From positions 1-36,279 of the forward strand of contig NZ_VJWX01000013.1 in NCBI RefSeq assembly GCF_007713715.1: a stretch of DNA of 36,279 bases. Direction: 5' to 3'. Source of the DNA: Amycolatopsis rhizosphaerae. Its GTDB lineage: Bacteria; Actinomycetota; Actinomycetes; Mycobacteriales; Pseudonocardiaceae. Positions within the stretch are counted from its first letter, which is position 1, and every line of letters begins with the position of its first letter. The notes beneath the pieces were generated by a model. It did not search any database. It had not been told where the DNA came from and saw nothing but the letters and a program-made list of their open reading frames with translations. The translations under genes and the position numbers were made by a program. Below, piece by piece: positions 1 to 36,279 of the stretch.

Positions 1-309
1 GCGTTGGTCGACGCCTTCGGCAGGGAGAACATCTACTCCCCGGCCGCCGACCCCCGCCTGCGCTCACCGCTGATCGCGTTCCACCCGTTCCGGCGTCGCG
101 AGGATGCCTGGAACGTCAAGAAGTTCATGACGTTCGTCGACCGGCTCGAAGGCGAGCACCGGATCTGGATCCGATGGACCGAGTTCGATGTTCCCGGCTC
201 GCCCCACCAGCACTACGCGGCCCGCGTCTGCACGCACCTGTTCAACGACCGCGACGAGATCGATCGCGCCGTGTCGGTCATGCGCGATCTGGGACGGGAG
301 ATGTCGTGA
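1..309 (+). CDS. Class V (aminotransferase-fold) PLP enzyme, C-terminal part only
   Basis: The reading frame is open from the first base of the window and ends in TGA, so only about the last 102 residues are present and the start lies upstream. The segment looks like the C-terminal small domain of class V PLP enzymes (isopenicillin-N-epimerase-like and cysteine-desulfurase-like proteins), with the typical ending in which an arginine-containing strand (AARVCTHLFND) precedes a helix that opens with an acidic stretch. The PLP lysine is outside the window, so the reaction cannot be stated. Its stop overlaps the GTG of the next gene in a GTGA junction, so the two are probably co-translated. A desulfurase or C-S lyase role would suit a sulfur-containing enediyne, but that is inference. 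Confidence 0.6.
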   Translation, partial: ALVDAFGRENIYSPAADPRLRSPLIAFHPFRRREDAWNVKKFMTFVDRLEGEHRIWIRWTEFDVPGSPHQHYAARVCTHLFNDRDEIDRAVSVMRDLGREMS

Positions 310-1880
310 CCACGCCGGCAACCGGAGACCTGCACCTGCCTGCCCCGCTCATGCCCGGTGACCTCGATCCGGCTCGGTCCCGGCCCGCCGCGGACGTGGT
401 CAACCGGATGACCACACGGACGTTGTTCGGGTACCGGGCCGAGCCCGACCAGCGGGACTGGCGGGCGGTGGAGCCGGTCGGAGATCTCGCCATGGCCGTA
501 CCGTCGACCTACAACGCGGGTCTCGGCGCGAGCCTGCGGTCCTACGTGGTCCACCTCCGTCCGGGAGTCCGGTGGGACACCGAGCCGCCACGTGGGGTGA
601 CCGCCCACGACGTCGTCCGTGGATTCGCCCGAGCGTGCAGCCCCACCGCGCGCCCCGCCGGGATCGAGTTCCTGCTGTCGGGTGTCCGGGGGATGCGCGG
701 ATACGCGGATCGCTATGCCGGCGCCGTCGCAGGCCATGAACGCGACGTGGCGCGGCACCGAGCCTTTCGCGCAACGAACGCGATTCCGGGCGTATTCGCC
801 CTTGACGACGAGAGCCTGGTGATCGAGTTCGAGCGCCCCGCCCTGGACGCCGTCGACATCCTCGCCCTGCCGTGCCTCGCGCCGGCTCCCGTCGAGTACG
901 ACGCCATCGTGCCCGGCGACGACGACTTCGTGCGGTACGCGCGCTCGACCGGGCCGTACCGGATCGCCGGACTGGATCCGGACGGCGGGGTCCTGCTGGA
1001 GCCGAACCCGGTCTGGGACCCCGCCATCGATCCGCTGCGCGAGCGTGCCTTCGGCGGGGTGACCCTCCGGCCCGGTGCCCCGGCGCCGGACGTGGCACCG
1101 GATACCGAGGTGCCCGAGGTACTGCACGCCTGCCTGCTGCCCAACGCCGGCCCCGGCCGTCCGCTCGCCGACCCGGCGCTTCTCCGGCTCGTCGCCTCGG
1201 CCGTCGCCCCCGAACTCGTGGCCGCGGCGGCCGAGGCACACCTGCCCGGCGTCCGGGCCGCCACCCGTGTGGTGCCCCCCGGTAACAGCGGGAACCCGGG
1301 TGACGGCCCGGATCGGGAACGCCTGGACCCCGACCCGCCGAGCGGACCGGCCGACGGCACGACACTCGTGCTCGTCCGCCCGGACACCACCTTTGCCTCC
1401 GTTGTGGCGGACGCCGTGGCGGGATGCCTCGAGCGCGCGGGAATTCGGGTCACGGTCCGGGCGATCGGGGCGGCCGCGCATGCCGAGTTGCTGTACGGCG
1501 ACAGTGATGGCGACGGCGAGCATGACCTGCTCTTGACCGGGTGGGCCGCCCGGTGGCGCCATCACAACTACCGTGCCTACCTGCAGCCTCTGCTCACCCG
1601 GCGGACCGGACGCGTCGATGGCACCGTCTTCGACGTCCTGATCGACGAGGCGCTCGACGCGGACTCCGATCCGCGGGCCGCCAAGGCGGCATGGGCGAGG
1701 GTGGAGGAGGCGGCGATGACCCGCGCGGCGGTGATACCGCTTCTGCACGGGCCGCCGCTGGCCGCGCGGAGGGTGCCGGGAATGGGCCAGGTGACACCGA
1801 TGTACTCACTGGGGATGGCCGCTGACCCGGTCGCGCTGCGCCCCGAGGGATCACCCGCGGCCGATCGCCTCCCCGTGTGA
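306..1880 (+). CDS. ABC solute-binding protein family 5 homologue, no signal peptide
   Basis: This 524-residue protein belongs to the oligopeptide-binding (SBP_bac_5, DppA/OppA) family, as shown by blocks such as LRPGVRWDTEPP near residue 85 and YRAYLQPLL near residue 420. The GTG start overlaps the upstream stop as GTGA. The N-terminus is Pro- and Asp-rich with no hydrophobic core and no lipobox, so export is not expected. It is a paralogue of the minus-strand gene at 1920-3644: both share the WDT-PP, VRGM and AEYDA/VEYDA-VPG blocks. It is about 50 residues shorter, mainly in the middle ligand-binding part. No permease or ATPase of the peptide-importer type lies in the window. A cytoplasmic ligand-binding or sequestering role is possible but is inference. 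Confidence 0.75.
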   Translation: MTTPATGDLHLPAPLMPGDLDPARSRPAADVVNRMTTRTLFGYRAEPDQRDWRAVEPVGDLAMAVPSTYNAGLGASLRSYVVHLRPGVRWDTEPPRGVTAHDVVRGFARACSPTARPAGIEFLLSGVRGMRGYADRYAGAVAGHERDVARHRAFRATNAIPGVFALDDESLVIEFERPALDAVDILALPCLAPAPVEYDAIVPGDDDFVRYARSTGPYRIAGLDPDGGVLLEPNPVWDPAIDPLRERAFGGVTLRPGAPAPDVAPDTEVPEVLHACLLPNAGPGRPLADPALLRLVASAVAPELVAAAAEAHLPGVRAATRVVPPGNSGNPGDGPDRERLDPDPPSGPADGTTLVLVRPDTTFASVVADAVAGCLERAGIRVTVRAIGAAAHAELLYGDSDGDGEHDLLLTGWAARWRHHNYRAYLQPLLTRRTGRVDGTVFDVLIDEALDADSDPRAAKAAWARVEEAAMTRAAVIPLLHGPPLAARRVPGMGQVTPMYSLGMAADPVALRPEGSPAADRLPV

Positions 1881-1901
1881 TCCGTGCACGGGCTGGTTCC
1901 T

Positions 1902-1914
1902 CCGGGGTCCCCGG
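1902..1914. terminator. Weak hairpin between convergent genes
   Basis: In the 39-bp gap between the two convergent solute-binding-protein genes there is a 5-bp CCGGG/CCCGG stem with a 3-nt loop. There is no T run. It might be a bidirectional terminator, but the signal is weak. Confidence 0.2.
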
Positions 1915-1919
1915 CTGCG

Positions 1920-3644
1920 TCAGTGGGCCAGCCAGACATTGGCGGCGTCGTACCAGCGGTCGATGTGCGGCATCGGGATCGCGTTGCGTACCCGAGGGCT
2001 CGTGACGTGCAGGATCGTCGGCTCGCAGACCAGCAGGGGCACCACGGCCGCGGCGTCGCACACGGCCCGGTCCACGGCATGCCACAACTCCGCCGACCGA
2101 TCAGGGTCGGGCTCCGAAAGCGCTTCGGCGATCATCGCGTCGACGGCGGGATCGCGGTAACCGCCGTAGTTGCAGCTGCCGGCCCCGGACGGGGACTCGA
2201 ACAGCGGCTGAACGCAGGTCCGCCCATTGTTGCCGAACCAGTCCGGCGTCCAAGCGGCCGCCGTGACGTCCCAGTCACCGGCGAGGGAACGCTCGGGGTC
2301 CTGCAGAATCCGGTAGTACTCGTCGGCGTGCTCGATCCGGACCAGTTCGATGTCGACGCCCGCCGCGCGGAGGTCGTCGGAGTACCTGTGCGCGATGTCG
2401 CCGTGCGGAGTCTCCATGCGGTACAGAACACGCAGCCGCATCCCCTCGCAGCCGGCGGCGTTCAGCAGCGCCCTGGCCAGTTCCGGATTCCCGCCGTCGG
2501 TGGTACCGGACGGCGGTGGCCGATACCCGACATTGCCGGGCGGGATGACGCCGTGCGCGGTACGGGTGACGGTGCCCAGGTCCATGCGATCCATCACTTC
2601 GACCAGCGCGGCCTTGTCCACGGCGACGCCAAGAGCCCGCCGGACGGCCGGGTCCCGCAGTTCTCGCCGCGGCCCGCGCACGTTGAACACGAGATACGGG
2701 TTGAGAGCGAAGCCGACGTGCCGGTCGGCGTCCGGGGACAGGCGGTCGTGGCTGATGACCGGTGCCCCCCACGACAGGTCTGCCCGGCCGCTCGCCACCT
2801 CGGCCCGGACGACGTCGTCGTCGACTCGGGCCATCCGAACGTCGATACCGTCGACCCAGGCCGCCCGCAGGGGATCGGACGCCGGGTTCCAAGCGGGGTT
2901 GCGCCGCATCGACAGCTGCTCGCCGGGCCGGTAGCGGGTCAGCCGGTAGGGGCCGCAGGATCGTACGACGTCCGCGAAACCCGGGCCGCCGGGTACCACG
3001 GCGTCGTACTCGGCGGGAGCCGGTGAGGCGTAGAGCGTGGCGAGGATGTTGACGATGTCGTTCGCCGGCCGCACCAGCTCGATCTCCAGCGCCCGCTCGG
3101 CCGGCACCCGCAGCCCGCTGATCTCGTGGGTGTTCTGGTAGCGGGCCGCGGTCTCCGGGCCGGCACCGTCCCGGTCGATCGCGGTCCGGTAGCCGTCGGC
3201 GAACGCGGCCATCCCCCGCACCGTGCTGGTGAAGTAGCCGAGCGAGCCGGTTCCCGTCACGGGGCAGGCCAGGCGCTTCAGACCACGAACCACGTCGGCG
3301 GCGGTGACCTCGCGCGGTGGGTCGGTGTCCCAGTACACGCCGGGCCGGAGCTCGATGCGGTGCACCAGGCCTCCCGGATCGATCCCGCCGTTGTCCCGTG
3401 CCGGCACCGCCATCGCCAGGTCCGGCACGGGAGTCAGCGCGTCCTCGCCGGCGGTGGTCGGGTAGGTGAACAGCTGCCGGGTGAACAGCCTCAGGATCTG
3501 GTGCGAGAACGCGTAGCTGGCGCACGCCGGGTCGATGTGGTCCATGCCGCCCGGCCCGAAGTACCGGAGGATTCCTCCCCGGCGGGGTCGCCCCTCACCG
3601 GGAAGGATCAGCTGCGGCACGGTCGCCGGGGTGGTGTGGATCAT
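1920..3644 (-). CDS. ABC solute-binding protein family 5 homologue, no signal peptide
   Basis: The product is 574 residues of the SBP_bac_5 family. It opens directly with the mature-protein block GGILRYFGPGGMDHIDPA around residues 19-36, where normal members have a lipoprotein signal first. It keeps the conserved WDTDPP, CGPYRL, RNPAWNPASDP, FNVR and GVIPPGNVGY blocks, so it looks like a complete ligand-binding fold. ATG at 3644 was chosen because it overlaps the stop of the upstream decarboxylase gene as ATGA; a longer in-frame extension would run into that gene. It is the last gene of the UDP-sugar operon, which suggests a role tied to the sugar or the finished metabolite rather than peptide import. 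No partner permease is visible. Confidence 0.8.
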   Translation of the reverse strand: MIHTTPATVPQLILPGEGRPRRGGILRYFGPGGMDHIDPACASYAFSHQILRLFTRQLFTYPTTAGEDALTPVPDLAMAVPARDNGGIDPGGLVHRIELRPGVYWDTDPPREVTAADVVRGLKRLACPVTGTGSLGYFTSTVRGMAAFADGYRTAIDRDGAGPETAARYQNTHEISGLRVPAERALEIELVRPANDIVNILATLYASPAPAEYDAVVPGGPGFADVVRSCGPYRLTRYRPGEQLSMRRNPAWNPASDPLRAAWVDGIDVRMARVDDDVVRAEVASGRADLSWGAPVISHDRLSPDADRHVGFALNPYLVFNVRGPRRELRDPAVRRALGVAVDKAALVEVMDRMDLGTVTRTAHGVIPPGNVGYRPPPSGTTDGGNPELARALLNAAGCEGMRLRVLYRMETPHGDIAHRYSDDLRAAGVDIELVRIEHADEYYRILQDPERSLAGDWDVTAAAWTPDWFGNNGRTCVQPLFESPSGAGSCNYGGYRDPAVDAMIAEALSEPDPDRSAELWHAVDRAVCDAAAVVPLLVCEPTILHVTSPRVRNAIPMPHIDRWYDAANVWLAH

Positions 3645-4678
3645 CTGGCGACCCCGCGCTCGTTCCGTTCGCCCCGGCTCTGCCCGGCCCACCAGTCGTT
3701 GGCGCGAGCCCAGGCGACGGTCTCGGCCAGGCCCTCCTCGATCTCGGTCGTCGCCCGCCAGCCCAGTAGCCCGGCGATCCGGGACGTGTCCGGGACACGG
3801 CGCGGAATGTCCTCGTACACCGTCCCGAACGCGGTGCGGGTGTCCAGCAGGACAGGTTCCACGGAGCAGCCGACGGCGACTCCCACGGCGCGGACGATCT
3901 CGGCGACCGTGGTCTCACGTTCGCTGCCGACATTGAGGACCAGTCCCTCCGCCGCCCGCGACCCGGCGACGGCAAGGGTGGCCGCGACGGCGTCCCGGAC
4001 GTAGGTGAAGCACCGTGTCTGCTCACCCCCGTCGTAGAGCAGCGGGGGGTCGCCGTGCAGCAGGCGGTGCACGGTGTTGCTCACGACGTAGGCAGGCCGC
4101 TGGCGAGGACCGTAGACGTTGAAGTACCGCAGCACGGTGGCACGGGTGCCGTAGCGGCGGGCGTGGGCGAACGTCATGTGCTCGGCTGCCGCCTTGCTGG
4201 TGGAGTACGACCACCGGTCGGCCGTCGTGGGGCCGAGCACCCGGTCCGAGTTCTCGGCCCACGGCGTGTCGGGGTTGCGGCCGTAGACCTCGCTGGTACT
4301 GGCGAGGATCAGCTTGGCGCCGGTATCCCGGGTGGCGTCGAGGACGGCGCGCGTCCCGGTCACCGCGATGTCGATCACGTCGAGCGGGTCGTAGAGATAC
4401 TGGTCGACTCCGACCAGCGACGAGAGATGGATGATCAGGCCGGTGCTGGGCGTGATCTCCCGGCGGACGAGGTCCGCGTCGCGCACGTCGCCCCGCACAT
4501 GGCGCACGCTTCCGGCCCGGACGGCGAGGTCCGGCGGCGGGTCGGCGGGATCGAGGACGGTGATCCGCCGCCCTCGCGCGGCGAGTGCCTCGACCAGGTG
4601 GCTGCCGATGAAGCCGTGCCCGCCGGTCACGAGTACGTGTTCGGCGCGGGTCCCGAGCGGGGTTGGTGTCTCGGTCAT
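3641..4678 (-). CDS. UDP-glucuronate decarboxylase-like SDR (CalS9/ArnA-dehydrogenase type)
   Basis: This 345-residue extended SDR has the NAD-binding GGHGFIGSH at 19-27, the Ser-Glu of STSEVYG at 127-133 and the catalytic YSTSK at 158-162 preceded by RW. The Ser-Glu pair, the RW-YxxxK context and a late Arg (EDIPRRVPD) match the decarboxylase domain of ArnA and related UDP-glucuronate decarboxylases, which oxidise C4 and lose C6 as CO2 to give a UDP-4-keto-pentose or UDP-xylose. The gene starts 1 bp before the dehydrogenase stop is complete and overlaps the next gene by ATGA, so the three are one operon. With the upstream dehydrogenase it forms the same enzyme pair as CalS8/CalS9 of calicheamicin. 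Simple epimerase activity is the alternative. Confidence 0.82.
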   Translation of the reverse strand: MTETPTPLGTRAEHVLVTGGHGFIGSHLVEALAARGRRITVLDPADPPPDLAVRAGSVRHVRGDVRDADLVRREITPSTGLIIHLSSLVGVDQYLYDPLDVIDIAVTGTRAVLDATRDTGAKLILASTSEVYGRNPDTPWAENSDRVLGPTTADRWSYSTSKAAAEHMTFAHARRYGTRATVLRYFNVYGPRQRPAYVVSNTVHRLLHGDPPLLYDGGEQTRCFTYVRDAVAATLAVAGSRAAEGLVLNVGSERETTVAEIVRAVGVAVGCSVEPVLLDTRTAFGTVYEDIPRRVPDTSRIAGLLGWRATTEIEEGLAETVAWARANDWWAGQSRGERNERGVAR

Positions 4679-4679
4679 G

Positions 4680-6032
4680 TCACCGGCCGATCCCTCGGTA
4701 CCGCAGGTCGTGGTCGTGCAGTGAGCTGATCTCGTCCCGCGTGAAGTACCGGCGGCCGTCGAAGACGAGGCACCCGGCCCGGGTGGCGGCGCGCAGGCCA
4801 GCCGCGGTGAGCCTGCGGTACTCCCGATGTCCGGCAAGGAAGGCGACGGCGTCGGCCCCGGCCAGCGCCGCGTCGATCGAGGGTTCCGGTTCCTGGCCGA
4901 ACAGGTCGCGGACCCGTTCCGGCTCTGCCAGCCCGTCGTGCAGCCGGACGGTGCAGCCGGCGCGGCGCAGGCACTCGACGAAGGGGGCGACAGGAGTCCG
5001 GCGCAGGTCGCCGGTGTCGCTTTTGAACGCGAGCCCGAGCACCGCGACGGTGGCGCCGGCCGGGTCCGTCCCGAGTTTGCGCAGCTCGTCGGTCAGGCTC
5101 CGGGCCGCGTGGCCCGGCATGGCGTCGTTCACGGCCCGCCCGGTCACGATGGTGCGCAACTCGACACCGCGGTCGGCAGCGGCCCTCACGGCCATGACGG
5201 GGTCCTTGGGCAGGCACGAGCCGCCGACGCCGACGCTGGGAAGCAGCACGTTCATCCGGCCCGCCCCTTTCGGGATGGTGTTGGCCGCGGTCACCACCTC
5301 CATCACGTCGATCCCGAACGCGTCGCAGAACAGCGCCAGCTCGTTCGCCATCGCGATGTTGTGGTCGATCCACCAGTTGCTCGCGAGCTTGACCGCCTCG
5401 GCGACGTCGGCGTCGGCGACCGGGTGGACGGGGACCCCGAGGTGGCGCCGCCAGAACGCGCTTGCCGCCTCGGCCGATGCCACATCGATCCCGCCGACGA
5501 CGACGGCGAGTTCCCGCAACTGTTCGATCGCCTGTCCCTCGGCCAGCCGCTCCGGGCAGTGCGCGAGGCCGACGTCGACGCCCGGCCGCAACCCGTGCCC
5601 CGCCAGCAAGGGCGCGACCACGGTGCGGGTCGTACCGGGCGGCACCGTGCACTTGACGACGACGAGCTGCCCGGGGCGCAGCCGGGGGGCGAGGTCACGG
5701 CACGCCGCCTCCAGCTGGCTCGAATCGAGTCGGCCGTCGGCATCGATCGGGGTGCCCGGCGTGAGCAGGACGACGTCACAGTCGGCGGCCGACGACAGGT
5801 CCGGGGCCACGGTCAGCCGCCCGCTCGCGAGACCCTCGCGCAGCAGTTCGTCCAGACCGGGTTCGGCGATCGCGCACCTGCCGGCGCGCAGCCTTTCGAC
5901 GTGAGCGCGATCGACGTCGGCCGCGACGACCCTGAGGCCGCGCTGTGCGAGCAACACGCCAAGGCACAGCCCGACATAGCCCGCTCCGACGACGAGCACG
6001 GACGGGTCGCGATCGTGCGGCAGGAAGCGCAT
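4680..6032 (-). CDS. UDP-glucose 6-dehydrogenase family protein
   Basis: The 450-residue protein is an NAD-dependent nucleotide-sugar dehydrogenase. It has the Rossmann motif GAGYVG at 16-21, the PGTP motif near 92-95, a conserved lysine in EAVKLASN (K215) and the catalytic cysteine in GVGGSCLPKD (C273). The family oxidises C6 of UDP-glucose (or UDP-HexNAc) twice, giving the uronate. The neighbouring decarboxylase makes UDP-glucose to UDP-glucuronate the likely reaction, the first step to a UDP-pentose. Length and motifs are normal for the family, and the window gives no sign of truncation. A UDP-N-acetylmannosamine dehydrogenase role cannot be excluded on sequence alone. Confidence 0.88.
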   Translation of the reverse strand: MRFLPHDRDPSVLVVGAGYVGLCLGVLLAQRGLRVVAADVDRAHVERLRAGRCAIAEPGLDELLREGLASGRLTVAPDLSSAADCDVVLLTPGTPIDADGRLDSSQLEAACRDLAPRLRPGQLVVVKCTVPPGTTRTVVAPLLAGHGLRPGVDVGLAHCPERLAEGQAIEQLRELAVVVGGIDVASAEAASAFWRRHLGVPVHPVADADVAEAVKLASNWWIDHNIAMANELALFCDAFGIDVMEVVTAANTIPKGAGRMNVLLPSVGVGGSCLPKDPVMAVRAAADRGVELRTIVTGRAVNDAMPGHAARSLTDELRKLGTDPAGATVAVLGLAFKSDTGDLRRTPVAPFVECLRRAGCTVRLHDGLAEPERVRDLFGQEPEPSIDAALAGADAVAFLAGHREYRRLTAAGLRAATRAGCLVFDGRRYFTRDEISSLHDHDLRYRGIGR

Positions 6033-6139
6033 GGTCGTACTCCAATCTCGACGCGGTCACCGCACTGGGTGCGCCGGCGCGAGCTCGGCGGTGATCCGCT
6101 GCGTGACGACGGCCGGAGGGATGGTCGGCGGAGGTGTGC

Positions 6140-7273
6140 TCACCATCCGGCGCGGACGGTGTCGATGATGTGCGCGCGTTGCTCATCGGTCAGCCACCAG
6201 CCGACCGGCAGATAACAGACCCGTCCGGCCACGGAGTCGAGCCCGGGCAGGGGTTCGCGGGCGGCGGCCACGGCAGGGTGTTCGTCGTTCCGTCGCACGA
6301 TGATGCTCGTCTCGATCCCGGCCTCGCCGAGCCGGCGCATGAATCCCGGCCGGTCCTCGACCTTTACCGGGTAGGCCCAGAACGTCGGTTCCCGGTCGTC
6401 GGGCCGCGCGGTGTGCGCGAGCCCCGGCACGTCCTGGAGTTCCTTGTCGTAGTGGTGCGCGTTCGCCCGGTGCCGGGCCAGCAAGTCGTCGACGATCTCC
6501 AGGTTGGCCGCACCGATCTCGGCGTTGAGCTCGTTCATCGGGAATCGGAAGCCCCACTCCGGGACGACGTACTCGCCCCGGGCGCGGTCGTCGGCACGGT
6601 CGATCCCCAGCCAACGGGTACGGAGGGCACGCCGGTGCAGTTCCGCTTCCGGAAAGACCATCAGGCCACCGCCGCCCGCGGTCAGCAGCTTGATCGTCTG
6701 CAGGCTGTACACGGCGGTGTTGCCGTGGTTGCCCAGCGGCTTCCCACCGAAGGTCGCTCCCCAGGCCTGGGCGCAGTCCTCCACCACGGGAGGCCGGAAG
6801 CCGATGCGCCGTTCCGCCCGGTCCAGCACGGCGTCGAGCTTGCGCAGGTCGACCGGGAAGCCGAGCCAGTGCACGATGACGATCGCCCGCGTCCGTGGGG
6901 AGATCCGCCGTTCCAGGTCGTCGAGGTCGATGTTCAGCGTCGCCGGGTCGGTGTCGACCCACCGGATTTTCAGGCCGTTGCCCAGGATCGGCCAGTTGGT
7001 CCCCTCGAAGGTGAGCGGGGTGGTGAGCACCTCGTCCCGCTCGGGGCTGGGGTCGTGCCGGTACGGGTCGCGGCCCACGAGCAGGTACAGAGCCAGGTGC
7101 AGACCGGAGGTCGCACAGTTGACCGTGGCCACCCGGGAATTGCCGATCCGGCGCCCGAGTTCGGCCTCGAGTGCGTCGGCACGTGGTCCGTGTTCCAGCC
7201 TGCCGCTCCGGATGACCTCGGCCACCCGCTCCGGGGCATCGGGAGCCATCGCCACCTTGAAGACCGGGATCAT
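6140..7273 (-). CDS. DegT/DnrJ/EryC1-type sugar aminotransferase
   Basis: This 377-residue PLP enzyme shows the family blocks ATSGLHLAL at 54-62, the PLP-pyridine Asp in VEDCAQA (D166) and the internal-aldimine lysine in YSLQTIKLL (K195). Such enzymes transaminate keto-sugars bound to UDP or dTDP, usually with Glu. ATG at 7273 has GGAGGG five bases ahead; a GTG two codons earlier would sit directly against that site and is less likely. It lies 107 bp upstream of the dehydrogenase on the same strand. With dehydrogenase and decarboxylase it gives a plausible route UDP-glucose, UDP-glucuronate, UDP-4-keto-pentose, UDP-4-amino-pentose, like the aminopentose of calicheamicin and esperamicin. The substrate is inferred from context. 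Confidence 0.85.
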   Translation of the reverse strand: MIPVFKVAMAPDAPERVAEVIRSGRLEHGPRADALEAELGRRIGNSRVATVNCATSGLHLALYLLVGRDPYRHDPSPERDEVLTTPLTFEGTNWPILGNGLKIRWVDTDPATLNIDLDDLERRISPRTRAIVIVHWLGFPVDLRKLDAVLDRAERRIGFRPPVVEDCAQAWGATFGGKPLGNHGNTAVYSLQTIKLLTAGGGGLMVFPEAELHRRALRTRWLGIDRADDRARGEYVVPEWGFRFPMNELNAEIGAANLEIVDDLLARHRANAHHYDKELQDVPGLAHTARPDDREPTFWAYPVKVEDRPGFMRRLGEAGIETSIIVRRNDEHPAVAAAREPLPGLDSVAGRVCYLPVGWWLTDEQRAHIIDTVRAGW

Positions 7274-7421
7274 GAGCACCCTCCGCCAATGTAAGTATCA
7301 ACAAACATACCTAACTCGTCCACCGCGGGGCAACGCCGCAAGCTGGTCTACGATTCGGTTGTTTTTCATAGACCTATCTGTCACGGTAAAACCCGGTTGA
7401 ATCACGGAAGAGGAGGTTCCG
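7274..7421. promoter_or_regulatory. Divergent promoter region, aminotransferase operon / aldo-keto reductase
   Basis: The 148-bp gap separates divergent genes and is clearly AT-richer than its surroundings (for example near 7293-7312 and 7355-7390). It should carry the promoters of the sugar operon (minus) and of the reductase (plus). The reductase has a strong AGAGGAGG ribosome binding site ending about 6 bases before its ATG. No -35/-10 pair could be fixed with certainty. Confidence 0.5.
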
Positions 7422-8420
7422 ATGACCGCGGCGCAGGCCACGCACGTACCACTGGGTCGCGCCGGGCTCCGCGTCAGCAGACTGTGTCTCGGCACGGTGA
7501 ACATCGGGGGGCGGGTCGACGGACGCGAGGCGCTGGCCTTGCTCGACGGGGCGCTCGACGCGGGAATCGACTTCGTCGACACCGCCGACATCTACGGCTG
7601 GCGGATCCATCAGGGACACACCGAAGAACTGCTCGGCGCCTGGCTCGCCCGGCCGGGCGTGCGAGACCGGGTCGTGCTGGCGACGAAGGTCGGCAACCGG
7701 TTCGGCGCCGGCCCGAACGACGAGGGGCTCTCCGCCCGCCACATCGTCCGGGCGTGCGAGGCCTCGCTGCGCCGGCTGCGCACCGATCACGTTGATCTGT
7801 ACCAGATGCACCGGCCGGACCCGGCGACGAGCTGGGAGGAGATCTGGGAGGCGATGTGCCTGCTCGTGGCCCAGGGAAAGGTCCGTTACGTCGGCTCCTC
7901 CAACTTCGCCGGATGGCAACTGGCCTCCGCGCAGGAAGCGGCACGCTCACGGCACGCGTTCGGGCTCGCGTCGGAGCAGTGCCTCTACAACCCGCTCGTC
8001 CGGCACGCCGAGCTGGAGATCATCCCGGCGGCACGGCATTACGGGATCGGTGTGCTCGTGTGGTCACCCCTGTACGGCGGGCTGCTCTCCGGGGTGCTGG
8101 CCAAACTGGCCGACGGGACGGCCGTGAAGTCGGCCCAGGGTCGCGCGGCGATCGCACTCGATGGGCACCGCGCCGTCATCGAGCGATTCGAGCAGCTCTG
8201 CGCCGAGCGCGGTCGCCCGCCCGCCGAGGTCGGGATGGCGTGGACGCTCGCCCGGCCCGGCGTGACGGCGATCGTGATCGGGCCGCGAAATCCCGCTCAC
8301 CTCAAGGGGGCGCTTGCCGCACTGCGGGAACCGCTGGACCCGGATCTCGGCGAGGCCCTCGACGAGTTGTTCCCGCCGATCGGTCAGGGCGGACCGGGTC
8401 CGGGCGCCTGGCTCACCTGA
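7422..8420 (+). CDS. Aldo/keto reductase, probable sugar ketoreductase
   Basis: The 332-residue protein is an NADPH-dependent aldo/keto reductase with the full catalytic tetrad: D53 and Y58 in DTADIYG, K89 in LATKVG and H130 in LYQMHRPD. Late motifs for cofactor binding (AIVIGPRNP near 285) are also present. In secondary-metabolite clusters such enzymes often act as NDP-deoxysugar 3-ketoreductases or 2,3-enoyl reductases in 2-deoxysugar formation, the step after a 2,3-dehydratase. No 2,3-dehydratase is in this window, so the pairing is inference. The gene faces the glycosyltransferase at 8474-9616 and diverges from the aminotransferase. Confidence 0.85.
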   Translation: MTAAQATHVPLGRAGLRVSRLCLGTVNIGGRVDGREALALLDGALDAGIDFVDTADIYGWRIHQGHTEELLGAWLARPGVRDRVVLATKVGNRFGAGPNDEGLSARHIVRACEASLRRLRTDHVDLYQMHRPDPATSWEEIWEAMCLLVAQGKVRYVGSSNFAGWQLASAQEAARSRHAFGLASEQCLYNPLVRHAELEIIPAARHYGIGVLVWSPLYGGLLSGVLAKLADGTAVKSAQGRAAIALDGHRAVIERFEQLCAERGRPPAEVGMAWTLARPGVTAIVIGPRNPAHLKGALAALREPLDPDLGEALDELFPPIGQGGPGPGAWLT

Positions 8421-8454
8421 GGCGCGAGAAATTCCCGTCGGCTGCCCCGGGTTC

Positions 8455-8468
8455 CGCCGCTTACGGCG
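8455..8468. terminator. Small hairpin between convergent genes
   Basis: A CGCCG/CGGCG stem of 5 bp with a CTTA loop lies in the 53-bp gap between the convergent reductase and glycosyltransferase genes. It could act as a bidirectional terminator. There is no T run and the stem is short. Confidence 0.25.
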
Positions 8469-8473
8469 CACTC

Positions 8474-9616
8474 TCAGAGCTCGGCGATGATCCGCCGCGC
8501 CGTCTCGGCGGGCGAGGGCAGCGAATGCATTTCGTCGCGCACCACCGTCATCCGCTGGACGAGCCGGTCGTCCTTGATCAGCTCGGTCAGCAGCTCGGGG
8601 CTGACCTCGTCGGCCGAGCCGACCAGGCCGATTCCGAGTTCGCGGACGGCGGCACGTCCGGAGTGCTGGAACATGTCCCTGGAATCGGGCGCGAGGAGCT
8701 GCGGCGTGCAGGCCTCGATCGCCGTCATGATCATGCCGCCACTGCCGTGGTGCACCACGGCAGCGCACTGGCGGAGCAGCCGGTGGAGCGGCGTCCACCC
8801 GACCGCGTGGACGTTCGGGGGCAGCGGCCGGAGCGGGCCGATGTCGAGGTCACCGAGGGCCAGCACGAAATCGGCGTCCACCCGGGCGGCCGCCGCGACG
8901 ATGGACTCGACTGCCCCGAGCCCGAAGGCCTGCAGCTCGATGGTGCCCATCGACACCGCGACCCGGGGCCGGTCCCGGTTGGGGGCGGTGGGCCAGCGGT
9001 CGCCGTGGACCTCGCCTCCGCCGTAGGGCACCCACCGCATGAACCAGCCCTCCGGCGAACGGTCGAGGATCATGCTCGGCGGGAAGGACTCGATGATCAC
9101 GTCCGGTTTCGGCAGCGGCCTCGGGAGGTCGTACCGGTCGAAGAAGTCGCCGAGGAACCCGGCGACCGCATCGTGCATTCCCGCGGTCGCGAATGCCCCG
9201 TGGTTCCGCTGCACGGCGGGCACGCCGGCCCTGGCGGACGCGAAAAGGCCGGCCGTCGCGCCCTGCTCGTAGACCACCAGGTCGGGTCCGAAATCGTCGG
9301 TGAGCGCGATCAGGCCGTCGATCAGCGGACGGTTCACGGCGGCGATCTGGACTCCCCACTCGGCGAGGGCGACAGCCGGCCGCGTCGCTACGGTCGCGAG
9401 GAAGTCGGGATCGTCCTTGGCCACCTGCTCGAAGGCCTCGACGGAACTGAAGTGGGGCGCGACGTCCACGACCTCCAGGCCGGACCCCGCCGCCCGCTCC
9501 GCGTGCTCGGCGATGGCGATGACCACGTCGTGACCGTTCGCCCGGAACGCCCACGCGAGCGGAATCAGCGGGAAAAGATGTCCGAGGCCGGGCGACGAGA
9601 CGAACAGAACATTCAC
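8474..9616 (-). CDS. MGT-family (GT1) glycosyltransferase
   Basis: The 380-residue protein is a GT-B fold glycosyltransferase of the macrolide/enediyne type. It has the N-terminal catalytic-base motif GLGHLFP (H13) and the C-terminal donor-phosphate motif HHGSGG at 289-294, both intact. GTG at 9616 was chosen because it starts directly at the first beta strand and has AGGAG seven bases upstream; any upstream extension is not GT-like. Such enzymes transfer a sugar from an NDP-sugar to the aglycone or to a growing oligosaccharide. Calicheamicin uses four related enzymes, CalG1-CalG4. The order of transfer and acceptor cannot be told from sequence. It is transcribed divergently from the FGE-like operon. 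Confidence 0.88.
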   Translation of the reverse strand: MNVLFVSSPGLGHLFPLIPLAWAFRANGHDVVIAIAEHAERAAGSGLEVVDVAPHFSSVEAFEQVAKDDPDFLATVATRPAVALAEWGVQIAAVNRPLIDGLIALTDDFGPDLVVYEQGATAGLFASARAGVPAVQRNHGAFATAGMHDAVAGFLGDFFDRYDLPRPLPKPDVIIESFPPSMILDRSPEGWFMRWVPYGGGEVHGDRWPTAPNRDRPRVAVSMGTIELQAFGLGAVESIVAAAARVDADFVLALGDLDIGPLRPLPPNVHAVGWTPLHRLLRQCAAVVHHGSGGMIMTAIEACTPQLLAPDSRDMFQHSGRAAVRELGIGLVGSADEVSPELLTELIKDDRLVQRMTVVRDEMHSLPSPAETARRIIAEL

Positions 9617-9764
9617 CGGATTGCTCCTGACAGGGGAAAGCCGGCGTGGAGCCCGGCCCGTCGCCCCGGACGACAACAGATCGAAAACTATACAAGACAA
9701 TAGTGTTGACCCAGTGAGCCTGTCCATACCTTGCCACTACCCGGCAGTCACTATAGACTTATTA
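9617..9764. promoter_or_regulatory. Divergent promoter region with TATA-like boxes
   Basis: This 148-bp AT-rich gap separates the glycosyltransferase (minus) and the FGE-like operon (plus). On the minus strand TATAGT is preceded by GTCTTG (9688-9698 read backwards), and the same GTCTTRTATAG string recurs upstream of the SRPBCC gene at 22582-22592. On the plus strand TATAGA at 9752-9757 ends seven bases before the ATG at 9765, which fits a leaderless transcript; TTGCCA at 9731 is a possible -35 with a short 15-bp spacer. Confidence 0.45.
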
Positions 9765-10700
9765 ATGATTGCAACCCGACGGGATGGCTCTATGGCAATC
9801 TTCGGAGAAGTGAAGCGCGGCAGCGTTGAGGCCGACGGATCCTTGGTGATCCACGGCGCAGCCTTCCAGCTCGGATCGCCGGAGTGGGTTATCGAGTGGC
9901 TCGAGAAGCAGGAGCAGGCGTTGCCGACGCCGTGGTTCCGGGACGAGACCCCGCAAAAGCTCGTGGAGGTCGCGCCGTTCGCGATGGACCGTCATCCGGT
10001 CACCGTCGGCCAGTACACGACTTTCGTCGAGGCCACCGGCTACCGGACGGTTGCCGAGCGCCGCGGCTGGGGTCTCGTCTACGGCGCGGACTACTGGCAG
10101 CAGACCCCCGGCGCGTCCTGGCGCCGTCCGGCCGGCGGTGCGGTCGACTACCACCCGCCGGACGACCACCCCGTCGTCCACGTCGCGGTCGAGGACGCCG
10201 ACGCATTCGCCGCGTGGGCAGGCAAGCGGCTGCCCACCGAAGCGGAATGGGAACTGGCTGCGCGCGGTCCCGGGTACCGGCTGTGGCCGTGGGGCGACGA
10301 ATGGTCGCGCGAACGGGCGAACACCGTGGAGCTGTGGATGGGCGAAGCCACCCGCGGCGCCGCCGAATGGCGAGCGTGGTGGAGGGCGCGTCAGCGCGAC
10401 CGGGGCCCGGTCCCGCTGACTACACCCGTCGGGGCCCTGAGCCCGCACGGTGACAGCCCGTACGGGGTGGCGGACCTGGCCGGGAACGTTTACGAGTGGA
10501 CGGCATCGCCGAGCCGGCTCTATGGCCCGTCGCCCGACTGCGACGATTCACTCCTGAACGTGATGGGCCGCTACCGCGTCATCCGCGGCGGATCGTGGAT
10601 GAATCTGCGCTTCCAGACCCGCACGAGCGAGCGGCTGCACGGTGACCCCACCGGATGGGCCTGCTTCGCCACCGGATTCCGCTGTGTACAAGACCTCTGA
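9765..10700 (+). CDS. FGE/SUMF1-fold protein lacking the copper-binding cysteine pair
   Basis: The 311-residue protein has a formylglycine-generating-enzyme (FGE-sulfatase, SUMF1/EgtB C-type) domain from about residue 66 to the end: MDRHPVTVGQYTTF at 74-87, LPTEAEWELAAR at 156-167, WPWGDEW at 174-180, GVADLAGNVYEWT at 234-246, RVIRGGSW at 271-278 and GFRC at 304-307. True FGE has two cysteines after GGSW that bind copper; here that stretch reads MNLRFQTRTSER and has none, so protein formylglycine formation is unlikely. EgtB/OvoA sulfoxide synthases and PvdO are other relatives, but the DinB-like N-domain of EgtB is absent. The start is uncertain: ATG 9765 fits a leaderless mRNA, ATG 9792 (302 residues) is the alternative. 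It is followed nine bases later by the Gly-Gly carrier gene, which suggests a redox or sulfur step. Confidence 0.82.
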   Translation: MIATRRDGSMAIFGEVKRGSVEADGSLVIHGAAFQLGSPEWVIEWLEKQEQALPTPWFRDETPQKLVEVAPFAMDRHPVTVGQYTTFVEATGYRTVAERRGWGLVYGADYWQQTPGASWRRPAGGAVDYHPPDDHPVVHVAVEDADAFAAWAGKRLPTEAEWELAARGPGYRLWPWGDEWSRERANTVELWMGEATRGAAEWRAWWRARQRDRGPVPLTTPVGALSPHGDSPYGVADLAGNVYEWTASPSRLYGPSPDCDDSLLNVMGRYRVIRGGSWMNLRFQTRTSERLHGDPTGWACFATGFRCVQDL

Positions 10701-10709
10701 GGATTTCCG

Positions 10710-10985
10710 ATGCCGCATCTCATCGTCCCCGCCAGCTGGCACAACGCGACGTCGGGCAAGGCCCGCCTGGAGCTGCCGGCGGTCAACCTGCGCGAACTGC
10801 TGGATGCGTTCGTGCGCTCGCACCCGAAAGCCGGCTACCGCCTCTACTCCCCCGCCGGCGCACTGCTGCACTACCACATCTTCGTCGTCGACGGGGTGCA
10901 GGTGCCTCGCACGACGCCCCCCGACGACGTGAACCTCACCCACAGCAGCCGCGTCGAGATCATTCCGCCGCTGGTGGGGGGCTAG
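10710..10985 (+). CDS. ThiS/MoaD-like sulfur-carrier candidate ending in Gly-Gly
   Basis: The product has 91 residues. It shows the beta-grasp pattern of ThiS/MoaD/ubiquitin-like proteins: a hydrophobic strand, LELPAVNLRELLDAF (20-34) as the central helix entry, the strand IFVVDGVQV (57-65), DDVNLTHSSRVEIIPPL (72-88) and a C-terminal Gly90-Gly91. In sulfur carriers that tail is adenylated and converted to a thiocarboxylate, which donates sulfide, for example to thiamine, molybdopterin or, in BE-7585A, to a thiosugar. No E1-like (ThiF/MoeB) partner is in the window, so a housekeeping activator would be needed. AGGA precedes the ATG. It lies between the FGE-like and glycosyltransferase genes with gaps of 9 and 7 bases. 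Confidence 0.78.
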   Translation: MPHLIVPASWHNATSGKARLELPAVNLRELLDAFVRSHPKAGYRLYSPAGALLHYHIFVVDGVQVPRTTPPDDVNLTHSSRVEIIPPLVGG

Positions 10986-10992
10986 GCCGCCG

Positions 10993-12198
10993 ATGAGTCC
11001 ACGCCACATTCTCGTAGTCAACGTGCAGGGACACGGCCACGTCTACCCGTCGCTCGGCGTGGTCGGCGAACTCGCCCGGCGCGGGCACCGCATCTCGTAC
11101 CTGACGGGACCGGCCTTCGCCGAGGAAGTCACCGCGGCAGGCGCCACGGTCGTGCCGTACAAGTCGGAGTTCGACGAATTCCACGTGCCCGACGTCGTCG
11201 GTCGGGAGGACGCCGAGACACAGCTGCACCTGGTGTACGTCCGGGAGAACAGGGCCATCCTCCGTGCGGCCGAGGAAGCGCTGCGCGACGACCCGCCCGA
11301 CCTCGTGGCCTATGACGTGATGCCGTTCCTGGCGGGACGCCTGCTGGCCAAGCACTGGAACCGGCCGGCCGTTCGCTTCAACGGCGGCTTCGCCGAAAAC
11401 GAGCACTACTCGATGTTCGAGGCGCTGTGGGCCAGCCACGGTCACCGTCACCCGGCCGACGTCGAGGTCGTGCACACGGTGCTGGTCGACCTGCTGGCCG
11501 AATACGGCATCGATACGCCGGTGAAGCAGTTCTGGCGCGAGATCGAGGATCTCAACATCATCCATCTGCCGAAGTCCTATCAAATCGCCCCCGAGACGTT
11601 CGACGAGCGGTTCGTTTTCGCCGGGCCGAACTTCGGCGGCCGGACGAAGGACGCGCACTGGCAGCCGCGCCGCCCCGGCGCGCCGGTCCTGCTCGTCTCG
11701 CTGGGGACGCTGTTCAACGAGCACCCGGACTTCTTCAGGACGTGCGCGAAGGCCTTCGCGGACACCCCGTGGGAGGTGGTCATGGCGATCGGCCGCTACC
11801 TCGACCCGGAGACGCTGGGACCGTTGCCGCCCAACGTCGAGGCCAAGGCGTGGGTACCGTTCCACGCTGTTCTCGAACACGCGACGGTGTGCCTGATCCA
11901 GGGCACGACCGGCGCCACGATGGAAGCCATGGACATGGGCGTGCCCGTGGTCGTCATGCCGCACTTCGCGACCGAGGCGGTCCCCTTCGCCCAGCGCACC
12001 GTCGAACTGGGCCTCGGCTACGAACTGCCGTCCGACCGGATCGACCCGTCCGGCGTCCGGGCGATCGTGGAGCGACTTGCGGCCGACACCGCGGTGAAGC
12101 AACGGGTGCTGCGCATGCAGCGCGACGTCAGGGAGTCGGGCGGGTCGGACAGGGGCGCCGACGAGATCGAGGCGTACATGACGCGCTGCGGGCTCTGA
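10993..12198 (+). CDS. MGT-family (GT1) glycosyltransferase with altered donor motif
   Basis: The 401-residue GT-B protein keeps the catalytic-base motif GHGHVYP (H16) at the N-terminus. The usual HGG block that binds the donor phosphates is changed: residues 303-307 read QGTTG, so the phosphate-contacting His is Gln. The rest of the donor site (EAMDMGVPVVVMPHF) looks normal. It is clearly paralogous to the glycosyltransferase at 17744-18958 (shared SLGT-FN-HP-FFRTC block near 236-251), more than to the one at 8474-9616. It sits third in the FGE-like/carrier/radical SAM operon, so it may handle a sugar made or modified there. Reduced or altered activity is possible; the acceptor is unknown. 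Confidence 0.85.
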   Translation: MSPRHILVVNVQGHGHVYPSLGVVGELARRGHRISYLTGPAFAEEVTAAGATVVPYKSEFDEFHVPDVVGREDAETQLHLVYVRENRAILRAAEEALRDDPPDLVAYDVMPFLAGRLLAKHWNRPAVRFNGGFAENEHYSMFEALWASHGHRHPADVEVVHTVLVDLLAEYGIDTPVKQFWREIEDLNIIHLPKSYQIAPETFDERFVFAGPNFGGRTKDAHWQPRRPGAPVLLVSLGTLFNEHPDFFRTCAKAFADTPWEVVMAIGRYLDPETLGPLPPNVEAKAWVPFHAVLEHATVCLIQGTTGATMEAMDMGVPVVVMPHFATEAVPFAQRTVELGLGYELPSDRIDPSGVRAIVERLAADTAVKQRVLRMQRDVRESGGSDRGADEIEAYMTRCGL

Positions 12199-12260
12199 CA
12201 CCGCACCGCGAGACACCGGCCGGCGAATCGCCTTCCATCGAGGAAAAGAGGGCTTGGACA

Positions 12261-13763
12261 ATGACGCTTCGAGACGTCAGCGTGCTGCTGCTGTACCCAC
12301 CGAACCAGAACCTGCCCGGAACCGTGTGCAAGCCGAACGGCTCGCTCGCCTATCCGCATTTGGGTGGGGCGCTGCGGCACCACGGGGTGCCCGTGCGTGT
12401 CTTCGACGCCTGCGTCGGCGACGGTCCCGACGATCTCGACGACATTTTCGCCAACCCCTCGATGTTGTCGAGCGGCCTGCTGCGGACCGGCGTCGGCGAC
12501 GAGCGGATTCTCGAGGTCGTGGCCGAGCACGACATCATCGGCATCACGTCGATCTTCACCGACCAGGAGTCGATGGTTCTGCACTGTGCCCGGCTGATCA
12601 AGGCGGCCTATCCGGGCAAGATCCTCGTCTCCGGCGGGGTGAACGCGCGCTCACGGCTGCCGAAGTTGTTCGAGGCCGGCTTCGACGTGGTGTGCCTGTC
12701 CGAGGCCGAGCACACCCTCGTCGAAATCGTCGAAGCCGCACGGCGCTCGGCCCGGCCGAGCTTCTCCCACATCCACGGCGTCGCGTTCCACGACGCCGAC
12801 CGGATCCGACTCAACCCGGCCCGCTCGCAGGACATCGTGCAGGACCTCGACACGCTGCCCATGCCGGCGTGGGACCTGCTGCCCAATCAGCGCTACTGGA
12901 CCCTCGCGCGGCCGCATTCGGGGCTGTTCGAGCCCGGTGCCGAACTGCGCTACGGCACGATGATGACCTCGCTCGGCTGCCCGTTCCACTGCGCGTACTG
13001 TCACATCGCCGGTGAGGAGGAGGGCAGCCTCAGCGGCCCCATCGGGAGTTTCCGGGTGAAGTCCGACGAGCGGGTGCTGGCCGAGATCGAAACGCTGAAG
13101 GGCCTCGGTGTGACGGACGTGTTCATCGAGGACGATTCGCTGCTCGGGCAGAAGAAACGCGGCCTGCGACTGCTGGAGAAGATCCAGGGCGCGGGCGTGA
13201 CCGTCTGCGATCTCAACGGCATCAACATCATCCACCTGCTCAAGCGCTGGAAGCCCGACCACGAAGTGCTCGAGGCGTTGGCCATGGCGGGCTTCACGCA
13301 GCTCAACATGCCGTTCGAGACGGGCAATCTGCGGATCATGCGCAAGTACGCGAGCAACAAGCTCAACGTGGAGAAGGCCGATCTCCGCGGGCTGATCACC
13401 GCGATGAAGGAGTACGGCTTCAAGCTCTACGGCAACTACATGATGGGGTACCCGGACGAAACGCTGGAGGAGATCGAGACCACCATCGCCCTCGCCCGCG
13501 AGCACGTCTCCCACGGCCTGGACGCGGCGAACTTCTTCCTCGTCGTGCCGATGCCCGGCACACCGCTGTTCGACATGGCGATCGCCGGCGGCCACCTCAG
13601 CCCCGATTTCGATCCCGACAGGATGAACATCTACCACGCCACCATGACCAACACGGTGGTTCCCGGGAAGGTACTGGAAGAGCTGCGTGCCCGCGCGTGG
13701 GACGAGGTCAACTCCGCGAAGTGGAAGACCGCCAAGAAGGCCTGGGCGGCCACGGTGGTCTGA
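12261..13763 (+). CDS. B12-binding-type radical SAM enzyme
   Basis: The 500-residue protein has an N-terminal cobalamin-binding-like Rossmann region (about 1-160; LLLYPPNQN, VSGGVNARSRLP) and a radical SAM domain with the cluster motif C240-PFH-C244-AY-C247. The canonical DxHxxG cobalamin-ligand motif is not evident, as in many class B radical SAM enzymes. Known members methylate unactivated carbons, including sugar carbons, or carry out rearrangements, ring contractions or sulfur insertions. Possible tasks here are C-methylation of a sugar or a C-S step. It is the last gene of the four-gene operon, 62 bp after the glycosyltransferase, with a purine-rich ribosome binding region before the ATG. 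Confidence 0.86.
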   Translation: MTLRDVSVLLLYPPNQNLPGTVCKPNGSLAYPHLGGALRHHGVPVRVFDACVGDGPDDLDDIFANPSMLSSGLLRTGVGDERILEVVAEHDIIGITSIFTDQESMVLHCARLIKAAYPGKILVSGGVNARSRLPKLFEAGFDVVCLSEAEHTLVEIVEAARRSARPSFSHIHGVAFHDADRIRLNPARSQDIVQDLDTLPMPAWDLLPNQRYWTLARPHSGLFEPGAELRYGTMMTSLGCPFHCAYCHIAGEEEGSLSGPIGSFRVKSDERVLAEIETLKGLGVTDVFIEDDSLLGQKKRGLRLLEKIQGAGVTVCDLNGINIIHLLKRWKPDHEVLEALAMAGFTQLNMPFETGNLRIMRKYASNKLNVEKADLRGLITAMKEYGFKLYGNYMMGYPDETLEEIETTIALAREHVSHGLDAANFFLVVPMPGTPLFDMAIAGGHLSPDFDPDRMNIYHATMTNTVVPGKVLEELRARAWDEVNSAKWKTAKKAWAATVV

Positions 13764-13796
13764 CGGCAAGAGGTGCGCCGCGTCGTCTCTCGGGGA

Positions 13797-13816
13797 TACC
13801 GGCTCCGCCGCCGGTA
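13797..13816 (+). terminator. Hairpin after the radical SAM gene
   Basis: A perfect 7-bp stem TACCGGC/GCCGGTA with a 6-nt loop lies 33 bp after the radical SAM stop codon and just outside the MITE-like element. It is a plausible terminator for the plus-strand operon, although no T run follows it. Confidence 0.45.
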
Positions 13817-13825
13817 AAACACTAG

Positions 13826-14057
13826 GCGGTGTATCGAAGTCGAGCGTCGGTCAACACAAGTCGGATTTCGCGTCTTGAAGCGGCGACAGCCGCTTGCGCC
13901 ACGCTGCCAACTGGCACCGCCGCGGGTTCTCAGGCGGTTCCTGGGGAGGAAAGCTCCGAGGTGGTGAATTGGCATTCATGAGGAGGAGATCCCACAGCCA
14001 GGGACCGCCTGAGGTTCCGCTACCCGCACCGCTACCCAAGCCACTTTGATACACGCC
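13826..14057. mobile_element. 232-bp MITE-like element, imperfect TIRs, CTAG target duplication
   Basis: The ends are 15-bp imperfect inverted repeats: GCGGTGTATCGAAGT at 13826-13840 and the reverse complement of ACTTTGATACACGCC at 14043-14057, matching at 12 of 15 positions. Each end is flanked by CTAG (13822-13825 and 14058-14061), which fits the YTAR target duplication of IS5/IS1031-type elements. No transposase reading frame is visible inside. A 7-bp hairpin AAGCGGC/GCCGCTT lies at 13878-13895. The element sits between convergent genes, and the flanking CTAG supplies the TAG stop of the SDR gene. Family assignment is inference. Confidence 0.7.
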
Positions 14058-15101
14058 CTAGCCGAGCGGTATCCCCATCGAACGCGCATACCTCGCGCGT
14101 GCCCTTGAATTCCGCTCCAGCCAGTCCACCAGGGCACGGAATCCCTCGGCCAGGCCCCGGCTCGGCCGCCACCCGAGCCGGCGACGGCTGCGCGCGCAGT
14201 CCGCCACGCACAGCATCGTGTCCCAGGTTCGCGGCGCCATCGTCGACCAGCGTGGTTGCTCGTCGATGGCGAGTTCGCCCCGTGCCAGGTCGACGAGTTC
14301 GGCCAGCGACGTGGGTGTTCCGCTGCCGATGTTGAAGATGCTGCCGTGCTTGAGATGTGTGGCGCGCGCCGCTCGCACGAATGCCTCACAGACGTCGTCG
14401 ACGAACACGAAATCCCGGACGGTCTTCGGGTCGGTGAGTGGGGGCAACCGCCGTCGCAGCCCGAACATCGCGAGGGCCGGCATCAGGCGGTACGGGTCCT
14501 CCCAGGGACCATACGCGGTACTGAGGCGCAGCGTGACGATGTGGGCTCCGCGCTCCATCGACACGGTCCGCGCATACCGCGTCGCCGCGGCCTTGCTGAT
14601 GGCGTAGGAACCGAGCGGCGCGACCGGTTCCGACTCGCGCGCGGGATGGTCCTTGAAACCGTACTCGGCCGTGGAGCCCGCCTGGACGAACGCCTCGAAC
14701 GCACCCGCGCCCGCCAGGTCGACGAGTCCGGCCGTCGCGTCCGTGTTGGTGGCGAAGATCGCGGCGGTGTCCGTCTGCCGGGAGTACGCGCCGTGCGCGG
14801 CGAGGTGGAACAACCAGTCGGCCCGGACCGCGCCGATCGTGGTCCGGACCGCCTCGGCATCGCGCAACTCGAGCCGGTGGAGCGTGATGTCGCCACGGAT
14901 CTCCTCGATCCGCCACGTGTCGGTGCCGGGCCGCACAACAGCGTGCACCGAGTGACCGTCCCGCAGGAGCCACCGGCAAAGGTTCGCACCGACGAAGCCA
15001 CTGGCTCCGGTGACGAGTACGCGCCGTGCCGACGGAGGGAAGCGTTCGAGCGCAGGGACGGCCAAGGGGTCACCGGGCGGGCCGACGGCACCCCTGCTCA
15101 C
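14058..15101 (-). CDS. NAD-dependent sugar epimerase/4-ketoreductase (extended SDR)
   Basis: The 347-residue protein has the cofactor motif TGASGFVG (31-38), AGSTAEYG (141-148) and the catalytic YAISK (Y166, K170). The block HGAYSRQTD resembles CDP-paratose/abequose synthases and other sugar 4-ketoreductases, so reduction or epimerisation of an NDP-keto-sugar is likely. GTG at 15101 was chosen because it overlaps the stop of the transketolase subunit gene as GTGA. The TAG stop lies within the CTAG that flanks the MITE-like element, so the insertion abuts the gene without cutting it. Together with the split transketolase it may form a branched-chain or unusual sugar module. Confidence 0.8.
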   Translation of the reverse strand: MSRGAVGPPGDPLAVPALERFPPSARRVLVTGASGFVGANLCRWLLRDGHSVHAVVRPGTDTWRIEEIRGDITLHRLELRDAEAVRTTIGAVRADWLFHLAAHGAYSRQTDTAAIFATNTDATAGLVDLAGAGAFEAFVQAGSTAEYGFKDHPARESEPVAPLGSYAISKAAATRYARTVSMERGAHIVTLRLSTAYGPWEDPYRLMPALAMFGLRRRLPPLTDPKTVRDFVFVDDVCEAFVRAARATHLKHGSIFNIGSGTPTSLAELVDLARGELAIDEQPRWSTMAPRTWDTMLCVADCARSRRRLGWRPSRGLAEGFRALVDWLERNSRARARYARSMGIPLG

Positions 15102-16024
15102 GGCCGCGCGGATGCCACCAGCGACGTGACGGTACGCGCGATGGCGGTGGCCGACAGGCCGAACTGCTCCTTGAGGAACGCCACGGATCCCGTCGTCCCG
15201 CGTGGCAGATCGTCGAGGCCGCAGCGTCGCAAGCGGGTCGACAGTCCACGCTCCGCGATCACCTCGGCAACGAGCGTGCCCAAACCGCCGTCGACGAAGT
15301 GTGACTCGACGCTGACGGCGAAGGACACGTCGGAGAGGAGGTCGGCGAGGTCGTCGACGGGCGACGGGTTGAAGCTCTCGACGACCGCCACCGTCGCCTC
15401 CACACCCGCCGCGCCCAGTTGCGCGGCCGCGGCCAGCGCGTCGGTGGCGGTCGAGCCGAGCGCGATCAGTGCTATGTCGCTCCCGGTGCGCAGCCTGGTC
15501 AGCCTGCCGAGCTCGAAGTCCGTGGTGAGGCCGGGGACCGGTGCACCACCTTTGGAGAGGCGGTAGTAGATCGGCCGCGGTAGCGCGTACGTCTGCTTGA
15601 ACGCGCCACGCGCGTGGGCGGCGTCGGCCGGGACGACGACGGTCAGCCCCCGTTGCAGGCGCAGGATCCCGACGTCCTCGAGCCCGTAATGGGTCGCGCC
15701 GTTGTTGCCGTACTCGAACCCACCACCGACGCCGACGATCCGCACCGGGAGCTGGTGCAGGACGGGGCCGTTGCGAATGAACTCGTACGGTCGCATCGAC
15801 GCGAACGTCGCGATCGAGTACACGAAGGGGATCATGCCTGCTTCCGCGAGGCCGGTCGCCACGCCCACCATGTTCTGTTCCGCGACACCGATGTTGAAGA
15901 AACGGTCCGGGAACCGCTCGGCGAACGGCTCGAGCATGTTGAAGCCCAGATCGCCGGTGAGCAGGACGACACGGGGATCCTGTTCCGCCAGCTCGGCGAG
16001 CGTTTCGACGAATGCGGCTCTCAT
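15098..16024 (-). CDS. Transketolase-like protein, C-terminal subunit
   Basis: The 308 residues correspond to the pyrimidine-binding and C-terminal domains of transketolase. The catalytic Glu that activates thiamine diphosphate is in NIGVAEQNMVGVATGLA near residues 44-60, and the family block YGLEDVGILR is near 117. It is the partner of the N-terminal subunit encoded just upstream, with an ATGA overlap that favours equal synthesis of both chains. Split transketolases occur in natural-product pathways such as rifamycin (Rif15A/15B). A two-carbon ketol transfer onto or from a sugar is the natural reaction; 1-deoxyxylulose-5-phosphate synthase is unlikely given length and neighbours. Confidence 0.85.
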   Translation of the reverse strand: MRAAFVETLAELAEQDPRVVLLTGDLGFNMLEPFAERFPDRFFNIGVAEQNMVGVATGLAEAGMIPFVYSIATFASMRPYEFIRNGPVLHQLPVRIVGVGGGFEYGNNGATHYGLEDVGILRLQRGLTVVVPADAAHARGAFKQTYALPRPIYYRLSKGGAPVPGLTTDFELGRLTRLRTGSDIALIALGSTATDALAAAAQLGAAGVEATVAVVESFNPSPVDDLADLLSDVSFAVSVESHFVDGGLGTLVAEVIAERGLSTRLRRCGLDDLPRGTTGSVAFLKEQFGLSATAIARTVTSLVASARP

Positions 16025-16944
16025 CGTCCCTCCGAAGGGGTGCCGGGTCCGGTCGCCGCGGTGGTGACCTCGGCGGCCGCGGTGGCGTACTGCTCGTCGG
16101 ACAGCGGCCAGTAGCGCCAGCCGACGCGGTCCTCCATGAACGAGACGCCACTTCCCGCGGTGGTGCGCGCGAGCAGCACTTGAGGGCGCGACGAGGTGCC
16201 GTCGATCGAGTCGAGCGTCGCGCGCAGTGCCGCCACGTCATGGCCGTCGACCTCGTGGACCGACCAGCCGAAGGCCTGCCAGCGTGGTGCGAGGGGCTCG
16301 AGGTCCAGGATCCGGTTGGTCGGCCCGAACGCCTGTTGTCCGTTGACGTCGACGATGGCCACGAGCGAACCGAGACGGTGGTGTGCGGCGAACATCGCCG
16401 CTTCCCACACCGTTCCCTCGTTCAGCTCCGCGTCGCTGAGCAGCACGAACGTGCGCCGGGCCGATCCGGCCAGGCGAGCCGCGAGCGCGGAACCCGCCCC
16501 GTAGGACAACCCATGCCCGAGCGAGCCGGTGGAGAAGTCGATTTCCCCGAGCACGTGCTCGGGATGTGCCCCGAGCGCGGTCCCGTCCGTGCAGTAGCTC
16601 TCGAGCGCCGCCCGATCGATCCGTCCGGTCTCGTACAGCGCCGCGTAGAGCGCAAGCACGGCGTGGCCCTTCGACAGGATGAACCGCTCGCGGTCCGCGC
16701 CCTCACCACGCAGGATCCCTCCGAACAAGACCGCCATGATGTCCGCGATCGAGAGGGCGGAGCCGATGTGGCCGAATCGCGCACGATGCGACTGTTCGAG
16801 AATATGGAGCCGAATCCGATGCCGCATCGAGAGGTGCGCGGGGTCCTGCGCCGTGGTCGGCGGGCTCTGGTACGACGTCACCTTTCGGGGCGGTGGTTCA
16901 TCCGGCGATCCGGTTTGTGGGCGGCGAAACGACGCAGTCGACAT
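16021..16944 (-). CDS. Transketolase-like protein, N-terminal subunit
   Basis: The 307-residue chain is the diphosphate-binding half of transketolase: GHIGSALSIADI near 73-84, SKGHAVLALYA, GSLGHGLSYGAGSALAARL and ELNEGTVWEAAMFAAHH. The usual GDG start of the thiamine-diphosphate/Mg motif reads SDA (LLSDAELNEG); the metal-binding Asp is kept, and the later Asn (VDVNGQQ) is present. ATG at 16944 was chosen; its first 45 residues are Pro/Ser-rich and unlike transketolase, so a later start is possible, but no better ribosome binding site was seen. It is the first gene of the three-gene operon with the C-terminal subunit and the SDR. Confidence 0.83.
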   Translation of the reverse strand: MSTASFRRPQTGSPDEPPPRKVTSYQSPPTTAQDPAHLSMRHRIRLHILEQSHRARFGHIGSALSIADIMAVLFGGILRGEGADRERFILSKGHAVLALYAALYETGRIDRAALESYCTDGTALGAHPEHVLGEIDFSTGSLGHGLSYGAGSALAARLAGSARRTFVLLSDAELNEGTVWEAAMFAAHHRLGSLVAIVDVNGQQAFGPTNRILDLEPLAPRWQAFGWSVHEVDGHDVAALRATLDSIDGTSSRPQVLLARTTAGSGVSFMEDRVGWRYWPLSDEQYATAAAEVTTAATGPGTPSEGR

Positions 16945-17018
16945 TTGAGCTGAATTCTCCGTTCCCGGGAAGCTCGCCGAAATGAAACACGGTCCGTTCC
17001 CGACGCGACCACCCACCG

Positions 17019-17051
17019 CCGCCGCGCGGCGAAATCAGCGCCGCGCGGCGG
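17019..17051 (-). terminator. Strong GC-rich hairpin downstream of SRPBCC gene
   Basis: A perfect 13-bp inverted repeat (17019-17031 and 17039-17051) with a 7-nt loop AAATCAG begins 23 bp after the SRPBCC stop codon on the minus strand. It probably ends the glycosyltransferase-SRPBCC transcript and insulates the transketolase operon. There is no T run, as is common in GC-rich genomes. Confidence 0.6.
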
Positions 17052-17073
17052 AATCGGATTCGGGGCCCGCCGG

Positions 17074-17691
17074 CTATTCGGGGGTGTAGAACTTGAGCGT
17101 CTCCTCGGCGGCCCTGGCCACCGCGGCGGAAGGGGCGACCTGTCGTTCGCCGAGTGTGGCGGCCCAGGCGTGAACCGACAACCTGGTGAACTCCATGGCC
17201 TCCTCCGACTCGAACCACCACTGCTTGTCCATGGGTTCGCCGGCGAGGTACTGGCCGAAGCCGACCAGCGCGGGATCCCACCCCACACCAACGGCCAACA
17301 CGTGCGCGACCGCGTCGTCGCCCTCACCGGGTCCCGCGTGCTCCAGCTCCAGCGTGGTGCGGGCATCGCCTTCAGGCGTAAGGGTTACCACGAGCTCCTG
17401 GGCCGGGTGGCCCTCCGCCACCCACGTCAGATGCAACCGACTCGGCCGGTCGCACTCCAGGATCTCGCCTCCGGCGTGGCCCTCCAACTGGAACCTGCCG
17501 CCCTTCTCCAGGTCCCCGGACACCGGCAGGAACCACCGCTCGATCCGTTCCGGCGAGGTGATCGCGTCCCACACCTCCTCGACACTCGCGTCATACGTGC
17601 GCCGTACCACCGCGGCGTATCCCGCACCACCCGAAACCGATCGGGGCCGCACATCACGCGTGGTCGCCGCAATCCAGTCGTTGATACTCAT
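17074..17691 (-). CDS. SRPBCC/START-fold protein, enediyne self-protection candidate
   Basis: The 205-residue protein belongs to the SRPBCC (AHSA1/START-like) superfamily: YDASVEEVWDAITSPERIERWFLPVSGDL near 33-61, a following run of beta strands, and GVGWDPALVGFGQYLAG in the C-terminal helix. Calicheamicin resistance proteins CalC, CalU16 and CalU19 have this fold and are cleaved by the activated enediyne in place of DNA. Closely similar SRPBCC proteins also occur in actinomycetes without enediynes, so resistance rests on context: an enediyne cluster with a second copy at 21908-22513. GAGGGG precedes the ATG. It lies 52 bp downstream of the glycosyltransferase on the same strand. Confidence 0.72.
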   Translation of the reverse strand: MSINDWIAATTRDVRPRSVSGGAGYAAVVRRTYDASVEEVWDAITSPERIERWFLPVSGDLEKGGRFQLEGHAGGEILECDRPSRLHLTWVAEGHPAQELVVTLTPEGDARTTLELEHAGPGEGDDAVAHVLAVGVGWDPALVGFGQYLAGEPMDKQWWFESEEAMEFTRLSVHAWAATLGERQVAPSAAVARAAEETLKFYTPE

Positions 17692-17743
17692 TGGTTCATC
17701 CCCTCTAGATATCGACGGGTCCTGCGGCGACGATAGTCACAGA

Positions 17744-18958
17744 TCACGTAGCGATTGTCATGTCGGGTCGGTTACTCGCCGAGCGGCCGAGTCGCGCGAG
17801 TACCGCGTCGGCGGCCCGGACGGCGCCGCCTGCGCCACGGATGTGGCGCTGCATGTCCTGAACCCTCGCGAGAGTGTCGGTGTCCCGGGCCAGTTCCTCC
17901 ACGGTGTCGCGCAGCGAAGTCGCATCGAATCGATCGGGCGCGAGAGAGCGTCCCAGCCCCAGTTCCCCGACCCGTCGCGCCATGGGCTCGACCTCGAACG
18001 CGTAGTGCGGAACGGTCACCATCGGCCTACCCCAGTGGAGCGACTGCATAACGGTTCCCATCCCGCCATGCGTGACGCAGAGCTGTGCGTGCTCAAGGAC
18101 GGCGAAGTGGGACAGCCAGCTGTGTGCCTCGACGTTGTCCGGCAGCGTTCCCAGCGCGCCGGGTTCGACGCGGCTGCCCAGTGTCATGACGACATGCCAG
18201 CGGGTGTTCGCGAAGGCCCGCAGACAGGTCCGGAACCACTCCGGATGGTCGTTGAAGCTGGTACCCAACGAGATCAGCAGCACCGGCCGGTCCGCCGGAG
18301 GTGTCCAACGGTCGCCCCGGTCTTCCAGCGCCGGCCCGACGAAGACGAAACGGTCGTCGAAGGTGTCTCCGGCGAACTGGAAGGCCCGTGGGATGAAGAC
18401 CAGGTTGAGGTCCGCGATGCCATACCAGAACTCCTCGAGTTCCGGCCGCATGTCCCGGGCCTGGAGGACGTCCGCCAGTTCCGCACGGAAGCGCTCGAAC
18501 GTGAGCGGGCCGGGAATTCCTGAGGCATCGACCATTTCCTGGTAGTACGAATAGTGGTCGTTGGTCGCGAAGCCGACGCTGAGCCGCACCGCCTCGCGGT
18601 TCCACCGGCGGGCCAACAGCCGCCCGGCGATGAACGGCGCGTCCTCGTAGAGGATCACGTCCGGCGGGGCCGCGTCGAATGCCGCCTCGGCTGCCCGCTG
18701 TATCCGCAGGTTTTCCTTCAGATACAGAAGATGCGGCAGTACGGGATCGCCGGCGCCGAACACCTCGGCCGGGTCCAGGCCCGCGACTGCCGACTCGTAG
18801 GTCAGTACCGACGCCCCGAACGAGGTTGTGGCGTCGGCGAACTCCTTGGTCGTGAGGTGCACGACCCGGTGCCCCCTGCGGGTGAGCTCGCCGACGAGCG
18901 AGAGGGTCGGGTACACATTGCCGGCGTGGGGTCCGGTGAGGAGCAGCGCCGTAATCAT
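17744..18958 (-). CDS. MGT-family (GT1) glycosyltransferase with altered catalytic-base motif
   Basis: The 404-residue GT-B protein has a normal donor motif THGGMG at 296-301 but an unusual N-terminus: where the family has GHxxP with the catalytic His, residues 13-17 read GNVYP. H11 lies close by and might substitute. The fold and length are otherwise typical, and it is a paralogue of the glycosyltransferase at 10993-12198. ATG at 18958 starts at the first strand; TATATATTTT ends a few bases upstream, so the mRNA may be almost leaderless. It precedes an SRPBCC gene in the same operon. Donor and acceptor are unknown. Confidence 0.85.
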   Translation of the reverse strand: MITALLLTGPHAGNVYPTLSLVGELTRRGHRVVHLTTKEFADATTSFGASVLTYESAVAGLDPAEVFGAGDPVLPHLLYLKENLRIQRAAEAAFDAAPPDVILYEDAPFIAGRLLARRWNREAVRLSVGFATNDHYSYYQEMVDASGIPGPLTFERFRAELADVLQARDMRPELEEFWYGIADLNLVFIPRAFQFAGDTFDDRFVFVGPALEDRGDRWTPPADRPVLLISLGTSFNDHPEWFRTCLRAFANTRWHVVMTLGSRVEPGALGTLPDNVEAHSWLSHFAVLEHAQLCVTHGGMGTVMQSLHWGRPMVTVPHYAFEVEPMARRVGELGLGRSLAPDRFDATSLRDTVEELARDTDTLARVQDMQRHIRGAGGAVRAADAVLARLGRSASNRPDMTIAT

Positions 18959-19004
18959 ACTTTCAAAATATATACCAATACGGCAGCGAGTGCCACTCTC
19001 GCGG
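18959..19004 (-). promoter_or_regulatory. Candidate promoter of the glycosyltransferase-SRPBCC operon
   Basis: The bases just upstream of the minus-strand ATG at 18958 contain a TATATATTTT block within a short AT-rich patch in otherwise GC-rich DNA. Its distance of 8 to 10 bases from the ATG suggests a -10 element with a very short or absent 5' leader. No clear -35 was found. Confidence 0.35.
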
Positions 19005-19037
19005 GCGGGCGGGACGACTCGCGCTCGCCCCGCCCGC
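19005..19037 (-). terminator. GC-rich hairpin after the ABC transporter genes
   Basis: A 9-bp GCGGGCGGG/CCCGCCCGC stem (19005-19013 and 19029-19037) with a 15-nt loop lies 8 bp after the permease stop on the minus strand. It probably ends the transporter operon before the glycosyltransferase promoter. Confidence 0.45.
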
Positions 19038-19044
19038 CGCTCGG

Positions 19045-19848
19045 TCAGCGATTGGTCGTCCGGCCGTACTGCCGCACGGCCAGCGGCACGAAGACGAGCA
19101 GTATGCCCGCGACCCACAGCAGGCTGTACACCACCGGCTCGCGCAGTGGCCACGCCTCCGGGACCGGTGTGGCCGCGCTGATGTTGCCGAACAACTCCCG
19201 GGTTGCCTGCGCTATGGCCGAGACCGGGTTCCATTCGGCGAAGGTCCGCACGACCGCCGGCAACGGTTCGGCAGGCACGAACGTGGTCGCCAGAAGCGTC
19301 AGCGGGAAGACGATGACGGCCGTCGCGCTGTTGAAGACCTCGACGCTGGGCACGAGCAGGCCGAAGTAGGCCATCACCCAGGAAAAGGCGTAGGCGAACA
19401 GGAGCACGAGCAGCACGCCCAGCACCGCCTCGAGGAACGAGGACCGGATCCGCCACCCGACCAGCAGGCCCGTGAGCATCATGACGCCGATCGACAGCGC
19501 GTTGGGAACGATGTCGCTGGTCGTACGGCCCACCAGCACCGCCGACCGGGACGCCGGTAACGACCGGTACCGGTCGATCACACCCTTCTGCACGTCCTCG
19601 GCGACGCCGAGACCGGTGAAGGTGGCGCCGAACATGATGGTCTGCGCGAAGATCCCGCCGAGCAGGTACTCGCGATAGTTGCCGCCGGGGATGTGGATGA
19701 CGTTGCCGAACACGAACGCGAACAGCAGGATGAACATGAACGGCGAGATCAGCATCATGACGATGATCTCGGGCGAGCGCTTGACCTTGATCAGGTTGCG
19801 TTTGGCGATGATGGCGCCGTCGGAGATGGCCTTGACTGCCGCGGTCAC
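19045..19848 (-). CDS. ABC-2 type exporter permease, DrrB-like
   Basis: The 267-residue protein has about six hydrophobic segments and the ABC-2 family blocks GGIFAQTIMFGATFTGLGVAEDVQKGVIDRYRSLPASR (about 64-101) and WNPVSAIAQATRELFGN. DrrB of daunorubicin producers is the model: it forms the membrane channel that pumps the drug out with the ATPase DrrA. The start ATG overlaps the ATPase stop by ATGA, so the two subunits are translationally coupled. In this cluster the likely cargo is the enediyne or a late intermediate. The protein looks complete. Confidence 0.88.
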   Translation of the reverse strand: MTAAVKAISDGAIIAKRNLIKVKRSPEIIVMMLISPFMFILLFAFVFGNVIHIPGGNYREYLLGGIFAQTIMFGATFTGLGVAEDVQKGVIDRYRSLPASRSAVLVGRTTSDIVPNALSIGVMMLTGLLVGWRIRSSFLEAVLGVLLVLLFAYAFSWVMAYFGLLVPSVEVFNSATAVIVFPLTLLATTFVPAEPLPAVVRTFAEWNPVSAIAQATRELFGNISAATPVPEAWPLREPVVYSLLWVAGILLVFVPLAVRQYGRTTNR

Positions 19849-20837
19849 GACTTGACCTCCTGCTTGGTTCGATCGGCGGTCGGCTCGTCGCCGGACGTCG
19901 CGGTACCGTGCCCGGTGAGGGTCAGGAACACGTCGTCGAGGGTGGGACGCCGCAGCGACACGTCGTGTAGCGACACCTGGGCTTCGGCCAGCGATCGCAA
20001 CAGGTTCGACAACATCTCGGGCCCCCCGGAGCCTGGAGCGGTCAGCCGCCGCGTGTCGCGGTCCACGCGGACCGCGTCGAGACCGGTCCTCCGCAGTACC
20101 TGCTCGGCGGCCTCGAGGTCACCGCTGCGCTCGACGACGAGTTCGACACGATCACCGCCGACCGTCCGCTTGAGCTCGTCCGGCGTGCCGTGGGCGATTT
20201 CCCGGCCGTCCGCGATCACCACGACGTCATCGGCCAGCTGGTCGGCCTCCTCCATGTACTGGGTCGTGAGCAGCACGGTGGAGCCGCCCTCGACCAGTCT
20301 GCGGATCCTGTCCCACAACATGTTGCGGCTGTTGGGATCCAGGCCGGTGGTGGGTTCGTCGAGGAACAACACCATTGGCTCCGCCACGATGGCCGCCGCG
20401 AGGTCCAAGCGCCTGCGCATGCCGCCGGAGTAGGTCTTGACGGGCCGGTCGCCTGCGTCGGTGAGTGCGAACTCGTCGATCAGCGCGCGTGCCCGTGCAC
20501 GGGAGTCCGCCGCGCCGAGGCCGTACAGCCGTCCGACTATGTACAGGTTCTCGTTGCCGGTCAGGTACTCGTCGACGGCCGCGTTCTGTCCCGACAGGCC
20601 GATGCGCTCGCGTGCTCGCCCCGGTTCGGTGCGGATGTCGACGCCCGCGATCATCACCTCGCCTTCGTCGGGTTCGAGCAAGGTCGTCAGGATGCGGACG
20701 GCGGTCGTCTTGCCTGCGCCGTTGGGGCCGAGCAGCCCGAGCACGGTGCCTTTCTGGACTTCCAGGTCGAGACCGTCAAGCGCGACGACGCCGCCGTAGC
20801 GCTTCACGAGCCCGGACGCGCTGATGGTTGCGTTCAT
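19845..20837 (-). CDS. ABC exporter ATPase, DrrA-like
   Basis: The 330-residue protein carries Walker A GPNGAGKT (37-44), the signature YSGGM (136-140), Walker B LFLDEP (157-162) and the C-terminal extension typical of DrrA-type drug exporters, ending in the block PTLDDVFLTLTGH. ATG at 20837 has AGGGG six bases upstream; a longer frame upstream adds unrelated residues. It energises the permease encoded immediately downstream. Its position between resistance and tailoring genes supports a self-resistance export role. A 161-bp gap separates it from the methyltransferase gene; that gap contains an AT-richer stretch near 20880-20915 that may hold its promoter. Confidence 0.9.
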   Translation of the reverse strand: MNATISASGLVKRYGGVVALDGLDLEVQKGTVLGLLGPNGAGKTTAVRILTTLLEPDEGEVMIAGVDIRTEPGRARERIGLSGQNAAVDEYLTGNENLYIVGRLYGLGAADSRARARALIDEFALTDAGDRPVKTYSGGMRRRLDLAAAIVAEPMVLFLDEPTTGLDPNSRNMLWDRIRRLVEGGSTVLLTTQYMEEADQLADDVVVIADGREIAHGTPDELKRTVGGDRVELVVERSGDLEAAEQVLRRTGLDAVRVDRDTRRLTAPGSGGPEMLSNLLRSLAEAQVSLHDVSLRRPTLDDVFLTLTGHGTATSGDEPTADRTKQEVKS

Positions 20838-20998
20838 GCCGTGCCCCTGTCGTCGATGGTGGTCGCCGCCAAGTCTGGCCACATAACTTCACCAATCATG
20901 AGCGAATTTTCGGTGCCGTACACGCGGGCCGAAGCTGCTCTCGCCCCGCAGCGGGTGAGGATTCGTCCAGTGGCGCCTCCGGATTTCGCACTCCACGT

Positions 20999-21826
20999 TC
21001 AGTCCCGCCTGCGGCAGATCAGCTGCCAGAACCGCGCGATGTCGCGGTACGGGACGCGAGCGCACAGGGCCAGTTCGAGTTCCGTCGTCCGGCGCAGCCA
21101 CTCCGGATCGCGTTTCAGATCGTCGTCGGACACGAGGTCGATCACCGTCCGGAGTCCGAACCGACCGGTCACCGCCGCCCCGGCGGCCCGTACGCCGGCC
21201 TCGACGTCCGCCCTCTCCAGCCGATGCATCATCGCGCCGACCGTGACCGAACGACGGGTCGGCGCATCGAGCAGCGCCAGTCCCTGCCCAGGGTTGCCGT
21301 CACGGACTGCCGCGGCGAGGACGTCCATCGCGGGATTGGGCGCGATGAGCGACAGCGTTCCGCCGGGGCGCGTCGCGGCGACGAGCCGGCCGACCAGCTC
21401 CGCCGGGTCGTCCCGGTAGTGCAGGACGTTGTGGCACAGCACAAGATCCCAGCCGGCGGAGCCGGTGGGGGGCGGCAGGGGACGGTCGTCGAGGTCCCGG
21501 TACTCGACCCGGAGCCGGTCGCGATCCAGGCCGCCCCGCTCGGCCGCCGCAACGGCCTCCGACAGCAGAACCGAGGAGCTGTCGATAATCGTCACCCGGT
21601 GGCCGGCCTCGAGGAACGGCAGTGAGTCGACGCCGTTCGCGCCGCCCACGTCGAGCACGTCGAGCACGTCGCGGCTTCGTCCCGGCGTGTCCGGCAGCGT
21701 GGACAGGATTCGCCGGACCAGGGCGTAGTACACGCGTGCCCACGGCGTTTGCTGCCAGGCGAGCCAATCCTCGGCCGCATGGTCGAACGCCACACGGCTA
21801 TCCCGCGGTGACAGGGAATCGCTCAT
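20999..21826 (-). CDS. Class I SAM-dependent methyltransferase
   Basis: The 275-residue protein has the SAM-binding motif I VLDVGGANG near residues 56-64, an acidic residue after the second strand (VTIIDSS) and motif LVLCHNVLHY near 130, all typical of class I methyltransferases. The closest pattern is the broad Methyltransf_11/25 group, including enzymes that act on small molecules or on tRNA (CmoM-like). ATG at 21826 has GGGGGC six bases upstream; the frame extends further but without a site. It lies 81 bp after the SRPBCC gene on the same strand and is probably co-transcribed with it. Candidate targets are a sugar O- or N-position or a thiol; nothing in the sequence decides. Confidence 0.8.
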   Translation of the reverse strand: MSDSLSPRDSRVAFDHAAEDWLAWQQTPWARVYYALVRRILSTLPDTPGRSRDVLDVLDVGGANGVDSLPFLEAGHRVTIIDSSSVLLSEAVAAAERGGLDRDRLRVEYRDLDDRPLPPPTGSAGWDLVLCHNVLHYRDDPAELVGRLVAATRPGGTLSLIAPNPAMDVLAAAVRDGNPGQGLALLDAPTRRSVTVGAMMHRLERADVEAGVRAAGAAVTGRFGLRTVIDLVSDDDLKRDPEWLRRTTELELALCARVPYRDIARFWQLICRRRD

Positions 21827-21907
21827 CAAGACGCCCCCAAGCGCTACTGTCGGGCAATGGCGCGGTGCACACCGAACCAGCACCTGGCAGCACAGGCAGC
21901 CCCTGGC

Positions 21908-22513
21908 TCAGGAACCCTGCCTGAGCAGCCGAACGTAAGCGACCTCGATGACCTGCGACCAGGCCATTCCGGCGTCGCGGCTGAGCGCGGCATCCTCTTC
22001 CGTTGGTTCGTACCACTCGAGCGACGGCTTGTCCGGAAGCTCGCCCGCGAGGTACTTGCCCAGGTATTTGAGCGGGGCTTCCCAGCCGGCACCGACTCCG
22101 TAGTCACCGGTCCTGGGATCGCTGGACACGAGCGCCTCTCGCACCGAGGCGTGCTCGAGTTCCAGCTGGGTTCCGCCCTCGACCTCCTTGAGCCGGATCT
22201 CGACCTCGTCCGGAACCGCACCTTCAAACGACCAGGTCAGGCGGAGGAGATGCGGTGCTTCGCACTTCAGGATCTCGCCATCCGCGTTCATCTCGATCGA
22301 GAAGGAGCCCCCCTCGCGGAGGTCACCGGTCACCGGGAGGAAGAACCTGTTGATGCGGTTCGGGTCGGTGATGGCGGACCAGACCTCCTCGATCGGGGCC
22401 GGGTAGACGCGACGCATGATCGCGGAGTGCGCGTCACCCGCACCGATCGTGCGCCGTCCCAGCTCGCGTTCGGTCAGATCCACCGGATGCTTGCTCTCGC
22501 TGCCACTGCTCAT
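21908..22513 (-). CDS. SRPBCC/START-fold protein, second enediyne self-protection candidate
   Basis: The 201-residue protein is a paralogue of the SRPBCC gene at 17074-17691. Shared blocks are YPAPIEEVWSAITDPNRINRFFLPVTGDL near 37-65, GEILKCEAPHLLRLTW and GVGAGWEAPLKYLGKYLAGELPDK. The fold is that of CalC/CalU16/CalU19, which sacrifice themselves to the enediyne diradical; in CalC the attacked residue is a glycine, and glycines before the Trp of GAGWEAPL are candidates here. Unlike the first copy it has its own promoter region, with the GTCTTATATAG box at 22582-22592. GGAG precedes the ATG. General SRPBCC function is the alternative. Confidence 0.72.
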   Translation of the reverse strand: MSSGSESKHPVDLTERELGRRTIGAGDAHSAIMRRVYPAPIEEVWSAITDPNRINRFFLPVTGDLREGGSFSIEMNADGEILKCEAPHLLRLTWSFEGAVPDEVEIRLKEVEGGTQLELEHASVREALVSSDPRTGDYGVGAGWEAPLKYLGKYLAGELPDKPSLEWYEPTEEDAALSRDAGMAWSQVIEVAYVRLLRQGS

Positions 22514-22874
22514 ATCTCTCCATCCGAAGTCGTGTCGGCGCCGTCACACCGAACGTTGGAGCGAACCATATCAGAACTGGCCTATATAAGACCACACTAA
22601 ATCTCTCGGGCCTCGTCAGTCGCTGCAGTGCCGTATAGCGACGTCGCTGTGTGAGCCTATAGCGATGTCACCCGAACCGCACCGGGCTGCGCCGGGTCGG
22701 CGACCAGTTGCCGGATTTTCGCGCTGGTGGCCCCCATGGATACGGCGACATCATCCCGGCCGAGGGTCCGCACGAGCAGGGACTCGCTATCGCATACTTA
22801 CTCTATTTGGGTGGCAGAGCCGGTTCTGTGGGCGCGTCAGGCAGCGGGCCGCCGCACGGGAGTCGGCTGAGCGG
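22514..22874. promoter_or_regulatory. 361-bp intergenic region with promoter box and direct repeats
   Basis: The region lies upstream of the second SRPBCC gene and downstream of the HxlR regulator, both on the minus strand. It contains the GTCTTATATAG box (22582-22592, minus strand) also found before the glycosyltransferase at 9616. Two near-copies of TATAGCGAYGTCRC start at 22634 and 22658, 24 bp apart; the first overlaps a 10-bp palindrome GCGACGTCGC. These may be operators. A short high-GC3 minus-strand frame at about 22660-22780 could be a gene remnant, but it has no convincing start. Confidence 0.4.
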
Positions 22875-23531
22875 TCAGGACAGCCCGAGCATTTTCGTGA
22901 TGCGCTCGGCCGCCGCCGGTGCCCCGATGATCTTCACCGCGCCCGTGGTGATCGCCTGGAACGGAGACATCATCCCGGCCCCGATACGGATGAACGTGTC
23001 CGTGTCGCACTCGACGGTCAGGTCCGGGTCCGCCACCGGTCCCCGGCTGAAGGCGACCTCGCCGTCGCGCACGGCGATGCTGAACACTTCCTCGGCCACA
23101 CGGAACTGATAGACCTCCGACACGTCCGGCACCGTGTCCGGGGAGATCATCGACTGCACCGCCAGAAACCCCCACGCCGCACGGGTGGCGCCCGTGCTGT
23201 CCTCCTCGCCGAGGAACCGCAGACCCCAGCGGGCGAGCGCCAGCACCGGCTGGCGAAGCTGCTCCCCCACCTCGGTGAGCACGTATTGGCGGGCTCGCCC
23301 GTCCCCCGGCACCGGTCTCTGTGTCACGACCCCGAGGTCGATCAGCGTGCGCAGGCGTTCAGTCAGCAGATTGGGCCCCATGCCCGGCAGGTTGTCGTGC
23401 AGATCGTTGAACCGGGTGGGACCGATGAGCAGCTCGCGCACCACCAGCAGGGTCCACCGCTCGCCGATCACGTTCAGCGCGCCGGCGAGCCCGCAGAACT
23501 GGCCGTAGTCGCGCTTCGAGGACGCCAACAC
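22875..23531 (-). CDS. HxlR-family regulator with C-terminal SCP2-like domain
   Basis: The 218-residue protein starts with a winged-helix HxlR domain: FCGLAGALNVIGERWTLLVVRELL at about 13-36, FNDLHDNLPGMGPNLLTERLRTLIDLGVV and a GRARQYVLTEVG wing. The second half (about 125-218) resembles an SCP2/sterol-carrier-like domain, a common fusion in actinomycetes that may bind a small ligand. GTG at 23531 was chosen because the HxlR domain starts right after it and a GAGGTGGG stretch lies just ahead. It is a likely cluster regulator, perhaps sensing product or intermediate. The repeats in the next intergenic region are possible targets; that link is inference. Confidence 0.82.
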   Translation of the reverse strand: MLASSKRDYGQFCGLAGALNVIGERWTLLVVRELLIGPTRFNDLHDNLPGMGPNLLTERLRTLIDLGVVTQRPVPGDGRARQYVLTEVGEQLRQPVLALARWGLRFLGEEDSTGATRAAWGFLAVQSMISPDTVPDVSEVYQFRVAEEVFSIAVRDGEVAFSRGPVADPDLTVECDTDTFIRIGAGMMSPFQAITTGAVKIIGAPAAAERITKMLGLS

Positions 23532-23649
23532 CCCACCTCGCTTCCCCGGAGCATGGTAGCCGCCGGCGGAAACGATCAGCCATTCCTGATCAAGACGGGT
23601 CGGTGCGGTTGCCCGAACGCCCCTCGAAGTCATCTCGTGGTACGACGTT

Positions 23650-24777
23650 TCACGACGGGCTCAGCGCTTGCAGGAGGTCCTCCAGCAGGTCCTCCGGGTC
23701 CTCGATGCCGACGGACAACCGCACGAGGTCGTCGGTGATCCCCAGCCGCAGCCGCACGTCCGGCGGTATGGGCCGGTGGGTCGTCGTCGCCGGGCACTGA
23801 GCGAGCGAGCGCACACCACCGAGACTCACGGCGTCGGCGAAGTAGCGGCTGCGGCGCAACAGCCCCGCCACGTCCGCGCGGTAACGGAACGCGACGACCG
23901 AGCCGAACCCGCTCATCTGACGTGCGGCCACCTCGTGCCCGGGGTGGCCGGGCAGGCCTGGGTAGCGCACCTCGGCGACGTGCGGTGACTCCCGCAGCGC
24001 CGACGCGAGCTTGCCCGCGGTCTCGACCTGCCGGGCGGTCCGCAACGAGAGCGTCTTCAGTCCGCGATGGACCAGGAAACTGTCGAACGGGCTCGGCACG
24101 CTGCCGGTCGTCGTGCGATGCGTGGTGAACAGGTCGTGCAGGTCGGCGCGGTCGTGCACGAGCGCGCCGCCGAGCACGTCGAGGTGCCCGGCGACGGACT
24201 TCGTGGTGCTGCAGAGCGTTACGTCCGCACCCCATCGCAGCGGCTGCTGGAGCGCAGGCCCGGCGAGCGTGTTGTCGACCAGCACCAGGCAACCCCTCGC
24301 GTGGGCGCGGCGGCACACCTCGGCGAGGTCGGCGACCTTGAGCATCGGGTTCGTCGGCGTCTCGACCCACACCAGCGCCTCCGCCGCCCACGGGTCGGCG
24401 AAGGCATCGGCGACCGCGGCGGGATCGGCGAGGTCGACCGGCCGCACGTCCAGACGGGAGGATGTGAGCAGGGCGTACGTGCCGCCGTAGACGTCGTCGG
24501 AGACGATGACCCGCCCCGCGCCTGCCAAGGTCGCCAGTGCGGTGGCGCCCGCGGCCTGCCCTGAAGCGAACACCGTGGCGAACCGGACGTCCTCCAGCGC
24601 CGCCAGCGCTCTCTCCAGCGCCTCCCTGGTCGGATTTTCGCCCCGCGCGTAGAAGTACGCGGGCGGATCCTGCACGCCGTGCGCATAGGTGCTCGCGAGA
24701 TGCAGGGGCGGGACGACGTCACCGGTGCCCTCGGCGAGTTCGTGGCCGGCGTGTACGAGACGGGTGTCGAACCTCAT
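23650..24777 (-). CDS. Cystathionine gamma-synthase/lyase family PLP enzyme
   Basis: The 375-residue protein is a Cys/Met-metabolism PLP enzyme. It has the YARGENPTREALE block (43-55), Tyr97 in DDVYGGTY that stacks on PLP, Asp168 in VDNT, the PLP lysine K193 in CSTTKSVAGH, and C-terminal SLGGVRSL. The cysteine that follows YG in methionine gamma-lyases is Gly99 here, so lyase specificity for methionine is less likely. The calicheamicin cluster has a member of this family (CalE6), and a role in sulfur delivery to the warhead is attractive. ATG at 24777 overlaps the methyltransferase stop as TGATG; GTG one codon earlier is equally placed. Confidence 0.85.
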   Translation of the reverse strand: MRFDTRLVHAGHELAEGTGDVVPPLHLASTYAHGVQDPPAYFYARGENPTREALERALAALEDVRFATVFASGQAAGATALATLAGAGRVIVSDDVYGGTYALLTSSRLDVRPVDLADPAAVADAFADPWAAEALVWVETPTNPMLKVADLAEVCRRAHARGCLVLVDNTLAGPALQQPLRWGADVTLCSTTKSVAGHLDVLGGALVHDRADLHDLFTTHRTTTGSVPSPFDSFLVHRGLKTLSLRTARQVETAGKLASALRESPHVAEVRYPGLPGHPGHEVAARQMSGFGSVVAFRYRADVAGLLRRSRYFADAVSLGGVRSLAQCPATTTHRPIPPDVRLRLGITDDLVRLSVGIEDPEDLLEDLLQALSPS

Positions 24778-25613
24778 CACGCAACCGCCCGCACGCACCG
24801 GCACACCGAGGTCAGGTCCACCTCACCGGCCGGGGTGAGGCGGCGCTCGGCGGCCTCTTCGAGCGCCCGCCGCACGCCCTTCGGGACGCTGTCGGCCAGG
24901 CGCCGTAACCGGGGCGGCAGCACGTCGAGGGTGAAGCGGGCGAACGCGTCCGGCGAGTCCAGTGTGAAGCCCACGACGTGCTCGGTGACCTCTACGTCGC
25001 GGAACCCGGCCGCGGCGACGGTGTCCCGCAGCACCGCCGGGTCCGCCAGCGCGAACGGGCCAGGACCGCCGGGCGGTGGCGGGTCGAGGGCGAGGTGATC
25101 CGCTACGGTGGCGAAGCCGAGGGCGATCATCGGCACGGACGGGGGCCGGCCCCATACGGCGGCGGCCAGCACCCCGCCGGGCACAAGTGCGGCGCGCAGT
25201 GCGCGCGCCGTGGCCTCCGGGTCTCCGGTCAACGGCAGCGCCCACCGGCTGAGCACGACGTCCTGCCCACCGGGTGCGGCGTCGGCGTCCCCGACCACGA
25301 ACTCCACGCCGTCCCGTCCGGCGGCGCGGGTTCTGGCCAGCTCGATCATCGCGGGTGACAGGTCCACGCCGACCACCCGGCCGGTCGGGCCGGTCACGTC
25401 CGCGGCCGTCAGCGCCGGGTCGCCGAGCCCGGTGCCGAAGTCGAGCACGGAGTGTCCCGGCCGCACCCCGCCCATGCGGATCAGTAGTTCGGAGACTGCC
25501 GAGGCGGCACGTTCGAAGTCGGCGGACCAGCGCGACCAGCCCTCGCTGACGGCGTTCCAGACGGCGGTCTGCTCGGCCCTGATGCGGTCCAGCTCGTCGG
25601 TCGTGGGTGCCAT
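24777..25613 (-). CDS. Class I SAM-dependent methyltransferase (UbiE/ArsM-like)
   Basis: The 278-residue protein has SAM motif I VLDFGTGLGDPAL near residues 56-68, VVGVDLSPAMIELAR near 80-94 and a VVLSRWALPL strand near 119, as in UbiE/COQ5- and ArsM-like enzymes. It starts at ATG 25613 with AGGAG five bases upstream. It is flanked on the same strand by a cysteine desulfurase (32 bp upstream) and a trans-sulfuration enzyme (overlapping downstream). This sandwiched position makes an S-methylation, for example of a polysulfide terminus like the methyl trisulfide of calicheamicin, a reasonable guess. O- or N-methylation of a sugar cannot be excluded. Confidence 0.82.
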   Translation of the reverse strand: MAPTTDELDRIRAEQTAVWNAVSEGWSRWSADFERAASAVSELLIRMGGVRPGHSVLDFGTGLGDPALTAADVTGPTGRVVGVDLSPAMIELARTRAAGRDGVEFVVGDADAAPGGQDVVLSRWALPLTGDPEATARALRAALVPGGVLAAAVWGRPPSVPMIALGFATVADHLALDPPPPGGPGPFALADPAVLRDTVAAAGFRDVEVTEHVVGFTLDSPDAFARFTLDVLPPRLRRLADSVPKGVRRALEEAAERRLTPAGEVDLTSVCRCVRAVA

Positions 25614-25644
25614 GCCTTCTCCTGTTCGTGCGAGCGTCGGACGG

Positions 25645-26919
25645 TCAGAGGAACCGAGTGGCCGGGTGCTCGGTCGTCCAGAATCCGGGGCGCACGGTCC
25701 GGAGTGCCCGCGCCACCGCGTCGACGTCGTCGCGGGTGTTGTAAACGCCGAACGACAGGCGCACGGTGCCGACGAGGTCGAGGGTGTCGAGGAAGGTGCT
25801 GGCGCAGTGCACACCCGCGCGGACCGCGACATCGTGCTGGTCGAGGTGGCCGCCGACATCGTAGGGGTGGATGCCGTCGACGACGAACGACACGATGCCG
25901 CTCGGGTTCTCCTCCGGCGCACCGACCACCCGCACGCGGGGCAGGCCCGACAACCGCCGAACCGCGAACCGCACCAGATCCTCGTCATGGGCCCGCACCG
26001 CCGCCCGCCCCAGCCCGTCGACGTAGCGAAGGGCGGCGGCCAGCCCGATGGCACCCGCGACGTTCGGGGTGCCTGCTTCGAGGCGGTGCGGCACCGGCAC
26101 GTACCGGACCGGCTCGGTGGCGCTGACGCCCTTGACCGTTCCGCCGCCGACCCGGGTGGGCCGCAGGTCCGCGAGAAGGTCGCTTCTGCCGTACAGGACG
26201 CCCGTGCCCATGGGGCCGTAGATCTTGTGGGCGGAGAAGCAGTAGAAGTCGGCGTCGAGTGCCTGGACGTCGACGGGGTGGTGCGGAATCGCCTGCGCTC
26301 CGTCGACCAGTGCCGGCACGCCGTTCCCGTGGGCGTCGGCGATCAGTTCTCGCACCGGGTTGACGGTGCCGAGCACGTTGGACACGTGCGAGATCGCGAC
26401 CAGCTTCACGCGTGGCCCGAGCAGCGCGGCGAACGCCTCGCGATCCACTCGGCCCCGGCCGTCGGTGGGCGCCACCAGCAGGCGCGCCCCCGTCTCCTCG
26501 GCGAGCCTGCGCCACGGCAGCAGGTTGCTGTTGTGCTCCATGCCGGTCACCAGCACGGCGTCGCCGGGGCCGACGAGACGGCGGCCGAGCCCGTCGACCA
26601 CGAGGTTGACCGAGTCGGTGGTCCCGGCGGTGAACACGACCTCCTCCGGCTTGGCGACGTGAAGGGCCTGCGCGACGCAGGCCCGCGCCTCTTCGTAGAG
26701 ATCGGTGGAGAGACGGCCGAGCGTGTGGTAGCCACGGCCGACGTTGCTGTTGGCCGAGGAGTAGTAGCCGACGATCGCATCCAGCACCTGCCGGGGCTTG
26801 TGTGTGGTGGCGGCGTTGTCCAGGTAGGCACCGGGGCGCGTGGCGAAGATCGGGAAGTCGTCGCGCACCGACGCGGGCAGTGCCCCGCCCGCGACGTCGT
26901 GGTCCGCGATGTGCGTCAT
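25645..26919 (-). CDS. Type II cysteine desulfurase (SufS/CsdA family)
   Basis: The 424-residue protein has all family hallmarks: YLDNAATTHKP (32-42), H129 in GMEHNSN, D206 in VDGAQ, the PLP lysine K232 in FSAHKIYGPMGTGVLYG and the persulfide-forming cysteine C372 in RAGVHCAST. Such enzymes take the sulfur of cysteine and pass it on as a protein persulfide. No SufBCDU Fe-S assembly genes are near, so this copy is probably dedicated to the cluster, feeding the trans-sulfuration enzyme, the Gly-Gly carrier or a polysulfide. A strong GAGGAGG site precedes the ATG. Cysteine lyase or aminotransferase activity is the less likely alternative. Confidence 0.9.
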   Translation of the reverse strand: MTHIADHDVAGGALPASVRDDFPIFATRPGAYLDNAATTHKPRQVLDAIVGYYSSANSNVGRGYHTLGRLSTDLYEEARACVAQALHVAKPEEVVFTAGTTDSVNLVVDGLGRRLVGPGDAVLVTGMEHNSNLLPWRRLAEETGARLLVAPTDGRGRVDREAFAALLGPRVKLVAISHVSNVLGTVNPVRELIADAHGNGVPALVDGAQAIPHHPVDVQALDADFYCFSAHKIYGPMGTGVLYGRSDLLADLRPTRVGGGTVKGVSATEPVRYVPVPHRLEAGTPNVAGAIGLAAALRYVDGLGRAAVRAHDEDLVRFAVRRLSGLPRVRVVGAPEENPSGIVSFVVDGIHPYDVGGHLDQHDVAVRAGVHCASTFLDTLDLVGTVRLSFGVYNTRDDVDAVARALRTVRPGFWTTEHPATRFL

Positions 26920-26985
26920 GGAGGTTCCTCCTCGATCGGTCTCACGTGGTACCGCGCCGGGTCCGTCGGCGCCGACTCCACGCCG

Positions 26986-27276
26986 TCACCTGAAATTGAG
27001 CCGTCCCCACCTCGCCAGCATGGCCAGCGGGCCGCGCAGGCGGAGACCGAGAGGAGTCAGGCGGTACTCCCTGTCTCGCTCCACGAGACCGTTTTCGCAC
27101 AGCCGGTCGAGCTTCTCCCGAAGCAGTGCGCGGTCGAGACCCGGGACGCCGTCGAGTAACTCGTCCTCGTCGGCCGGTGCCACGAGGAGTTCCCGAACCA
27201 CCAGCACGGTCCACGGGTCACCCACCACGTCGAGGCCGGCGACCAGTGCGCAGAACTCACGATCATCGTCGGTCAT
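26986..27276 (-). CDS. Small HxlR-family winged-helix regulator
   Basis: The 96-residue protein is essentially one winged-helix domain: FCALVAGLDVVGDPWTVLVVRELL (8-31), LLREKLDRLCENGLVERD and a YRLTPLGLRL wing. It matches the DNA-binding half of the regulator at 22875-23531 but is missing the SCP2-like half. ATG at 27276 overlaps the stop of the small gene at 27273-27365 as ATGA and has AGGAG nine bases upstream. It is embedded in the PKS-to-sulfur operon, so it is co-expressed with the warhead genes and may provide feedback control. Confidence 0.78.
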   Translation of the reverse strand: MTDDDREFCALVAGLDVVGDPWTVLVVRELLVAPADEDELLDGVPGLDRALLREKLDRLCENGLVERDREYRLTPLGLRLRGPLAMLARWGRLNFR

Positions 27277-27365
27277 GGTCGTCGACTCCTCGCCGCGCGG
27301 TCGTAGACGATCGCGTCGTGGATCGGGTGCGGTTCGACCCGCGGCGGGACAAGCGGGTGGCTCAT
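27273..27365 (-). CDS. 30-residue small gene coupled to both neighbours
   Basis: A 30-codon frame starts with ATG at 27365, overlapping the thioesterase stop as ATGA, and ends in a TGA that overlaps the next ATG, again as ATGA. The peptide is Pro- and His-rich at first (MSHPLVPPRVEPHPIH) and basic at the end (RAARSRRP). Third positions are mostly G or C until the last codons, which also contain the AGGAG site of the regulator gene. The double overlap suggests real translation, either as a functional peptide or as a coupling leader. I do not recognise a family; it could be the trimmed remnant of a larger gene. Confidence 0.5.
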   Translation of the reverse strand: MSHPLVPPRVEPHPIHDAIVYDRAARSRRP

Positions 27366-27787
27366 GTCGTCGCCTTCACGCCGTAGGAGGACAGTGCCCG
27401 GGACAGTTCGTCGGGGACACGGATGGGCAGCACACCGTTCTCGGTGCGGCGCAGGCACGACACGGCCTGCTGGCCACGGGCGACAAGCCGGCCCTCGCGC
27501 CGGAACTCGTAGTCCATCTCGACGCGGTTGCCCCGCGAACCACTGAGGGTCATGCCGATCTCGATCACGTCGAGCGCGAACACTTCGGCGAAGTACTCCA
27601 TCGAGCAGGACACGGTCACCATGACCAGTTCGCCCGCGCACACGTCGTGCAGCACGCCGGGCGCGTGGTCGGCGAGGAACGCCTCCCGGCAGTGCCCCTG
27701 CCAGTGCAGGTAGTGGGCGAAGTAGACGTTGCCGACCACATTGGTCTCGTCGAACATCACCCGGTGGCGGACCACGTACTCACGCAT
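27362..27787 (-). CDS. tebC: Enediyne hotdog-fold thioesterase (E10/TebC, CalE7-like)
   Basis: The 141-residue protein is a 4-hydroxybenzoyl-CoA-thioesterase-like hotdog enzyme of the enediyne type. The diagnostic block FDETNVVGNVYFAHYLHWQG with CREAFL spans 12-37; N16, Y26 and R34 align with the Asn19, Tyr29 and Arg37 used by CalE7. It releases the polyene from the PKS acyl carrier domain; the ketone product from CalE8/CalE7-type pairs arises after decarboxylation. The ATG lies inside the last codons of pksE (8-bp overlap) and the stop overlaps the next small gene as ATGA. Length fits the family. Confidence 0.95.
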   Translation of the reverse strand: MREYVVRHRVMFDETNVVGNVYFAHYLHWQGHCREAFLADHAPGVLHDVCAGELVMVTVSCSMEYFAEVFALDVIEIGMTLSGSRGNRVEMDYEFRREGRLVARGQQAVSCLRRTENGVLPIRVPDELSRALSSYGVKATT

Positions 27788-30700
27788 GTCGCCCCCTCCC
27801 CGCGGCGATCGCGACGATCGGTTCGCCCAGTCCCGCGACCCGCGGCCTGGCCACGACCACGGCCACGCCTTCGCCGGACAACACCGCGAGGCGGTCATCG
27901 GTGACCTCGTTCACTTCCAGCGGTGCCGCTGCGCCGACTCCGAGCCGGGTCAGCGCGGTACGGCCCGCGGCGATCCGTCCGGCCGCGACCTCGACGGGTT
28001 CGTCGAGCTTGCGCGCCAGCTCGGCGATCACCTCCCCGTCGGCCCCGCTGGCGAGCGCGAGGCCGGCCGAGCCCCACGCGAGGCCGATCGGCCGGTCCGC
28101 ACGACCGAGCAGCACGTGCCCTGGTCCGTCCACGGTCACCCAGCCGTCCCGCCGGCTGCCGTCCGCTTCCGCGGCGGCTACGACCAGTTCGACCCGCTGC
28201 GCCACGTCCAGCTCGATCAGACGGCGGCTGAACAAGGGGCCGACGAGCGAGACCGGCATCGGCTCGTCCCAGCCGACCGGGCCGATCGCCCGCAGCCGCA
28301 GCCCGTCCCAGCGGGCGACCGCGTCGCCGACCGCGTTCACCACGTCCACGTCGAACACGTAGTCGTCGACGGTGTGCGAGCGCTCGACGGCGTGCACCCG
28401 CAGTACCCCGCTCGGCTGGCGCCACACGGTGAACCGGTCCGCACCGACCGGCAACGCACGCCGGTGCGGCACGCACGCGAGCAACACGTGCAGTGCCGCG
28501 TCATGCGCACCGGGATCGCCGAGCAGCAGGCGCTGGTGGTGGAAGTCGGAGAACCACCTCTCACCGGGCTCGGCCCTGACCCGGGCCCGCACCTCGAATG
28601 CCGAGAGGCTGTCGTAGGCGAGCAGGCGACGAAACCGGCCGGTGTGGAACAGCAGCGGCCCGTAGAACGGGTGCGGCCGGTCGTCGTCCGGCTCGAACCC
28701 GTCGAGGGGCACGGTCGACGCGGGCGGCGCGGCTGCTTCGTGGACCGCGGCGGTGAACCGGTCGGCGACGAAGCCGTCCGAATCGTCACGCAGGGCGACC
28801 CGAACTCCGACCCCGTCGTCGGTCAGTGCCAGGACCCGCACGGTGCGGGAGCCGCGTTCCCCGACGACGACCGGGCTGTGCAGGTTGATGTCGGCGAACG
28901 ACCAGCCGCGCCGGGAGTGGTCCGCAACCGCCTCGGCCGCCTCGGCCGCCTGGGCCATGGCCTCCAGCCCGAGCACGGCAGGCAGCACCGGCACCCCGTC
29001 GACGCGGTGTTCGTCCAGGTAGGGATCGTCGCCAAGGGACAGCGAGGCCACCGCCCCGGCCTCGACGCCCGGGACCCGCACCGGCAGATCCTCGGTGAAC
29101 CGCAATGGCTCCAGCACGTGCCCGCCCACCGCGAGCGTCGGCCCCGCAGGGAACCGGCCGGTGAGCAGGACCGTGACCGGCGCGTGCCGGTCGGTGAGCA
29201 CCCGCAGCATCGCGTCCGGTCCGGTGTCCGGGTCGATGGGGGTGATGCCGGCGGCGGCGAGGTCATCGACCACGCCCATGCGCTCCCCCATCCCGGCCCC
29301 CGCCCACAGCGACCACTCCAGGTAGAAGTACCGGCGGCCCGGCACGACGGGAGCGCGTTCCAGTTCCGTGCGCAGCCAGTCGTTGGCCACGCAGTACTCA
29401 GCCTCGCCAGGCAGGCCCCGCCTGCCGATGATCGACCCGAAGCCGACCACGAGCCGCAGCCTGGGCGCGGCATCCAGGAGCAGGCGGAGGCCCGTCACCT
29501 TCGGAGCAAGGGTCCGCCGGAGTGTCTCCGAGGTCACGGCGTCCATCCGTTGCGGTGTGTTGACCCCGGCGCCGTGCAGGAGCCCGCGGACCGGGCCCAG
29601 CACGCCGGCCGCGCTGACCGCGCGGGCCACGTCGTCCGGGTCGGTGACGTCGGCCTGGACGTAGTGCGCGGGTACCCCGAACGCGTCGAGTGCCCCGGTG
29701 ACCCGGGACGTGTCGGGCGCCGATCGGCCCAGCAGCACCAGCGTGCAACCGGTACGGCGGGCCAGCGCGGCGCCACACAGTGCGGTGATGCCGTCGGCGC
29801 CGCCGGTCACCAGGCACACGTCGCCCTCGGCGAGCGGCAGTTCGGTGTCCGGTCCCGGCCGAAGCACGTGGGTGGTGATCCGCTCGACCCCGTCCGAGGT
29901 CACCCGCAGTTCCTGGTAGCCACCGTCCACGACCAGCCGCGGGTCCAGCGTGTCCACAGTGGAATCGACGACCGTGACCGCGCAGCCGCCCAGTTCGACG
30001 GCCGCGCTCCGCCCGATGGCGGCTGCCGCCGGATGGCCGGAGTGGGCGACCAGCAACCGTTGCGGACGGGTCCTCGCGACCAGCGCCAGTACCCGCGCGA
30101 CCTCCTCCGGGGCGGTGTCCTCGAGCCAGACGGCGAGACCGCTACCGGGCAGGGCGTTGCTGTGCAGCCAGTGACCGGCCGGGGCGTCGACGGTCCACTC
30201 GCCGGGCTCGGGCACCGGGCCCACCGGCTCGGCCGGTACCCATCTGTGTTCGAAGGCGCGGACCCAGTCGGCCAGCCCAGCGGGCGGATCGGCCGGCTCC
30301 CGCGCCGCGGCGGGTGGCCGGGTCGCCAGCAACTCGGCGATGTCGGCCACCGTGGCGTCCACAACGGACAGTTCGGGTCCTGGCGGCTTGCGATCGAGCA
30401 CGCCGGCGATGGCCGCGACCACCTGCACGACCTGCAGTGAGTTCAGGTGCAGGTCGGCCAGCAGCGTGCTCTCCGCGCGGATGGCCGAGGGCGGCAGCTC
30501 CAGCGTGCGGCTCAGGTGCGCCCGCACGACCTCCAGCGGCGCGATCCCGCCGGCGTCCCGTTGGTCCGCCACGACGGGCTCGATGGGTGCGCTCGCCCGC
30601 GGCGGCACGTCCGGCTCCGGCGGCCGCGCGGCGGCCGGACCGGTCTCGCACGGGCTGGCCAGCAGCTCGATCGTGGTGCCGACGTCGAGTGGGCGCGTCA

Positions 30701-33329
30701 CACGTCCCGCGAACCACGCGTCCAGGTCGCCCGCGCCGGAGGCGGCGAGGGCGGCCGTGGCCACGGCGTGGCGCCGCGGGTGCCCGCTGTCGAGTGAGAA
30801 CACCGGTACCTCCGGCACGATGACACGGGCCAGGTCGGTCAGTGTCGTGCCGGGGCCTGCCTCCACCAGGAGGTCGCAGCGCCGCGCGACCTCACGCGTC
30901 GCCTCCTCGAAGCGCACCGGGCTGGTCATCTGGCCGCCAAACAGTGCCCTCAGGTCGGTGTTCGAGGTCAGGACGCGGCCGGTGACCGTCGAGAACACGG
31001 GCCGTCCGACCGGGGAGAACGAGACGGCCGCCAGCTCGGCGCGCCATGGTTCGACCACGCCGGTCATCGCCGTGCTGTGGAACCCGTGCGACACGGGCAG
31101 CGCGATGGCTGGCACATCCTGGGCGCGGGCCCGGAGCACGAGCTGGTCGAGGTCCGCGACCAGCCCGGACACGGTGGTCTGTGCCGGGCCGTTGAAGCCC
31201 GCGATCTCCACGTCCAGCCCTTCGGTGAGCGCGGTGGCCCGCTCCGCGTCCACGCCGATCGCGACCATGCCGGTGCCGGTCCGGCCGTGTTCGGCCATCA
31301 CACGGCCGCGCACAACGGCCAGCCGGAGGCCGGCGGCCGGATCGATGGCCCCCGCCCACACCAGTGCGCTGATCTCGCCGAGGCTGTGCCCGGTCGCGGC
31401 CACCGGCCGGCAGCCGCATGCGTCCAGCCACGCCAGCGCGGCCAGCGACTGGCGCACGATCGCCGGCTGGGCGACGGCGGTGTCGCAAGAGTCGTCCACG
31501 AGCCGCACGCCGGTGGCGGCGGGCACGTCCAGACCGTCGGCCCACGTGCCGAGGGCCGCGCGGACCGGCGCGGCCTGGCCGGGCAGTAGCAGGCCCACCC
31601 GGGGCGCCGGACCGGAGGTGAGCACCACACCCGCACCTTCGTCCAGCAAGAACCGGCCGTCCCAGGTCCTCAGGTGGTCACGCGCGGCGGTGGCCGCGCC
31701 GTGCAGGCGGTCCGGGGTGTCGGCGACGAGCGCGCACCGTACCGCGCCCGCACCACGGCGGGACGCGTGCCGGGTGGCGGCCAGGTCGTGCAGTTCGGCG
31801 GAGGACAGCACCGGCGCGAGTTCCGCGAACTCGCCGGCCAGCGCCGCCAACGCCGCGGAATCGCCCGCGTCCAGCAGCACGATGTCGTGCCGGGGCAGGT
31901 GTCGGCTGAGCGCGGCCACCCGCCGCGGCAGTTCCCCGGCCGGCCGTGCGGGCAGGCCACGCAGGACGACGTGGGCGTTGACGCCGCCGAAACCCGTCGA
32001 CGACACGGAGGCCAGCGGTGTGGGCGTGAGCCAGGGTTCCACCTCGTCCAGTACCCGCAGCGGCGTGCCGGCACGGGCCAGCAACTCGTGCGGCCGCTCC
32101 ACCCCGGTGGTGGGCGGCAGCACGCGGTGGTGCACGGCCAACGTGGCCTTGATCAACCCGGCCACGCCGGCCGCCGCCTTCGTGTGGCCGATGTTGGCCT
32201 TGATCGAGCCGAGCGCCGCCCGGGCCGCGCCGTCGCCACGCACCGCGGCGAGCGCGGTGAGCTCGACCTCGTCACCGACCTTCGTGCCGGTGCCGTGGCC
32301 TTCGACGAGTTCGACGGAGTCCGGCACCACCCCGGCCATCCGGTACGCCCGGGTCATGGCCAGCTCCTGCCCGTAGGGCCGGGGCCGGATGAGCCCGCCG
32401 GAGCCGTCGGACGAGGTTCCCCAACCCGTGAGGACCGCATAGGTGCGCAACCCTGCCCGCTCGGCCTCCTCGGCGCGCATGAGTGCCACGACACCGCAGC
32501 CCTCGCCGGGGAGGAATCCGGTCGGCGACTGGTCGTAGACCCGCATCTCGTCGACCGCGAGCGCGCCGGTCCTGGCGAAACCGACCAGTTCGAACGGATC
32601 GAGGCTGAGGTCGACCCCGCCCGCGAGCGCGAAGTCGAGATCGCCGGCGAGCAGCGCACCGCAGGCCGTTATGACGGACAGCAGGCTGGATGCGCACGCC
32701 CCGTCGACGGTGAAGCCGGAACCGTGGAAGTCGAAGTGGTTGCACACCCTGCCGGCGATCGTGTTCGACAGCGCGCCGGCGAGCGTCTCGTCGCCCGGTG
32801 TGGGGAACGGGTCGCACACGAAGTCGCGCAGGAGTGTGAGCGCCCGCGCGCCGCTGTCGCCGTTGATCCCCGCGCCCTCCAGCGCCGCTGCGGCGGCGCG
32901 GCGGATGAACGGCCACCGCAACCGCAGCTGCGCGGCCCGGGAGAACTCGCCGGTCAACGAGTTGCCGAAGAGCACACCGACCCGGTCCCGGTCGAGCCCG
33001 CCGCCGTCCGTGAACCCGGCGTCGACCAGTGCGTCGGCCGCCGTCTCGAGCGCGAGCCAGTGCGTGTGGTCCACCGCGCGGTGCAGCGGGCCGGGCACCC
33101 CGAAGCGCTCGCGGTCGAACCGCCAGTCCCGCAGCAGGCCGGCACGGGTGAGGTAGGTGCGGTCGGGGTCGTCCGCCGCGCCGAGGTAGGTCCGCGACAG
33201 GCGGTATTCCGGAATCCGCCGGAACCCGCGCCGCCGCCCGAGCACGGTCTCCCACAGCTTCGCCGGCGAGTCGGCGTCGGGGTACCGGCACGCCATCCCG
33301 ACGATCGCGACCCCGGCCGGCGAGTTCAC
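27780..33329 (-). CDS. pksE: Enediyne iterative type I polyketide synthase PksE
   Basis: The 1849-residue protein has the enediyne domain order. KS: C212 in DGACASS, H345 in EGHGTG, H382 in NIGHTK. AT-like: S649 in GHSLGE and H751 in SHGFHS. ACP: S964 in DLHLNSL. KR: LVTGGADG at 1173-1180, S1299, Y1312. DH: H1441 in EHRVDGVPVLP. The last about 105 residues correspond to the phosphopantetheinyl transferase (PPTase) domain but are degenerate: the Asp/Glu motif reads GLAWG and the later Glu-Lys helix reads AAGRTALTRLG. It makes a linear conjugated polyene, the first warhead intermediate. GTG at 33329 overlaps the unbU stop as GTGA; a longer open frame upstream is the shadow of unbU and unbV. Confidence 0.97.
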   Translation of the reverse strand: MNSPAGVAIVGMACRYPDADSPAKLWETVLGRRRGFRRIPEYRLSRTYLGAADDPDRTYLTRAGLLRDWRFDRERFGVPGPLHRAVDHTHWLALETAADALVDAGFTDGGGLDRDRVGVLFGNSLTGEFSRAAQLRLRWPFIRRAAAAALEGAGINGDSGARALTLLRDFVCDPFPTPGDETLAGALSNTIAGRVCNHFDFHGSGFTVDGACASSLLSVITACGALLAGDLDFALAGGVDLSLDPFELVGFARTGALAVDEMRVYDQSPTGFLPGEGCGVVALMRAEEAERAGLRTYAVLTGWGTSSDGSGGLIRPRPYGQELAMTRAYRMAGVVPDSVELVEGHGTGTKVGDEVELTALAAVRGDGAARAALGSIKANIGHTKAAAGVAGLIKATLAVHHRVLPPTTGVERPHELLARAGTPLRVLDEVEPWLTPTPLASVSSTGFGGVNAHVVLRGLPARPAGELPRRVAALSRHLPRHDIVLLDAGDSAALAALAGEFAELAPVLSSAELHDLAATRHASRRGAGAVRCALVADTPDRLHGAATAARDHLRTWDGRFLLDEGAGVVLTSGPAPRVGLLLPGQAAPVRAALGTWADGLDVPAATGVRLVDDSCDTAVAQPAIVRQSLAALAWLDACGCRPVAATGHSLGEISALVWAGAIDPAAGLRLAVVRGRVMAEHGRTGTGMVAIGVDAERATALTEGLDVEIAGFNGPAQTTVSGLVADLDQLVLRARAQDVPAIALPVSHGFHSTAMTGVVEPWRAELAAVSFSPVGRPVFSTVTGRVLTSNTDLRALFGGQMTSPVRFEEATREVARRCDLLVEAGPGTTLTDLARVIVPEVPVFSLDSGHPRRHAVATAALAASGAGDLDAWFAGRVTRPLDVGTTIELLASPCETGPAAARPPEPDVPPRASAPIEPVVADQRDAGGIAPLEVVRAHLSRTLELPPSAIRAESTLLADLHLNSLQVVQVVAAIAGVLDRKPPGPELSVVDATVADIAELLATRPPAAAREPADPPAGLADWVRAFEHRWVPAEPVGPVPEPGEWTVDAPAGHWLHSNALPGSGLAVWLEDTAPEEVARVLALVARTRPQRLLVAHSGHPAAAAIGRSAAVELGGCAVTVVDSTVDTLDPRLVVDGGYQELRVTSDGVERITTHVLRPGPDTELPLAEGDVCLVTGGADGITALCGAALARRTGCTLVLLGRSAPDTSRVTGALDAFGVPAHYVQADVTDPDDVARAVSAAGVLGPVRGLLHGAGVNTPQRMDAVTSETLRRTLAPKVTGLRLLLDAAPRLRLVVGFGSIIGRRGLPGEAEYCVANDWLRTELERAPVVPGRRYFYLEWSLWAGAGMGERMGVVDDLAAAGITPIDPDTGPDAMLRVLTDRHAPVTVLLTGRFPAGPTLAVGGHVLEPLRFTEDLPVRVPGVEAGAVASLSLGDDPYLDEHRVDGVPVLPAVLGLEAMAQAAEAAEAVADHSRRGWSFADINLHSPVVVGERGSRTVRVLALTDDGVGVRVALRDDSDGFVADRFTAAVHEAAAPPASTVPLDGFEPDDDRPHPFYGPLLFHTGRFRRLLAYDSLSAFEVRARVRAEPGERWFSDFHHQRLLLGDPGAHDAALHVLLACVPHRRALPVGADRFTVWRQPSGVLRVHAVERSHTVDDYVFDVDVVNAVGDAVARWDGLRLRAIGPVGWDEPMPVSLVGPLFSRRLIELDVAQRVELVVAAAEADGSRRDGWVTVDGPGHVLLGRADRPIGLAWGSAGLALASGADGEVIAELARKLDEPVEVAAGRIAAGRTALTRLGVGAAAPLEVNEVTDDRLAVLSGEGVAVVVARPRVAGLGEPIVAIAAGRGRHA

Positions 33330-34006
33330 GGCTTCCCCGCGGTCGCGAGCGTCGGCGTGGCCGTACCCGGTGACGAGGAGGTACCCGGCCGCCAGGACGC
33401 CGCCAGGACGCCGAGTGGCAGCAGCCAGTCGATCGCGCCGGTGGTGAGGTTGGTGAAGTGATAGGGCGGGGCGATGCCGACCCAGGGGAACAGTACGAGG
33501 ATGACCGCGATGCCGGTGTTCGACGGGTTGAGCAGGTGGCGCGGCTTCCCGTTGACCCGCAACCGAAAGAGGTACTTGCTGCCGTTTGCGACCACGACCG
33601 CGAAGATGTACGGCCACAGGGAGGCGTTGCCCCACAACAACATGCCGCAGGCGAGGCCGGTGATGTGCGCGGGCAGCAGGAAGACCGCCAGCGCCTGCGG
33701 GCCGCCGCCGTAGGCGGGCCGCACGCCGCGGGCCCACGCGTCGAGCGCCTCGAACCCCAGCGCGGTCGCGTAGCTGACCGCGATGACGATGATCGGCGCG
33801 ATCGGCGCCTGCTCGAAACCGAGCACGGTGTGGCCGAGGATGTTGAAGACGGTGATCGAGATCGCGAACCGCACCAGTGCCTTGACCCGGCGCTGTTCGG
33901 GTGTGGGGCCGGGCCGGGCGCTCGCCGACGGAACGGGCCCGCTGTCGAGCGCCTCGCCCTCGTGCCGGCCGCCGTCCAGACCCGGTGGTGTCGAGGTGGT
34001 GGTCAT
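33326..34006 (-). CDS. unbU: Enediyne cassette membrane protein E5/UnbU, C-terminally shortened
   Basis: The 226-residue protein carries the UnbU signature: NILGHTVLGFEQAPIAPI (55-72), LLPAHITGLACGMLLWGNASLWP (110-132), GKPRHLLNPSNTGIAVILVLFPWVGIAPPYHFTN (153-186) with several membrane segments. Homology stops after AIDWLLPLGVLAA (191-203); the remaining 23 residues are Ser/Thr/Pro-rich, whereas known UnbU proteins are longer, with further membrane segments. The frame is intact and both ends are coupled (ATGA with unbV, GTGA with pksE). UnbU is conserved in enediyne clusters, with no firmly established role that I know of. The shortening suggests a deletion near the 3' end. Confidence 0.88.
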   Translation of the reverse strand: MTTTSTPPGLDGGRHEGEALDSGPVPSASARPGPTPEQRRVKALVRFAISITVFNILGHTVLGFEQAPIAPIIVIAVSYATALGFEALDAWARGVRPAYGGGPQALAVFLLPAHITGLACGMLLWGNASLWPYIFAVVVANGSKYLFRLRVNGKPRHLLNPSNTGIAVILVLFPWVGIAPPYHFTNLTTGAIDWLLPLGVLAASWRPGTSSSPGTATPTLATAGKP

Positions 34007-34575
34007 CGCACTTCCGCCGTTCCGTCGGTGCCGAGCAGAATGGTTGAGCGGCCGGGTCGCACCTCGACCCGCGCCTCGTGACTCCCTTCCGCGTCACGCC
34101 AGGCGTCCGGGAAGTAGTTGCCGATGAGGAGGTCGAGGTTGCCGTCGATGTCGACCGGCACGCACCCCATCGGGGCCATGGTGGTGTCGTAGGGCAGCCC
34201 GACCGGGACGAGCCGGACCGGCGCATAACCGTCCTTTTCAGACGGTCGGGCCGGGAGCAACGTCACGGAGTCGTCTCGCGGGTCGACCAGGCACAGGTCG
34301 GCGGGGCGGCCAAGGCCGCGAAGGTCGGACAGGCCTGCCGCCGCACCGACGGAGGAGATCCAGGACCGGATGCCGCCCAGTGCGGGCGCCACCTCCCGGG
34401 GGGTGCGGGCATTCGGCGGCCCGGGGTTGACCGGTTCCGCGACGAACCGGTAGTTGTCCGCGAGCGCCCCGGCCTCCTTCTCGCTCAGGGCGGGCCGGAC
34501 GACCATCAGGCCCGCGGCCGCGCTCAAGGCCACGATGATCCCGGAGGCGAACAGTTGCCGTGCTGTGGTTCGCAT
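34003..34575 (-). CDS. unbV: Enediyne cassette protein E4/UnbV, strongly shortened
   Basis: The 190-residue protein has a hydrophobic N-terminal signal or anchor (10-30) and then typical UnbV/CRTAC1-like sequence: SWISSVGA (71-78), DLCLVDPR (93-100), TTMAPMGCVP (131-140). It then jumps to IDGNLDLLIGNYFPDA (143-158), a block that in full-length UnbV lies about 70 residues further on, and ends after 32 more residues. Family members are around 600-680 residues with several FG-GAP/VCBS-type repeats and an ASPIC/UnbV domain, so most of the protein is missing. The reading frame and the ATGA overlap with unbU are kept. It may be non-functional or a reduced form; the comparison is from memory of the family. 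Confidence 0.82.
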   Translation of the reverse strand: MRTTARQLFASGIIVALSAAAGLMVVRPALSEKEAGALADNYRFVAEPVNPGPPNARTPREVAPALGGIRSWISSVGAAAGLSDLRGLGRPADLCLVDPRDDSVTLLPARPSEKDGYAPVRLVPVGLPYDTTMAPMGCVPVDIDGNLDLLIGNYFPDAWRDAEGSHEARVEVRPGRSTILLGTDGTAEVR

Positions 34576-34580
34576 GTGGT

Positions 34581-35555
34581 TCAGTCCTCGCCGTCCGAGC
34601 CGAGGCGTTCGGCGGCCAGTTTCCGCAGCCGCTGCTTCCACCGCAGGTAGGCGTGCACGTCCATCGAGTCGGTCAGGTCCGCCGCAGCGGTGTCGCACCA
34701 CTCGGCCGCGTCTTCCGCCGACGCGCCGAGGAACCGGCCCGTCGCGCGCCGGGTGTGGGCAGGCACGGTCCCCGACCGGTACCGGGCAGCCGCGCCGAAC
34801 ACAACGCCCTGCAGGAAGTGTTCGCGGTACCGGGTGGAGAACTCGGCCAGCCGGTCGAGCGCGTCGTCGTCCGCCGCGCCGGCGTAGGCGACGGCCAGGC
34901 CGACGCCGGCCCACACGTGCGGGCGCGCTGCCGGAGCGATCCGGCCGATCTCCTCCGCGACGCCGTCGGGGTCGGCTGATTCCGCGAACCACAGCGCCCG
35001 GCCGCAGCCGGCGAGCCTGGCCTCCCAGCGCGGCCCCTGCCGTGCGGCGGCACGGCGCCGCAGTGCCTTCAGCCCTCCGAAGTAGACCTCCCCGAACCCG
35101 GAGCCGTCGAGCGCCAGCCAGCGCAGCAGGGGCTGCTCCGGCAGACGTGGCACGACCGTCACCCGCGCCGGCGTGAACAGCCAGCCCGCACCGACGTTGA
35201 TCAGGTGGACGTAACCGTCCCCCGGCCCCGCCAGCAACCGGCGCACGGCACGCGTACGGCCCGCGGTGAGAAGGTCCGCGAGGCCGGCGAACATGCCGGC
35301 GCCCTCGTAGGCGAACCCGCGCTCCTCCTCGGGAACCTGGTCGTGCAGTTCCTCGTGCGGCGCGAGCCCATGGGCCGCCGCGAGGTTGAATCCACGCAGA
35401 AAATTCCTCGCGTGTTCTTCGAGAATGGCGCGCGCCGCCGGCCGGTCGACCCGGAACCCGCGTTCCCGGAAATCCGCCATCCGCAGCGGAAGACGAAGCC
35501 ACGACGATATTTTTGACACCGTGGACGGCGCGTCGTTTCGGATCGACTCTTGCAC
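34581..35555 (-). CDS. unbL: Enediyne cassette DUF1702 protein E3/UnbL
   Basis: The 324-residue protein is a DUF1702 member, the first gene of the conserved enediyne cassette. Recognisable blocks are RGFRVDRPAARAILEEHARNFLRGFN (about 33-58), RGFAYEGAGMFAGLADLL, VHLINVGAGWLF, LDGSGFGEVYFGGLKALRR and HVWAGVGLAVAYAG; length is normal for the family. GTG at 35555 was chosen because GGGG precedes it by five bases; a GTG ten codons upstream and one about 22 codons downstream are alternatives. It heads the coupled operon unbL-unbV-unbU-pksE-tebC. Its biochemical role is not established; it is needed or conserved with the PKS in known clusters. Confidence 0.9.
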   Translation of the reverse strand: MQESIRNDAPSTVSKISSWLRLPLRMADFRERGFRVDRPAARAILEEHARNFLRGFNLAAAHGLAPHEELHDQVPEEERGFAYEGAGMFAGLADLLTAGRTRAVRRLLAGPGDGYVHLINVGAGWLFTPARVTVVPRLPEQPLLRWLALDGSGFGEVYFGGLKALRRRAAARQGPRWEARLAGCGRALWFAESADPDGVAEEIGRIAPAARPHVWAGVGLAVAYAGAADDDALDRLAEFSTRYREHFLQGVVFGAAARYRSGTVPAHTRRATGRFLGASAEDAAEWCDTAAADLTDSMDVHAYLRWKQRLRKLAAERLGSDGED

Positions 35556-36107
35556 GAATTCCCCATCCGTCGAGGCGGTTCGCACCTACCGCACATACAG
35601 CCGTTCCTACCAGCAACAACTGCCCCTGCTCAACCAGATCGGCCAACTTCACACGATCGTCGCAGAGGGCGACGGAGAGCAATCGGCGAGTGGTATCCAA
35701 AAAGGACTCGGAACGTTTTTACGGGCAGGCCGGCGACAAATCATGAAAAATATTAACAACATTTTCCCGCCGGATGCCCCGACGCATCTGTCACATCTGT
35801 CGAAAAGCGACCAGGGTCAGCGGTATTCCTTGGTGCATTCTCTGCGACCATCGGCAAATTGTCCGCCACTGTTCCACAAGCGGAACACGTGACACGAATC
35901 CCGTGTGGTGCGACGCCACGCCACGCGCCCCACAGGTCACATCGCTCTCGAAGGCCCGGGCGGGCAACCATATTTCTCTCCCAGGCCCAACGACCTCCAA
36001 GTGTCCCCGGGGGTGGTCCAACTTGTTCTAGCAGCCCGCCCAGGAGACCACAAGGTCAGGACTCCCACTTTGCCCCATTCAGCCCAGTTCACTATCGATA
36101 AATCTAA
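35556..36107. promoter_or_regulatory. 552-bp gene-free, AT-richer region upstream of the PKS cassette
   Basis: No frame here has codon use like the neighbours. The base composition is less GC-rich than elsewhere, notably at 35740-35770 and 36090-36120. A tandem 9-mer, CATCTGTCA then CATCTGTCG, lies at 35785-35802. The region should contain the promoter and operators of the unbL operon; no -35/-10 pair could be assigned with confidence. Part may also be the 3' end of the minus-strand gene that stops at 36108. Confidence 0.45.
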
Positions 36108-36279
36108 CTACCTGTCCAGCCTGTCATGAGCCACGGCGCTGCCCGCCCCGGCGAAACCCGCCGGTGCGGCGATCACCATAACCGCCGCGGCGACCGGACG
36201 GCACGGTCGGCCGTCGAGCAACGTTAGCGCGGCCAACGCGGCCGTCATCAGCACAACCGGAACGACAACGGCCTGTGGC
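36108..36279 (-). CDS. C-terminal end of a membrane protein (partial)
   Basis: On the minus strand a frame is open from the window edge to TAG at 36108-36110, giving the last 56 residues. They form two hydrophobic stretches, VVVPVVLMTAALAALTLL and VAAAVMVIAAPAGFAG, separated by DGRPCRP, and end in HDRLDR. Third codon positions are rich in G and C, as in real genes here, and no start is inside the window. It points toward the PKS cassette and may be an unrelated or cluster-associated transporter or membrane protein. Too little is visible for a family call. Confidence 0.5.
   Translation of the reverse strand, partial: PQAVVVPVVLMTAALAALTLLDGRPCRPVAAAVMVIAAPAGFAGAGSAVAHDRLDR

What the first reader, a model, noticed from the sequence alone, without database searches (positions are those of the whole stretch)
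9765..13763. Four-gene operon joining a Cys-less FGE-fold protein, a Gly-Gly sulfur carrier, a glycosyltransferase and a B12 radical SAM enzyme
The genes are packed (gaps of 9, 7 and 62 bp) and on one strand. A ThiS/MoaD-like protein with a Gly-Gly tail next to an FGE/EgtB-fold protein inside an enediyne cluster suggests a dedicated C-S bond or thiosugar module. BE-7585A shows that carrier proteins can feed sulfur to sugars; here the FGE-fold partner and the radical SAM enzyme would be a new combination. This is the best candidate for an undescribed system in the window.
Basis: partly seen in the sequence, partly recalled or inferred. Interest (0 to 1): 0.8.

Follow-up and report, generated by a model that had tools for sequence, protein, structure and literature searches.

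The report
Enediyne sulfur-carrier and FGE-fold gene pair
Two neighbouring genes in a bacterial antitumour-antibiotic (enediyne) cluster, a small sulfur-carrier protein and a relative of the calicheamicin protein CalU17, travel together through many such clusters and are good candidates for the missing step that puts sulfur onto the drug's sugar.

Summary
The window is a calicheamicin/esperamicin-type enediyne cluster: best solved relatives are CalG3, CalG4, CalG2, CalE6, CalS8 and CalU16. The FGE-fold protein is not an unknown family: it is 55% identical to CalU17 (PDB 7ML6). My searches of the open library found no paper on CalU17.

The key pair holds. Of 25 named loci with a CalU17-like gene, 23 have a Gly-Gly carrier in the fetched stretch (22 adjacent); the other two genomes carry one near their enediyne-synthase hit. 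In 55 more distant FGE loci none was adjacent. The carrier model is confident (pLDDT 90) and the family profile matches CysO.

The four-gene module does not hold. The B12 radical SAM gene is in 4 of 24 such genomes and the full order in one; it and the CalG4-like transferase probably serve another sugar.

Best explanation: CalU17 plus carrier inserts sulfur into an NDP-sugar, as BexX and carriers do for BE-7585A, but with an FGE fold. The pair also occurs in clusters that look 9-membered and lack a CalE6-like gene. No activity is shown; the sugar target is inferred from neighbours.

The parts
9792..10700 (+). CalU17-like FGE-fold protein without the FGE cysteines (upstream start at 9765 also possible); proposed carrier-dependent sulfur-inserting enzyme
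   Evidence: PF03781 E=4.6e-57; PDB CalU17 E=4e-157 with the family profile, 55% identical to the printed CalU17 stretch
10710..10985 (+). ThiS/MoaD/CysO-like sulfur carrier with Gly-Gly tail
   Evidence: PF02597 in 14 of 14 relatives; PDB 4n6e and 3dwg with the family profile; model pLDDT 90; GG end in 30 of 30 paired carriers
10993..12198 (+). CalG4-like glycosyltransferase; probably the aminopentose transferase, not part of sulfur insertion
   Evidence: PDB CalG4 E=5e-190; role of CalG4 recalled
12261..13763 (+). B12-binding radical SAM enzyme; probably another tailoring step
   Evidence: PF04055, PF02310; CxxxCxxC in all five aligned orthologues; in 4 of 24 FGE genomes
17744..18985 (-). 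CalG2-like glycosyltransferase (start trimmed by me), candidate thiosugar transferase
   Evidence: PDB CalG2 E=1e-129; CalG2 role recalled
25645..26919 (-). SufS-like cysteine desulfurase, candidate sulfur source
   Evidence: PF00266; SufS family 455 bits, cut-off 475
23650..24804 (-). CalE6-like methionine gamma-lyase, candidate for the trisulfide rather than this pair
   Evidence: PDB CalE6 E=4e-125
7422..8420 (+). aldo/keto reductase, candidate reductase partner (inferred)
   Evidence: PF00248; hit in G615, G616, G618, G627 and G631 but not G633 among the assembled 10-membered-type regions

Best explanation
The FGE-fold protein and the Gly-Gly carrier form a two-part sulfur-insertion unit. 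Inferred steps: a cysteine desulfurase (SufS-like, 25645-26919) releases sulfur; the genome's one strong MoeZ-like E1/rhodanese protein turns the carrier's C-terminal glycine into a thiocarboxylate; the CalU17-like protein binds the charged carrier and an NDP-4-keto-sugar, and the thiocarboxylate sulfur attacks C4; hydrolysis frees the carrier; a reductase (AKR here, a zinc-type dehydrogenase in the other cluster type) gives the 4-thiosugar, which a CalG2-like transferase attaches. Shown: the pairing, its conservation, its tie to enediyne clusters, the carrier family, the missing FGE cysteines. Not shown: any activity, the substrate, or physical binding.
For: 23 of 25 named CalU17-like loci hold a Gly-Gly carrier in the fetched stretch of up to 20 kb (22 adjacent), versus 3 of 55 distant FGE loci, none adjacent (some of the 55 stretches are short contigs). 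The two misses have one elsewhere about 5 kb from a PKSE hit. FGE and carrier distances correlate r=0.90-0.93, above FGE or carrier with UGDH, PKSE or UnbU (0.61-0.83, two loci entered twice). All 9 CalU17-positive of 397 order genomes are among the 73 with a PKSE hit (equal-sized samples that I take to be the same genomes; one search scored at most five candidates a genome). Sugar links: the carrier is followed at once by an NDP-hexose 2,3-dehydratase in four Micromonospora-type loci (L043, L045, L060, L061), whose FGE is 84-92% identical to CalU17; 12 of 25 loci have one on the contig within 25 kb; UGDH-UXS-FGE-carrier-ADH in L058 and L062; an RmlA-like gene 2-3 kb downstream in six distinct loci; SDR-carrier-FGE next to a GT2 gene in L070. 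One strong MoeZ-like protein (ThiF plus rhodanese) in the genome, with two weak ThiF matches besides. PMC4851618, passages: the enzymes for sulfur mobilisation and installation in the calicheamicin trisulfide and thiosugar were unknown in 2016.
Against: No product of any of these clusters is known to me from a call. NDP-sugar genes are common in such clusters, so proximity is weak alone; 13 of 25 loci have no 2,3-dehydratase within 25 kb, and UGDH/UXS hits are missing in two of eight 9-membered-type regions. No 9-membered enediyne with a thiosugar is known to me (recall). No invariant Lys for a BexX/ThiG-type Schiff base. No SufS hit near the pair in M. phaseoli or L040. The fold search of the carrier never ran.
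Confidence: 0.58

Rival explanations
1. The pair delivers sulfur to the enediyne core, for example the allylic methyl trisulfide trigger, not to a sugar.
For: The gene is tied to enediyne synthase clusters; in M. phaseoli-type clusters the pair lies within 8 kb of UnbU/UnbV-type core genes. A SufS-like gene, a kind of sulfur candidate named in PMC4851618, is found in clusters of both types.
Against: Regions with neocarzinostatin-type apoprotein, aminomutase or epoxide hydrolase genes (9-membered type) have the pair but no CalE6-like hit in 8 of 8 assembled regions of 60-100 kb (one of the 8, G635, shows none of those three markers). The S-methyltransferase homologue that accompanies the 10-membered type is absent from 9 of the 11 such genomes searched; the exceptions are G624, whose hit is on the contig of its 10-membered-type locus, and G628. 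L070 has the pair with only a weak PKS hit on another contig. 64 of 73 PKSE genomes have no CalU17-like hit.
Confidence: 0.17
2. The pair makes an aromatic thioacid: the carrier gives sulfur to an orsellinate-type acid, which then bridges to the sugar as a thioester.
For: In the four Micromonospora-type loci the pair sits directly behind CalO-like orsellinate genes; in four other loci (G635, G634, L058, L062) an aromatic iterative PKS lies within about 5 kb.
Against: The Saccharomonospora, A. mexicana, Nocardiopsis FR4, Phytohabitans and A. xylanilytica regions (80-100 kb) have the pair but no aromatic PKS hit apart from the enediyne synthase itself.
Confidence: 0.08
3. The first reader's module: all four genes act together in one C-S bond forming pathway with radical SAM chemistry.
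For: Tight spacing on one strand; the same order in Saccharomonospora.
Against: Radical SAM gene in 4 of 24 FGE-positive genomes, 7 to 53 kb from the FGE in the three other than Saccharomonospora; it lies beside the CalG4-like gene in L044 and L045.
Confidence: 0.05
4. The FGE-fold protein is an oxidoreductase or binding protein unrelated to sulfur, and the carrier is a protein modifier or serves another step.
For: FGE-fold families do varied chemistry (PvdO, GldK also match); no catalytic metal site could be assigned.
Against: The one-to-one pairing and co-varying distances.
Confidence: 0.12

Closest known systems
CalU17 of the calicheamicin cluster (PDB 7ML6, 7MSY, 6VQP)
   Same: Same protein family: profile E=4e-157, 55% identity to the window protein and 84-92% to four Micromonospora-type loci that carry the carrier gene next door.
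   Different: Its function is not known to me; a search for the name gave 0 papers.
BE-7585A 2-thiosugar pathway (BexX with CysO/MoaD/ThiS carriers and MoeZ)
   Same: Gly-Gly carrier of the CysO/4n6e group, MoeZ-like protein in the genome, sulfur proposed to go onto a sugar.
   Different: The acceptor enzyme here is FGE-fold, with no ThiG domain match, and the carrier is dedicated and clustered, not borrowed (BexX details recalled; the work is cited in PMC4851618).
EgtB/OvoA/SenA C-S or C-Se bond-forming enzymes
   Same: Share the FGE-like domain.
   Different: No DinB-type domain matched, far below the family cut-offs; those enzymes use no carrier (recalled).
Canonical formylglycine-generating enzyme
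   Same: Pfam family and fold.
   Different: Both catalytic cysteines absent.

Membership tests
CalU17 family | Strong sequence match over the full domain | tested here: met
   525 bits against about 154 for the next family; the CalU17-vs-window pair alone is 55% over 287 residues
CalU17 family | Lies in enediyne clusters | tested here: met
   PKSE hit on the same contig within 50 kb in 18 of 25 named loci; the window itself
ThiS/MoaD/CysO sulfur carriers | Ubiquitin-like (beta-grasp) family match | tested here: met
   PF02597 in 14 of 14 relatives, CysO 2.6e-11 by profile; the window protein alone is just below the cut-off; model pLDDT 90, fold search not run
ThiS/MoaD/CysO sulfur carriers | C-terminal Gly-Gly | tested here: met
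   30 of 30 paired carriers
ThiS/MoaD/CysO sulfur carriers | Thiocarboxylate formed in vivo | not testable with these tools
   Needs mass spectrometry
Canonical FGE | Two active-site cysteines | tested here: not met
   No Cys at either position
EgtB-type sulfoxide synthases | Family cut-off and DinB-type N-terminal domain | tested here: not met
   98.5 bits, cut-off 360; only PF03781 matched
BexX/ThiG-type thiosugar synthases | ThiG-like barrel with a catalytic Lys | tested here: not met
   No ThiG match; no invariant Lys
10-membered calicheamicin-type enediyne cluster | CalE6, CalG, CalS8, CalU16 relatives with an enediyne synthase | tested here: met
   the ring size of the product itself is not tested

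The most novel reading that the evidence does not exclude
CalU17-like proteins are a new family of carrier-dependent sulfurtransferases: an FGE fold that lost its cysteines takes sulfur from a dedicated thiocarboxylated carrier and builds it into NDP-4-keto-sugars. This would be the missing thiosugar step of calicheamicin and esperamicin, and it predicts unreported thiosugars (perhaps a 4-thiopentose, since no DegT aminotransferase hit is seen) in 9-membered enediynes of Micromonospora, Actinoplanes and Actinomadura relatives, and perhaps in a glycan of a Streptosporangiaceae bacterium (L070).
Probability: 0.42. Interest if true: 0.85.

Novelty: new variant of a known kind. Interest (0 to 1): 0.66.

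Why it matters
How sulfur is placed on the calicheamicin sugar was stated as unknown in the one relevant paper I found (PMC4851618, passages). A conserved enzyme-carrier pair with a solved structure for one partner makes that question directly testable in vitro, would add a new fold to carrier-fed sulfur chemistry, and flags enediyne clusters whose products may contain an unsuspected sulfur.

Tried and rejected
Rejected: (1) the four genes as one conserved module. (2) An idea of mine that a homocysteine S-methyltransferase homologue is present only where orsellinate genes are absent, so that the sulfur is capped by methyl or by acyl: the last genome search found it also in the four Micromonospora-type genomes with CalO-like genes, so the claim was dropped; it follows the 10-membered type instead. 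(3) Thiosugar evidence by 2,3-dehydratase alone: only 12 of 25. (4) Literature: 10 searches; in the listings I saw no paper on CalU17, on an FGE-thiosugar link, or on a carrier in an enediyne cluster. One search was poorly chosen (the term ThiS also matches the word 'this'; 224 papers, 20 listed; one of them, PMC11857848, holds both enediyne and MoaD and was not read). The library holds only open-licence papers, so this is not proof of novelty. (5) The residue comparison with the distant FGE set is blurred because many of those sequences were partial; L070 was left out of the family side. (6) Four loci (L053, L064, L066, L070) I could not type as 9- or 10-membered.

Full report
Observation. 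The four genes exist with the stated spacing on the + strand. Pfam gives FGE-sulfatase, ThiS (just below cut-off), an EryCIII/UDPGT-type glycosyltransferase and Radical_SAM with B12-binding (just below its cut-off). The FGE start is more likely 9792 than 9765. The packing is not a chance effect: the same four genes in the same order occur in Saccharomonospora (record NZ_KI912259.1; G173/G615, L048) at 80-88% identity, within a collinear cluster.

What the window is. PDB sequence searches name its relatives: CalG3 (window 8477-9619), CalG4 (10993-12195), CalG2 (17747-18985), CalE6 (23653-24804), CalU16 (21911-22513), CalS8 (4683-6032), with a type I PKS of enediyne kind at 27783-34226 (the reading as PKSE rests on its size and company). 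It is a calicheamicin/esperamicin-type cluster. The FGE-fold protein is a CalU17 homologue, 55% identical to the printed CalU17 stretch.

The pair. 23 of 25 hold a carrier by HMM with a GG end; 22 are directly adjacent and L064 has it one gene away. The other 55, more distant, FGE loci gave 3, all several kb away on the other strand (Fisher P about 1e-14, not corrected for relatedness, and some of the 55 stretches are short). The two misses, Actinomadura terrae and A. litoris, carry a closely matching carrier elsewhere, about 5 kb from a PKSE hit. A second FGE-carrier pair lies in the window's own genome on contig C155. Pairwise distances of FGE and carrier correlate at 0.90-0.93, more than either does with UGDH, PKSE or UnbU (0.61-0.83; A. 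oligospora entered twice in the UGDH set and P. ovalisporus twice in the UnbU set).

The carrier. Its profile finds 4n6e (ThiS/MoaD family), Mycobacterium CysO 3dwg and other MoaD/SAMP proteins; Pfam ThiS matches 14 of 14. The AlphaFold model has mean pLDDT 90, with low confidence only at the last residues. The structure library could not be searched. The genome has one strong ThiF-type protein, a ThiF-rhodanese fusion as in MoeZ, and two weak ThiF matches, besides three other ThiS-family genes.

The FGE-fold protein. It lacks both cysteines of canonical FGE and any second Pfam domain. Residues kept in at least 30 of 31 family members and rare in the distant FGEs include Gln51, Trp57, Trp202, Trp205, Trp206, Asp260, Asn280, Arg282, Gln284, Glu289, Asp294 and Trp298. 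No Lys is invariant.

Context across genomes. A PKSE-like hit (E up to 1e-30) is present in 24 of 24 FGE genomes (the weakest, in the L070 genome, is 32% identical and may be an ordinary PKS), on the same contig within 50 kb in 18 of 25 loci; the others are L053, L055, L062, L064, L066, L070 and L100. In an order-wide sample of 397 genomes, 73 have a PKSE hit at 1e-60 and 9 have a CalU17-like FGE (E under 1e-90; two weaker rows, G450 and G527, dropped); all 9 are among the 73 (P about 1.6e-7, not corrected for relatedness). So the gene marks a minority of enediyne-type genomes.

Two cluster types. Type A (window, L048, L049, L050, L051, L056, L057, L061, L065, L067 and L043, L045, L060): CalG-like transferases; of the seven scanned over wide regions (window, G615, G616, G618, G627, G631, G633) all have CalE6-like and SufS-like genes, all but G633 a DegT gene, and all but the window, whose contig begins at base 1, a 2,3-dehydratase. 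Type B (M. phaseoli, A. auranticolor, Micromonospora 15K316, P. ovalisporus, W. consettensis, R. arisaemae, Micromonospora NBRC 107566, A. oligospora C9): epoxide hydrolase, tyrosine-aminomutase-like or neocarzinostatin-type apoprotein genes in 7 of 8 (domains of examples checked), no CalE6-like and no DegT hit in any of the 8, UGDH and UXS-like hits in 6 of 8. That these are 9-membered is my reading of those marker genes (recalled). In type B the carrier is followed by a zinc-type dehydrogenase in 6 of 8 regions and then by an RmlA-like gene in 4 of 8; in A. oligospora and A. harenae the order is UGDH-UXS-FGE-carrier-dehydrogenase. In L070 a sugar-nucleotide SDR, the carrier and the FGE form a run next to a GT2 gene (two further neighbours had no Pfam match).

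Reading. The common thread of the two types and of L070 is the sugar-nucleotide genes, not the CalE6-like gene; hence the thiosugar proposal. It is inference: no substrate or activity was tested. The roles of CalG2 (thiosugar transferase) and CalG4 (aminopentosyl transferase) are recalled, not from a call. The radical SAM enzyme shares weak hits with AprD4 and TokK; that it alkylates the aminopentose nitrogen substituent is a guess from its place beside CalG4 in some clusters.

Literature. PMC4851618, PMC4425429, PMC5181780 and PMC4501126: passages only. No paper of the library holds the name CalU17. Structures 7ML6, 7MSY and 6VQP may have papers outside the library.

Noticed in passing
window 14061-17016 (-): A split transketolase pair with an NAD-epimerase sits behind the operon; of the 17 regions scanned only the window and Saccharomonospora have it. 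It may build a two-carbon-branched sugar.
   Followed up: partly
G000 contig C155, L038 6597-7745: Second FGE-carrier pair in the same genome, with an S-methyltransferase homologue and UnbV/UnbU-like genes: possibly a second enediyne cluster.
   Followed up: partly
L070 1190-3302: SDR, carrier and FGE in a run next to a GT2 gene in a Streptosporangiaceae MAG, outside a clear enediyne context.
   Followed up: partly
L072 1563-2057: Candidatus Andersenbacteria FGE fragment with the same SWMNFRYQ motif, no carrier on its 5.4-kb contig, parts of which read N.
   Followed up: no
G622 C11 and C1; G638 C32 and C4: In Actinomadura terrae and A. litoris the FGE with apoprotein and UGDH genes lies on one contig and a PKSE hit with the carrier on another: the cluster may be split in the genome.
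   Followed up: no
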